IMG/VR virus record: IMGVR_UViG_3300032753_000050
Location: 1 to 46,949 of that record
Length of the DNA stretch: 46,949 nt
Strand: one strand, 5' to 3'
Origin: a virus
Shown here piece by piece: positions 1-46,949 of the stretch (within the stretch, counting starts at the first letter, position 1; each line of letters begins with the position of its first letter). Both the position numbers and the translations under genes were made by a program. The notes under the pieces were generated by a model. It was not told where the DNA came from. It saw nothing but the letters and a program-made list of their open reading frames with translations, and made no database searches.

Positions 1-44
1 CATCCCGCTTGTTTAGCCAACTCAATCATTTCATCTTTAGTCAT
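1..44 (-). CDS. Small paralogous early protein, truncated by the window edge
   Basis: Only the first 14 codons are present, reading MTKDEMIELAKQAG, before the window ends. The start closely resembles the MTKEEITEMAKQSG start of the gene at 399-617 and the MTKEEIKKM start of the gene at 841-1065, so this is probably another member of that small family. Its ATG overlaps the TGA of the preceding 57-codon gene (ATGA), and a GGAGG about eight bases upstream gives a good ribosome site. Function is unknown. Confidence 0.6.
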   Translation of the reverse strand, partial: MTKDEMIELAKQAG

Positions 45-214
45 TTTGCATCCTCCCAAATCCATCCCAACAATTCTGTTGTGTTTTTGATTTGTTCATC
101 AGTTGGCTTTTGATACATTGCAAATTTTGTTGTAGGCCCACCACTGTACAAACACCAATAACCAACTGGTTTAGGTGGTTTATAAATAGTAATTTTAGTT
201 TCTGTGTTAGTCAT
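41..214 (-). CDS. Hypothetical protein, 57 aa
   Basis: This short frame starts at 214 with MTNTETKITIYKPPKPVGYW and ends at the TGA overlapping the next start. The start overlaps the stop of the gene at 211-402 as ATGA, and an AGGGGA ribosome site lies five bases before it, inside the end of that gene. The protein is hydrophilic with a Trp-rich C-terminus (LLGWIWEDAK). No domain is recognised. Its reality rests on the perfect coupling on both sides. Confidence 0.7.
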   Translation of the reverse strand: MTNTETKITIYKPPKPVGYWCLYSGGPTTKFAMYQKPTDEQIKNTTELLGWIWEDAK

Positions 215-402
215 TCTTGTCCCCTCGCTTTCAGCATTGCGTCTGCTAATTCATAAGCCTGTGCTGGTATCTCTGAAAATAAACCATCGTTGTCAATTAA
301 CGCTTGCATAGCCTTTGCCGCAAAGTAGTCACGCAATGTCATACCTGTACAAGTAATGTCTTTATGCATCCAAGGAAATGCAGTTGGTAGTTCATTAATC
401 AT
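211..402 (-). CDS. Small phage protein of the 'TLRDYFAAKAMQAL' type, 63 aa
   Basis: The protein contains GMTLRDYFAAKAMQAL in the middle and ends ADAMLKARGQE. Short proteins with a (R)DYFAAKAMQ segment followed by an A-x-A-DAMLxAR tail are frequent in phages and prophages of Proteobacteria; their function is not known to me. The start overlaps the stop of 399-617 as ATGA. The last codons (ARGQE then TGA) contain the ribosome site and start of the following gene. It is a soluble helical protein by eye. Confidence 0.8.
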   Translation of the reverse strand: MINELPTAFPWMHKDITCTGMTLRDYFAAKAMQALIDNDGLFSEIPAQAYELADAMLKARGQE

Positions 403-617
403 TCTTGTCCCCTTGCTCGGATTGAGTTTGCAGCAAATTCATATTCTTTAAATCCAGCAATGTTTAATACTGTTTGAGCACATTCCTCACGTTCTTTTTC
501 TGCTACCAGTTTGGCAAAGCGTTCAAACACAGGCAACAAATCTCTTTCTACCCATGTAATATGGTCAAACATTGCACCAGACTGTTTAGCCATCTCCGTA
601 ATTTCTTCTTTAGTCAT
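399..617 (-). CDS. Small paralogous early protein, FAKLVAEKEREECA type, 72 aa
   Basis: I place the start at 617 (MTKEEITEMAKQSG) rather than at the ATG four codons upstream, because 617 makes an exact ATGA overlap with the stop of 614-844. The protein holds the segment FAKLVAEKEREECA and ends SIRARGQE. The gene at 841-1065 has the same segment and almost the same ending, so the two are paralogues. Both are charged and helical. Phage proteins with an EREECA...IRARG pattern are common but uncharacterised. The end of the gene encodes the ribosome site for 211-402. Confidence 0.8.
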   Translation of the reverse strand: MTKEEITEMAKQSGAMFDHITWVERDLLPVFERFAKLVAEKEREECAQTVLNIAGFKEYEFAANSIRARGQE

Positions 618-844
618 TGTTGCACCCATTCTTCTTTGTCAATCCATGCGTCTAACATGGCATGGAGATTAGCTCTGTTTCTCTCCCCAACTGTTTGACC
701 ATTGTCTGTTTTTAATTTATCCGTGAACAATGTTCCAAACCCCGTAGTAGTTGAAAATTGAATTTGATCGTCTGATGTTCTAATAACCACATGATCAATT
801 TTTGTTGATCCAAAGCCATGCATTAAAACTATTTCTTTGGTCAT
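614..844 (-). CDS. Hypothetical early protein, 76 aa
   Basis: The protein starts MTKEIVLMHGFGSTKIDHVV and has a Thr-rich beta-prone first half and a helical C-terminus rich in Trp and Asp. The start overlaps the stop of 841-1065 as ATGA and is preceded by AGGGGA five bases upstream. The stop in turn overlaps the start of 399-617. No known domain was recognised. It sits in the middle of the coupled leftward operon, which suggests early expression. Confidence 0.75.
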   Translation of the reverse strand: MTKEIVLMHGFGSTKIDHVVIRTSDDQIQFSTTTGFGTLFTDKLKTDNGQTVGERNRANLHAMLDAWIDKEEWVQQ

Positions 845-1065
845 TCTTTTCCCCTTGCTCGGATTTTGTCCGCAATGATTTCAGAGTAATTTCGCTCTAA
901 CCCATCTGCGTATGAGTCAGCAATCTTTGCACATTCCTCACGTTCTTTTTCTGCTACTAGTTTGGCAAATTGTTTTAGTTCGTGCCACAACGATGGCTTC
1001 CCTGTAGAATAATGAAAAGGTAAATTTGCTTTATAAACCATCTTTTTGATTTCTTCTTTAGTCAT
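841..1065 (-). CDS. Small paralogous early protein, FAKLVAEKEREECA type, 74 aa
   Basis: The start at 1065 (MTKEEIKKMVYKANLPF) gives an ATGA overlap with the RHH-like gene upstream; an in-frame ATG five codons earlier would overlap more and is less likely. The centre reads KQFAKLVAEKEREECAKIAD and the end KIRARGKE. This is the closest paralogue of the gene at 399-617. As there, the last codons carry AGGGGA and ATGA for the next gene. Function is unknown. Confidence 0.8.
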   Translation of the reverse strand: MTKEEIKKMVYKANLPFHYSTGKPSLWHELKQFAKLVAEKEREECAKIADSYADGLERNYSEIIADKIRARGKE

Positions 1066-1262
1066 TCCATAGCCTTCCATCGTGTACGTGGCTCATTGGC
1101 TCTTTGCATGTAAAAGTGAATTAGAAATCTAAACACTTGTACATAAGACATTTTGACACCTGTATCATCCTGCAGTCTATCCCTAATACGGTCAATCTCT
1201 GTAGGTACATACACAGTGATACGTTTAACCTTGGTGCGTTTAAGTGGTACTACTTCAGTCAT
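1062..1262 (-). CDS. Ribbon-helix-helix-like DNA-binding protein, 66 aa
   Basis: Residues 13-19 (KRITVYV) look like the beta-strand of a ribbon-helix-helix (MetJ/Arc) fold. They are followed by two amphipathic helices at about 21-33 and 38-54, as in small phage repressors. The basic N-terminus (LKRTKVKR) fits a DNA-binding role. The gene overlaps both neighbours by four bases. It probably binds DNA as a dimer and could regulate the early operon. The assignment is from fold-like pattern only, since no exact family signature exists for these short proteins. Confidence 0.6.
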   Translation of the reverse strand: MTEVVPLKRTKVKRITVYVPTEIDRIRDRLQDDTGVKMSYVQVFRFLIHFYMQRANEPRTRWKAME

Positions 1263-1564
1263 TGCAGCCTCTGTGTAGGTATACGGTTACGAATAGCTTC
1301 GGCAATTTCAGATTTAAAGTGCTTTTCATCTGGGTTATTAACACGATCCCATCGGTCAAACTCTATACCTGCGGCAATCTTTGCGCACTCTTCACGCTCA
1401 ATCATTACGGCAGTTCGTGATGCTTCAATGGCGGTTGCCATAATCTCGGCTTGAGCAAGTGCCAATGCCTCATCAAATTCTTTTTGTGTAAAGAACTGTT
1501 GTGCACCAGAACTTTGTAGTAACTGTCTTGCCAAAGGACTAAGCTCGGCATCTTTTTTATTCAT
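1259..1564 (-). CDS. Hypothetical early protein with EREECA motif, 101 aa
   Basis: The N-terminal half (residues 1-50) is helical and Ala/Gln-rich. The second half has MIEREECAKIAAGIEF and AEAIRNR, the same arrangement (EREECAKIA, spacer, AIRxR) as in the shorter paralogues at 399-617 and 841-1065. It lacks the ARGQE ending and instead finishes IPTQRLQ. It is coupled by ATGA overlaps on both sides. Function is unknown; it may be a distant, longer member of the same family. Confidence 0.75.
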   Translation of the reverse strand: MNKKDAELSPLARQLLQSSGAQQFFTQKEFDEALALAQAEIMATAIEASRTAVMIEREECAKIAAGIEFDRWDRVNNPDEKHFKSEIAEAIRNRIPTQRLQ

Positions 1565-1797
1565 TTAACTCTCCATTTAGTCACTTTGTTCATTGTTAAA
1601 ACTTGCTCAATTTCTTTTTTAGCTTCATCGGTTAGTTTCCGAAGCGGCAATTCTTGATAAATCGTCCATTTGCGCTGATACTCAGGCAGTTCGGATGGAG
1701 GTATCCAGCCATAGTGCGTACGCCAACGCTCTGTAATATCAGTGCCTGCAGGTGTCCATACAAAATCAAGTGGGGGTGTTTTAAGTTTATTCGTCAT
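1561..1797 (-). CDS. Hypothetical protein, 78 aa
   Basis: I choose the start at 1797 (MTNKLKTPPLDFVWTPAGTD). A longer in-frame extension to 1935 would lie almost wholly inside the Cys-rich gene at 1787-1954 and reads as low-quality sequence. The middle contains WRTHYGWIPPSELPEYQRKW, a pattern seen in small phage proteins of unknown role. The stop overlaps the next start as ATGA. No catalytic motif is visible. Confidence 0.7.
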   Translation of the reverse strand: MTNKLKTPPLDFVWTPAGTDITERWRTHYGWIPPSELPEYQRKWTIYQELPLRKLTDEAKKEIEQVLTMNKVTKWRVK

Positions 1798-1954
1798 TGC
1801 TAGTCCAATCTTCTTCACAGTCTTCACATCCAGGGTGGTCAGGATCCCTACAATCAGGGTGTGCCCATAAAAGTCTTTGATATTGCTTATATGCTTGTTC
1901 TTGCATTCGCAATTGATAAGCTTCTTCCTCATCATAGTAATAGCCGTTAATCAT
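1787..1954 (-). CDS. Small acidic Cys-rich protein, 55 aa
   Basis: The frame starts at 1954 with MINGYYYDEEEAYQLRMQEQ and continues with a helical stretch. It ends in a compact acidic segment with three cysteines (CRDPDHPGCEDCEED) and several His and Asp residues, which could bind a metal such as zinc. A GGAG ribosome site lies seven to eight bases upstream, inside the end of the preceding gene. It overlaps the next gene by 11 bases in another frame. Short phage proteins with a HPDHPGCEDC-like tail are known but uncharacterised. Confidence 0.7.
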   Translation of the reverse strand: MINGYYYDEEEAYQLRMQEQAYKQYQRLLWAHPDCRDPDHPGCEDCEEDWTSNDE

Positions 1955-2114
1955 CTTTTTTCTCCTGCATATCTTTAAGCATTTGATTTAATGCAAACAT
2001 CTGCCTTGTCTTTTCGGTCTGCTGTTCATGAATGGTTGTCATAGCTTGTCCTAATGCCATGATTGCACCATATAGCTCATTCAATTCATCTTTAATTTCT
2101 TGAGTTGTTTTCAT
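1947..2114 (-). CDS. Small coiled-coil protein, 55 aa
   Basis: The frame begins at 2114 (MKTTQEIKDELNELYGAIMA) and ends MLKDMQEKKDD. Hydrophobic residues recur with a heptad-like spacing over nearly the whole length, so a short coiled coil is likely. The start overlaps the stop of the winged-helix gene as ATGA. The end carries the GGAG used by the next gene. Function is unknown. Confidence 0.65.
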   Translation of the reverse strand: MKTTQEIKDELNELYGAIMALGQAMTTIHEQQTEKTRQMFALNQMLKDMQEKKDD

Positions 2115-2401
2115 TTAGTCATCTCCAAATATCGCTTGGCTTTTTCTGATGGTGTAATGTACTTAGTCCGCTGGTTGCCTTCTTGATGATAAGTCTTTAA
2201 AAACTTATTCTTAACCAGCCATGAATAAGCCCTATGAAGTGTGGCAGGGGATCCGATTTTTAAATTCTCGGCATAACCTAATAACTCCATGATCGTAAAC
2301 TGAGTATTGTCAAGCTTAACAACAACACTCATTAAAAGCTCGGCTGTTGGTGACATGTCAACCGAGATACGTTTTTTGTGCCAATATAAAGGGGTCATCA
2401 T
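2111..2401 (-). CDS. Winged-helix DNA-binding protein, about 96 aa
   Basis: The start is placed at the tandem ATG ATG at 2396-2401. The first ATG overlaps the stop of the membrane-peptide gene (ATGA), and a GGAG sits three and six bases before the two ATGs. The product (MTPLYWHKKRISVDMSPTAE onward) has a winged-helix pattern: a first helix with TAELLMSVVVKL, a helix-turn-helix around FTIMELLGYAENLKIGSPAT and LHRAYSWLVKNKFL, and a wing ending TKYITPSEKAKRYL. This resembles MarR/PadR-like regulators, which suggests a transcriptional regulator of early genes. A longer reading back to 2635 would overlap two other coupled genes and is rejected. Confidence 0.65.
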   Translation of the reverse strand: MMTPLYWHKKRISVDMSPTAELLMSVVVKLDNTQFTIMELLGYAENLKIGSPATLHRAYSWLVKNKFLKTYHQEGNQRTKYITPSEKAKRYLEMTK

Positions 2402-2484
2402 GCGCTCCACCATGCTACTAAACATAGAGCCAAGGAGACTCCAATTACAAAGGCCAAGGCCAGATCTAAGATTGTTTGTTTCAT
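2398..2484 (-). CDS. 28-residue single-pass membrane peptide
   Basis: The frame starts at 2484 and encodes MKQTILDLALAFVIGVSLAL followed by CLVAWWSA. This is a single hydrophobic helix from about residue 5 to 27 with one Lys near the N-terminus. It starts on the stop of the 119-aa gene (TAATG) and ends on the first start of the winged-helix gene (ATGA). AGGA lies about seven bases before the ATG. Exact coupling at both ends and a proper ribosome site support a real gene despite its size. It should insert into the inner membrane; its function is unknown. Confidence 0.6.
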   Translation of the reverse strand: MKQTILDLALAFVIGVSLALCLVAWWSA

Positions 2485-2843
2485 TATGCTTCCTCAAATG
2501 TAGAATTGTATGTGCTTTCCAAGCAATCAAGAATATACTCATCAATTGCATGCTGGACATGATAAACGGCGGCATCGTTAAAGCCACCAACATGCCAAGT
2601 TTTAATTTTTTCGGTTGGTGTACCGGCATGGCCACAGTAGTTATAGCCGTCTTTGTAGTTATAAATGGATGCTATCACACCATCATCAAACTTAACCAAC
2701 CACTCAGCATCTGATTTACTTGTGTCGCCATTAAAAGGCTGGCCAAATAAGGTGACCAATAGATAATAGTCACACTCAATGTAGCCCTTTAAACTAGTAC
2801 CACTTCTATTTACTTCTATCTCATTGTGTGTAAGATATGACAT
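2484..2843 (-). CDS. Conserved phage protein, 119 aa, first gene of the leftward operon
   Basis: The protein starts MSYLTHNEIEVNRSGTSLKG and contains FGQPFNGDTSKSDAEWLVKF and FDDGVIASIYNYKDGYNY, then WHVGGFNDAAV. This combination (FG-x-P-x-x-GD, DAEW, IYNYKDG, WHIGG) is found in a widespread phage and prophage protein family of unknown function that I recognise by pattern only. Being first after the AT-rich divergent region, it is probably the promoter-proximal gene of the operon. Confidence 0.75.
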   Translation of the reverse strand: MSYLTHNEIEVNRSGTSLKGYIECDYYLLVTLFGQPFNGDTSKSDAEWLVKFDDGVIASIYNYKDGYNYCGHAGTPTEKIKTWHVGGFNDAAVYHVQHAIDEYILDCLESTYNSTFEEA

Positions 2844-3110
2844 CTTATGTTTTCCTTTGCATGTTTACTTGTGTTTTCACAATTGTTTAAATGTAATACC
2901 TTTATTTTCAAACCATTTAAAAATAAGGATGCTTTTGTTAGCATGATTGCATTGTACACTATATTTTTAAATTGAGTATATATTTTTATAAATAAATTTA
3001 AAAATATTTTTAAAAAAGATGTTTACTTTTAAGAATCCTAGTATAATGTGACATGTGGAAACACACAAACTTAAATTTCTTAACTTTCTGAATATAAAAG
3101 GATTAACATC
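2844..3110. promoter_or_regulatory. AT-rich divergent control region
   Basis: This 267-base gap separates the leftward operon from the rightward DUF932 gene. Positions about 2950-3015 are almost pure A/T. On the plus strand a TATAAT lies at 3042-3047, about 60 bases before the ATG at 3111, with only a poor -35 candidate (TGTTTA at 3020-3025, 16-base spacer). An imperfect hairpin ATGCT/AGCAT lies at 2929-2944. The reverse complement of the segment near 2950-2956 gives a TACAAT that could serve the leftward operon. No gene is seen here. Confidence 0.5.
3042..3047 (+). promoter_or_regulatory. Candidate -10 box for the DUF932 gene
   Basis: A consensus TATAAT stands at this position in the divergent region. 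The -35 match is weak, so either an activator or a non-housekeeping sigma factor may be needed, or the match is by chance in AT-rich DNA. Confidence 0.35.
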
Positions 3111-4091
3111 ATGGCTCACGAAATCGACAACACAAAAGGTTTTAACGCAATTGCCTACAAAGGCGACACACCATGGCACAAACTAGGTCAGCAAATGCAG
3201 GCCGGTCAGACCATTGAACAATGGCAAACAGCCGCTGGCATGGATTTCCAAATTGATGAAGTGCCTGCACTTTATCGTACAAAAGCCGATTCAAACATTT
3301 ACCGTGTTTCAGGCAAAAAAGTTTTAGTTCGCTCTGACAGTGGCGATTCATTGGCAATCGTGTCCAATGGTTATAAAGTGGTCCAGCCTAAAGAGGTGTT
3401 GGAGTTTTATAGGGATTTAACTGCCAAGGCAGGCTTTGAGCTAGAAACGGCCGGTGTTTTACGCGGTGGCCGTAAATACTGGGCTTTGGCTAGTATGGGC
3501 AAAGAGGCTAAGATTATGGATGACACGATCAAAGGTTATTTATTGCTAGGCACGGCTTGTGATGGCTCAATGGCAACAACGGCCATGTTCACATCAGTCC
3601 GTGTAGTATGCAATAACACTCTTGGCTTTGCTATGCATGAGGCCGAAACAGGCAAAGCTAAGAACGTAGTTCGTGTCAGCCACAGGTCAGTCTTTGATGA
3701 TGAGCAGGTTAAAGCGCAACTTGGCTTGGCTGGTACCTCATGGTCATCATTCCTATCACGTGTTAGTCATTGGAGTGATACTCATGTGACACAGGAACAG
3801 GCACAACAATTCTGCGACACAATGTCAACCTACGAAACAACCGAAGGTGATGTTGTAATCAGTAAAAAGATCAGCGAAAAGTTAATGGCACTATATAGTG
3901 GGCAAGGCCGAGGCAGTGAGCTAAAATCGGCCAAGAATACTGTATGGGGATTGATTAACTCTGTTACAGAGTATATTGACCATCACCGCGGCCGCACAGC
4001 CGATGTTAGGATGGACAGAGCTTTGTTTGGGGACGGAATTAGCACTAAGGAAAAAGCCATCACATTGGCTGAATCTTTGATCACCGTCTAA
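3111..4091 (+). CDS. DUF932 / TIGR03299 phage-plasmid-like protein, 326 aa
   Basis: The N-terminus MAHEIDNTKGFNAIAYKGDT followed by PWHKLGQQM is typical of the DUF932 family annotated as phage/plasmid-like protein TIGR03299. Further family features are VSNGYKVVQPKEVLEFYRD, the central GYLLLGTACDGSMATTAMFT with RVVCNNTLGFA, and a C-terminal segment ending in WGLINSVTEYIDHHRGR. These proteins occur on phages and plasmids near replication genes, and their biochemical role is not established. The start has AAAGGA nine bases upstream. The gene is the first of the rightward block and is followed by a hairpin terminator, then the primase-helicase. Confidence 0.88.
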   Translation: MAHEIDNTKGFNAIAYKGDTPWHKLGQQMQAGQTIEQWQTAAGMDFQIDEVPALYRTKADSNIYRVSGKKVLVRSDSGDSLAIVSNGYKVVQPKEVLEFYRDLTAKAGFELETAGVLRGGRKYWALASMGKEAKIMDDTIKGYLLLGTACDGSMATTAMFTSVRVVCNNTLGFAMHEAETGKAKNVVRVSHRSVFDDEQVKAQLGLAGTSWSSFLSRVSHWSDTHVTQEQAQQFCDTMSTYETTEGDVVISKKISEKLMALYSGQGRGSELKSAKNTVWGLINSVTEYIDHHRGRTADVRMDRALFGDGISTKEKAITLAESLITV

Positions 4092-4104
4092 ATATAATAG
4101 AAAA

Positions 4105-4133
4105 AAAGGCCCTAGCTCACAACTAGGGCCTTT
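4105..4133. terminator. Hairpin terminator between DUF932 gene and primase-helicase
   Basis: The arms AAAGGCCCTAG (4105-4115) and CTAGGGCCTTT (4123-4133) pair perfectly around a seven-base loop. On the plus strand only TTT follows, so rightward termination may be partial and act as an attenuator. On the minus strand the stem is followed by a seven-base T run, which is a stronger intrinsic terminator. Confidence 0.75.
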
Positions 4134-4158
4134 AAAGACAACTGCAAAGGAAACGATC

Positions 4159-6258
4159 ATGTCAATGGGATTTTCGTCTCATACAACACAACCATTAGAA
4201 TTATATCATGATTTCTTAAATGCACGAAAATTCGACGATTACGACATTAAAACTTTAGGTTTATCTTTTCTTGATAAGGATGAGACCAAGTCCCTTTTAG
4301 GGCACACTCATGAATGGGCGGTCAAAATACCGTACTTTGATATCGATGGCAATGACACCAGTTTTACACGTGTCAGGCTTTTAGTGCCACGCACTAAGAT
4401 GAAATACAGTCAAGCAAGGGCTAGTGGCAGTCACATTTATTTTCCACCAACAACACAATGGCGGCAGGTTATCTCAAATGTTGGTATACCGATCATTATC
4501 ACAGAGGGTGAATTCAAAGCTTGGGCAATCACAAAGGCTGTTAAAGCCGAGGGCTCGAACTATGCATGTGTTGGCTTGGCTGGAGTGACTAGTTGGACCG
4601 ATAAACGTGGCTTGCAATTGCACAAAGACTTGATGCAAATACAATGGCAAAAGAAAACCAATTTCAATGTTACACATAGAAAAGTGCATATCATTTTTGA
4701 CTATGATGGTGCCAAGGATGATGGTGAGCCAAATGAGCAGGTGGCTTTGGCCGAGACTAAGCTAGCCATTGTGCTACGCGGACTTGGTGCTGAAGTGCAT
4801 TTGTGCCGTGTCGGCCGCTTTGGTCCTGGTAAAGGCAGTAAGTATGCAATTGATGATCATCTAAACGATGGCAAGGCTTTGTCCGATGTAGTAGCCAGTA
4901 CGTCGGTTGTGATGAATGGTGTGGACAGCTTGGATGTTAGGCTTCATGAGTTTAGCACTAAGTATGCGCTGTACAATGGCGATGTGATTCGTATTGATGA
5001 TGGCCATATCATGAGCTTCCAAAAGGCAAAGATAGATAGTGCTCAGCATATCTTTTTGCAGTCTACACAAGTACAGACCAGACCTAATCAACCGCCAAAA
5101 GTAGTGACACGTGAATATGTGTTGATGGAAGAGTATAAAAAGTGGCGCAAAAGATGCGATATCAGGAAAGTTGGTGTTTTTCCGCAATACCAAGGTTTAA
5201 AGATCACACCAGACGGCTGTTATAACTATTTAGGAAATTGGCTTCATGATCCGATTGAGGGCGATCCAACTGAGTATTTGGAATTTTGTAAGTACTTTTT
5301 TAGAGATGAACCGGCTTTTGCTGATTATTGGCATGACTGGGTTGCTAACATAGTCCAGTTTCCGCATAAAAGAAATAACACAACCCCACAGTTTGTGAGT
5401 AATGTGGAGGGTATTGGTAAGTCGGCTGTTGCTGAGTTTATAGCCGAAATGCTAGGTCTCGGTGAAAACGGTCCAGCCATCATTATCGGACCGGATGAGC
5501 TATTTGGTAATTTCAATGGCATCTTTAAAAATAAGATTCTGATTGTGATCAATGAGCCATCATCGGATCGTGAGGATCACTCAGCACAGCTAAAGAGCAT
5601 GATCACAGGCAAAGAAATTGCCATCAATAACAAGTATGGCGCTCAATACAATATTGAGAATTTTATGAACTTTATCTTTACGTCAAATAAGCCTTACATC
5701 ACAAGAATGGGTGACAATGCAAGACGTGAAGCCATCTTTAAGCCTGAAACTTTAACCAATGCCGAGACACACCCTAAAGTTGTAAAGCTGATGCAATGGG
5801 CAAGACAGCAAAATGGCTTTGGAATTGTGCTAAATTGGTACTACAACCGAGACATCAGTAACTTTGATCCTGCCAAACCAGCACCAGAAACTAAGTACAA
5901 ACAAGTTGCTATACAAGCCAGTAAGAGTCCGATCGAAGCCTTTGCAAGTGAACTTGCCGACTGGGTAGTTGAGAATCTTGACGGAATAGCAGCTTTTACA
6001 CCATCGCATTTGGAGGTACTATGCGAACGTTGGGGCCATGAAGTTAGAGCAAAAGCTCAATATATTCGTAAAGCTTTGTTAAGCCATGGTGAAGTCGAAG
6101 CCAATAAAGTCATAAGATTAAATGGAAAATCACATAGATTTACCATCTTCAAAGTTACATCTTCAAAGGCTAAATTATGTAACTTTCAAAAACACGGAGA
6201 TCTGTCAAAATTGTCAGAAAATACAGATGCTGCGATCAAGAGAGAAATAGAACTATAG
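4159..6258 (+). CDS. Primase-helicase, Toprim-like plus SF3-type ATPase, 699 aa
   Basis: Residues about 113-125 (IIITEGEFKAWA) and 173-235 (VHIIFDYDGAKDD, then KYAIDDHL) match the DUF3854/Toprim-like part of phage and plasmid primases, with the conserved Glu and Asp residues. A C-terminal helicase of the DUF5906/D5 type follows. Its Walker A is NVEGIGKSAV (415-424), and about 70 residues later comes KNKILIVINEPSS as Walker B. FIFTSNKP (about 508-515) is the sensor or motif C. The last 90 residues look like a winged-helix tail. The protein should unwind and prime phage DNA in the cytoplasm. AAAGGA precedes the ATG. Its 3' end carries copies of the AAAGTTACAT repeat of the adjacent putative origin. 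Confidence 0.85.
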   Translation: MSMGFSSHTTQPLELYHDFLNARKFDDYDIKTLGLSFLDKDETKSLLGHTHEWAVKIPYFDIDGNDTSFTRVRLLVPRTKMKYSQARASGSHIYFPPTTQWRQVISNVGIPIIITEGEFKAWAITKAVKAEGSNYACVGLAGVTSWTDKRGLQLHKDLMQIQWQKKTNFNVTHRKVHIIFDYDGAKDDGEPNEQVALAETKLAIVLRGLGAEVHLCRVGRFGPGKGSKYAIDDHLNDGKALSDVVASTSVVMNGVDSLDVRLHEFSTKYALYNGDVIRIDDGHIMSFQKAKIDSAQHIFLQSTQVQTRPNQPPKVVTREYVLMEEYKKWRKRCDIRKVGVFPQYQGLKITPDGCYNYLGNWLHDPIEGDPTEYLEFCKYFFRDEPAFADYWHDWVANIVQFPHKRNNTTPQFVSNVEGIGKSAVAEFIAEMLGLGENGPAIIIGPDELFGNFNGIFKNKILIVINEPSSDREDHSAQLKSMITGKEIAINNKYGAQYNIENFMNFIFTSNKPYITRMGDNARREAIFKPETLTNAETHPKVVKLMQWARQQNGFGIVLNWYYNRDISNFDPAKPAPETKYKQVAIQASKSPIEAFASELADWVVENLDGIAAFTPSHLEVLCERWGHEVRAKAQYIRKALLSHGEVEANKVIRLNGKSHRFTIFKVTSSKAKLCNFQKHGDLSKLSENTDAAIKREIEL
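6151..6186. repeat. Inverted pair of 10-bp repeats inside the primase-helicase gene
   Basis: AAAGTTACAT at 6151-6160 and its exact reverse complement ATGTAACTTT at 6177-6186 are separated by 16 bases. The same 10-mer recurs downstream of the gene, so the coding region and the intergenic region share one repeat system. Confidence 0.75.
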
Positions 6259-6263
6259 TATTA

Positions 6264-6296
6264 AAAGTTACATCTAAAGTTACATAAAAGTTACAT
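6264..6296 (+). repeat. Three tandem AAAGTTACAT iterons
   Basis: Exact copies lie at 6264-6273, 6276-6285 and 6287-6296, so the repeat recurs every 11-12 bases, about one helical turn. This phasing is typical of sites bound side by side by a replication or repressor protein on one DNA face. Confidence 0.8.
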
Positions 6297-6383
6297 CAAA
6301 ATGCTAGCCAAGTTGTTGATTTTAAACGATAAATACATAGTTACAATAATTACATATATATTTAAATATTATTTATATATAGA

Positions 6384-6403
6384 TATATACGTCGTCGTAT
6401 ATA
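6384..6403. repeat. Hairpin palindrome in AT-rich centre
   Basis: The arms TATATACG (6384-6391) and CGTATATA (6396-6403) pair perfectly around a four-base TCGT loop. It lies in the middle of the repeat-flanked AT-rich segment. Confidence 0.7.
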
Positions 6404-6416
6404 GTTTTCTGGTTAG

Positions 6417-6436
6417 ATGTAACTTTAGATGTAACT
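6417..6436 (-). repeat. Two inverted copies of the iteron
   Basis: ATGTAACTTT at 6417-6426 is an exact reverse complement of the left iterons. ATGTAACTAT at 6429-6438 matches the first eight bases. They are spaced by 12 bases, like the left array, and together with it flank the AT-rich palindrome. Confidence 0.75.
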
Positions 6437-6442
6437 ATTATT

Positions 6443-6470
6443 ACTTTAGTTTACCATATAATACTAAAGT
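6443..6470 (+). promoter_or_regulatory. Inverted repeat around a TATAAT, candidate late promoter
   Basis: ACTTTAGT (6443-6450) and ACTAAAGT (6463-6470) form an inverted repeat whose spacer contains TATAAT at 6457-6462. This could be a -10 box under an operator for the packaging and structural genes that start at 6534. No good -35 was found at the right distance. Confidence 0.35.
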
Positions 6471-6493
6471 TTCTCTCTTACAACTATTACCGT

Positions 6494-6502
6494 TTTTCCA
6501 CA
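6494..6502 (+). promoter_or_regulatory. DnaA-box-like 9-mer
   Basis: TTTTCCACA fits the relaxed DnaA-box consensus TTWTNCACA, one base from TTATCCACA. A single site could be chance, but its place beside the iteron array supports an origin. Confidence 0.4.
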
Positions 6503-6533
6503 CTTTTCTCAAGTTTGATGTACAATCCCACAC

Positions 6534-6998
6534 ATGAGCACACAACCTATACCCAAAAAACCAGTTGGGCGGCCATCTAAGTATGATCCGTCGTTTTGCC
6601 AAATTGCTATTGACTTAGGCAAAAAAGGTTATAGCCGAGAAGCTATTTCCTCTGAGCTTGGCATTACATGGCAGACTTTAGGCAATTGGGCTGAAGCGAA
6701 TCCAGATTTTTTCACGGCCTTAGAAGAAGCTAAGAAAGAAGAGATGCTTTTCTTTGAAAAACTTGCTTTAGACCACATGATCGAGAGACCGGGCGGGAAC
6801 AGAATCAACACAGCGCTGTGGTCAAGGTCGATGGCAGCTCGTTTTCCGCATAAATATCGCGAAAACAATAAGCTTGAAGTTACAGGCAAAAACAACGGGG
6901 CTATTCAGGTCGATGTTGTACATGATTTTGCTGAGGAATTGATGAACGAAATTCTTAGTATACGGCAAGATGACAACAACAATCGAGAAGATAGCTAA
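6534..6998 (+). CDS. terS: Terminase small subunit, 154 aa
   Basis: The N-terminus MSTQPIPKKPVGRPSKYD is followed by a helix-turn-helix at about 34-56 (SREAISSELGITWQTLGNWA). Next come an acidic helical segment and WSRSMAARFPHKYRENNKLE, a pattern common in phage small terminases of the helix-turn-helix type. It should bind the packaging start site on phage DNA and hand it to the large subunit. The gene overlaps the large-subunit gene by 29 bases in another frame, which supports the assignment. Confidence 0.85.
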   Translation: MSTQPIPKKPVGRPSKYDPSFCQIAIDLGKKGYSREAISSELGITWQTLGNWAEANPDFFTALEEAKKEEMLFFEKLALDHMIERPGGNRINTALWSRSMAARFPHKYRENNKLEVTGKNNGAIQVDVVHDFAEELMNEILSIRQDDNNNREDS

Positions 6999-8403
6999 GC
7001 ACGTTGATCAACGTCTAAAAGCCGGACCTAGCTTAAATGCGGCTTCACCGGAATGGAAAGCAGCGTTAAAAGCCAGAAACAAATGGCTTACAATCGCAAG
7101 TGATCATCAAATACCGCCCAAAGGCGATTGGTGGAGTATCTGGTTACTTTTAGCAGGTCGCGGTGCTGGCAAAACTCGGTGCGCGGCTGAGTGGACTTGG
7201 TGGGCAGCTTGGACACAACCAAAGACAAGATGGCTGGTTTCGGCTCCAACGAGCGGTGACGTTCGTGACGTGTGCTTTGAAGGCGATTCAGGTTTGCTAA
7301 ATGTCATGCCAACTGAGCTCATCGACTTTTACTATAAATCTCTGCATGAGATCAACTTAAAGAATGGCTCAATCATCAAAGGCATTCCTGCATCAGAGCC
7401 TGAGCGCTTTCGCGGTCCGCAGTTTCATGGTGGGTGGCTTGATGAGCTTGCAGCTTGGCATTACCTTGATGAATCATGGAACATGCTGCAATTCGGTATG
7501 CGTCTTGGTAAGCAGCCTCGGCTTATCTGTACAACAACACCAAAGCCAAAGCCTTTGATTGTTGACTTGGCAAACCGTGATGGCGAAGACGTGTGTTATA
7601 CAACAGCATCAACGTATGACAACTTAAAGAACTTAGCTCCATCGTTCCAACAGCAGATCTTACAGTATGAAGGCACAACGCTTGGCCGACAAGAGATTCA
7701 TGCTGAGATTATCGACCCAGAAGAATCAGGCATTGTTAAACGTCAATGGCTAAGACTTTGGCCGGCCGAAAAGCCGTTGCCTCAGTTTCAGTATGTCATA
7801 CAAAGCTACGACTGTGCTACGTCTGACAAAACAGCCAATGATCCAACTGCTTGCACAGTTTGGGGCGTCTTTAAACCAACCGACAAGCCAATGTCTGTCA
7901 TGCTGATCGATGCATGGGACGAGCACATGAAATACCCAGACCTTCGGCCTCGTGTGCTTGAAGAGTTCGGTACGATTTACGGTGACAATGACGAATTCGG
8001 ACAAGGCAAGAAGGTTGACTTAGTTCTGATTGAAGACAAGTCAGCTGGCATTTCACTGATTCAAGACCTGCAAAGAGCCGGATTGCCAATCCGTGCTTAT
8101 AACCCAGGGAATGCAGACAAAACACAGCGACTGAATATCGTGGCGCCTCTGATTCAAAAAGGCTTGGTGTATATTCCTGAGTCTATGTCGCGTGAAGGAA
8201 TGGCTCGTGACTGGGCCGAACCGTTGATCAATCAGCTTTGTGCTTTTCCTGAAGTCCGACATGACGACCTTGTAGACTCAACCAGTCAAGCTTTACGATA
8301 TTTGCGAGATAGTGGTTTCCTTGTCTTGGATTATTTGTATAATGACCCAGATCTTTATGTGGATGATACCAAGCCTAGAAGGGTGAACCCATATGCCTTA
8401 TGA
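6970..8403 (+). CDS. terL: Terminase large subunit, 477 aa
   Basis: This is the DNA-packaging ATPase and nuclease. Walker A is LLAGRGAGKT (about 59-68). Walker B with the catalytic acid is GGWLDEL (D158, E159). The segment FGMRLGKQPRLICTTTPKPK is the coupling motif region. The C-terminal RNase H-like nuclease shows SYDCATSD (D near 281), VLIEDKSAG (D near 355) and VRHDDLVD (near 430), the expected acidic triad. The length is normal. It acts at the portal vertex during packaging. The start overlaps the small-subunit gene and the stop overlaps the next gene by 11 bases. Confidence 0.95.
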   Translation: MTTTIEKIAKHVDQRLKAGPSLNAASPEWKAALKARNKWLTIASDHQIPPKGDWWSIWLLLAGRGAGKTRCAAEWTWWAAWTQPKTRWLVSAPTSGDVRDVCFEGDSGLLNVMPTELIDFYYKSLHEINLKNGSIIKGIPASEPERFRGPQFHGGWLDELAAWHYLDESWNMLQFGMRLGKQPRLICTTTPKPKPLIVDLANRDGEDVCYTTASTYDNLKNLAPSFQQQILQYEGTTLGRQEIHAEIIDPEESGIVKRQWLRLWPAEKPLPQFQYVIQSYDCATSDKTANDPTACTVWGVFKPTDKPMSVMLIDAWDEHMKYPDLRPRVLEEFGTIYGDNDEFGQGKKVDLVLIEDKSAGISLIQDLQRAGLPIRAYNPGNADKTQRLNIVAPLIQKGLVYIPESMSREGMARDWAEPLINQLCAFPEVRHDDLVDSTSQALRYLRDSGFLVLDYLYNDPDLYVDDTKPRRVNPYAL

Positions 8404-9454
8404 TGAAGACCTAGCTCGTATAAAAGCTGAGATGTTGATGAAAAGTCAACCGTCGTATGATGATGGTGCTAGCTTGTTAGAGCCCGATCCAAACATGATG
8501 CAAGTCGGTTTGTTTGGCAAAGGGCCAAAGCCTGTTAAGCCCATGGAACCACCAATCGATGTGCAAAGGCGTTCGATACTTGGTTTGCATGCTCAAGAAC
8601 AAGCACCAGTTCCGGCAATTAGGCCTCAAGACATTCCTGTTCCAACATCTAATTTTCCTGCGCCTGTTCCAACATCTAATTTTCCTGCGCCTGTTCCACA
8701 ACAACCGCCCACACCTACACCTGAGCCTACTCAACCAATTAGCCCATTAAATGACTTGGCTAATAAAGCTTTAAACAAGCCGGTGTCTAGACGTGAAGTG
8801 CTTAAAAAGACAGGGCAAGCAGCTTTAAACCAAGTATTGCCAACCCCTAAAATTTCTGATGTTGTGCCTGAAATTACGTCACCATTAACTGACGTTGTAA
8901 AGCCTATGTTTGAAAAGAACGGTACTATTGACTTACATCTTGGTGATTATATGCATCATGCATTTAGCGATGCTTATGAGCAAGAACCGCATTCAGTGGC
9001 TCAAGGAATGTGGTTGTTAGCTCGTGATTATTTAAAAGATCGAATTACACCAGAAAAACTTGATTCAATGGATGAATTGGCAAAGACGCCAAAAGGCAAA
9101 TACCGTGAGGATTCTTCGGATGATATGTCTGATGAAGATGCGCATGAGTTGTATATTCACATGCAACATCAGTTAACGCATAACTTGAAACCACATGAAA
9201 TGGTTGATGTGCTAAGCAACTTGCATCAACATGATTATGATAATCGTGAACTATACGATGACATGGCTAACTTTTACCAATACGATCCAAGATCATATCA
9301 GCCTAAGTTTGCGGGACTAGGCTTAAAGCCTAAAAGAGGCGATAGATCATTTGAGTTTGAAAGCTTAGTGTCTCCTGAAGAGTTTAGTAATTATCTTGAT
9401 GAGTCATGGGAACAAGTGGAAAAAGAAAGCAAAGCTAAAAAGGGATCTAAATAA
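8393..9454 (+). CDS. Hypothetical virion-region protein, 353 aa, Pro-rich N-terminal half
   Basis: Residues about 60-125 are Pro-rich, with two perfect copies of PVPTSNFPA encoded by a 27-bp tandem repeat. A conserved-looking SRREVLKKTGQAALNQVLP segment follows at about 130. The C-terminal 180 residues are acidic and helical with many Asp, His and Tyr. No known domain is recognised. It starts inside the terminase gene and its TAA shares an A with the ATG of the 1515-aa gene (TAATG), so it belongs to the packaging/head operon. A virion or assembly role is likely but unproven. Confidence 0.7.
   Translation: MPYDEDLARIKAEMLMKSQPSYDDGASLLEPDPNMMQVGLFGKGPKPVKPMEPPIDVQRRSILGLHAQEQAPVPAIRPQDIPVPTSNFPAPVPTSNFPAPVPQQPPTPTPEPTQPISPLNDLANKALNKPVSRREVLKKTGQAALNQVLPTPKISDVVPEITSPLTDVVKPMFEKNGTIDLHLGDYMHHAFSDAYEQEPHSVAQGMWLLARDYLKDRITPEKLDSMDELAKTPKGKYREDSSDDMSDEDAHELYIHMQHQLTHNLKPHEMVDVLSNLHQHDYDNRELYDDMANFYQYDPRSYQPKFAGLGLKPKRGDRSFEFESLVSPEEFSNYLDESWEQVEKESKAKKGSK
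8636..8698 (+). repeat. 27-bp tandem duplication in coding sequence
   Basis: Two identical 27-base units (8636-8662 and 8663-8689) are followed by nine bases of a third. They encode the repeated Pro-rich segment of the 353-aa protein. Perfect identity points to a recent duplication. Confidence 0.85.
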
Positions 9455-12400
9455 TGGCTGAAGTATATGATGCATTAGGCAATCTCACCGGCTATGATGA
9501 TAGCAATGCGCCAGAATCAAAGCCTTTAGCAGCTCCCGATCTTAAGAGCCCACTTACAGCGGCTGTTTCCAAGATCAAAGATGTAGCAACTAACTACAAT
9601 CCTTTGATGTTAATGAAGTCGATGCAGGATGTTGCTAAATCGACTGTTGTTAATCCAGCGATCGGCGCACTTGGAATGGCGCAAGGTGTAGTACGTTCAG
9701 TGCCTGAAGTATCTACTGACATAGCTAACTACTTTAAGACAGGCCAAGTTAACACAACAGGGCTGGACACTGCTAAATACTTGGCGGATGAATTTGCCAA
9801 GATGCACATGGCACCATCACAAACGCCACTTGGTCAGCAATTCGACCAATCATTGTCTAATGCTTACGATACAGCAACACAAACATACAAAATGCCGCAT
9901 GCTTGGCCAATGTCACCTGTAGGCGGCGTAATTGACAACATGACCGGACTTGAAGAACGTCGACCACTTGTATCGCCAAGTGACGTAAGAGCCACAATCG
10001 GTAAAGCGCAAATTGTCGGTCAAGAGCTTAAAGACTTACCACAAGACTTTAGGAATGCACAATCAGGCGTTAAAAGACAAAACATACTTGGCGAAGATAC
10101 ATTAGGTGTTAAGGCACAAAAAACTGCGGACACAATTGGCGATATCATGGCTAAGCGCAAGATGCAAGGCTTGCCGCCTGTTCCAGGAATTCCTGGTGCT
10201 TTGCAACCTACGACAAGTTTGTATGCTGTAAGACCTGAAGGTTCACCTGTCGTTTCGTCAACTACAAATAAAGTTCCATTAGAAAAAGGCGGTATTGATA
10301 GCGTTATTCGCGATATCATGCCTTATAGCTCAACACCTACAACTGATGAGCTTAATGATTTGTATCAAAGTAAGATACTTGAAGATACTCCGCATGATAG
10401 TCAATTTATCGATTTTAGAAATCAAAAAATACAGCAAGAGTTTCCTGACTTAAGCCAATACGATGCGAATCGTGCGTTTATCTTAAAGTATCCGCATAAT
10501 GAGCATGATCAAAAACGAGCTGAGCATTTAAATGAATATGCCATTAAGCATGGTTTGCCAACACTTGATCAGTTTAAAAACAATTACGATACTGCTGTAA
10601 AAGCATTGCAAGGTCCATTTAAGAACTACATCATGAAGTATGTGGGCACTGAAAAAGATCCTTTGCTTACTCAAGCAGGCAAAGGCATTACAATGCTGAC
10701 TCGTGATAACATTGTAAACTCTACTGTTCCAAATGGTAGTATAGAAAAAAGCAGACGAGCATTTAATCCTGATATGCCGTTCGGCACAGTTCAGCCTAAG
10801 CTAGATGCTAAACAAACTGAACTTAGGGATTTGCATAAACAGCTAGATGATCTACAAACTCAAAGTACAGCATTGGATCGTCAAGCACAAGAGCAAGGCG
10901 TTACTGCTATTTCGCTTCCAGGTAAAAAAGACTTACTTAAGCAAATCAAAAAGCTTGAGTCACAAATACAATCAAAACATGGCGACATTGACAACTTAAA
11001 GCTTGCTCATGATTATGAGAACATCGCTGATTCTAGTTTGACAATGAAAACAGCACAAAAGATGTGGGATGAAATACCTGCTTATGAAAAGCAGTTTTAC
11101 CCACAGCTTAAAAATATAGTTGACAATACGCCAAATTCACCTGTTTATGACATAAATCCGACTAGCTTATACTCACTTGGATTATCGGCTGTCGGTAAAG
11201 GCTTGTTTGATAATATCTTAACGGGTAAGATGAGTGCAAATGAACTTGCAAGAACCCCAATCGATAAGTTTGTGGTTGATCAAACAAAAGATCGAATTGC
11301 TCAAGAACTGGCTGAAAAGAAAGCATCAACAAAGCGTAAGATAGCCGTCGAAGATCGTCTTAAGAAAGACTTAAATGCAATCCCTGATTCTCAGCGGTTT
11401 GGCAATGTCAAGCTTCTTACTCTTGATCAAAGCACAAACCCTGACGATGTGCTTCATCATTTGTCAATGGAAACTGAGATCAATGATTTTTGTGCGGCTA
11501 AAGGGCTTGATAGCTGCAACTATAAGCATTTGTGGACAGGCGATACACGACGTTACACACCGATTCTTGATGTAGCCACAGGTAAGCGGTTTCCAACAAC
11601 ACAAAATGCACCTATGACATCTTATATTCGGGATGTGATTGATGGGCATTCTAAGCAATTGATCATGAGGGATGCCGAGACTGGTTGGCCTGTTGGAAAC
11701 ATTGAGCTTAAAAATAAATCAGACTCACCAGGAGGTCCTACATATGTTGTTGGTTTTGCTACACAATATCGAAATGCGCAAATTGATCCAAAATATCGAG
11801 CCGCTTTTAGAGATGTTTTAAATGCGCACTCAAATGAGATTCGGTCTTTGGGCGATGATAGTAAGTCTGGTGTTTATGATACAGCAAGAACACCAGTAAG
11901 GTCATTAGCAATTAGAGCTGGCATGAAGACGGAAGACTTCCAAAGAGCAGTTGCAGCTCACCCACTGTCACGCTTTGTGCTAGATTCAGACTTAATTGCG
12001 CTAAAGAATAAAGAAATACCTGCGCCTACAAATGCAAGACAAGCGGATTCTATTAACTATTTACGAGCACAACAGCAAAGCTTAAGTCAGCAAATAGTCG
12101 AGCTTGATAGAGATGATCCTGATTATGCCACACATCATGCTGATTTATATCATCAACTACATGATATAGACTTAAGAATCAATCGTATGATTGATACGGC
12201 AGCGGCGCAAGACTTAACAGGCTTAAGCCCTAATGCTCAAGCTATTCGTCTTAATGGTCCAACTGAGCCTATTCCAGATATTTTGGCGAGTGCATCGAAT
12301 AATCGAGTCAGACAAGCATATATAACTTATTTACGAGATCTAGGTGAGTGGGGTCTTGATAGTGAAGAGCTTGAGAATAATTTGTTAGGCGCAGGTAGTC

Positions 12401-14001
12401 ATGTTGATCCTGATTATATGGAACCCCAAGAAATGGGTGTTCGAACAGATGATGAGCTTAATGAAGTTGCTGATATGCTTGGTCGACATGGCGATGCTTT
12501 TAGCGAGCATATTCATCATCTTAATGCACCACCAGCTCAACCTCCTTCATTTACGCCTGAGCAAGTTGATCAATTAGCTCGTGAGCTAATTAACGTTGAG
12601 CGTACAGATCAAGACCATAATATTCAAGGATTGCAAACAACTAGGTTTCTGTTGGCTAATGGGCAATATGATCACCCCACATTTCGTCAATTGCCTCCTG
12701 GGCTTCGTGAACAAGCTGAAGAGCAAGTACATCGTCGGTTTGTTGAATTATCAAACAACTTAGTCCGCCAAAGAGCAATGAGGCCGATCCCTTCTATTTA
12801 TGACATGACCGACTCACCGCGAGTTAGAAGTGTTTATCGAAGCACGGTTGACGAAATAAGCCCTGATGATGATCTTGAGAGCATGCGTGAGCATCTTCAA
12901 GTTGTGTTACATGTACTAGACGATCCAGATCTAAATAATGATCTTTTAAATGACTTACATGCTAATGATCAGCAATCTGAAAGAGCCGTTGCATTAAGAG
13001 AAATGCTTGAAGCACACGTTGATGCTCTTAGCACGGCAATCAATATGAATGAAGAGCATGCACCTGAAGCTGGAAATGAACCAGCTAATGAAACACCGCG
13101 TGAAGCTTTCTATCGTCAACTTGGCGATCTTGTTAATAGTAGTATTTCTAGGCTTGAAAATCTTGGCACACCCGAAGGCAATTTAGGCGCTGATATTATT
13201 AGAAATGTGCTTATGCAAGCGGCAACACAGCATGATACGTTTGCAAATCCTGTTCGAACTGCCACGCTGGTTAGAGATGCAGCCTCAATTCAAGAATCTC
13301 AGACTGTAAGAGCAGCTCTATATGATCTTGCAAACAACATTATGTTCTTGCATACAGGCAATGAGGGTCAAGCTGTAGAGCCTTATCGTGAGCCTACAGC
13401 ACTACAACAGACTATGCAAAGATTGCAAGCCCAAACTACTCCACATTTACGCGATGCAATGGGTCATAGACAGGCTGATGAAGTTGATCAGACAGCTAAT
13501 AATATTTTTGGTCGCTTTGACCATAATGAAGTTGCTGACATCATACATTCACTTCGTAATGGGGATGAAGTGCCTGGTAATGAGCTTTATCAAGATTTTT
13601 CGATGCGTCAACGGGAGTTGCTAGCTCGTGAATTACAACGCAGACTTCCTGTGCCTGAAGATGAATTTAACTTTGAGCCTGATAACATGCATGGCGCTAA
13701 TCAGCAATTGCCACAAGCTACACAAGAACATCGAGAAATCCGTCAAGTGATCAATGACACACTTGAGCGCTGGGATGATATGTCACAAATGTACAATCAG
13801 ATGTTAGATGATGGCATTACGGCAGGAACCCCTATTCCAGAAATAATTGAATCATTGCAAGACCATATTGCAGGACTAATCACTGATATCCAAGTAATTC
13901 CTGGGAATATGGGATTTGACCTAGAAGAACAAGAAAGAGCTATTTCAGATTTAGAAGACTTACATAGTCATTTGAATAGAATAAGCGGTATGGATCATTG
14001 A
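9454..14001 (+). CDS. Very large protein of unknown function, 1515 aa
   Basis: This is the longest gene in the window and lies between terminase and portal. The first 150 residues resemble a membrane-interaction or ejection-protein start (SPLTAAVSKIKDVATNYNPL and MLMKSMQDVAKSTVVNPAIG). A coiled coil occupies about 450-530. A central region (about 670-850) has FCAAKGLDSCNYKHLW, GWPVGNIELKN and GVYDTARTPVRSLAIRAGM, a more globular and perhaps enzymatic domain. The last 550 residues are acidic, helical and repetitive in style. By size and position it could be an internal virion protein injected with the DNA, or a large polyvalent protein. No catalytic motif was recognised. Confidence 0.7.
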   Translation: MAEVYDALGNLTGYDDSNAPESKPLAAPDLKSPLTAAVSKIKDVATNYNPLMLMKSMQDVAKSTVVNPAIGALGMAQGVVRSVPEVSTDIANYFKTGQVNTTGLDTAKYLADEFAKMHMAPSQTPLGQQFDQSLSNAYDTATQTYKMPHAWPMSPVGGVIDNMTGLEERRPLVSPSDVRATIGKAQIVGQELKDLPQDFRNAQSGVKRQNILGEDTLGVKAQKTADTIGDIMAKRKMQGLPPVPGIPGALQPTTSLYAVRPEGSPVVSSTTNKVPLEKGGIDSVIRDIMPYSSTPTTDELNDLYQSKILEDTPHDSQFIDFRNQKIQQEFPDLSQYDANRAFILKYPHNEHDQKRAEHLNEYAIKHGLPTLDQFKNNYDTAVKALQGPFKNYIMKYVGTEKDPLLTQAGKGITMLTRDNIVNSTVPNGSIEKSRRAFNPDMPFGTVQPKLDAKQTELRDLHKQLDDLQTQSTALDRQAQEQGVTAISLPGKKDLLKQIKKLESQIQSKHGDIDNLKLAHDYENIADSSLTMKTAQKMWDEIPAYEKQFYPQLKNIVDNTPNSPVYDINPTSLYSLGLSAVGKGLFDNILTGKMSANELARTPIDKFVVDQTKDRIAQELAEKKASTKRKIAVEDRLKKDLNAIPDSQRFGNVKLLTLDQSTNPDDVLHHLSMETEINDFCAAKGLDSCNYKHLWTGDTRRYTPILDVATGKRFPTTQNAPMTSYIRDVIDGHSKQLIMRDAETGWPVGNIELKNKSDSPGGPTYVVGFATQYRNAQIDPKYRAAFRDVLNAHSNEIRSLGDDSKSGVYDTARTPVRSLAIRAGMKTEDFQRAVAAHPLSRFVLDSDLIALKNKEIPAPTNARQADSINYLRAQQQSLSQQIVELDRDDPDYATHHADLYHQLHDIDLRINRMIDTAAAQDLTGLSPNAQAIRLNGPTEPIPDILASASNNRVRQAYITYLRDLGEWGLDSEELENNLLGAGSHVDPDYMEPQEMGVRTDDELNEVADMLGRHGDAFSEHIHHLNAPPAQPPSFTPEQVDQLARELINVERTDQDHNIQGLQTTRFLLANGQYDHPTFRQLPPGLREQAEEQVHRRFVELSNNLVRQRAMRPIPSIYDMTDSPRVRSVYRSTVDEISPDDDLESMREHLQVVLHVLDDPDLNNDLLNDLHANDQQSERAVALREMLEAHVDALSTAINMNEEHAPEAGNEPANETPREAFYRQLGDLVNSSISRLENLGTPEGNLGADIIRNVLMQAATQHDTFANPVRTATLVRDAASIQESQTVRAALYDLANNIMFLHTGNEGQAVEPYREPTALQQTMQRLQAQTTPHLRDAMGHRQADEVDQTANNIFGRFDHNEVADIIHSLRNGDEVPGNELYQDFSMRQRELLARELQRRLPVPEDEFNFEPDNMHGANQQLPQATQEHREIRQVINDTLERWDDMSQMYNQMLDDGITAGTPIPEIIESLQDHIAGLITDIQVIPGNMGFDLEEQERAISDLEDLHSHLNRISGMDH

Positions 14002-14011
14002 TCCATATAAT
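13990..14011. promoter_or_regulatory. 17-bp palindrome and TATAAT before the portal gene
   Basis: ATGGATCA (13990-13997) and TGATCCAT (13999-14006) form a near-perfect palindrome with a one-base centre. They are immediately followed by a TATAAT (14006-14011) ahead of the portal ATG at 14042. This could be an operator and -10 box, but no -35 is seen. Confidence 0.3.
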
Positions 14012-14041
14012 GAACCTGATTAACAAACACAAAGGTAAACC

Positions 14042-16570
14042 ATGGCTACAGAAATGCCTATCCCTCAAGACTTCAATCGATTTATCGGCCCTGAGCAAGA
14101 GCCGTCGATTGATGAAGATGAATCCATTATGGAGATCATTGAGGAGATTCCTGATGTTGAGGAATTGCCTGACGGATCTGCCATTGTGCGAATGGATGAC
14201 CTTAAAGGCCCTGAAGAGTCGCCTGACTTCTATGAAAATCTTGCCGAATCTCTTGACATCATAGAGCTTAACTCTATTGCTCTAAAGTATCTGGACTTGA
14301 TTGAGAAAGATAAAGAAGCTCGTGAAGATCGTGATAAGCAATATGAAGACGGTATTCGTCGTACTGGATTAGGGCATGATGCCCCAGGTGGTGCACAGTT
14401 CATGGGTGCATCTAAAGTTGTGCACCCTGTTATGGCTGAGGCTTGTGTGGACTTTGCGGCAAGAGCTATTAAAGAACTCTTTCCACCAGATGGTCCTGTC
14501 AAGACTAAGATTATCGGCGAAGTTGATGATGCCAAGACAGCTAGAGCTGAGCGTAAACGCGACTACATGAACTGGCAGTTGACCGAGCAAATTGAAGAGT
14601 ATCGTGATGAGCAAGAACAGATGCTCACACAACTGCCTCTTGGTGGCAGCCAATACTTAAAGCTGTGGTGGGATGACCAAAAGAAACGACCATGCGCTGA
14701 GTTTGTGCCTATTGATAACATTTATTTGCCGTTTGCTGCAGGTAATTTCTATACAGCATCACGCGTTACTGAAGTCCAAGACATCACACAAGAGATGTAT
14801 GAGATTCGTGTCAATACAGGTTTGTATCGTGACTTGGATGTGTATAGGTTACCACAAGAGCCTGATGAGTCTAAAGCACAAAAAGCTAACAACAAAATTG
14901 AGGGTAAGACACCACAAAGCATTAATGTTGACGGTGTAAGACGTGTATTTCACATTCGTACTTGGTTAGAGTTAGAGGATGATAGCTACTCAAAGAGTGA
15001 AAGAGCCCCTTACATACTAATGATTGATGAAAATGAGCGTTCGGTTGTTGGTTTATATCGTAACTGGGAGGACGGCGATGAAACAATGTCTAACTTGGAT
15101 TGGCTGGTTGAGTTCAAGTTTATCCCTTGGAGGGGAGCATATGCGATTGGTCTCCCTCATCTCATTGGCGGATTGTCCGCAGCCCTTACCGGAGCATTAC
15201 GTGCACTACTAGACTCAGCGCACATTGTGACTGCCCCTACAATGCTAAAGCTAAAAGGCGGCAAGATATCTGGGCAAACTACAGTCATTGAGCCTACACA
15301 AGTAGCCGAAATTGAAGGGGCCCCTGGTGTTGATGACATTCGTAAGATTGCCATGCAAGTGCCTTTCCCACAACCTTCGCCTGTTTTGTTCCAACTTTTA
15401 GGCTGGTTAACTGATGCAGCCAAGGGTGTAGTGACTACAAGTGAGGAAAAGATTGCTGATGCTAGCAATAACATGCCTGTTGGTACAGCTCAAGCACTGA
15501 TTGAGCAAGGAGCCGCAGTTTTTAGTTCAATTCACTCAAGATTGCATGACAGCCAAAAGAGAATCTTAAAAATCTTAGCTAGATTGAACAGGTGGTACCT
15601 AGATGAGCAAAGAAAAGGTGAAATTGTTAGAGATCTCGAAATTTCGGTCGATGATTTTGAGTCCAATACGGACATTGTACCGGTTTCTGATCCTCATATC
15701 TTTGCGGAAAGCCAGAGATATGCGCAGATTCAAACGCTTGCGGCAAGAGCGCAAGCAAACCCCGATCTCTACAACAGACTTGAGGTAGAGAAACGGATTC
15801 TGAAGCAAATTAAGCTCCCAGATGTCAATGCAGTGCTTCCTGACCCTGAAGAAGTGAAAGATATGAACCCTGCATTGGAAAATGTGTCCATGACACTAGG
15901 AAAACCAGCCGGCGCATATCCGCATCAGGATCATATGGCACATTTGCAGACACATTTGGCCTATGCAATGAACCCAGTATTTGGATCTAACCCAATTATT
16001 GCCCCGAAATTCATCCCTGCAGTATTAGAGCACATAAAGCAACATATTACCTTATGGTATTTAAATCAGATTGACACGTATGCATCTGTGGCCCTTCGTG
16101 AACCTTTTAACGCATTAAAAGTCCAACCGATGATGAAAGAAGCTCAGCAGTTGTTGGCTGTAAGTGCGCAGCATGTCAATAAGGATACAGAAGAGCAATT
16201 TGCTCAACTGCAGCCCCAGATTGCACAACTCGTGAAGATGATGCAACAATTGCAGCAATCACAACAACCGACTGACCCATCTGTTCAAGCTCTGGTCCAA
16301 ACTTCTATGGCTGAAACACAACGGAAAGCGGCTCGTGATAAAGCTGAGATTCAATTGAAGGCTCAGGACATGCAAACCATTGCACAAGAGAAGCAATCTA
16401 GATTACAGTCCGACGTAGTGATGAACACAGAGAATAACTTGACTGCCGAGAGAATTAAGTCCGCAGAGCTAACCAGAGATGCGGCACAATTGCAACATGA
16501 GCAACTGCAAACTGTCCTCGATGCTCAAAACCAACTCCAAACAAACTTAGGGGGAAATCCAAATGTCTGA
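14042..16570 (+). CDS. Portal protein (head-tail connector), 842 aa
   Basis: The protein forms the DNA gate at one capsid vertex. It has the long-portal pattern of P22-like podoviruses: an acidic N-terminus, then GGAQFMGASKVVHPVMAEA and IKELFPPDGPVKTKI. After these come the segment LTQLPLGGSQYLKLWWDD and the domain with FVPIDNIYLPFAAGNFYTAS. A Gln-rich helical C-terminus (residues about 680-842) is expected to form a barrel extending into the head. At 842 residues it is longer than P22 gp1 (725). AAAGG precedes the ATG. Position after terminase and before scaffold and capsid supports the call. Confidence 0.85.
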   Translation: MATEMPIPQDFNRFIGPEQEPSIDEDESIMEIIEEIPDVEELPDGSAIVRMDDLKGPEESPDFYENLAESLDIIELNSIALKYLDLIEKDKEAREDRDKQYEDGIRRTGLGHDAPGGAQFMGASKVVHPVMAEACVDFAARAIKELFPPDGPVKTKIIGEVDDAKTARAERKRDYMNWQLTEQIEEYRDEQEQMLTQLPLGGSQYLKLWWDDQKKRPCAEFVPIDNIYLPFAAGNFYTASRVTEVQDITQEMYEIRVNTGLYRDLDVYRLPQEPDESKAQKANNKIEGKTPQSINVDGVRRVFHIRTWLELEDDSYSKSERAPYILMIDENERSVVGLYRNWEDGDETMSNLDWLVEFKFIPWRGAYAIGLPHLIGGLSAALTGALRALLDSAHIVTAPTMLKLKGGKISGQTTVIEPTQVAEIEGAPGVDDIRKIAMQVPFPQPSPVLFQLLGWLTDAAKGVVTTSEEKIADASNNMPVGTAQALIEQGAAVFSSIHSRLHDSQKRILKILARLNRWYLDEQRKGEIVRDLEISVDDFESNTDIVPVSDPHIFAESQRYAQIQTLAARAQANPDLYNRLEVEKRILKQIKLPDVNAVLPDPEEVKDMNPALENVSMTLGKPAGAYPHQDHMAHLQTHLAYAMNPVFGSNPIIAPKFIPAVLEHIKQHITLWYLNQIDTYASVALREPFNALKVQPMMKEAQQLLAVSAQHVNKDTEEQFAQLQPQIAQLVKMMQQLQQSQQPTDPSVQALVQTSMAETQRKAARDKAEIQLKAQDMQTIAQEKQSRLQSDVVMNTENNLTAERIKSAELTRDAAQLQHEQLQTVLDAQNQLQTNLGGNPNV

Positions 16571-16853
16571 AGCAATTAACATGCATAAACGGATCGCTAT
16601 GGGTGGTGAATCCGAAGCTAACCACTTGAAAAAAGGCGGTATTGCTAAGAAGCACCACTATGCCAAAGGTGGTTCAGTAAATAATGGGGCAATCCCAGAA
16701 TCTAAAGTTGCAAACCTACCTGCTAAAGCCAATACACCGATTATTGGAAAGCCTACAGGTAAGATTGCCACTATGAAAAAAGGTGGTCATGCTAAAGGTG
16801 GTATGACAGTCATTATTGCACCTATGAAGAAGTCATCTGGTCGGGGCCGTTAA
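16563..16853 (+). CDS. Small basic Lys/Gly-rich protein, 96 aa, KKHHYAKGG family
   Basis: The protein carries HLKKGGIAKKHHYAKGGSV and KKGGHAKGGM and ends KKSSGRGR, so it is strongly basic. The KKHHYAKGG segment is shared with the His-rich 345-aa protein at 21685-22722. It overlaps the portal gene by eight bases and shares TAATG with the next gene. Basic Gly/Lys-rich proteins of this kind occur in many phages. A DNA-contacting virion role is an inference. Confidence 0.75.
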   Translation: MSEAINMHKRIAMGGESEANHLKKGGIAKKHHYAKGGSVNNGAIPESKVANLPAKANTPIIGKPTGKIATMKKGGHAKGGMTVIIAPMKKSSGRGR

Positions 16854-17038
16854 TGCGGATTTCTGATCTCATCGGACGGATAAAGCAAAAGCAAGTCGAG
16901 ATTGCTGACTCCCTTGTACAAGGGTATGCCATCAATTTCGAAACTTACCAGCGCCTAGTCGGTCAACACCAAGGTTTGGATGAAGCCTTGAATTTAATCA
17001 ACCAACTCATAGAAGAGGAAAACCAAGATGTCGAATGA
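16853..17038 (+). CDS. Small helical protein, 61 aa
   Basis: The sequence MRISDLIGRIKQKQVEIADS continues with a helical Gln/Glu-rich stretch and ends LINQLIEEENQDVE. Short proteins of this type (a helical hairpin with a YQRLVGxxxGLxEAL centre) are common beside phage portal genes; their role is unknown. The start lies on the stop of the preceding gene (TAATG) and the end overlaps the GroES-like gene by 11 bases. Confidence 0.75.
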   Translation: MRISDLIGRIKQKQVEIADSLVQGYAINFETYQRLVGQHQGLDEALNLINQLIEEENQDVE

Positions 17039-17450
17039 TATCGAACAGACGCTTGAAGAAGCGTTTCCAAATGTAGATCCGTTAATGGCACCTTATGGTG
17101 GCAGAGTGCTTGTACAGCTTAGATCTGTAAAGGATAAAGTAACTGCTTCAGGCATTGTGCTTCCCGAAGAAACCAAAGAAACCGAAAAGTGGAACACCAT
17201 GATCGGTAAAGTCATTGCTATTGGGCCTTTGGCTTTTAGAAAGCGTGACACAATGGAGCCATGGCCAGAAGGTGCATGGGCTCAGGTAGGCGAATACGTT
17301 CGTGTGCCTAAGTGGGGTGGTGATAGATGGGAAATTGATTTTACAGATGCAAAAGGCCTTAATGGTAAGTGCTTGTTTACTTTCTTTAATGATCATGAAC
17401 TCATTGGTAAAGTCACTGGTGACCCTCGTGATATTAAAGCGTTTATCTAA
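17028..17450 (+). CDS. GroES-like co-chaperonin, 140 aa
   Basis: GroES family features are in order: PYGGRVLVQL (22-31) as the first strand, a mobile-loop region with the hydrophobic tripeptide in SGIVLPEE (41-48) that docks on GroEL, and GKVIAIGP (60-67). VGEYVRVPKWGG follows as the roof or second barrel segment. It should act as a seven-subunit lid for the host GroEL, as T4 gp31 does for the T4 capsid protein. Its place just before the scaffold and capsid genes suggests help in folding the major capsid protein. It is longer than bacterial GroES (about 95 residues) because of an acidic N-terminus and a C-terminal tail. Confidence 0.85.
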   Translation: MSNDIEQTLEEAFPNVDPLMAPYGGRVLVQLRSVKDKVTASGIVLPEETKETEKWNTMIGKVIAIGPLAFRKRDTMEPWPEGAWAQVGEYVRVPKWGGDRWEIDFTDAKGLNGKCLFTFFNDHELIGKVTGDPRDIKAFI

Positions 17451-17468
17451 GTTTTGAAAGGAAACTTT

Positions 17469-18452
17469 ATGAATAGCACTGAAAAGTTAGAACTGCAAGT
17501 GGAAGAGAATCAAGATGGTAGTGCATCGGTTCAAGTAACCACTGCAGATGAATCACTGCAAACAAAGAATGATGAGCTTATTAACATTATAGAAGAAGCT
17601 GCTTCTAGTAATGATAATGACGATCAAAATGATAGTGGTAATGACCCTGATAGGGAAGCCATTAGACAAGCTAGGCGTGAAGAGCGTCAGCTTAAGAAAC
17701 AACTTCATCGCGAAAAAGCAAAAGAATCAAATCATTTAATTTCAGCACTTAAAAAGCAAAATCAACAGCTTGCTGAGCGTGTTGCAATTATGGAGAAAAA
17801 GACTTCTGGCGCTGAGCTTGCAAGAGTTGACAAAGCAATTGAGGACGCAGCTGTTCAGGTTGAGTATGCCAAGCTTCAAATGAAAGAGGCGGTTACTCAC
17901 TCTAATGGTGAGGCTCTTACAAGAGCTCAGCAGGACTGGTATGACGCACAGCGAAAGCTTGAGTCATTAAAGAACATGCGTGAAACTTCTGCTCGTCAAA
18001 CGACAGGACAGACCCCTAATATTCAATCAGACCCTGATGTTAAACGGATGGCCTCTGACTGGGTAGAAAGAAACCCATGGTATGACCCAGAGGGTAAGGA
18101 TCTGGACTCCGAAATTGCCCAAAAGATTGACAAACGCCTTACTGAGGAAGGGTTTGACCCACGGTCTGAGGACTATTGGGAAGAATTAGACGATAGAGTT
18201 GCAAAATATTTACCACATCGCGCTGATCGTGGTTATAATCCGCCAAACGTCAAAAGTCAGAGGCCTCGATCCATGGTGACAAGTTCTGGTAGAGATTCAA
18301 TCGCTAGTACTAAATCTAACGAGTTTAGACTTAGTCCACAGCGTGTTGCTGCCATGAAAGAAGCAGGTTTATGGGATAACCCATCTGCTCGTCAAAAAGC
18401 AATTGCGAATTATGCCAAATGGGATCGTGAAAATAAACAAAGGAGCCAATGA
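17469..18452 (+). CDS. Probable scaffold protein, 327 aa
   Basis: The start is placed at 17469 because AAAGGA lies seven bases before it; an ATG five codons upstream has no such site. The protein is very acidic at the N-terminus (residues 30-65, Asp/Asn-rich). It then has a long basic-acidic coiled coil (about 70-180, with LKKQNQQLAERVAIMEKK) and a C-terminal part with RNPWYDPEGKDLDSEIAQ and a basic end. Acidic coiled-coil proteins immediately upstream of the capsid gene are typical phage scaffolds. No sequence family was recognised with certainty. Confidence 0.6.
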   Translation: MNSTEKLELQVEENQDGSASVQVTTADESLQTKNDELINIIEEAASSNDNDDQNDSGNDPDREAIRQARREERQLKKQLHREKAKESNHLISALKKQNQQLAERVAIMEKKTSGAELARVDKAIEDAAVQVEYAKLQMKEAVTHSNGEALTRAQQDWYDAQRKLESLKNMRETSARQTTGQTPNIQSDPDVKRMASDWVERNPWYDPEGKDLDSEIAQKIDKRLTEEGFDPRSEDYWEELDDRVAKYLPHRADRGYNPPNVKSQRPRSMVTSSGRDSIASTKSNEFRLSPQRVAAMKEAGLWDNPSARQKAIANYAKWDRENKQRSQ

Positions 18453-18988
18453 TGGATGACAGATTAAAGAAAAATGTTAGAGCAGGCCGTGAGGATAGAG
18501 CCACGGAAGACAAAATGCGTCAACCTGCAGAAGATAGTTTAGTTTCATCTCAGGAGCGTCGTAGAACGTTCCGCTCGGAATGGCAACCTGAAGCACTTCC
18601 GAATCCACCCGAAATACCGGGTTTTCACTTATGTTGGCTATCTACAACCAACCAATACGATCCTATCCATAAGCGCATGAGACTTGGATATACACCTGTA
18701 AAAGCTTCTGAAATAGAAGGCTTTGATGCATACAGAGTGAAGTCCGGGGAACTAGAAGGCTTTGTAGCTTGTAACGAAATGGTCTTGTATAAACTTCCCG
18801 AAGATGTTTATCAAGAAATGATGTTGGAAATGCATCACTACGCTCCTCAAGACGAGCAAGAAAAGATTCGTGTTCAACAAGAAATGCTACAAGAACAAGC
18901 TCGCGATGCGAAAGGACGCCCATTGGTTACGATTGAAGGTAACGGCATGAATTTTGATCAAACCATTAAGACGCCTGTCTTCGTATAG
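18449..18988 (+). CDS. Conserved head-region protein, 179 aa
   Basis: The gene begins at a tandem ATG ATG overlapping the scaffold stop. Positively charged helices at the N-terminus precede PGFHLCWLSTTNQYDPIHKR, a recognisable phage protein pattern. Next come GYTPVKASEIEGFDAYRV and a helical C-terminus. Homologues next to major capsid genes are known in many phages but their role is not defined. It may bind the capsid or scaffold. Confidence 0.7.
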   Translation: MMDDRLKKNVRAGREDRATEDKMRQPAEDSLVSSQERRRTFRSEWQPEALPNPPEIPGFHLCWLSTTNQYDPIHKRMRLGYTPVKASEIEGFDAYRVKSGELEGFVACNEMVLYKLPEDVYQEMMLEMHHYAPQDEQEKIRVQQEMLQEQARDAKGRPLVTIEGNGMNFDQTIKTPVFV

Positions 18989-19002
18989 GCAAGGAGCACA
19001 CT

Positions 19003-19623
19003 ATGTCAGCAGTATCAGCTCCGTTTGGTTTGCGCCCCGCATATTTTCCCACAGGGTTGGAACGTGCTCAGGCGCTTGCAAACGGTATCGCTTCGGGCTA
19101 TAGCTCGAACATTCTCAAAGGTCAGCCTATTATCTATGGTCAAAGTGGCGCAAGCGCCAACGGCACTATTGTGGTAGCAACTGCACCTTCCGCCGGCGCA
19201 TCTGCCGCCTCTTATCCCGTTACTGGTTCATTCCAAGGGGTTGAGTGGACGGATACTACAGGTCGTCGCCGTGTTTCAAACTACTGGCCCGCAAGTACAA
19301 CTTACGTCACCGGTTCATGCATTGCTTATTTCTATAACGACCTCAATATCGTTTATGAAATCCAAGCTGATGGAAGTATGCCACAGACATCTATTGGTAA
19401 TGAGTACAATTTTACTGTTGCCAATATTGCTGCTGGTTCTACAACCACTGGTTTGTCACAAGCAACTTTGAATACAACTGCCGTTGGTAATGGTGTTCAA
19501 GGACAAATGCGCGTTGTTGATCTGGCTGCTTATCCAGACAATAACTGGGGGGATGCTTACACTATCGTTCGTGTCCAATTAGCAATCACGCAATTCTACG
19601 GTGCTTACACCGCAGTTGCTTAA
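19003..19623 (+). CDS. Head accessory / decoration-like protein, 206 aa
   Basis: The N-terminus MSAVSAPFGLRPAYFPTGL is typical of small beta-rich phage head proteins encoded just before the capsid gene. The rest is rich in Gly, Ala, Thr and Ser with aromatic positions, as expected of a beta-sandwich. No charge-rich tail is present. It could be a decoration protein on the capsid surface. The gene starts 14 bases after the preceding stop, with AAGGAG upstream, and is followed at 16 bases by the capsid gene. Confidence 0.6.
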   Translation: MSAVSAPFGLRPAYFPTGLERAQALANGIASGYSSNILKGQPIIYGQSGASANGTIVVATAPSAGASAASYPVTGSFQGVEWTDTTGRRRVSNYWPASTTYVTGSCIAYFYNDLNIVYEIQADGSMPQTSIGNEYNFTVANIAAGSTTTGLSQATLNTTAVGNGVQGQMRVVDLAAYPDNNWGDAYTIVRVQLAITQFYGAYTAVA

Positions 19624-19639
19624 TAAGGAGGACTGAACT

Positions 19640-20554
19640 ATGGCAGCCCCAATGCGAAGTACGGACTTTAGATCGATTGTTGAACCGATCCTTAATGAGT
19701 CCTTTGACGGTGTATATGATCAACGTGCCGATGAATGGTCCACGGTTTTCCGTGAACAAGCCGGTATTCCTCGTAACTACCATGAAGAACCCGTCCTGTA
19801 CGGTTTCGGTGCAGCTCCTCAGCTCCCTGATGGCTCACCCGTTACCTATCAACAAGGCGGCGTGTTGTTCTTGCAACGTTACGTCTATCAAGTCTTCGGT
19901 CTTGCTTTTGCATTGACCAAAGTATTGGTGGAAGACGGTGACCACGTTCGTATTGGTCAAATTTATGCTAAGCACTTGGCACAATCATTGGTGGAAACTA
20001 AAGAATTGTTGTGTGCTAACATCCTAAACAGAGCTTTTAATAGCTCTTATGTGGGTGGTGACGGCGTATCTTTGATTAACACAGCACACCCCATTGCAGT
20101 TGGTTCATTTAGTAACCAGTTGGCAACAGCCGCTGCACTTAGCCAGACATCACTTGAGCAAATGTTGATTCAGATTCGTCAAGCCGTTGACAACAACGGT
20201 AAGAAAATCCGTCTCCAACCTTTGAAGCTTGTTGTTGCTCCTGGTAACGTGTTCCAAGCTGAAGTGTTGCTGAAGTCAGTGTTGCGCACTGGTACAGCCA
20301 ATAACGACATCAACCCAATTAAATCAATTGGTTTGTTGCCCGAAGGCGCTACCGTGATCAGCCGTTTGACTTCATCTACTAACTGGTGGGTACAAACCGA
20401 CGCACCAGAAGGTATGAAGCTCATGATGCGTCGTGCATTGGAGAAGACCATGGAAGGTGATTTTGAAACTGACTCAATGCGCTATAAAGCCACTGAGCGT
20501 TACATCCCTAACTGGACTGACCCACGCGCTATGTACGGTACACCTGGAGCCTAA
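19640..20554 (+). CDS. Major capsid protein, HK97-like, 304 aa
   Basis: Several features match the Mu gpT-like class of HK97-fold capsid proteins. RSIVEPILNESFDGVYD and ADEWSTVFREQAG stand at the start. GGVLFLQRYVYQVFGLAFAL follows, then DGDHVRIGQIYAKHLAQSLV in the spine-helix region, and VGGDGVSLINTAHPIAVGSF. A last part ends DFETDSMRYKATERYIPNWT and DPRAMYG. AAGGAGG precedes the ATG, the strongest ribosome site in the window, as expected for the most abundant virion protein. A terminator follows. Confidence 0.9.
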   Translation: MAAPMRSTDFRSIVEPILNESFDGVYDQRADEWSTVFREQAGIPRNYHEEPVLYGFGAAPQLPDGSPVTYQQGGVLFLQRYVYQVFGLAFALTKVLVEDGDHVRIGQIYAKHLAQSLVETKELLCANILNRAFNSSYVGGDGVSLINTAHPIAVGSFSNQLATAAALSQTSLEQMLIQIRQAVDNNGKKIRLQPLKLVVAPGNVFQAEVLLKSVLRTGTANNDINPIKSIGLLPEGATVISRLTSSTNWWVQTDAPEGMKLMMRRALEKTMEGDFETDSMRYKATERYIPNWTDPRAMYGTPGA

Positions 20555-20568
20555 TTTCCGGAGGCTTT

Positions 20569-20594
20569 ACGGGGGAGCCTTAATCCCCCGTTTT
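20569..20594 (+). terminator. Terminator after the capsid gene
   Basis: ACGGGGG (20569-20575) pairs with CCCCCGT (20585-20591) around a nine-base loop and is followed by TTTT. It probably reduces read-through from the capsid gene. A weaker alternative pairing (AGGCT 20562-20566 with AGCCT 20576-20580) would compete with the stem. Confidence 0.85.
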
Positions 20595-20625
20595 AACTTG
20601 TCATACTTTTCATGGAGCAGACAAA

Positions 20626-21672
20626 ATGCCACAATTTTCAGATGACCTCTTCCTAGGGTCTGCACAATCATATGTTGGTACAAATTCCAACAGTGCACTA
20701 GGAAATCCTTCCCCTATGTCATTAGGTTTCGGTCCTATGGGTCGTGTTTACCTTTATGACACCACACCTGCTGCTGCTACAACTGCTGCTGTGTTAGCTG
20801 CTAAAACACCTACACAAGCAACTACTTATAGCGGTACAGCACTTGCCTATGGTACAGGTGGCACAACTCAAGTATTGCGCACTGACGGAACTACCGTTAC
20901 GCAGCTTGACTACCCTCGTGCTTTGTCAGTCACTACTGGAACTGGTACACCAACTAATTCACAAGTGACAATCACTGGCTATGACTATTATGGTCAGCCT
21001 ATGACTGAAATTATTCAGACAGGTACAGTTCAGTCCACAACCACTAAAGGCCGTAAAGCTTTCTTCCAAGTGTACTCAGTTGCTTTCTCAGCAGCTACAG
21101 CAGTTGCTGTTTCAGTTGACACAACAACTACACTTGGTTTGCCTTGCCGTATTAGTGATGAAGCCTACGTTGTTGATACTGGATTCACTGGTTCAGTTGA
21201 CGTTGATGTCGGTACATTGGCTTATGGCTACTACAGCAATACGACAAGCTACAACACTCAGTCGATCACAAACTTTACGGCCGCTACGCCCGGTGTCATC
21301 ACAGTGGGCTATGCTCCTCCCAGTGGTACTTTGGTCCAATTGACAGGCTCTTTGGGTACTTTGACAGGTGTTTCTTTGAACACAACTTACTGGTGGACAT
21401 ATGTTTCATCAACAACAGGTAAGCTGTCAACAACTCAAGCCAACTATCTTGCAGGAACTTATGTTGCCACAAGTGGTACAACCATCACTTCAGGCATGAA
21501 CTTAGTTCCCCAGTTTGTATCTAGCTCAGTAACGCCTGATGTTCGTGGAACTTACATTCCTGCAGGTACATTGAATGGATACAATAAGCTTGTTATAACC
21601 TTAGGTTTGACAGCAATTCAGGTTGGTCCTAACGCCACAGCAACAGGTTTGCTCGGCATCACCCAAGCTTAA
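20626..21672 (+). CDS. Thr/Gly-rich virion protein, 348 aa
   Basis: The protein is nearly free of charged residues and rich in Thr, Ser, Gly, Ala and Val, which indicates stacked beta domains. The phrase VTITGYDYYGQPMTEIIQTG resembles the GxDxxGxxxTETI motif of phage head decoration proteins. A related pattern (LISGLDANYNQISETLAM) is in the gene at 22764-23546. The N-terminus MPQFSDDLFLGSAQ is a common start in these. GGAG precedes the ATG by nine bases. It is probably a capsid decoration or head fibre component. Confidence 0.6.
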   Translation: MPQFSDDLFLGSAQSYVGTNSNSALGNPSPMSLGFGPMGRVYLYDTTPAAATTAAVLAAKTPTQATTYSGTALAYGTGGTTQVLRTDGTTVTQLDYPRALSVTTGTGTPTNSQVTITGYDYYGQPMTEIIQTGTVQSTTTKGRKAFFQVYSVAFSAATAVAVSVDTTTTLGLPCRISDEAYVVDTGFTGSVDVDVGTLAYGYYSNTTSYNTQSITNFTAATPGVITVGYAPPSGTLVQLTGSLGTLTGVSLNTTYWWTYVSSTTGKLSTTQANYLAGTYVATSGTTITSGMNLVPQFVSSSVTPDVRGTYIPAGTLNGYNKLVITLGLTAIQVGPNATATGLLGITQA

Positions 21673-21684
21673 AGGAGCTTAAAA

Positions 21685-22722
21685 ATGGCAAAATCCTCAT
21701 TTGGCCGCGAGCCTAAAGAAATGACCACTGAATCTTCAGCTGATGAAGTGGGTGATGGTATGAAACGTGGCGGACATGCTAAGCATAAAAAACATATGGC
21801 AATGGGTGGTGCACCTATGATGCCTGCTTCAATGACAAGACGTGCACCAATAATGGCAGCAAGACCTACAATGGCAGCAAGACCGCCTGCAATGCTTATG
21901 CGTAAACATGGCGGTAAAGCTCATCATGCCGAAGGTGGCATGGAGCATAAAGCCGAAATGAAAGAAATGCATAAGATTGAGAAAGAACTTAAGCACCATG
22001 AAAAGATGAAAGATTCTGAACATGGTGGTAAAGCTCATGCTAAGCACGGTGGTCATATGAAACATATGATGAAAGGTGGCATGCAGCGTGGAGTTCCCGG
22101 TGGTTTGCTAGGTGGTATTGAGGATAAAGGCCCTACAAAACCAGCCGGTACAGGCGGTGTACGTGCCCCTGGCTATAAGCATGGCGGTCATACTAAGAAA
22201 CATCATGCCGAAGGCGGTTTAGCTGCTAAAGGTGATGCATTCATGACTAAAGGCACATTAAAGCCTAAAATTGATGTGCAAGACAAAATGCATGAAGCTA
22301 AGCAAGTCAAGTCATTGCACACAAAGACAAGTGGTGTAGAAGGCAAAGGCTATAAGCACGGTGGTGTAACCAAGAAGCATCATTATGCCAAAGGCGGTAC
22401 TGTGTCACAAAGTGTTGCAGATAAATACCTGAATGACATGCATGATGGTGAAAAGATGCCTACCAAAAAGGGCCATACAGGGGAAGTTAAACAAGTCCCA
22501 GGTGGTTACAAGCATGGTGGTAAAGTTCATCATGGGCATGCTGCACATCACACTACTCATGGTCATCATGATGAAGGCCATACACATATGCATAAGCATG
22601 CATCAAAACATGCACATGGTGGTCATGAAAAAATGGAAGGCCATCCAATGAAGCATGGCGGACATGTGATGACATCTAAGATGTCAACGCACAAAAAAGC
22701 CGGTGGTAAGTGCAACTATTAA
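21685..22722 (+). CDS. His/Lys/Gly-rich repetitive protein, 345 aa, KHGG family
   Basis: Some 46 of 345 residues are histidine, with many Lys, Gly and Met. The protein is built of irregular copies of a KHGGxxKKHHAxGG unit. Clear examples are KHGGHTKKHHAEGGL, KHGGVTKKHHYAKGGTV and KHGGKVHHGHAAHH. The C-terminal third is the most His-dense. Acidic residues are few, so it is strongly basic and might bind nucleic acid or metal ions. It lies among head genes and is closed by a terminator. Related KHHYAKGG sequence is in the 96-aa protein after the portal. The biological role is unknown. Confidence 0.8.
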   Translation: MAKSSFGREPKEMTTESSADEVGDGMKRGGHAKHKKHMAMGGAPMMPASMTRRAPIMAARPTMAARPPAMLMRKHGGKAHHAEGGMEHKAEMKEMHKIEKELKHHEKMKDSEHGGKAHAKHGGHMKHMMKGGMQRGVPGGLLGGIEDKGPTKPAGTGGVRAPGYKHGGHTKKHHAEGGLAAKGDAFMTKGTLKPKIDVQDKMHEAKQVKSLHTKTSGVEGKGYKHGGVTKKHHYAKGGTVSQSVADKYLNDMHDGEKMPTKKGHTGEVKQVPGGYKHGGKVHHGHAAHHTTHGHHDEGHTHMHKHASKHAHGGHEKMEGHPMKHGGHVMTSKMSTHKKAGGKCNY

Positions 22723-22749
22723 GAGGTGGGGCTTCGGCCCCTCTCTTTT
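22723..22749 (+). terminator. Terminator with UUCG loop after the His-rich gene
   Basis: GGGGC (22728-22732) and GCCCC (22737-22741) close a very stable TTCG tetraloop, with a possible outward extension of the stem through GAGG and CTC. The following TCTCTTTT is a moderate T tract. Confidence 0.85.
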
Positions 22750-22763
22750 ATTGAGGATCAGTC

Positions 22764-23546
22764 ATGAGTAATAACATTGTTGCGTCAGTCACTAGAAATG
22801 GTGCATATGAGCCGTTTGACTTACAAGTTTCACGAGGTCAGATCTATGGTCACAATACAATAAGTATTTTTGGCTATCAGTCAGCTGTCGGTAACACAAA
22901 AATACCTGTATGGGAGAATGCTACTACATACACGTACATTACTAGCGCATCAACGTTAACATTAGCAAGTTCGTCAGCATCAGATGATACTTCTGCTAAA
23001 ATTTTGATTAGTGGGTTAGATGCTAATTACAACCAAATTTCTGAAACACTTGCAATGAATGGTGTTACAGGTGTCACAACAGTGAACAGTTATTTCCGTG
23101 TAAACAGTTTGCTAATGGTTTCTCCAGGTACTGGACAAACAACAAATGTTGGGACAATTACTTTAAAACAATCATCCAACATTGTTGCTCAAATCAATCC
23201 TGGTATCAGCAAAACACAAAGCACAATTTTTACTGTGCCTGCCGGATATTCGTTTTATCTTGACTTGGCTGAAGTCAACACTTCTAATAGCTACACATCT
23301 GCAAACATTGTTACTTATTCCGTCCAGGCAATAAATAACAATACAGGCGTAAAACTTCAAGTTTTACAACAGCCATTTGTATCTATTTACACAGCAAATC
23401 GTTCAAGCGATCCATTTATCTACACTGAAAAGACTGACATTCAATGGCAGTTAGTGACTAGCACTTCTACAACAATAGCTGCAGGCTTGATTATCACAGG
23501 TAAACTAGTTCAGAACAATAATAACGTTACTGGAACAGGAACATAA
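22764..23546 (+). CDS. Beta-rich virion protein, 260 aa
   Basis: The N-terminus MSNNIVASVTRNGAYEPFDL is followed by TLTLASSSASDDTSAKILIS, a motif (SASDTS...LISGLDANYN) shared with phage head proteins that resemble decoration domains. The protein is rich in Asn, Thr and Ser and ends TAAGLIITGKLVQNNNNVTG. A good ribosome site (GAGGA) lies upstream. I suggest a capsid surface or head-tail accessory protein related in style to the 348-aa protein, but without a named family. Confidence 0.6.
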   Translation: MSNNIVASVTRNGAYEPFDLQVSRGQIYGHNTISIFGYQSAVGNTKIPVWENATTYTYITSASTLTLASSSASDDTSAKILISGLDANYNQISETLAMNGVTGVTTVNSYFRVNSLLMVSPGTGQTTNVGTITLKQSSNIVAQINPGISKTQSTIFTVPAGYSFYLDLAEVNTSNSYTSANIVTYSVQAINNNTGVKLQVLQQPFVSIYTANRSSDPFIYTEKTDIQWQLVTSTSTTIAAGLIITGKLVQNNNNVTGTGT

Positions 23547-23548
23547 TC

Positions 23549-23851
23549 ATGCCACTTATTAAAAGTAAATCCAAAGAAGCTTTTAGTAAAAATGTGTCCG
23601 CTGAAGTTAAAGCCGGCAAACCAGTTAAGCAAGCCGTTGCAATTGCATATGCTACCAAGCGGTCTGTGGGCAAGAAAGCTGGCGGACTATGGGATAACAT
23701 CCATGCTAAGCAAGAACGAATCAAGCATGGGTCAGGCGAGCATATGCGTAAACCTGGCAGCAAGGGTGCCCCTACAGACTATGACTTAAAGCATTCACAA
23801 AGTAAGAAACACGGCGGTAAAGCAAAGAAACACGACATTAAGGGATGGTAA
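23549..23851 (+). CDS. Small basic phage protein, 100 aa, C-terminal GGKAKKHDIKGW
   Basis: The start MPLIKSKSKEAFSKNVSAEV, followed by KAGKPVKQAVAIAYATKR, belongs to a widespread family of short phage proteins. The second half is basic and ends SKKHGGKAKKHDIKGW. The last 12 residues (GGKAKKxDIKGW) are repeated at the end of the next gene, which is otherwise different. It starts two bases after the preceding stop and directly abuts the next gene. Function is not established; position among head genes suggests a virion or assembly role. Confidence 0.8.
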   Translation: MPLIKSKSKEAFSKNVSAEVKAGKPVKQAVAIAYATKRSVGKKAGGLWDNIHAKQERIKHGSGEHMRKPGSKGAPTDYDLKHSQSKKHGGKAKKHDIKGW

Positions 23852-24148
23852 ATGACAATAAAGACGAATGTCAAACTATCTATTAAACGTGGTGAGAAAC
23901 TGCCTACAAGTCATGGTGCAGGTCTTACACAAAAAGGTCGTGACAAAGTCAACAGAGAAACTGGAAGTCATCTTAAAGCCCCACAAGAAAAAGGCTCACG
24001 TCATGATAGCTTTTGTGCTAGAATGAGCGGCATGGCAGGACCTATGAAAGATGAAAAAGGTAGACCCACTCGTAAAGCAGCATCTTTGAAAAGATGGCAT
24101 TGTGCAACAGGTGGAAAAGCCAAGAAATATGACATCAAAGGATGGTAA
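23852..24148 (+). CDS. DUF6321-like small basic protein, 98 aa, C-terminal GGKAKKYDIKGW
   Basis: The core LTQKGRDKVNRETGSHLKAP, then SFCARMSGMAGPMKDEKGRP and TRKAASLKRWHC, matches a very common small phage protein family (DUF6321-type). The C-terminus CATGGKAKKYDIKGW shares its last 12 residues with the preceding gene. The nucleotide sequence of the tag differs at silent positions between the two genes. Cysteines in SFCAR and WHC could bind a metal. The gene begins right after the previous stop. Confidence 0.8.
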   Translation: MTIKTNVKLSIKRGEKLPTSHGAGLTQKGRDKVNRETGSHLKAPQEKGSRHDSFCARMSGMAGPMKDEKGRPTRKAASLKRWHCATGGKAKKYDIKGW

Positions 24149-25207
24149 ATGTCTACAAGTGGTACTGTTTCTCAGACAGTCATATCAGTTCAACAGCTAA
24201 TTGACCACGGAGCACGTAGAGCCGGTAAATTAGCTGAAGAGTTGACAGATGAACAAGTGGCTGCCTCTAAGGATAGTCTGTACTATGTTCTGTCACATCT
24301 AGCGAACCGCGGAATTCAATATTGGTGTATTGAAAAGCTTGTTTTAGGCATGGTGCCTGATCACTACATTTACTATCTTGATTCAGGTGTTGTAGATGTT
24401 CTAAATGCCAACTATCGGACACTTACAACCAACACAACAGGTGCTTATGCCACTACAGGTAATGCTGCTAATGCATTTGATGGTCAATATACTAATATTT
24501 GTCAATGTACAAATAATACTAGTGCTATCGGCATCAATTTAGGTACAGGAAATGGGATCTATATTGGTACAGTGGGTATTTTACCGGCTGTAACTGGTTC
24601 TGTGACTATTCAGATACAATACTCAACAAATGGCACGACGTGGACTACAGCATATAGCCCTGGAGCCGTTAATTGGGTATCAGGCACATGGCTTTATTAT
24701 GATCTGGACCCATCTGCAACCACGCAGTATTGGAGAATCATTCAAACAGCCGGTATTAATATGGGAGTATATCAAGTTGTGTTCGGATCCAACTTGACAG
24801 AAATTCCGATGGCAAGAATGAACAGAGATGACTATGTCAACTTGCCAAATAAGAATTTTACAAACAACTACCCATTGCAATACTGGTTTGACAGGACAAT
24901 CCCTCAGCCATCAATGTACTTGTGGCCTGCGCCTCAAATTTATAGCCCACAGATTGTAGCATGGTGTCATAGATACATCCAAGATGTTGGATCATTGCAA
25001 GGGCAATTAGAAATTCCGCAAAGATGGTATTTAGCCATTCAGAATCTACTTGCATATGAGATGTCACTTGAACTTCCTGCGGTTGACCCAACAAGAATTC
25101 AGCTCTTGAAAGCCGAGTCAAATGAGACTTGGCTACAAGCCGAGCAAGAAGAGCGAGATAAATCACCGATTTATTTTGCCCCTAACATTTCACCCTACAC
25201 AAGATGA
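24149..25207 (+). CDS. Adaptor-like neck protein with inserted discoidin-like domain, 352 aa
   Basis: Residues 1-90 (LIDHGARRAGKLAEELTDEQ, then LYYVLSHLANRGIQYWCIEK) and 215-352 (IPMARMNRDDYVNLPNKNF, then QRWYLAIQNLLAYEMSLELP) look like the helical adaptor ring placed under the portal, comparable to P22 gp4. Between them, residues about 91-213 form a beta-rich segment with NAANAFDGQ, IGINLG, SVTIQIQYSTNGTTW and QYWRI. This is the pattern of an F5/8 type C (discoidin) carbohydrate-binding domain. The adaptor should seal the portal after packaging and the insert may project outward. Confidence 0.7.
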   Translation: MSTSGTVSQTVISVQQLIDHGARRAGKLAEELTDEQVAASKDSLYYVLSHLANRGIQYWCIEKLVLGMVPDHYIYYLDSGVVDVLNANYRTLTTNTTGAYATTGNAANAFDGQYTNICQCTNNTSAIGINLGTGNGIYIGTVGILPAVTGSVTIQIQYSTNGTTWTTAYSPGAVNWVSGTWLYYDLDPSATTQYWRIIQTAGINMGVYQVVFGSNLTEIPMARMNRDDYVNLPNKNFTNNYPLQYWFDRTIPQPSMYLWPAPQIYSPQIVAWCHRYIQDVGSLQGQLEIPQRWYLAIQNLLAYEMSLELPAVDPTRIQLLKAESNETWLQAEQEERDKSPIYFAPNISPYTR

Positions 25208-25473
25208 GCAGATGGCTTGACACTCGTGGCAATACAGTTCTATCTATTGCTATCTGTGATCGCTGCAAGATGAAGCGTGCTTATGATGATATAGGGAATG
25301 ACAGAAATATCCCAGGGTTACGTGTTTGTAATTTTGGATGCAATGATGAGAGAGATCCTTATAGATTGCCAGCAAGGCAGCCTGAAAAGATTTCCATTAG
25401 ATTTCCTAGGCCTGATGCAGATTTAACACAAGGCGGCCCAGGAATACCATATAATGGCTTGGTTAATGAATAG
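25204..25473 (+). CDS. Zinc-ribbon-like small phage protein, 89 aa
   Basis: The N-terminal SRWLDTRGNTVLSIAICDRC and later CNFGC give four cysteines in a CxxC...CxxxC arrangement suitable for one zinc ion. DPYRLPARQPEKISIRFPRP is a conserved-looking tail. Proteins of this kind are regularly encoded right after the adaptor gene in phages of Proteobacteria, but their function is unknown. The ATG overlaps the preceding stop (ATGA). Confidence 0.75.
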   Translation: MSRWLDTRGNTVLSIAICDRCKMKRAYDDIGNDRNIPGLRVCNFGCNDERDPYRLPARQPEKISIRFPRPDADLTQGGPGIPYNGLVNE

Positions 25474-25481
25474 AGGTTGAG

Positions 25482-27044
25482 ATGTCACAATCAGGTTATA
25501 CCCCAATTCAACTTTACTACAGTACGGTATCAACGCGTATTCCTTCTGCCGGTAATTTGGCATTAGGCGAATTGGCACTTAATACTACTGATGGTGTTCT
25601 TTATTTTAAGACCACTGGTGGTACAGTCACAGCAATTGCAAATTCATCAGTTGCAACTGGTAATTTACCAGGTGGTTCTGCTGGTACCATCGTCTACCAA
25701 AGCGCCACAGGCGTAACTGCTTATTTGGCACTTGGTTCAACAAACTCTTTGTTGTATTCAAATGGAACTGGCCCTGCATACGCATCAATTGGCACCGCTG
25801 GTTCGATTGTTTATTCAACTGGAACTGCACCTACATCTTTGGCTTTAGGTGCCGCAAACACGGTTTTAATCTCTAATGGCTCTACTCCTCAGTATGTAAG
25901 TCAGTCGAGCTTGTCTGTTGGTACAGCGGCCACAGCAGGATTTGCCACAAGCGCAGGTAGTGCATCAACTGCGACTACTGCAACAAGTGCAACAAATATT
26001 GCAAACGGGACGGCAAATCAAGTTGTTTATCAATCTGGTTCAGGTGCAACATCTTTTATCACTGCTCCCACTGGGGCACAGACAGGATTCGTTTTAGGTT
26101 GGAATGGAACTACATTTGCTTGGGTGTCTGCTCCTGCGGCAACAACAACTGCAAACATTTCAGGTGGTGCTCAATATCAAATTCCATTTCAAAGCGCAAC
26201 AAGCACAACAGCATTCAATGCTAATTTAACATTCAATTCAAGCACAAACACATTTACCACAACAAATGTTACTGCTACGTCTGCATTGAGTGGAAACACA
26301 GTAGCATCAACAACAACAATCACTGCTGGATCCACAATAACTGCCACTGGCGGTATAACTGGTTCAACAATTACAGCCAATAGTTCAATCTCTACTTCTG
26401 CAACGACAGGTGCGTTCAATTATGGAACATTGAGCTATTCAGATGTAAACATTTTTGCATCGCATCAGACATCTGTTAATAGTTATGCACAAAAAATAAT
26501 GCAGAACACTAATAGTGGTTCTTCTGCATCTGTAGACTTTGTAGTTTCAAATGACCAAGGTACTGCAACAACATTCTATGGTGACTTTGGAATGAACTCC
26601 TCCACATATAGTGGAGTGGGTAGCTTTCAACAGCCAAATGTAGTTTATCTGTACTCAATTAGTAGTGATTTGGTGGTTGGTACTCAAGGCAATAATTATT
26701 TGCGATTGGTAACCAATAACAATTCGGCAGACACAATTACTTTAAGCCCAACAAATGCTGTTGCATTTAATGGATCTTATGGCACATCAGGCAATATTTT
26801 AGTTACACAAGGAACTGCATCAGCACCATTGTGGACAGCACCATCAACAATTACAGTTGGAACTGCAACAAACTTGGCTGGAGGTATTGCAAGTCAAATA
26901 CCTTATCAGACAGCCGCAGGGACAACATCGTTTATTTCAAATGGTACAGTAGGTCAAGTATTGGTAAGTAATGGAACATCTGCTCCTACATTCCAAACAT
27001 TGGCAATTGCTGATAATTCACTTCTTTGGTATTTCATGGGTTAA
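25482..27044 (+). CDS. Tail fibre-like protein, 520 aa
   Basis: The N-terminus holds AGNLALGELALNTTDGVLYF, a standard fibre start (AGxLAxGELAxNTxDGxLYFK) that attaches to the virion. The remaining shaft is a long Ser/Thr/Gly/Ala-rich beta region with repeated phrases such as GTIVYQSATG, LYSNGTGPAYAS and QIPYQTAAGTTSF. This indicates a trimeric beta-helical fibre. The C-terminus is LADNSLLWYFMG-like (IADNSLLWYFMG). It probably takes part in host recognition. Confidence 0.75.
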   Translation: MSQSGYTPIQLYYSTVSTRIPSAGNLALGELALNTTDGVLYFKTTGGTVTAIANSSVATGNLPGGSAGTIVYQSATGVTAYLALGSTNSLLYSNGTGPAYASIGTAGSIVYSTGTAPTSLALGAANTVLISNGSTPQYVSQSSLSVGTAATAGFATSAGSASTATTATSATNIANGTANQVVYQSGSGATSFITAPTGAQTGFVLGWNGTTFAWVSAPAATTTANISGGAQYQIPFQSATSTTAFNANLTFNSSTNTFTTTNVTATSALSGNTVASTTTITAGSTITATGGITGSTITANSSISTSATTGAFNYGTLSYSDVNIFASHQTSVNSYAQKIMQNTNSGSSASVDFVVSNDQGTATTFYGDFGMNSSTYSGVGSFQQPNVVYLYSISSDLVVGTQGNNYLRLVTNNNSADTITLSPTNAVAFNGSYGTSGNILVTQGTASAPLWTAPSTITVGTATNLAGGIASQIPYQTAAGTTSFISNGTVGQVLVSNGTSAPTFQTLAIADNSLLWYFMG

Positions 27045-27054
27045 AGGATAAATC

Positions 27055-29442
27055 ATGGCACAAACACCTAAATCAGTATCTGCTAATTTAACATATAGTA
27101 AAAGTACAATTTACACTGTACCTTCAGCAACAAATACAGTTGTTAAAAGCATCATTTTTGTTTCACCAGTAACAACAACTGTAGGCGTTTATTTATATAA
27201 AACAACTGGAGGTGTTACATATCCAGTTAATTATATGACTGCGCCTTTTACTCAAGGTTCAGGGGGATCACCTAGTTATGGAATCAATTTACTCCCAGCA
27301 CCAATTACATTAAACACGGGTGATTCTTTATCGGCAAATACTAATTTTGAAGTTATGCCTATGCTTGACGTTATTCAAAACTTAACTTGGAACACTAATT
27401 CAATTGGTTGGAAAGTTAACAAATATTCAAATGGAATTTGGTTGTGTGTTGGAAATTCAAGTTCTTCATCTTATGAAGGATCAAATATAATTTTGGTTAC
27501 AAGCACAGATGGTAAAACATGGACTCAAGTATCTTTTGTAAATGATTTTTATCCGTTTGATGCAGTTTACGGTACTTCAAATACTTGGATTTTAACGGGT
27601 CAAACAACTCCTAGTGGAGGTACAGCTGGAACTTATTATTACTCAACCAATAATGGTTCTACGTGGACTTCTGCCGTAATTTCGGGTGCATTATCAAACA
27701 CAGCTCAATGTTGGTATTTAAATGGGTATTATTTTATAGCCACTTCACTAGGCCAGTTATATTATTCAAGTAATGCAACAACTTGGACAGATACAGGGTT
27801 ATACACATATCAACCAAATTTAACTATTTCTTCAATGTCATATTTAAATAGTAAATATGTCGTTGCAACTGTAAATGGAGGTCAGTTTACAACGACTAAT
27901 TTATCTACATGGGTGTCACCTTATTTTGTTCCAACAACGGGTACTTTTAATGCTGTTTTAAATGGAGTTGTTTACCACACAAGTGCGGGGAAATTCTTTG
28001 CTTGTACAAATGATTCTTCAGGAAATGGAGCAATAACAAGTTCAACAGATGGAATTACATGGACTATTGTAAACACGGGTTATACACAAATAATTCCAGA
28101 TTTAGGAAATCCAGCAACTATCCAAAATTCAGGGGGAAGTAATAATTATTTACTGGCTTGTGATGGTAATAATTCTGCTATTTATTCAACCAATGGCGGT
28201 ACAAGTTGGACTCAAGCAACGCTTAACGGAAGTTTACCTACTGGTTCTGCCCCTTATTCATTAGGCAATGGTAATTTCTTTTTCTCTAATTTCGGTAATC
28301 AATTTTGGATAACACCAAATCCTTGGTCTACTCCTGGAACGTCTTATACTTTCTCAACTTCAGGTTTTTACTTCGCTGATAATACTCAAATAGCTATTGC
28401 TAGCAATGGAACAGCATTTGTAATGTGGTATTTAAATGGTGCATCACCTCAAACATGGAGCAAAATTTATAATACAACAACAGCCACTACAGGATCTTCT
28501 TATAATTTAACTCCAGGTGCTATTTCAGCATCTACCTATGGCGGTCCAGTTGCTGGCGCATATTTTAATAGCTATTATTATATTCTTTCATCAAACGGAT
28601 ATTTATTTAGATCATCAACAGTAACTTCAACTTTAACTCAAGTTGCGGCTAATTTATTTAATGGTGCAACAGGTTCCCGTGCTTCTATGGCAGTTATTGG
28701 TTCTAGACTTGTAATTTGGAGCACTACTACAAATTTTGGATTCAAATCATCAGCAGATGGAATAAACTGGGAATCATCGTATCCAAAATTTTGGCCCACA
28801 TATACTTACAATCAATATAGTACTTTATGCCAATCAAGATTGGCATCAAGCGGATCAATTTGCGTATTTGCCGCGTCATATTCAGGTTCATTCGGGGCTA
28901 TGCCAGTAGCAGTAACTACAGACGGTATTACATGGAATAATTTGCCATTTCAAACTACTGGAATGACAACAGTAAATTCAAATACAATTCAATGGGTTCT
29001 TGATGTTGATCCAGTTGGCGCAACAGGGGTTTATACTGTTACAGATGCATCAACACCATCAACATACTCATTGATTTACCCTAATAATAATATAAATAAT
29101 TCTTTTACGTTTTCATATAATCAACAAGCACAAGCATTTTATACTGGTGGAAAATATCATATAAATGGTGCTCTTAGTGGTGGTATTACTTCAACATCAC
29201 TATCACTGAATACTTTTTATGCTACGTCATATGGTTATGGCCTTAGTTTTATACCTTTTAATAACCCAAATGAACAATTTTTTGCTGGTACAAATTCTAC
29301 ACCAGTTCTTTCATCAGATGGAACCACAACAGTTTTAATTGATTTAAATTCAAATACAAATTATTACTTTGACATCTACCAAGGTACATGGGCAAATGTA
29401 GAAGGTGGATATGTAAATCTTGGCCTTATTGAAATCTCTTAA
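27055..29442 (+). CDS. Asp-box (BNR) repeat fibre or receptor-binding protein, 795 aa
   Basis: At least seven Asp-box-like repeats (S/T-x-D-G-x-T-W) can be seen: STDGKTWT, STNNGSTWT, SSNATTWT, STDGITWT, STNGGTSWT, SSADGINWE and TTDGITWN. Such repeats form the blades of sialidase-like beta-propellers. The first 110 residues form a separate beta domain. No clear sialidase catalytic triad was found, so the protein may bind rather than cleave surface sugars. It follows the fibre gene with an AAAGGATAAA ribosome site and is probably a second receptor-binding protein. Confidence 0.75.
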   Translation: MAQTPKSVSANLTYSKSTIYTVPSATNTVVKSIIFVSPVTTTVGVYLYKTTGGVTYPVNYMTAPFTQGSGGSPSYGINLLPAPITLNTGDSLSANTNFEVMPMLDVIQNLTWNTNSIGWKVNKYSNGIWLCVGNSSSSSYEGSNIILVTSTDGKTWTQVSFVNDFYPFDAVYGTSNTWILTGQTTPSGGTAGTYYYSTNNGSTWTSAVISGALSNTAQCWYLNGYYFIATSLGQLYYSSNATTWTDTGLYTYQPNLTISSMSYLNSKYVVATVNGGQFTTTNLSTWVSPYFVPTTGTFNAVLNGVVYHTSAGKFFACTNDSSGNGAITSSTDGITWTIVNTGYTQIIPDLGNPATIQNSGGSNNYLLACDGNNSAIYSTNGGTSWTQATLNGSLPTGSAPYSLGNGNFFFSNFGNQFWITPNPWSTPGTSYTFSTSGFYFADNTQIAIASNGTAFVMWYLNGASPQTWSKIYNTTTATTGSSYNLTPGAISASTYGGPVAGAYFNSYYYILSSNGYLFRSSTVTSTLTQVAANLFNGATGSRASMAVIGSRLVIWSTTTNFGFKSSADGINWESSYPKFWPTYTYNQYSTLCQSRLASSGSICVFAASYSGSFGAMPVAVTTDGITWNNLPFQTTGMTTVNSNTIQWVLDVDPVGATGVYTVTDASTPSTYSLIYPNNNINNSFTFSYNQQAQAFYTGGKYHINGALSGGITSTSLSLNTFYATSYGYGLSFIPFNNPNEQFFAGTNSTPVLSSDGTTTVLIDLNSNTNYYFDIYQGTWANVEGGYVNLGLIEIS

Positions 29443-29451
29443 AGGATAAAC

Positions 29452-29601
29452 ATGAATCTTTCACCACAACTTATCAACCAAATAATGTCATACATTGGTA
29501 CCAAGCCATACCAAGAAGTATTTCAAATCATTGAAGCTGTACAAAAAGAGCTTCAAGCACAACAAGTGGCTCAAGTTCAACAACCACCTCAAGGGGAGTA
29601 A
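29452..29601 (+). CDS. Small helical protein, 49 aa
   Basis: The frame starts with MNLSPQLINQIMSYIGTKPY and ends in a Gln/Pro-rich tail, with AAAGGATAAAC just before the ATG. Homologous-looking short proteins (LSxxLINQIxxYLxxKPYxEV) appear in phages near the lysis genes. No membrane segment is present. Function is unknown. Confidence 0.65.
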   Translation: MNLSPQLINQIMSYIGTKPYQEVFQIIEAVQKELQAQQVAQVQQPPQGE

Positions 29602-29603
29602 TC

Positions 29604-29894
29604 ATGCAATTTTTAAAAGAGATCCGCGAACATTTAAAAGACTTTGAAACCGAAGCATCTGAAGAGATGCACAAGTTCATTGACTTTTTACACACCAAGT
29701 ATCAGGAGCCTGGTCCTGCAGTAGTGCCTCCTCCTGCACCACTTGGAATACCCGAACCTGCACCTGTTGTGGAGACAGTAGCTGATGTCGTACCTCCTGC
29801 CGCTGATCCTGCTCCTGTATCTACTGATCCTGTTGTTGATACACAAGAAGTAGCACAAGAGACCGCACCTGCTGAAACACCTAAAGCAGAATGA
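29604..29894 (+). CDS. Pro/Ala-rich small protein, 96 aa
   Basis: The first 35 residues are helical (MQFLKEIREHLKDFETEASE). The remaining 60 are a Pro/Ala/Val/Asp-rich disordered tail of the type seen in phage linkers. It is preceded by AAGGGGAG and overlaps the next gene by four bases. No function can be assigned. Confidence 0.65.
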   Translation: MQFLKEIREHLKDFETEASEEMHKFIDFLHTKYQEPGPAVVPPPAPLGIPEPAPVVETVADVVPPAADPAPVSTDPVVDTQEVAQETAPAETPKAE

Positions 29895-30088
29895 TGGATG
29901 ATGTGGATAAAAGACTAGCTGTTCATGAGGCTATTTGCACTGAGCGATATAACAACATTGCTCAGTCACTTAAAGACAGTGAAAAGCGCATGACCAAAAT
30001 AGAGTATTTACTCTATGGTGTTATGTTGCTTGTTTTGCTAGGCCCAAATGTGGCCGGCGCGTTTTTCCACAAACTTTTTGGGATTTAA
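29891..30088 (+). CDS. Small single-pass membrane protein, 65 aa, XhlA/holin-like
   Basis: A helical N-terminal region (residues 1-38, with ICTERYNNIAQSLKDSEKRM) precedes one hydrophobic segment at about 39-58 (IEYLLYGVMLLVLLGPNVAG). Short phage proteins with this arrangement are common beside lysis genes and resemble XhlA-type membrane proteins. It starts at ATG ATG overlapping the previous stop. In this context it is a candidate for a holin or lysis-timing factor, without proof. Confidence 0.65.
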   Translation: MMDDVDKRLAVHEAICTERYNNIAQSLKDSEKRMTKIEYLLYGVMLLVLLGPNVAGAFFHKLFGI

Positions 30089-30091
30089 GAA

Positions 30092-30808
30092 ATTGACCCA
30101 TTCACCCTTGTTGCCCTTGCCTCTGGCGCTTTCAAGCTCTGCAAAGACGCTTGTGAGATGTACAAAGAGGGGCGTCAAATTGTTGCTGACATCTCCCATG
30201 AAATTGATGGAGTTGTCAAAGACGTTAAGACAGTACAAAAGAAAGCCAAAGGTCTTCTTGGGTTCCTGAGTGCTGTCTTTGGTAAAAAAGAGGAAGAGGA
30301 GCCAAAAGCTTCTCAACCTGTAAAGAAGGTCAAGAAGAAGAAAGAGCCACCGCCAGAGTTTGATGAAAACCTCATTTACCAACAAGTAAGTGATGCTCTC
30401 ATCAAGTTCTATAGAGCGTACAACGCCCTAAAAAACTATACGAAAGAACAAGAAGAATTTGCTCTCCATGCAAATAACGAGGAAGGCCAAGAGGCCGCAA
30501 TCAACATAACGATTGCCAATTTGCAGATGGAGAAACTGAATACGGAGCTGAGTGATTACATGGTATACCACGTCCCACACGAGTTGAAGGATTTGTATAC
30601 TCGGGTCAATCAGCAAATTGGTCACATTGCCAATGTGCAAGCGCTTGCAAGACGAGAGGAAATGTTGAAGGAGCGTAAAGCAAAATGGCAACGGCGGCGA
30701 AAGGCGGATCTAATAAAGGGAAGAATGGCGGCTTCAGTAATTACAGTGCTGTTGCTGATGTGGACATGGCTAATGATTCTCAGTCTGACTCACTCGCCAT
30801 CGTATTGA
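30092..30808 (+). CDS. C-terminally anchored membrane protein, about 238 aa, probable ATT start
   Basis: The first ATG is at 30158, but the reading frame continues upstream without stop to the TAA at 30086-30088. The upstream codons read (I)DPFTLVALASGAFKLCKDAC, which matches the MDPFT...A..A..K start I recognise from related phage proteins. The only plausible start there is ATT at 30092. The protein has a charged central coiled-coil region (Lys/Glu-rich, about 60-110) and a membrane anchor near the end (VITVLLLMWTWLMILSL). If the ATT is not used, the gene begins at 30158. The function is unknown; lysis-cluster position suggests an envelope role. Confidence 0.6.
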   Translation: MDPFTLVALASGAFKLCKDACEMYKEGRQIVADISHEIDGVVKDVKTVQKKAKGLLGFLSAVFGKKEEEEPKASQPVKKVKKKKEPPPEFDENLIYQQVSDALIKFYRAYNALKNYTKEQEEFALHANNEEGQEAAINITIANLQMEKLNTELSDYMVYHVPHELKDLYTRVNQQIGHIANVQALARREEMLKERKAKWQRRRKADLIKGRMAASVITVLLLMWTWLMILSLTHSPSY

Positions 30809-30927
30809 TTATTCTTTTGTTGGTTATTCTTTTGTTGCTTGTTCCATTGATTGCTTGGATGTATGTGGATGTAAGGCAAATGGAACTTAGAGTTAACAAA
30901 GCATTAACAAGGATTGAAGGGAAATGA
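30685..30927 (+). CDS. Small single-pass membrane protein, 80 aa
   Basis: A polar N-terminus (MATAAKGGSNKGKNGGFSNY) is followed by one long hydrophobic helix (LAIVLIILLLVILLLLVPLI) and a short charged tail. The start overlaps the preceding gene by 124 bases in a different frame; GGAG lies 11 bases upstream. A later start at 30766 without a ribosome site would also retain the helix. It is a holin or lysis-region candidate. Confidence 0.6.
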   Translation: MATAAKGGSNKGKNGGFSNYSAVADVDMANDSQSDSLAIVLIILLLVILLLLVPLIAWMYVDVRQMELRVNKALTRIEGK

Positions 30928-31184
30928 TTAAAAATCCTAGTTTTGTATATATGTCGATACTGATATGTATACTTTTTTCATTTTTGTGTACAGGTTGCCA
31001 TGACCAGTATAGGTATTTTTGCCAAGACCCTGATAACTTTAAGTCTGAACGTTGCCAAAAGCCTTTGTGCGAATTTAATCAAGATTGCCCCGAATATTTA
31101 GTAGCCCCCGTATTGGAGAAGAAAATTGAAGGAACTACTTCTAGCATTCCTCAACAGCCCCAAGGAACGCCTCAATGCCGATGA
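30924..31184 (+). CDS. Cys-rich putative lipoprotein or exported protein, 86 aa
   Basis: A signal sequence (SILICILFSFLCTGC) ends at a cysteine that could be lipidated, though the lipobox is imperfect. The mature part has a conserved-looking HDQYRYFCQDPDNFKSERCQ, then CEFNQDCPEYLV, with six further cysteines or near pairs that could form disulfides in the periplasm. This protein type is common in phage lysis regions; its function is not known. It overlaps both neighbours. Confidence 0.65.
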   Translation: MIKNPSFVYMSILICILFSFLCTGCHDQYRYFCQDPDNFKSERCQKPLCEFNQDCPEYLVAPVLEKKIEGTTSSIPQQPQGTPQCR

Positions 31185-31593
31185 GATAGAGATCAGGGTC
31201 CGATCCTTTGTGATCATTGTGGTAACCCTGATTTTGGCCTTCATCGTTATGGCTCTTCTTTATTCGGTGACTTTTGTTAGTCAACCGATCAAGGCTATGG
31301 CTCCTATTGACCAAGCCTATACCAAGATGCTCAATGACATCGTTCTTCTAATCGTAGGTGGTATCGGTGGGATTCTGACCAAGGGCCTGACCAACGAAGC
31401 CACGAACATGATGAATGCGGCCAAGGCAAATAAAGATGCTTACGTGGCCCCTCCACCACCTCCGCCTGCACCAATCATTATGACGGCTCCAGCCCCAAAT
31501 TGGACTCCTCCACCTCCCCCAATGAGTCCTCCGACATTGGAAGCAGATCATGAGCGTGAAAGAATGGCACAAGCAAGAAAAGAAGCTATATGA
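31126..31593 (+). CDS. Holin-like membrane protein, 155 aa, TTG start
   Basis: The start is a TTG with GGAG seven bases before it; no ATG fits. Two hydrophobic segments stand at about 27-48 (RSFVIIVVTLILAFIVMALL) and 66-88 (NDIVLLIVGGIGGILTKGLT), with a charged N-terminus. The C-terminal third is Pro-rich (PPPPPPAPIIM) and basic-acidic. Two segments of this kind in the lysis module suggest a holin that permeabilises the inner membrane. The gene overlaps the Cys-rich gene upstream by 59 bases. Confidence 0.6.
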   Translation: MKELLLAFLNSPKERLNADEIEIRVRSFVIIVVTLILAFIVMALLYSVTFVSQPIKAMAPIDQAYTKMLNDIVLLIVGGIGGILTKGLTNEATNMMNAAKANKDAYVAPPPPPPAPIIMTAPAPNWTPPPPPMSPPTLEADHERERMAQARKEAI

Positions 31594-32171
31594 TCAGCTG
31601 GTTATCATGGTTCTTTGATGATTTGTTTTATTGGATAGCCGTCATTGCCTTGGTTGGTGGTGCAGTCGCTTATGTATTGAGCTATTTGGTGGGTTTTCTG
31701 CCAATGTTGAAGCCCCATGCCTTTGTAATGAAGGTTGTGGGATTGGCGTTAGTTATTTCAGGAGGTTACTATGTCTCAGATCATCACGGCTATGAAAGAC
31801 GGGTTGCAGAAGATAAAGCAGAAATTGACAGACTTAATACAGAAGCTCGTGCCAAAGAAGCCGAGCTAAGTCAAAAGATTGTACAAGCCAGTACAGCTCT
31901 TAGAAAGGCAAAAGATGACATTAAAGCAAAGCAGTCTAGCATTGATGCTAGGGTTGATACTGGCGAGTTGCGCCTCCCCTCCACCTGTAGTCTACAAGCC
32001 AGTTCAGGTTCCGCCGATGGAGATAAAACCGATGGAACCGACTCTACTCGACAGGCTATTAAAGATATTGTCGCAATCGCCTCAGACGGAGACAAAGCCA
32101 TTACCAAGCTCAACGCCTGTATTGCCCAGTACAACCAAGTGATGCAGACTGTCAATGAAGGTGTTAAATGA
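31590..32171 (+). CDS. Rz: Inner-membrane spanin Rz, 193 aa
   Basis: The N-terminus is hydrophobic with two segments (about 13-36 and 44-62). A periplasmic helical region with heptad-like charges follows (RRVAEDKAEIDRLNTEARAK). The C-terminal GELRLPSTCSL and LNACIAQYNQV match Rz-like spanins of podoviruses of Proteobacteria. It should pair with the nested Rz1 lipoprotein to join inner and outer membranes in the last step of lysis. The extra N-terminal membrane segment makes it longer than lambda Rz. Confidence 0.8.
   Translation: MISWLSWFFDDLFYWIAVIALVGGAVAYVLSYLVGFLPMLKPHAFVMKVVGLALVISGGYYVSDHHGYERRVAEDKAEIDRLNTEARAKEAELSQKIVQASTALRKAKDDIKAKQSSIDARVDTGELRLPSTCSLQASSGSADGDKTDGTDSTRQAIKDIVAIASDGDKAITKLNACIAQYNQVMQTVNEGVK
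31915..32142 (+). CDS. Rz1: Outer-membrane spanin lipoprotein Rz1, nested in Rz, 75 aa
   Basis: Within the Rz gene, in another frame, a start at 31915 with AAAGG upstream encodes MTLKQSSLALMLGLILASC followed by a Pro-rich tail (PPPVVYKPVQVPP). The lipobox LASC places the lipidated cysteine at residue 19. Short Pro-rich lipoproteins fully embedded in Rz are the diagnostic arrangement of two-component spanins, so both genes are supported. An in-frame ATG 12 codons earlier would not give a good signal peptide. Confidence 0.85.
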   Translation: MTLKQSSLALMLGLILASCASPPPVVYKPVQVPPMEIKPMEPTLLDRLLKILSQSPQTETKPLPSSTPVLPSTTK

Positions 32172-32761
32172 TTACAGCAGAGAAACTTCATGCTTTAGAC
32201 ATTGGTCCTCAATGGGTAGAACCTCTTAATGCAACCATCCAAAAGTTTAGCATTTTTACCGTTAAAGAGCAGGCAGCTTTTATCGGACAGCTTTCACACG
32301 AGTGCAACCACTTCAAAGTCCTTTCAGAAAATCTTAACTATAGAGCAGAAACCCTTCAAGCTCTATTCCATACCCACTTTAAAACAGACGAATACGCCCT
32401 TTTTGCCCACAAACCAGAAAAAATTGCCAATAGAATCTACGCCAATAGAGGCGGAAACAGGAATGAAGCCAGCGGAGATGGATGGCTCTACAGAGGCAGA
32501 GGCTGTATCCAGCTTACTCTGCACGACAACTATTGGCATTGTGGGCAAGCCTTGGGTCAGGATTTTGTAAGAAACCCAGATTTAGTGTCAACCCCAATGT
32601 GGGCAGTTATGAGTGCAGGGTGGTTTTGGACAACACATGGTTGTAATAGATTGGCTGAAGCCGATGATCAAACTGGGCTTTGTAAGGTTGTCAATGGAGG
32701 GTTAATAGGTCTTGAAGATAGAAAACAATTGACAAACAAAGCTTTTGCCATTCTATCATAA
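32168..32761 (+). CDS. Endolysin, GH19 chitinase-like muramidase, 197 aa
   Basis: The protein shows the GH19 pattern of phage endolysins. FIGQLSHECNHF (about 38-49) has the catalytic Glu45, and ENLNYRAETLQALF follows. RIYANRGGNRNEASGDGWLY and RGRGCIQLTLHDNY form the substrate groove, and AGWFWTTHGCNRLAE, KVVNGGLIGLEDR complete the domain. No signal peptide is visible, so release through a holin is expected. Its start overlaps the Rz stop (ATGA). It should cleave the sugar backbone of peptidoglycan. Confidence 0.92.
   Translation: MITAEKLHALDIGPQWVEPLNATIQKFSIFTVKEQAAFIGQLSHECNHFKVLSENLNYRAETLQALFHTHFKTDEYALFAHKPEKIANRIYANRGGNRNEASGDGWLYRGRGCIQLTLHDNYWHCGQALGQDFVRNPDLVSTPMWAVMSAGWFWTTHGCNRLAEADDQTGLCKVVNGGLIGLEDRKQLTNKAFAILS
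32729..32759 (+). promoter_or_regulatory. Candidate promoter at the end of the endolysin gene
   Basis: A perfect TTGACA (32729-32734) is followed after 19 bases by TATCAT (32754-32759). A second TATAAT stands at 32768-32773, which is too far from that -35. This could start the tail-gene block at 32800. Confidence 0.35.
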
Positions 32762-32799
32762 TCCATTTATAATCATCTCATTAGCAATCAGGGATAATC

Positions 32800-33432
32800 A
32801 TGACCGCTTCATTTGCTCTGACATATGACAATCTGACCACTACAGTACTTCAGTACTTAGAAAGAAGTGATGCGGCAACGATAGCTCAGATTCCTACATT
32901 CATTACTCTGTGTGAATTTGAAATTGCACAGCAGATCAAGACATTAGGGCAACAGCAAGTTGTTCAATCAACAATGCAGGCAGGCAATGCTGTAATTGCC
33001 AAGCCTGCTAGATGGAGAAAAACCGTTTCGTTTAACTTAACAAACGGTACAACCATCCAACCGGTATTTTTACGAAAATATGAGTATATTAGATCTTACG
33101 CATCAAGCGCGACATCTCAGTCAACACCGCTATATTATGGCGATTATGACTATCAACACTGGATTGTGGCTCCTACGCCTGATCAAGCTTATTCATTCGA
33201 AGTTCTATACTACGAGCGCATACAGCCTTTGGCTTCTGACAATCAGACTAATTGGCTGACACAAAATGCACCTAATGCCATGCTATATGGCACATTGTTG
33301 CAAGCTATGCCTTTCTTAAAGAATGATCAGCGACAAATATTTCAAGAGAAATATAAAGAAGCAATGGATGCATTAAAAGCAGAAGACTTGCTTCGATTGG
33401 GTGATCGTCAAACTATTGCACAGGATTCTTAA
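32800..33432 (+). CDS. Adaptor / tail-tube-A-like neck protein, 210 aa
   Basis: The protein (MTASFALTYDNLTTTVLQYL, then IAQIPTFITLCEFEIAQQIK) matches the helical start of the phage adaptor family, related in concept to T7 gp11. The middle (KPARWRKTVSFNL, then PLYYGDYDYQHWIVAP) is beta-rich. The C-terminus ends in a helix. It should form a ring below the portal that receives the hub and fibres. It is a second adaptor-like protein, separate from the one at 24149-25207. Confidence 0.65.
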   Translation: MTASFALTYDNLTTTVLQYLERSDAATIAQIPTFITLCEFEIAQQIKTLGQQQVVQSTMQAGNAVIAKPARWRKTVSFNLTNGTTIQPVFLRKYEYIRSYASSATSQSTPLYYGDYDYQHWIVAPTPDQAYSFEVLYYERIQPLASDNQTNWLTQNAPNAMLYGTLLQAMPFLKNDQRQIFQEKYKEAMDALKAEDLLRLGDRQTIAQDS

Positions 33433-33434
33433 TC

Positions 33435-34664
33435 ATGACAGCATATACCAATCCATTCTCTGGTCAAACAATTCAACCATCATCGGTTGGTTATGAATCA
33501 CTGACCATTACAGCTAATACATCTTTATCATGGTCGGTCAATGGACTAGGCGGTAATGTTCCAACAGCAGCATCAATAATGAATGTATCTGCTACGACCA
33601 ATGGTCTAGCTCTTTTGATGCCACCTGCATATCAAGTTTCAAACGGTCAAGATGTTTTAATCAATAATGTAGGTTCATACCCATTTACTGTTTTAACAAA
33701 TGACGGATTGACAACAATTGCATCTGTAGCTAGTGGTGCAGTTGAGTATATTTATCTAACTGATAACACAACAAATAACGGCACATGGGCGGCATTTACA
33801 TTTGGCACAGGCACATCAGCAGCAAATGCTGGAACACTTGCCGGTGCCGGTCTAACTGCTATTGGTAATACGCTTAATCAGTCATACAACCCAGTTGCAT
33901 ATTACTCAAGCGTACAATTAGCCGCATCGGCAAGAGCAACATTTGCACTATGGTCAAGTGGGGTAGGAACACTAACACTCCCCTCATCAAGCACAGTAGG
34001 CGCAAATTGGTTTGTCAATATTAGAAATAATGGCACAGGTGTTTTAACTGTTGCACCGTCAGGTGGCGATCTAATTGACGGTAATTCTAATAAGCAGTTA
34101 CAGTTAACAGAATCTGCTCAGTTTGTATCAACAGGAAGTGGTTGGAACACATTTGCATATGGTAGGTCCAATACTTTTGCATATACTTTACTGTCATTAG
34201 GCGTTACAGGTGGAACATTAACATTAACATCTGCACAAGCGTCAAACCAAATTCAAGAGTATACAGGCACACTTACAAGTAATCAAGTAATCATTGTCCC
34301 ACAAACAGTGCAGTTATATTTTATTACTAACTTGTGCACTAATGGCTCATATACATTTACTGTTAAGACATCGGCAAGTGGTGGTGCATCAGTCACGATG
34401 ACATCTAATTCATCACTTGTCTTAGCTTGTGATGGAACGAATGTGTTTAATGCGGCATCAGGTGCAAGCAACACATTTGCAAGCTTAATACTTGGTAATG
34501 GATCAGCAGCAGCCCCTTCACTTAATTTTGTGGGTGATAGTACAACTGGTTTATATTTACCTACTACAGGCACATTTGGGATTGCTGCAGGTGGCGTATC
34601 AGTTGCACAGTTTAATAGCTCTCAAGCATACTTTCCATATGGCATTCAAGGAGGTCAATTTTGA
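33435..34664 (+). CDS. Fibre-like virion protein, 409 aa
   Basis: The start NPFSGQTIQPSSVGYESLTI is a recognisable podovirus fibre N-terminus. The segments LINNVGSYPFTVLTNDG and YIYLTDNTTNNGTWAAFTFG recur in such fibres. The shaft is Thr/Gly/Ser-rich. The end has SLNFVGDSTTGLYLPTTGTF, a common phage fibre terminal motif. It is probably attached to the adaptor or hub and used in host contact. It is the third fibre-like protein, encoded away from the other two. Confidence 0.7.
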   Translation: MTAYTNPFSGQTIQPSSVGYESLTITANTSLSWSVNGLGGNVPTAASIMNVSATTNGLALLMPPAYQVSNGQDVLINNVGSYPFTVLTNDGLTTIASVASGAVEYIYLTDNTTNNGTWAAFTFGTGTSAANAGTLAGAGLTAIGNTLNQSYNPVAYYSSVQLAASARATFALWSSGVGTLTLPSSSTVGANWFVNIRNNGTGVLTVAPSGGDLIDGNSNKQLQLTESAQFVSTGSGWNTFAYGRSNTFAYTLLSLGVTGGTLTLTSAQASNQIQEYTGTLTSNQVIIVPQTVQLYFITNLCTNGSYTFTVKTSASGGASVTMTSNSSLVLACDGTNVFNAASGASNTFASLILGNGSAAAPSLNFVGDSTTGLYLPTTGTFGIAAGGVSVAQFNSSQAYFPYGIQGGQF

Positions 34665-36646
34665 CAGCCAAAGTCATATCATTACAAGGCATCATTCCCG
34701 GAATTCAGCGGGATGGAACACTATTTAACTCAGTCCGCTATGTAGATGGTCAATGGGTTAGATTCCAACGTGGTAAACCTCGTAAGATTGGCGGTTATAA
34801 CGGTATTTTCTTGAACTCACCTGCTATTGCTCGTGGAATGATTATGCAATCATCCACAGGCACAAACTATTTGTATGCAGGCACAAATAATGGTGTGTAT
34901 GGGTGGCAAACATCAACTACGGCAGGCACAGGATCAGGTCCTGTACCTATTACATTGTCATCTGACTTCTCATTTAACATCAACAATCTTTGGCAATTTG
35001 ACATTGCTTATGATGCTTATGGCTCAGGTGCTTTAACTGTCTATGGACATCCTGGTCAGAATCTTGCAAACATTGACAATACTGTTAACACACCGGTCTT
35101 AAGAGGATCATTCCCTTACGGCTCAATGAGCAAAGTGGGTGTGTTTACGGCTACTGGTAATTTGTCAGGCACTACTATCACTATTGCAAGCACAAATTAT
35201 TTAATTGGTGTAGGTCAAACAGTATCAGGAACAGGCATTACTGCAGGCACAACAGTAACTGCAGTAACTGTAGTTACTTCACCTTCACCACAAACTACAG
35301 TCACTGTATCAGCAAGTATGACCACACAAACAGGCGTGACTGTTACATTTGACAATAACATTGCTGTTTCCGGTGGTTGTTGCATGATTTTTCCATACCT
35401 TTTTGTGTATGGAAATAATGGGTTAATTCAAAACAACTCTGCTGGTAACACCAATAACTGGGTTGGAGCTGATGCCAATGCAACAAACGTCTCATCCACA
35501 AAAGTTGTTAAAGGATTACCGCTTCGTGGAGGTACAACTTCACCTGCAGGCTTGTTTTGGTCATTGGATCAGCTAACTCGTGTTACTTATGCGCCACAGA
35601 CTATTGGCACATCAACGATTTATTGGCGCTATGACATTATTTCTAGCCAAACTTCGATTATGTCTAGCTCTAGTGTAATTGAGTATGATGGAATTTATTA
35701 TTGGGTTGGTGTGGATAGATTCTTATACTACAATGGTGTAGTTCAAGAAATTCCAAATGATACTAATCAAAACTATTTCTTTGATAACATCAACTATGCA
35801 TATAGACAAAAAGTCTTTGCTACAAAGATACCTCGTTGGGGCGAGATCTGGTGGTTTTATCCAAGAGGTAGTTCAACCGAGTGTAATGATGCTATCATTT
35901 ACAATGTTCGAGAAAATGTCTGGTACGATGCCGGTCAAGCACTAGGGGCTAATCGGTCGGCAGGTGTCTTCTCTGAAGTGTTTACAAAGCCTATTTGGGC
36001 TGATAACACACCTATTACAGCATGCTCATTTAATGCATCCATTAGCACCTCAGGAGTGCTAAATGTGCTTTCAGTGACATCAGGTCAAATCGGAATAGGC
36101 CAATTTGTGTATGGTAATGGTGTAGGTAGTAATGTGTACATTACTGCTTTCTTGTCCGGTACAGGTGGTACTGGAACATATCAGTTAAGTACAACTTATG
36201 CATCGGCCATTACAAGTGAAGGTATGACTACGAATGTTTACACATTGTGGGAACATGAAGTAGGCTCTGATCAAACTTATTTAACTACTGTAGATGCTAT
36301 CAATTCTTACTTTGAAACTAATAGTATTGGTTGGGTATCTGGTGGACCAGGTAGTCCTCAGCTTGTAGGTGATAACAAATGGATTCGTGTGGAAAGGATT
36401 GAGCCTGATTTTGTTCAATCCGGCACAATGAATATTTATGTCACAGGTAAAGGCTATGCCGATGATAATGATGTAACTACCGGACCTTATACCTTTGACC
36501 CAACTACATTAAAAGTGGATATGAGAGAGCAACGTCGTGAAATGAGAATTCGTTTCCAAAGCAATACGTTTAATGGTAATTATCAGATGGGTAATATATT
36601 ATTAAGCGCAGACTTTGGTGATGAGAGAGGTACAGGCAACCCATGA
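34661..36646 (+). CDS. Tail hub / DNA-stabilisation protein, P22 gp10-like, 661 aa, TTG start
   Basis: The start is TTG at 34661 with a perfect AAGGAGG seven bases upstream, and its TTGA overlaps the preceding stop. LQGIIPGIQRDGTLFNSVRY, then VDGQWVRFQRGKPRKIGGYN, is the typical start of P22 gp10-like hub (packaged DNA stabilisation) proteins. Residues about 161-232 and 454-525 are two similar inserted beta domains with Gly/Thr-rich turns (VGQTVSGTGITAGTTVTAV and IGQFVYGNGVGSNVYITAF). The hub forms the tail tip ring that receives the adaptor and plugs the channel. Confidence 0.75.
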   Translation: MTAKVISLQGIIPGIQRDGTLFNSVRYVDGQWVRFQRGKPRKIGGYNGIFLNSPAIARGMIMQSSTGTNYLYAGTNNGVYGWQTSTTAGTGSGPVPITLSSDFSFNINNLWQFDIAYDAYGSGALTVYGHPGQNLANIDNTVNTPVLRGSFPYGSMSKVGVFTATGNLSGTTITIASTNYLIGVGQTVSGTGITAGTTVTAVTVVTSPSPQTTVTVSASMTTQTGVTVTFDNNIAVSGGCCMIFPYLFVYGNNGLIQNNSAGNTNNWVGADANATNVSSTKVVKGLPLRGGTTSPAGLFWSLDQLTRVTYAPQTIGTSTIYWRYDIISSQTSIMSSSSVIEYDGIYYWVGVDRFLYYNGVVQEIPNDTNQNYFFDNINYAYRQKVFATKIPRWGEIWWFYPRGSSTECNDAIIYNVRENVWYDAGQALGANRSAGVFSEVFTKPIWADNTPITACSFNASISTSGVLNVLSVTSGQIGIGQFVYGNGVGSNVYITAFLSGTGGTGTYQLSTTYASAITSEGMTTNVYTLWEHEVGSDQTYLTTVDAINSYFETNSIGWVSGGPGSPQLVGDNKWIRVERIEPDFVQSGTMNIYVTGKGYADDNDVTTGPYTFDPTTLKVDMREQRREMRIRFQSNTFNGNYQMGNILLSADFGDERGTGNP

Positions 36647-36879
36647 TAGTCTATGACCCTAGAAACATGACTTGGAATTATTGGTGTGCTCTAATGGCTG
36701 AATTATTTGCATCAAATCAGCTAGGGACTGTGCCTGAAGAGAGATGGCGTGACTGGGCTTCTGGTATGCAAGGTATTGGATACTTTGTAGAATCAGGCGT
36801 GCCTGACCATAAACAGTTTGCCACTTGGCAAGACTGGGCACAAAACTTAGTTGGCATTATGAGGATTACACCACAATGA
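36643..36879 (+). CDS. Conserved small phage protein, 78 aa
   Basis: The pattern YDPRNMTWNYWCALMAELFA, then VPEERWRDWASGMQGIGYFV and WQDWAQNLVGIM, is a widespread short phage family found next to hub genes. It is rich in Trp. The start overlaps the hub stop (ATGA) and its own stop overlaps the next start in the same way. Function is unknown; translational coupling suggests it belongs to the tail. Confidence 0.8.
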   Translation: MIVYDPRNMTWNYWCALMAELFASNQLGTVPEERWRDWASGMQGIGYFVESGVPDHKQFATWQDWAQNLVGIMRITPQ

Positions 36880-39800
36880 CCACTACAGCAAATGCTTTGC
36901 CAAGTACAGATGCATTAAATGCAATTACTGCGGCTTACCAGTCTGGGTTGTCTTCAGGCGACATGAGTGCAGTTAATCAGCTGATTCAACAAAATCAATT
37001 TACATCTTCTCAACTTTCTCAGACAAATCCAACATTTGATCAGTCTGTTTTAGCAGGGCAAGGTGTTCAGCTGTATGCACCTCCGTCTAATGTTACTGCA
37101 GCAACTACTGGCTCATTGCCCACATCAAATGCTAACACTGGAGCATCGACCACTAACACCGGTGCTGCTGCAAATACAGCTTCTACAAGTACTGGGGCAT
37201 TGCCTAATACAACTGCTTCAACACCTTCGATCACTGATTTACTGAGCCAATACAACTCACAGACTCAACAAGGCATTAAGAATGCTGGTCTTGATACTGT
37301 AATGCAGCAAGTTAATTCAGGCGTGAATGCCAATGACTTGCTTAATTCTGGTTTGCAGATCTATCAAGCCGGGACATATAAAGATGCATCTGGTAATACG
37401 GTTACACCAGCATCCAATACATATGTTGTCAGTAGCCCTGATGGTTCAGGTGGTGCACTAAACTATTTCTTTCAAGTTGATCCAACAACAGGCAAAACAG
37501 TTGCTATTAACAACCCCGGACAAAATTTAACATACACACCAGGATCATCTGGTGGGTTTTTAAACAATGTTGTATCCGATTTTGGTTCTGCCATTAACTC
37601 ATTGGGGCCTATTGGCAAGATTGCAACTGTAGTAGCTGTTAATGCACTACTTCCTGGTGCAGGTGATCTAGGCGCGGCTCTTACTGGTGCCGATGCTGCA
37701 TCATCAACTGCATTAACTGTTGGCGGTGCGGCTCTTGGTGCTGCCAACGGCGGTACTCTTGCGGCTCTTAATGGTCAAAACATTGAGCAAGGTATTCTTA
37801 CAGGCGCTTTATCAGGCGGTGTTGGTGCAAATGCTTCAAGCTTAGCTACAAATGTGATCGGTAAAGACAATCTAACATCGATTGCAAATTCTTTAGGCGG
37901 TACATTTACACCTACTCAAGTGTCACAGATTGTAGGTAGCGCTTTTACAAAATCACTTGTATCAGCTGCAGCATCAGGCGATACATCAAATGTCCTTAGC
38001 ACTTTTGCATCGAACTTAGTGACATCAGGGCTAGGCACTACAGCATCAAATCAGATATACGACGCATTTGATGGTCAGCTCAACAGTAAAACTTTAGATT
38101 CACTTGCAAAAGCAGTAGGCAATGCTACAAGTGCTACAACAGCTGCAGCTGTGTCATCAGGTGGTAATCCAAATGCGATTGCAACTGCATTACTAACATC
38201 AGCTTCTACATCACTTGGAAATTATCTAGGTAGTTCAACCGCAAGTGCTGTTAAATCTGCAATACCATCAAACACAGGTGCAGGGGCAACTAAAGTTTCT
38301 GACACAGGCGCATCAACATCTGGTTCAGTTACGAATATAACAACAGACCCAGGGTCATATTCAGATGCTGCACCAGGGACAATGACCACAATGTCAAATG
38401 GTGAGCCTGGAATTGTATTGGACAGCGGTAAGATTGCATCTTTGGTAGACTATAGAAATGCAGTGGCTTCTGGTCAACCATTTTCAATTGACGGAATGAT
38501 GCAAACAGGGTCTAATGCAACCAGTTTGCTTAAAAATGCAGTTTCATCACCTTCAACAACACCTGTTGATGTGAGTGGGACAGGTGCAGTTGTGAATGCT
38601 GAAAATGCATCAAAACTAGGTTTTGATACTTCACAGCTGCCTGATGGTTATCAGTTAGTTGATGCAGCAACTAGCGATGCTTATTATGCAGCGTATGGGC
38701 ATAACCCACCAGTCACGCCATTACCTGATGGCACATATGTGACGATGTTGCCAACTTCAGAAATTCAAGATTTAAATCCATCTGTAACAACGACCACTCA
38801 AACTGGTGGGGTAAGCAACTCAACAAACCCAGTAACGACAACAGCAGATGACTCAACAAACCCAGTAACGACAACAGATGACTTAACAAAAGCAAATCAG
38901 TATGATGCAAATGGAAATTTAATACCTGCTAATACTACAGCATCTGGAAATGTCCCAAACACATCTCTTCAGACAGTAAATGTGACTGGAAAACAAGGGT
39001 CGTCTGATGTAACTTTTCAGCCCGTTACTGTTACTGGAAAGAATGACAATACAGATAATACAACTACGCTTAATCCTGTCACTGTTGTAGGAAAGAACGA
39101 CAATACAGATAATACAACTACGCTTAATCCTGTCACTGTTGTAGGAAAGAATGACAATACAGACACTAATGTGTCTCCTGTAGAACTTAACCCTGTTACA
39201 GTTGTTTCGCCAAGATCTATTGACCCAGAACCTCCTGTAGTTCAGCCACCCCCACCCTCACCTCCTCCAGTTAAACAGCCAACACTACCTGTTGTACCTG
39301 GAACAACAATTACATCGCCTAGTACTAAAACAGCAACAACTACTACAACGCCATCTGTTTCTCAAACAAGCTCATCTACTACGACAGGCGCATTACCTGC
39401 AAATTTAATCGGAACTATGCTGGCATCAACAGCCCCAGCTGAAAGAGCAAAACTTATGCAAGATCTAAAACAAATCTACCCTGAACTAGCACATCTCGAC
39501 CCTAAGATCTTAAGTCTTTTAAGCGGTGAAGTATCAGGCAAGCAAGCTGAAAGCTTAATGCAAAGTGGTGTGAACATGCTTCAAGCCCCTGCAGCTTCTG
39601 GCAGTGTTCCATTATCGCCTATTTCGGGGTCATCCGGTCAGACAGGTTTGACACCATCTACCATGACAAGCCCTTTGATGCAAGGTAACTACAATGCTCT
39701 GTCATCAGCCGGATTACAGCTAATGGCAGGACAGCAAGGTGCTTTACCTTCATTTAAGAAGGGTGGTACAGTTGAGCATATACCGCAATTTGTTACTGGT

Positions 39801-40052
39801 GCAACAGGTCATTATGTAAAAGGAGAAGGTGATGGGCAATCTGATGATATTCCTGCCATGCTTGCTGATGGTGAGTATGTATTTGATGCTGACACTGTGG
39901 CAGCTTTAGGCAATGGCTCATCCGATGCAGGAGCTGAAGTCTTAGATAAGCTACGTGAAGCCATAAGAAAGCATAAGCGTTCTGCCCCTCCTGATAAAAT
40001 CCCGCCTAAGGCAAAATCACCATTAGAATATTTGAAAGGTGTTAAACTATGA
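36876..40052 (+). CDS. Large low-complexity virion protein with KKGG C-terminal domain, 1058 aa
   Basis: I place the start at 36876 (MTTTANALPSTDALNAITAA), which overlaps the preceding stop as ATGA. An upstream ATG at 36825 would add 17 residues and overlap the previous gene. The protein is Ser/Thr/Ala/Gly-rich, with a hydrophobic Ala/Gly zone at about 250-330 and tandem repeats of NPVTVVGKNDNTDNTTTL at about 724-775. The C-terminal domain holds FKKGGTVEHIPQFVTGATGH, then GEGDGQSDDIPAMLADGEYV and KIPPKAKSPLEYLKG, a conserved phage domain. By position it may be an internal or ejection protein. The exact role is unknown. Confidence 0.7.
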   Translation: MTTTANALPSTDALNAITAAYQSGLSSGDMSAVNQLIQQNQFTSSQLSQTNPTFDQSVLAGQGVQLYAPPSNVTAATTGSLPTSNANTGASTTNTGAAANTASTSTGALPNTTASTPSITDLLSQYNSQTQQGIKNAGLDTVMQQVNSGVNANDLLNSGLQIYQAGTYKDASGNTVTPASNTYVVSSPDGSGGALNYFFQVDPTTGKTVAINNPGQNLTYTPGSSGGFLNNVVSDFGSAINSLGPIGKIATVVAVNALLPGAGDLGAALTGADAASSTALTVGGAALGAANGGTLAALNGQNIEQGILTGALSGGVGANASSLATNVIGKDNLTSIANSLGGTFTPTQVSQIVGSAFTKSLVSAAASGDTSNVLSTFASNLVTSGLGTTASNQIYDAFDGQLNSKTLDSLAKAVGNATSATTAAAVSSGGNPNAIATALLTSASTSLGNYLGSSTASAVKSAIPSNTGAGATKVSDTGASTSGSVTNITTDPGSYSDAAPGTMTTMSNGEPGIVLDSGKIASLVDYRNAVASGQPFSIDGMMQTGSNATSLLKNAVSSPSTTPVDVSGTGAVVNAENASKLGFDTSQLPDGYQLVDAATSDAYYAAYGHNPPVTPLPDGTYVTMLPTSEIQDLNPSVTTTTQTGGVSNSTNPVTTTADDSTNPVTTTDDLTKANQYDANGNLIPANTTASGNVPNTSLQTVNVTGKQGSSDVTFQPVTVTGKNDNTDNTTTLNPVTVVGKNDNTDNTTTLNPVTVVGKNDNTDTNVSPVELNPVTVVSPRSIDPEPPVVQPPPPSPPPVKQPTLPVVPGTTITSPSTKTATTTTTPSVSQTSSSTTTGALPANLIGTMLASTAPAERAKLMQDLKQIYPELAHLDPKILSLLSGEVSGKQAESLMQSGVNMLQAPAASGSVPLSPISGSSGQTGLTPSTMTSPLMQGNYNALSSAGLQLMAGQQGALPSFKKGGTVEHIPQFVTGATGHYVKGEGDGQSDDIPAMLADGEYVFDADTVAALGNGSSDAGAEVLDKLREAIRKHKRSAPPDKIPPKAKSPLEYLKGVKL
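38818..38877 (+). repeat. Two 27-bp repeats, 33-bp period
   Basis: Identical 27-base units at 38818-38844 and 38851-38877 encode two STNPVTTT phrases. They lie in the low-complexity part of the 1058-aa protein. Confidence 0.8.
39045..39165 (+). repeat. 54-bp tandem repeat, two full copies and a partial
   Basis: Units at 39045-39098 and 39099-39152, differing by a single base, are followed by about 13 bases of a third. They encode the NPVTVVGKNDNTDNTTTL repeats. Near identity points to recent slippage or recombination. Confidence 0.85.
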
Positions 40053-41278
40053 CAACCACGACCGGTGCGCTTTCATCGCTTTCACCTTTGACTAGCAATC
40101 TTAATTTGCCTACATCATCAACGCCAATTACAGCAGGTGATCCTTCATTAGGAAACCCTACAATTACGCCTTATACTTTTGCGCCTAATAGTTCGGTATT
40201 GGCGTCGGCAGGATACGCACCTGCACCTAATCTAGGTGTTACTCCTGGGTCTACATCGACAGGCTCATTTACACAAGGTGCGCCTCTTCCAAATATCACA
40301 ACATCGCAAGAACAAGTTACAGCTGCACCATCGTTCTACACTGATTATTTGAATCAGTTGGCAACACAAGGTGCACAGGCTAATCAAAACTCACAGTTTG
40401 TAGGCCCAACCAATCTACAAACAGCCGCATTTAACAATGTTGCATCAAATGTTGGAAACTATATTCCTACGCTTAATGCAGCCACAGGGTTAACACAATC
40501 TGCTGCAGGTGATTTAACAAGCAATATCAATGGCTTGATGAACAACCAAGCAACTACTGATTTAGTTAATTCCATTGGAAATCTAGGTCAAGCCAATATT
40601 GCACAGAATCTAGCACCGCAGGCAAATGCAGGTGTAGTAGGCTCTGGTGGATTTGGGTCGCAAAGAGGTACACAAGCACTAGGTGAAGTGCTTGCAAATG
40701 CTGGATTAGGCGTTACTGCTCAACAAGCTGCAGCTGAACAAGCTGCATATAATACAGCTACACAAGCAGGTTTGCAGGAACAAGCTAATCAACTAGGTGC
40801 TGCTAATCAACTAGGTAATTTAGCATCAACTACGCAAAGTCTAGGTCTTGGTGATGTGAATGCACTTGCAACACTTGGTGGTCAGCAACAAACAATTGCA
40901 CAAAACCAACAAAACTTTCCAATGCAAGGCCTTACCAATGAGGCAGCATTACTTAAAGGCTTTACAGTTCCTACATCAGTCTCATCAAGCTATACAGGAC
41001 CGATTCCTGGGGCTTATGCGGCTTCACCATTACAACAAATTGCCGGACTTGGGGCTTTAGCGGCTGGTATAAGTCAGACAAATCTAGGCAGCGCTATTGG
41101 ATCAGGCTTATCTTCTGCAGTAAGTGGATTGTTTAATAGCAATACGCCTACAGTAACCAATGGAAACCCCTTAGGCTCAGCAAATGTTGACACAACTGGC
41201 TGGACTGAAGTTGGACAAAACATGTATCAAACAAGCACAGGTCAATTGGTTGACGGTGAAGGCAATCCCATAAATTAA
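40049..41278 (+). CDS. Ala/Gln-rich virion protein, 409 aa
   Basis: The start overlaps the previous stop as ATGA. The N-terminus is Thr/Ser/Pro-rich. The central part (about 90-290) is helical with Ala, Gln and Asn (NQLATQGAQANQNSQF, then GGFGSQRGTQALGEVLANAG). The C-terminal third includes a hydrophobic Gly/Ala segment (LGALAAGISQTNLGSAIGSG). Such composition is typical of ejection or internal virion proteins that cross membranes. No family is recognised with certainty. Confidence 0.65.
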   Translation: MTTTTGALSSLSPLTSNLNLPTSSTPITAGDPSLGNPTITPYTFAPNSSVLASAGYAPAPNLGVTPGSTSTGSFTQGAPLPNITTSQEQVTAAPSFYTDYLNQLATQGAQANQNSQFVGPTNLQTAAFNNVASNVGNYIPTLNAATGLTQSAAGDLTSNINGLMNNQATTDLVNSIGNLGQANIAQNLAPQANAGVVGSGGFGSQRGTQALGEVLANAGLGVTAQQAAAEQAAYNTATQAGLQEQANQLGAANQLGNLASTTQSLGLGDVNALATLGGQQQTIAQNQQNFPMQGLTNEAALLKGFTVPTSVSSSYTGPIPGAYAASPLQQIAGLGALAAGISQTNLGSAIGSGLSSAVSGLFNSNTPTVTNGNPLGSANVDTTGWTEVGQNMYQTSTGQLVDGEGNPIN

Positions 41279-41287
41279 GGATAGAAC

Positions 41288-43078
41288 ATGGCACTTCCAA
41301 TCGTAGCAGGCGGAGATCCTGATGCAGCCGCTAAATACAATGAAGGCATCACTAATGCTATCAATGCATTAACAGCCAGATCTGAACCGAATTATTTTAG
41401 TCTTGCAGGTGCACTTCTTAACCCTGGGCGAACAGGAAATGCTGGTGAAGCATTAAGTGGGGCAGCGACTGAACTAGGTAGGCAGCAAGAACAAGACCAG
41501 CAAAGAGCACCACAGCTTGCTATGCTTAAAGCCCAATTGCTTGGTCAGCAATACGAAGTTGCCAATAAGAACAAAGCTCTTGAAATGATTGCACCTTATC
41601 TTGGTGTGTCAACAGCTGCTGATGCTGAAGCTAAAGTTGCCAAAGGTGATATACCTCCTAACTTAGTTGATTCACTTCCTGGATCAATGATGCCTATCCT
41701 TGCAAGCCTTCATCCCACGCTTGCCGACGGTCTTAACAAAGGCTTTATGCAGGATGTAGAAAAGAAAAAGCTAGCCACACAAGAAAAAGAATACAGTCTT
41801 CATGAGAAAGAAACTGCTCTTAAAGGTCAGCAATTTGGCTTGGATACTGCTAAAATTCTATTGGAGAGTGGACCAAAAGCTCTTGATCTTATTAAGCCAT
41901 TTATCAATCCCTCAACAGCAACTACACCACAACCTGAGCCACTTTCATTACCGACAGTCGCAATGCCTGTAGCGAATGGCAGAATCTCTAGTCCGTTCGG
42001 TCAAAGACCTAACCCATTTGATTCTAGCAAGCAAGAGTTTCATAGTGGCGTAGATTTTGCTGCTCCTGAAGGATCGCCTGTTACAGCCATACTTGGCGGT
42101 ACGGTTAAGTCAGTAGCCCCCATGGGAGCTTACGGAAACCGTGTGGAGATTCAACACAAAGACGGAACTAGTTCTTATTATGCTCATTTAAAAGATGCTA
42201 CAGTAAAGCTTGGTGATGTCGTAGGCATAGGTCAGCAAATAGGTACGGTTGGAACAACTGGGAAAACCACAGGACCGCATGTTGAGTTTGGAATTCATGA
42301 CAATGGTAAGCCTTTAAACCCAATGGCTTATATGAACTTTGCAGGTCAACCTGCTGCACAACAAGCAGCCCCTGTTGCACCACAAGCGGCTCTTGCTGCA
42401 CAGCCTGAAGCTGCACCGCCTAGTGATCTTTCATCACTCCCACTTAATGTCCAAAATAAAGTAATGCAAGCACGCATTGAGAAGTCTGATAAAGATTGGG
42501 AAGACTACTCTGCTGATATTAAGAATGTGAAGCCATTTGTGCTTGAGAGACAGAACAAACAAATTGCTGAAGTCATGAAGATCGCCAAAGAAGATCCTAC
42601 AGTCTTTAACATTCTTGGGTCAGGTACATGGTGGAGTGCAGCCAAGCATGCTATGGATGAAGGTGCCAAAGTTGGTAAGTACCCTGTTAGTTTGCCTGCT
42701 CAGACATTTGCTGAATATGGCAACTTAACTGATACGCAATTAAAACATCTTAGAACTGTGCAACGTAATTTAGCTGACATCTATTTGGCTAGTATTGCTG
42801 AACGCGGAAAAGTTCTTGGTTCTAATCCGACAAACTTTGAAGATCGTTTATACAAAGCCCCTATGGCAACAGAAAAAGATCCTGCATCGATCGTGGAAGA
42901 ATGGGGCAAGAAACATTTATTGTATAACCGCGCAAAGTTATCTTTGTTCAATGCATACAAACCTTATGCAGCTAGTCCTGAACAAGGTATAGGTCGCTTC
43001 TTTACTGATAAGAAGTCACCTTATAATACAATTGTTGAGAACTATGGCAAGTTCTACGATCAACTCAGTAATGAATAG
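41288..43078 (+). CDS. Internal virion protein with M23 peptidase-like domain, 596 aa
   Basis: Residues about 225-345 form an M23 (LytM-like) endopeptidase domain. GRISSPFGQRPNPFDSSK comes first, then FHSGVDFAAP with H252 and D256 as metal ligands. SYYAHLKD has H300. GPHVEFGI has H331 but Glu333 where the usual HxH has its second His. It should cleave peptidoglycan crosslinks so that DNA can enter. The flanking regions are helical and Ala-rich. AAGGA precedes the ATG. Its place among ejection-type proteins fits a virion-associated peptidoglycan hydrolase used at infection rather than at lysis. Confidence 0.8.
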   Translation: MALPIVAGGDPDAAAKYNEGITNAINALTARSEPNYFSLAGALLNPGRTGNAGEALSGAATELGRQQEQDQQRAPQLAMLKAQLLGQQYEVANKNKALEMIAPYLGVSTAADAEAKVAKGDIPPNLVDSLPGSMMPILASLHPTLADGLNKGFMQDVEKKKLATQEKEYSLHEKETALKGQQFGLDTAKILLESGPKALDLIKPFINPSTATTPQPEPLSLPTVAMPVANGRISSPFGQRPNPFDSSKQEFHSGVDFAAPEGSPVTAILGGTVKSVAPMGAYGNRVEIQHKDGTSSYYAHLKDATVKLGDVVGIGQQIGTVGTTGKTTGPHVEFGIHDNGKPLNPMAYMNFAGQPAAQQAAPVAPQAALAAQPEAAPPSDLSSLPLNVQNKVMQARIEKSDKDWEDYSADIKNVKPFVLERQNKQIAEVMKIAKEDPTVFNILGSGTWWSAAKHAMDEGAKVGKYPVSLPAQTFAEYGNLTDTQLKHLRTVQRNLADIYLASIAERGKVLGSNPTNFEDRLYKAPMATEKDPASIVEEWGKKHLLYNRAKLSLFNAYKPYAASPEQGIGRFFTDKKSPYNTIVENYGKFYDQLSNE

Positions 43079-43085
43079 GTGATAT

Positions 43086-44294
43086 ATGGCAACATCGGCA
43101 CAACCGGCTCAAACTGATCCATTTTTAGCACCTGCAGGTCAGCAAGACGAATCATCTTCTGATCCGTTTTTAAACCCTAATGCAACATTGGCAGATGTTC
43201 ATCCTGCATTTGCAGGAAGTGGGACAACTACAACATCACCGCCACCTCCAGCGCCTAAGCAGACAGGATTGGTTGATCCTTCAATGGGTGCTATATTAGG
43301 CGGAATAGCTGGTGTTGGTGTGAATAAAGCATTGCCTTTACAACCACCAACACCTCAGCCTTCGGTTGCAACTGCATCTGGTAATGTGGCAAACCAAAGT
43401 GCTGTTGCTCAACAAATGATGTCTGACTTAGTTAAACGTCAGCTAGCGCATACCAATCAGTTATCAGGATTGCAGCAAGCAATTCAAACAACGCAGGCAA
43501 TGCATAATCAGAACATGACTAACTTTGCACAAGCTAGTCAAAATGCACAAGCAATGAATGCCGTTCCTAATCTTGATCTAAACCCAGGTGAACTAACTAC
43601 AGGTGACAAATGGGCATTTGGAAATCCTGAAAAAGGTACAACTGGTGTAACTGGTGACATGGGTCCTGGAGGTAAAAGTGTAACTGAAGCCGCTAGAAAC
43701 TATAAACTACAGCAAGGTCTATCTCCATCCGAGGCTGCTAAGTTTAAAGTCAATCGTAGCGGTTTGATCGTTACAAATGAGCTGCCCATAGAAACACCAC
43801 TTACTCCTGCACAGCAGGCTGCTCAAGAAGCTTATAAAGAAGCTCATAAGAAAATGACTGAATCTGAAGCAGCGCTTAAAGAGTTGCATGATCGTCATTC
43901 TAAGCTAGTTAAAGAAGGGCCATATACTAAAGCACATGAAGAAGCTGTAGCAAGACAACAAGCAAAAGCTACAGGTGCTGAAGCCGAACTAAAAACTTTG
44001 CTTGAAAGTGTTAAGCCTGAGAGTGTATTGGCTACAGCAGGCCGCGTAATGGGAAGAATCGGCCCAATGGCAGGTGGAGCCACAGCTGGCGGTAGACTAA
44101 TGGAAGCTTGGAATGAATTACAAAAGCGCAACTATGGTCCTGCAGCTGTTCATACTATCTCTGGCTTAGGTGGTCTTGCCATGATGTACCCTAATCCTGC
44201 AGTTAGATCACTTGGTGCACTTGCATCAACAATCCCAGAAGCTGGCTTATCAGCTTATGAAGCCTCAAAAACTCCGGCATCACCCTCTAGGTAA
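43086..44294 (+). CDS. Virion protein with coiled coil and C-terminal hydrophobic region, 402 aa
   Basis: The first 170 residues are Pro/Gln/Ala-rich. Residues about 175-230 include ELTTGDKWAFGNPEKGTTGV and KSVTEAARNYKLQQGLSPSE, a more conserved-looking block. A coiled coil occupies about 240-310, and a hydrophobic Gly/Ala region (AGRVMGRIGPMAGGATAGGR) follows to the end. This resembles phage ejection proteins. It is the last rightward gene and overlaps the convergent minus-strand gene by 15 bases. Confidence 0.65.
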   Translation: MATSAQPAQTDPFLAPAGQQDESSSDPFLNPNATLADVHPAFAGSGTTTTSPPPPAPKQTGLVDPSMGAILGGIAGVGVNKALPLQPPTPQPSVATASGNVANQSAVAQQMMSDLVKRQLAHTNQLSGLQQAIQTTQAMHNQNMTNFAQASQNAQAMNAVPNLDLNPGELTTGDKWAFGNPEKGTTGVTGDMGPGGKSVTEAARNYKLQQGLSPSEAAKFKVNRSGLIVTNELPIETPLTPAQQAAQEAYKEAHKKMTESEAALKELHDRHSKLVKEGPYTKAHEEAVARQQAKATGAEAELKTLLESVKPESVLATAGRVMGRIGPMAGGATAGGRLMEAWNELQKRNYGPAAVHTISGLGGLAMMYPNPAVRSLGALASTIPEAGLSAYEASKTPASPSR

Positions 44295-44447
44295 TTTAAT
44301 CGTATCTGTGGACAGCATATGTGCCACATGAAATGCTTCTAGCCAAACAGAGTAAGGGTCTTCAAGGAGATCCTCATTGTGCGTGTGTTTAAGCAGGTCA
44401 ACCCACTCATCAAAAGCCTGTTTAATTTGTGATTCATCAATTACCAT
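44280..44447 (-). CDS. Small helical protein, 55 aa
   Basis: I place the start at 44447 (MVIDESQIKQAFDEWVDLLK) because AAGGA lies seven bases before it. A longer frame back to 44564 would overlap the next gene widely. The protein is helical and acidic. It is the last gene of the leftward nucleotide-metabolism cluster and converges with the rightward block. Function is unknown. Confidence 0.65.
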   Translation of the reverse strand: MVIDESQIKQAFDEWVDLLKHTHNEDLLEDPYSVWLEAFHVAHMLSTDTIKLPRG

Positions 44448-44688
44448 TCTTTTTCCTTGATATAAAGAAGCGATAGTGTCTAACGCTACGGTTAAGCGCT
44501 TGCTTTCTAATATTATAAGTTTTGCATGCATCCACTTGGCGCCATAAGCGCACAACCACGGCACTTAAGGCGTCAAATGTAGCAGGCGACCAGTTTGGAT
44601 GAAGGTCTTTAAACTCTCTAAACAATGCTTTTCTTTCATATAGTTTGAGAGCTTTAAGACTATCATGAACTTCTTGCCATCGGATCAT
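44437..44688 (-). CDS. Basic small protein, 83 aa
   Basis: The protein is rich in Arg, Lys and aromatic residues (MIRWQEVHDSLKALKLYERK, then a basic tail RHYRFFISRKKNGN). Its start overlaps the ThyX-like gene stop by four bases and its end overlaps the next start by 11. The charge suggests nucleic-acid contact, but no family is recognised. Confidence 0.65.
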   Translation of the reverse strand: MIRWQEVHDSLKALKLYERKALFREFKDLHPNWSPATFDALSAVVVRLWRQVDACKTYNIRKQALNRSVRHYRFFISRKKNGN

Positions 44689-45608
44689 ATGTATTTCTTC
44701 TCAATAGAATCAATTTGATTAAGCAAATCTTCACGTATTTTTAAGTACGTATCACTACCTGCATATTCATCACGACCTTTGTTGTGGTAAAACTGTTCTT
44801 CACACCAATCAAAGTTATCATTCTTTGCATTAGGTGGGAAAATGTTTGTTTTACCCTTAGCACATTGGCGTTGATAAAAAGCATCAGGCTTTCTAAAGTC
44901 AACCAATCCTTTAAGGAACGGATAAACTTTTAGAACCTCAAGCCATAACTTCATTGCGATAATGTTGTCGACCGTTGTTTGGATCTGTTCATCCCCACGC
45001 ATAATGCAATAACCAATAAGGTCTTTAATCGTGCAACGAACCATATAAAAATGCTCAAAATTACGAGGCATAATTGTACGGGTATCAAGACCGTGAACAA
45101 GACCGCTATCAAGCATATCGATATAAAGTTGTCTAGCATCTTCAGTGATCCTTTTATAACGCTCAAAGAACTCCGGATTAGCCATAATACTAGGCTTTAC
45201 CATCACACGGTCATCACGCATATCACGGTCACCATGCACTTGAGCTGCAAAACTAAATAGTCTATGCCTAATTAAGTGGGTAGTGTCAATCATATCCATG
45301 CCATTGACGGACCATGTGATGTTGATCGTTTCCATTGCAGTGGGTAGTAATTCATAACGGAATAGTTCATCAATGGTTTGGTTAATATCTTCCTCAGGGA
45401 AGTCCCATTGAATCTTATCATTCCATGTATTCATTAGAAATACTGCAATAGTCTTTCTAAATTCAGGTATTGTTGGTGCATGGACCAGTTGTACATCAAT
45501 GTTCTCCAGTTGATTTACGAACTCTACGGGTCCGGGTTTTTGTCCGAACTTCAGTGTTGTGTGCATCTTCTGTAATTGTGGCATCTGACTCTTGTTGACT
45601 TTGGGCAT
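44685..45608 (-). CDS. ThyX-like (flavin-dependent thymidylate synthase-like) protein, 307 aa
   Basis: The fold pattern follows ThyX: DTTHLIRHRLFSFAAQVHGD carries the RHR motif at 114-116, and GLDTRTIMP (R177) with a following RCTIKDLIGY and MRGDEQIQ matches the C-terminal ThyX segment. ThyX methylates dUMP using FAD and methylene-tetrahydrofolate. However, the usual RHRxxSxNxxSxRY is only partly present: the serine and arginine after RHRx7 are missing. The protein may use a related reaction or substrate. The start at 45608 has AAGGAG seven bases upstream, although the first 113 bases overlap the DUF6378-like gene. Confidence 0.65.
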   Translation of the reverse strand: MPKVNKSQMPQLQKMHTTLKFGQKPGPVEFVNQLENIDVQLVHAPTIPEFRKTIAVFLMNTWNDKIQWDFPEEDINQTIDELFRYELLPTAMETINITWSVNGMDMIDTTHLIRHRLFSFAAQVHGDRDMRDDRVMVKPSIMANPEFFERYKRITEDARQLYIDMLDSGLVHGLDTRTIMPRNFEHFYMVRCTIKDLIGYCIMRGDEQIQTTVDNIIAMKLWLEVLKVYPFLKGLVDFRKPDAFYQRQCAKGKTNIFPPNAKNDNFDWCEEQFYHNKGRDEYAGSDTYLKIREDLLNQIDSIEKKYI

Positions 45609-45888
45609 CGTTTTCTCCTTGAAGTTGTGTTAAATGAATCTCTACTAACCTAGCATATCCGGCAATGTCTGTCCAACTATCTATATGGTCAGGGCAAACT
45701 GACAATCTAGAAAGTTTCATTGCAATTTTCGAAAAGAATAAATAGAACTCAGGGGCCATAGCTTCGCCTGTTTCGAACTCGTGCCTCTCAGCTATCAATG
45801 AAAGGATTTGTGCCTCCAATGTTATCCCACCGAAAAAATTACCGTAAATTGCGCCTCGCTGCTCTAGAATTTGATCTGTCGTTTTCAT
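45496..45888 (-). CDS. DUF6378-like protein, 130 aa
   Basis: The N-terminus DQILEQRGAIYGNFFG is the family start (ILxERGxxYGxF). SKIAMKLSRL and HIDSWTDIAGYARLVEIHL complete the pattern of a small helical phage domain of unknown function. The last 35 residues are a disordered charged tail ending in Arg/Lys/Thr that overlaps the next gene. It starts two bases after the HD gene stop. DUF6378-type proteins usually sit in early regions of phages and may act in nucleotide metabolism, but this is unproven. Confidence 0.8.
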   Translation of the reverse strand: MKTTDQILEQRGAIYGNFFGGITLEAQILSLIAERHEFETGEAMAPEFYLFFSKIAMKLSRLSVCPDHIDSWTDIAGYARLVEIHLTQLQGENDAQSQQESDATITEDAHNTEVRTKTRTRRVRKSTGEH

Positions 45889-45890
45889 GG

Positions 45891-46400
45891 TTATACCTTG
45901 TAAGGTTGAAGTTTAGCCTCAAGTTCGTATAGTCTTTTACAACTATTCCTATAGACATCGGTCATGTAGCCTTGATTGCCTAGTTGGATCTCATTGTCTG
46001 CATACTGCTTGCATTGCAAGGCATCTGCATAATGGACTGCCAATGCTTCAGGTGAATCATCATGATATTCTCTAACATAATGACTAAGCCTGAATGGGAT
46101 CATGTCATCAGCAATTTGGTGCTCAGCTTCTTTTAATGCTTTGGCAACATTTGGAAACTGCTTTTTGACCAAATGGTTGACATCTGATATGTACATCTCT
46201 GGAAGGTCATGACATAAAGCAATCTTAATTGCTTTATCCACATCAAACCGATAATCAGCTCTAAGAAGCATAACAGCAAGAGCCACAAAATAGCTATGTG
46301 TTGCCACGCTTTCTTGGAGTATGACAGGTTTCATGCTATACCGTTTGGTGTGCTCCAATGTATAGCTTTCCATGAAGAACTTTTCATTTACTTCATTCAT
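45891..46400 (-). CDS. HD-domain 5'-deoxynucleotidase, YfbR-like, 169 aa
   Basis: The metal-binding residues of the YfbR class are all present: H35 in ESVATHSYF, H64 and D65 in ALCHDLPEM with E68, D73, and D126 in HYADALQC. YfbR removes phosphate from deoxynucleoside monophosphates. Together with the deoxyribosyltransferase-like and ThyX-like genes it suggests control of the host dNMP pool. The start overlaps the previous stop (ATGA). Phages use such enzymes to help remove an unwanted host nucleotide or to make a modified one. Confidence 0.85.
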   Translation of the reverse strand: MNEVNEKFFMESYTLEHTKRYSMKPVILQESVATHSYFVALAVMLLRADYRFDVDKAIKIALCHDLPEMYISDVNHLVKKQFPNVAKALKEAEHQIADDMIPFRLSHYVREYHDDSPEALAVHYADALQCKQYADNEIQLGNQGYMTDVYRNSCKRLYELEAKLQPYKV

Positions 46401-46597
46401 TTTTTCATGTTCCTTACAAATGCTGCAAATGATTGTGAGGTATTGCCAAACATCATTTTGTCAAACTCTTGTGCAACCTCTTCAAGCACTGCATTCCGTA
46501 ATTCTTCTGATAAGAACTTCATGTCTGTGTTTATTCTTGTTTGTTGTTGAGCAATACGTTCAAACTCTTCATCTTCAGGGTCTTTAAAGTTACTCAT
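46397..46597 (-). CDS. Small acidic helical protein, 66 aa
   Basis: I place the start at 46597 (MSNFKDPEDEEFERIAQQQT) with GAGGAGG about nine bases before it. A frame starting at 46633 would lie mostly inside the deoxyribosyltransferase gene. The protein has an acidic first part and a helical second part. No domain is recognised. It is coupled by overlaps to both neighbours. Confidence 0.65.
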   Translation of the reverse strand: MSNFKDPEDEEFERIAQQQTRINTDMKFLSEELRNAVLEEVAQEFDKMMFGNTSQSFAAFVRNMKK

Positions 46598-46949
46598 AGT
46601 CCATTGCCTCCTCCGACCAGTTTTTAGCCTCAAATGTACCTGATTGCTTGATTTCTTTTAGCGCTTGGTCTAGTTGGTCATAAGACCGAACAACTGCGCC
46701 TGATGCGGCCAGCACTAAATTAAATTTCTGACCTTCTTTACCGCTTAGCCAGATGTAAATGATAGGTATGCCTTGGCCATAACACCAACCGGCTTCAAAC
46801 AATGTTCCTGGGTCCTTACCGTCGGTTACACAAACCGTTAAGTCAGTGTTGTACAAAGCCTGTATATTCACCTTTAAAACATCGGCAGGTGTCATTGTAT
46901 GTGGGTCATATAGCATATCATCTTTTGGACTAAAGTAAGATAGGCCATT
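46590..46949 (-). CDS. Nucleoside 2-deoxyribosyltransferase-like protein, N-terminus cut by window edge
   Basis: The frame is open to the window edge, reading NGLSYFSPKDDMLYDP and then the family motif TDGKDPGTLFEAGWCYGQGI, with the Glu in LFEAG as the expected nucleophile, and IPIIYIWLSG and KFNLVLAASG. This is the C-terminal two-thirds of a nucleoside 2-deoxyribosyltransferase fold; the first strand (usually xxVYLAxP) lies outside. The enzyme swaps bases between deoxynucleosides or hydrolyses dNMPs. It heads the cluster with the HD nucleotidase and the ThyX-like gene. Confidence 0.82.
   Translation of the reverse strand, partial: NGLSYFSPKDDMLYDPHTMTPADVLKVNIQALYNTDLTVCVTDGKDPGTLFEAGWCYGQGIPIIYIWLSGKEGQKFNLVLAASGAVVRSYDQLDQALKEIKQSGTFEAKNWSEEAMDYE

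Follow-up and report, generated by a model that had tools for sequence, protein, structure and literature searches.

A lysine- and glycine-rich phrase in five gene slots of a freshwater phage group, a candidate tag for loading proteins into the head

Introduction

How a phage selects the proteins that travel inside its head has, to our knowledge, been worked out in detail for only a handful of systems. The virus record IMGVR_UViG_3300032753_000050, the whole 46,949 bases of which are referred to here as the window, raises the question of why several of its head-block proteins share a short phrase rich in lysine and glycine. The phrase was noticed in a 96-aa protein encoded after the portal (P1) and a 345-aa protein encoded after the capsid genes (P2), and the original prediction was that its bearers have a common partner, such as packaged DNA, a metal, or a capsid site.

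The window encodes a terminase (PF03237/PF17289), a portal (phrog_1216), GroES (PF00166), and a gpT-type capsid protein (PF25209/PF10124). At least 595 relatives of the capsid protein are present in IMG/VR, and the kin of the portal include the metagenome-assembled phage MW202545 (58 %), the Caulobacter phages RW, KcrB, RLK, and GB2A (49 %), the Roseobacter phages CRP-901 and CRP-902, and the Pelagibacter phages HTVC023P and HTVC027P. The bearers of the phrase are one large group of uncultured freshwater phages, and most contigs from metagenome-assembled genomes that have this capsid are labelled as betaproteobacterial. A tblastn search of 50,697 phage records with P1 and P2 returned no credible match beyond MW202545. 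Caulobacter phage RW has its portal and capsid in common with the window and has a short form of P1, with P2 being absent; in Roseobacter phage CRP-902, neither a P1 nor a P2 was recognisable, and a KKGG phrase is present 24 aa before the end of one protein.

Phrases shared by P1 and P2

All genes and motifs of the phrase-bearing slots described here are on the plus strand. The P1 gene (16563..16853) starts before the portal gene has ended, the two having 8 bases in common, and P2 (21685..22722), a Lys/Gly/His-rich protein with multiple phrases that is predicted to be disordered, is encoded after the major capsid protein (MCP) and a 348-aa protein. These positions and lengths agree with those originally given, as does the count of 46 histidines in P2. 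In the relatives, P1 is found after the portal, approximately 3.1 kb before the MCP gene, and P2 approximately 1.1–1.4 kb after the MCP gene, being downstream of it in nearly all relatives whose contigs extend far enough.

The longest string common to the two proteins is the 9 aa KKHHYAKGG (16647..16673 in P1 and 22372..22398 in P2). None of 1500 composition-preserving shuffles of P1 and P2 gave a common string longer than seven, the Smith-Waterman score of 90 is above the shuffle maximum of 72 (n=600), and the profiles of the two families are collinear across 57 columns using hhalign (E 6e-5, probability 64.5 %). The abundance of KHGG and KKGG units likewise exceeds composition, with [KH]GG occurring four times in P1 (0.5 expected) and ten times in P2 (2.7 expected, maximum of 9 in 5000 shuffles). 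The similarity between P1 and P2 therefore survives shuffling, the composition check on which the original prediction had staked itself. A second common phrase, overlooked in the first reading, is formed by the P1 core motif HKRIAMGG (16584..16607) and its P2 cognate HKKHMAMGG (21784..21810). P2 also contains three repeat units, TGGVRAPGYKHGG (22150..22188), KTSGVEGKGYKHGG (22324..22365), and TGEVKQVPGGYKHGG (22477..22521), followed by a His-rich tail (HHTTHGHHDEGHTHMHKH..., 22528..22662) that is kept in the His-rich clade only. Across both clades, there are up to three TG[EG][VI]...[YF]KxGG units per P2.

The copies of KKHHYAKGG had been described as using different codons. Three of the nine codons do differ, all synonymously; however, the remaining identity of 6/9 is at expectation, given the 4.6 predicted by codon usage (P = 0.26). 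Recent DNA copying between the P1 and P2 genes is therefore rejected, and conservation at the protein level is enough to explain the shared string. On sequence comparison it is likely that P1 and P2 are homologous, a conclusion that falls short of proof because the alignment between them is often weaker in other genomes. There are two forms of P1, a long KGG form and a form of approximately 42–56 aa without the long KGG arms, in which the HKRIAMGG core persists and only H-K-[RK]-[LMI]-A is kept; H8, K9, and A12 of this core are invariant in A1. Exchange of a β-strand tail (TIAIA.P.KK in P1, SVTVTP.KK in P2), leaving it on one of the two proteins only, was considered as well and discarded; the tail is never present in both, but the pattern is too phylogeny-dependent to count.

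Distribution of the phrase across gene slots

The motif search proposed originally, across the phage and its relatives, revealed that the phrase is wider than first noticed. It is better written as [YFMLH]-[KA]-x-G-G, with V/A/S/M/T or a basic residue usually coming next. A position matrix built from P2 alone was used to scan 12 long relatives and the window at a threshold of ≥11 bits, with expected counts taken from shuffling each protein, a control that corrects for composition and not for the generic style of disordered basic tails. The threshold was reached by 10 of 14 large pre-portal proteins (1.25 expected), 7 of 9 P1 proteins (1.5 expected), 13 of 14 small proteins encoded in the slot at 23549–24148 of the window (1.6 expected), and 7 of 11 homologues of the 1058-aa protein (0.9 expected), in these at a homologous place. 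All other ORFs are at background (11/888, against 9.6 expected), a comparison that addresses the generic style of disordered tails in part, and four of these 11 matches are slot members or neighbours missed by the assignment rules: a P1, a 1058-type protein, the DUF6321 protein of the window, and a small protein nearby. The phrase is enriched only in five slots, these being the large pre-portal proteins, P1, P2, the small proteins, and the 1058-aa homologue.

This distribution bears on whether the phrase does anything in common for its bearers. It could be neutral, spread by recombination, or a generic linker or tail of disordered phage proteins that have no common partner, as might be expected from the large pre-portal proteins being mosaics and the small proteins at 23549–24148 being fusions of modules joined by such phrases. 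Against this, the phrase is at background in the other 888 ORFs of these genomes, the codon identity between copies indicates no recent DNA copying, and the phrase keeps its place with respect to the C-terminus, making a neutral phrase quite improbable. The predicted common partner is well supported by the confinement to five slots, the composition control, and the presence of the phrase on unrelated proteins.

C-terminal phrases on the large pre-portal proteins

The phrase is within the last 60 residues of 38 out of 45 large pre-portal proteins, compared with 4.3 expected from other stretches of the same proteins, and at a stricter threshold in 34 compared with 2.4 expected. It is mostly in the last 15–40 residues, with typical protein ends being GHKDGGHIKFAKNIDEMRLALMKGK, GHKKGGYITRKPSIEQMRFALMKGK, and GFAKGGTVRIAKTIPAMRAELRRM. 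The 200 aa preceding the tail fall into 25 unrelated BLAST clusters, 23 of which are tagged. In a DNA probe of IMG/VR for an IDEMRLAL-like peptide there were 42 matches. In the seven of these that end a protein, which stem from a few related contigs and are not seven independent events, GG is present no more than 25 aa upstream (7/7) and there are exactly 12 residues to the stop; GG is upstream of none of the 35 internal matches.

Several of the large pre-portal proteins of the relatives carry ART-PolyVal, LPD23, PcfJ, GP88, GH108, or ParB C-terminal domains, and a test for polyvalent domains was positive in several relatives (PF18760, PF18838, PF14284, PF17338, PF05838, and the ParB C-terminal domain). 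According to the prediction of Iyer et al. (2017; PMC5512222), phages package their polyvalent proteins and inject them. In the window itself, neither of the large pre-portal proteins (353 and 1515 aa) has the C-terminal tag, and no polyvalent domain was recognised in the 1515-aa protein (9454..14001), the slot of which is tagged in relatives. The tag is missing as well from a few relatives, including some of those closest to the 1515-aa protein of the window, and is therefore not obligatory. If the tag works as proposed below, the window would tag only P1, P2, the small proteins, and the 1058-aa protein, or would load the 1515-aa protein otherwise.

The position of the tag also bears on the GG pairs themselves. 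Proteases of the adenovirus type cleave at [MIL]xGG, and the many xGG sequences in disordered head-block proteins could in principle be sites for a head-maturation protease. However, searches of Pfam, PHROGs, and NCBIfam gave no protease family for the head-block proteins of the window, the M23 domain of the 596-aa protein belonging to a family of cell-wall peptidases, and cleavage would not require clustering 15–40 aa from the C-terminus of the cargo. Cleavage at GG by a head protease is rejected on the absence of such a protease from the head block, and is considered extremely improbable.

The small proteins and the 1058-aa protein

Related phrases had been reported in two small proteins at 23549–24148 and at the C-terminus of the 1058-aa protein, and in both cases this holds in part. 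The first small basic protein (23549..23851) contains phrog_2423 and phrog_16028 modules and ends in GGKAKKHDIKGW; the second (23852..24148) is a DUF6321 protein ending in GGKAKKYDIKGW, and is the only one of the two to match PF19846 (E 1.5e-20; 74.1 bits against a gathering score of 28.5). In many relatives the two genes are fused. The KxGG phrase is enriched in this slot, but what the two proteins mainly share is a C-terminal GGKAKK[HY]DIKGW.

In the cyanopodovirus P-SCSP1u, the DUF6321 gene is likewise between the major capsid and tail tubular genes and adjoins a gene for a protein with an NIHAKR module, as found in the 23549 protein; unlike that of P-SCSP1u, the DUF6321 protein of the window has an additional C-terminal GGKAKKYDIKGW in common with its neighbour. 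Homology did not provide proof of a virion location, since the P-SCSP1u cryo-EM paper yielded no passage on proteomics and the DUF6321 homologue of S-SZBM1 (gp084, which is S-SZBM1_192 by the numbering offset from the MCP) is absent from the LC-MS virion table. Proteins rich in Lys and Arg are, however, poorly suited to detection after trypsin digestion.

The 1058-aa protein (36876..40052) is tape-measure/ejection-like (phrog_6090, tail length tape measure) and contains SFKKGGTV (39750..39773). The predicted FKKGGTVEH exists, but is 100 aa before the end rather than at the C-terminus. From the window alone, five-letter matches to this protein are at chance level (P = 0.18 and 0.08), and a link based on the window only was rejected. 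The phrase is credible only because the homologues keep a phrase at the same place, 99–113 aa from the C-terminus and just before GHYVKGxGDGQSDDIPAMLADGEYVF.

Composition and predicted structure of P1 and P2

P2 is 161–515 aa long across its homologues. Among 66 distinct sequences, lysine (14.9±1.6 %, CV 0.11), glycine (16.4±1.6 %, CV 0.10), and net charge (approximately +10 per 100 aa, CV 0.17) are stable, whereas histidine varies from 0.6 to 15.7 % (CV 0.98). It was proposed that a metal could be the partner, and P2, being His-rich with HxH arrays and having 46 histidines in 345 aa, might be a metal-binding protein in which the phrase is incidental. The His-array tail (HHTTHGHxDHGHxHMHKH..KHxHGHxK..GHPMKHGG) is indeed conserved in the clade of the window. 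It is absent from the other clade, however, and histidine is only 0.6–3 % in approximately half of the homologues that retain the phrases and the gene position. Metal binding is therefore rejected as a general role of P2 and a metal as the general partner; it would be at most clade-specific, and as an explanation of P2 is very improbable.

The stable charge is relevant to packaged DNA, the other partner that was proposed. P1 and P2 could be protamine-like proteins that neutralise or organise packaged DNA, in which case the phrase would be a unit that contacts DNA, and the large tagged proteins would be carried along on it. Stable lysine, glycine, and charge would fit this, as would the AlphaFold models of P1 (mean pLDDT 57, one short helix at residues 5–12) and P2 (mean pLDDT 44, helix 85–106), which are of low confidence, nearly structureless, and consistent with disorder, to the extent that shallow alignments allow. 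However, position −3 relative to GG is usually occupied by Y, M, L, or F and position −2 by K or A, preferences beyond charge alone. Furthermore, the large proteins have few copies, typically one at the tail, and a fixed place near the C-terminus is needless for bulk charge. Due to the conserved hydrophobic residue at −3, bulk charge fails to explain single tags. DNA is a possible partner of P2, while a protamine-like role for the phrase as a whole is unlikely. No credible match was found in PDB profile searches with the P1 and P2 families, and no Pfam match to P1 or P2 at E≤1, including PF10685 KGG.

A proposed head-loading tag

Of the three partners proposed originally, the capsid site fares best. 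The head or capsid is the best-supported class of partner, since the slots flank the portal and capsid genes and one of them holds predicted injected proteins. Judging from its sequence distribution, the phrase probably serves as an address that directs proteins into the phage head. As a fuller model, to which we give an even chance, it would be a portable short linear tag, in segments mostly predicted to be disordered, that guides several proteins of the virion to a single shared partner in the head during its assembly. The cargo, with one or few copies, would be the large polyvalent, presumably injected proteins, the small basic proteins, and the 1058-aa protein. P1, the product that directly follows the portal, and P2, which follows the capsid proteins, would be dedicated multi-copy tag proteins, and P2 may act as an internal filler or hub in the prohead, either occupying the same sites or binding tagged cargo. 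The partner may be the scaffold (17454–18452), the inner capsid surface, or the portal. We infer a virion location for the tagged proteins and loading into the prohead, or retention in the head. Counting against the model are the untagged large pre-portal proteins of the window and of a few relatives, the DUF6321 homologue missing from the S-SZBM1 virion table, and the phages RW and CRP-902, the first having no P2 and the second neither a P1 nor a P2 that could be recognised.

The internal proteins of T-even phages differ greatly from one another, with a capsid-targeting sequence (CTS) as their one common feature (PMC3012670). In T4, the sequence is at the N-terminus, measures approximately 10–20 aa, and is cleaved off by the gp21 protease (PMC7411985). 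A tag for loading into the head, or retention there, is favoured by the resemblance of the pattern to these internal proteins. As with the T4 CTS of IPI-III and Alt, a short terminal peptide is found on diverse proteins (38/45, with 25 unrelated clusters), with an internal location in the virion and injection being only predicted for the group of the window. Unlike the T4 CTS, the tag is mostly C-terminal rather than N-terminal, it contains KxGG, and no head protease that might remove it was found in the head block of the window. Alt of T4 is an injected ADP-ribosyltransferase, and ART-PolyVal is among the domains of the tagged proteins in relatives of the window. The best reading is that, by analogy, the KGG tag would work like the T4 CTS and is not a member of that system.

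The large pre-portal proteins of the relatives also resemble polyvalent proteins (PMC5512222) in their ART-PolyVal, LPD23, and PcfJ domains and in being encoded in a late gene block. The words 'lysine', 'glycine', and 'KGG' are absent from the text of that study, and a C-terminal tag common to such proteins is new relative to it. No related paper on a phage KGG motif, and none on DUF6321, was found in the searchable literature. The stress-induced bacterial acidophilic repeat (PF10685 KGG) is a KGG motif in small hydrophilic proteins; the motif is alike, yet P1 and P2 do not match this family. A more specific proposal is that these phages have a capsid-targeting system of their own, separate from that of T4 and based on a portable C-terminal tag for virion loading not described before, in which KxGG tails on interchangeable injected effectors are recruited into the head by a disordered P2 hub and the portal-linked P1. 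It is put forward tentatively, being possible on the sequence patterns and on balance somewhat doubtful.

This analysis gives a testable role to Lys/Gly proteins that are unnamed by Pfam and NCBIfam. If the tag is real, it could be read from sequence, and the injected proteins could be listed across a large group of uncultured freshwater phages in which there are at least 595 capsid relatives. It would also be usable for loading proteins into phage heads.

The C-terminal 12 residues are near-identical in two neighbouring small genes in the window, GGKAKK[HY]DIKGW, one encoding a small basic protein with an NIHAKR module and the other a DUF6321 (PF19846) protein (23549-24148). In many relatives the counterparts of this pair form a single fused gene with the module order unchanged, therefore the window carries the split form, with the tail on both products. 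Far outside this phage group, in the T7-like cyanophage P-SCSP1u, a DUF6321 protein likewise adjoins an NIHAKR-module protein (L102:11536-11954), with the major capsid gene on one side of the pair and the tail tubular genes on the other.

The next gene encodes a 352-aa protein (24149-25207), part of which resembles an F5/8 type C (discoidin) domain (E 2.9e-5, under the curated cut-off). Between P1, the 96-aa Lys/Gly-rich protein, and GroES lies a conserved protein of ~61 aa (16853-17038) with the motif F-x-x-Y-Q-R-L-V-G-x-x-Q-G-L; it has no match in Pfam, and counterparts are present in nearly all relatives.

GTDB contigs with capsid relatives (L186-L195) belong mostly to betaproteobacterial MAGs of lake origin, a weak hint as to the host that could also be a binning effect.

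In Pelagibacter phage HTVC023P, several unrelated proteins (L099:21655-22392, 32480-32863, and 33143-33508) share a different tail-like phrase that recurs among them: R-G-x-G-A-A and, after it, R-G-x-x-F-x-G or a variant of the latter. This phrase is possibly another tail tag, specific to that lineage.
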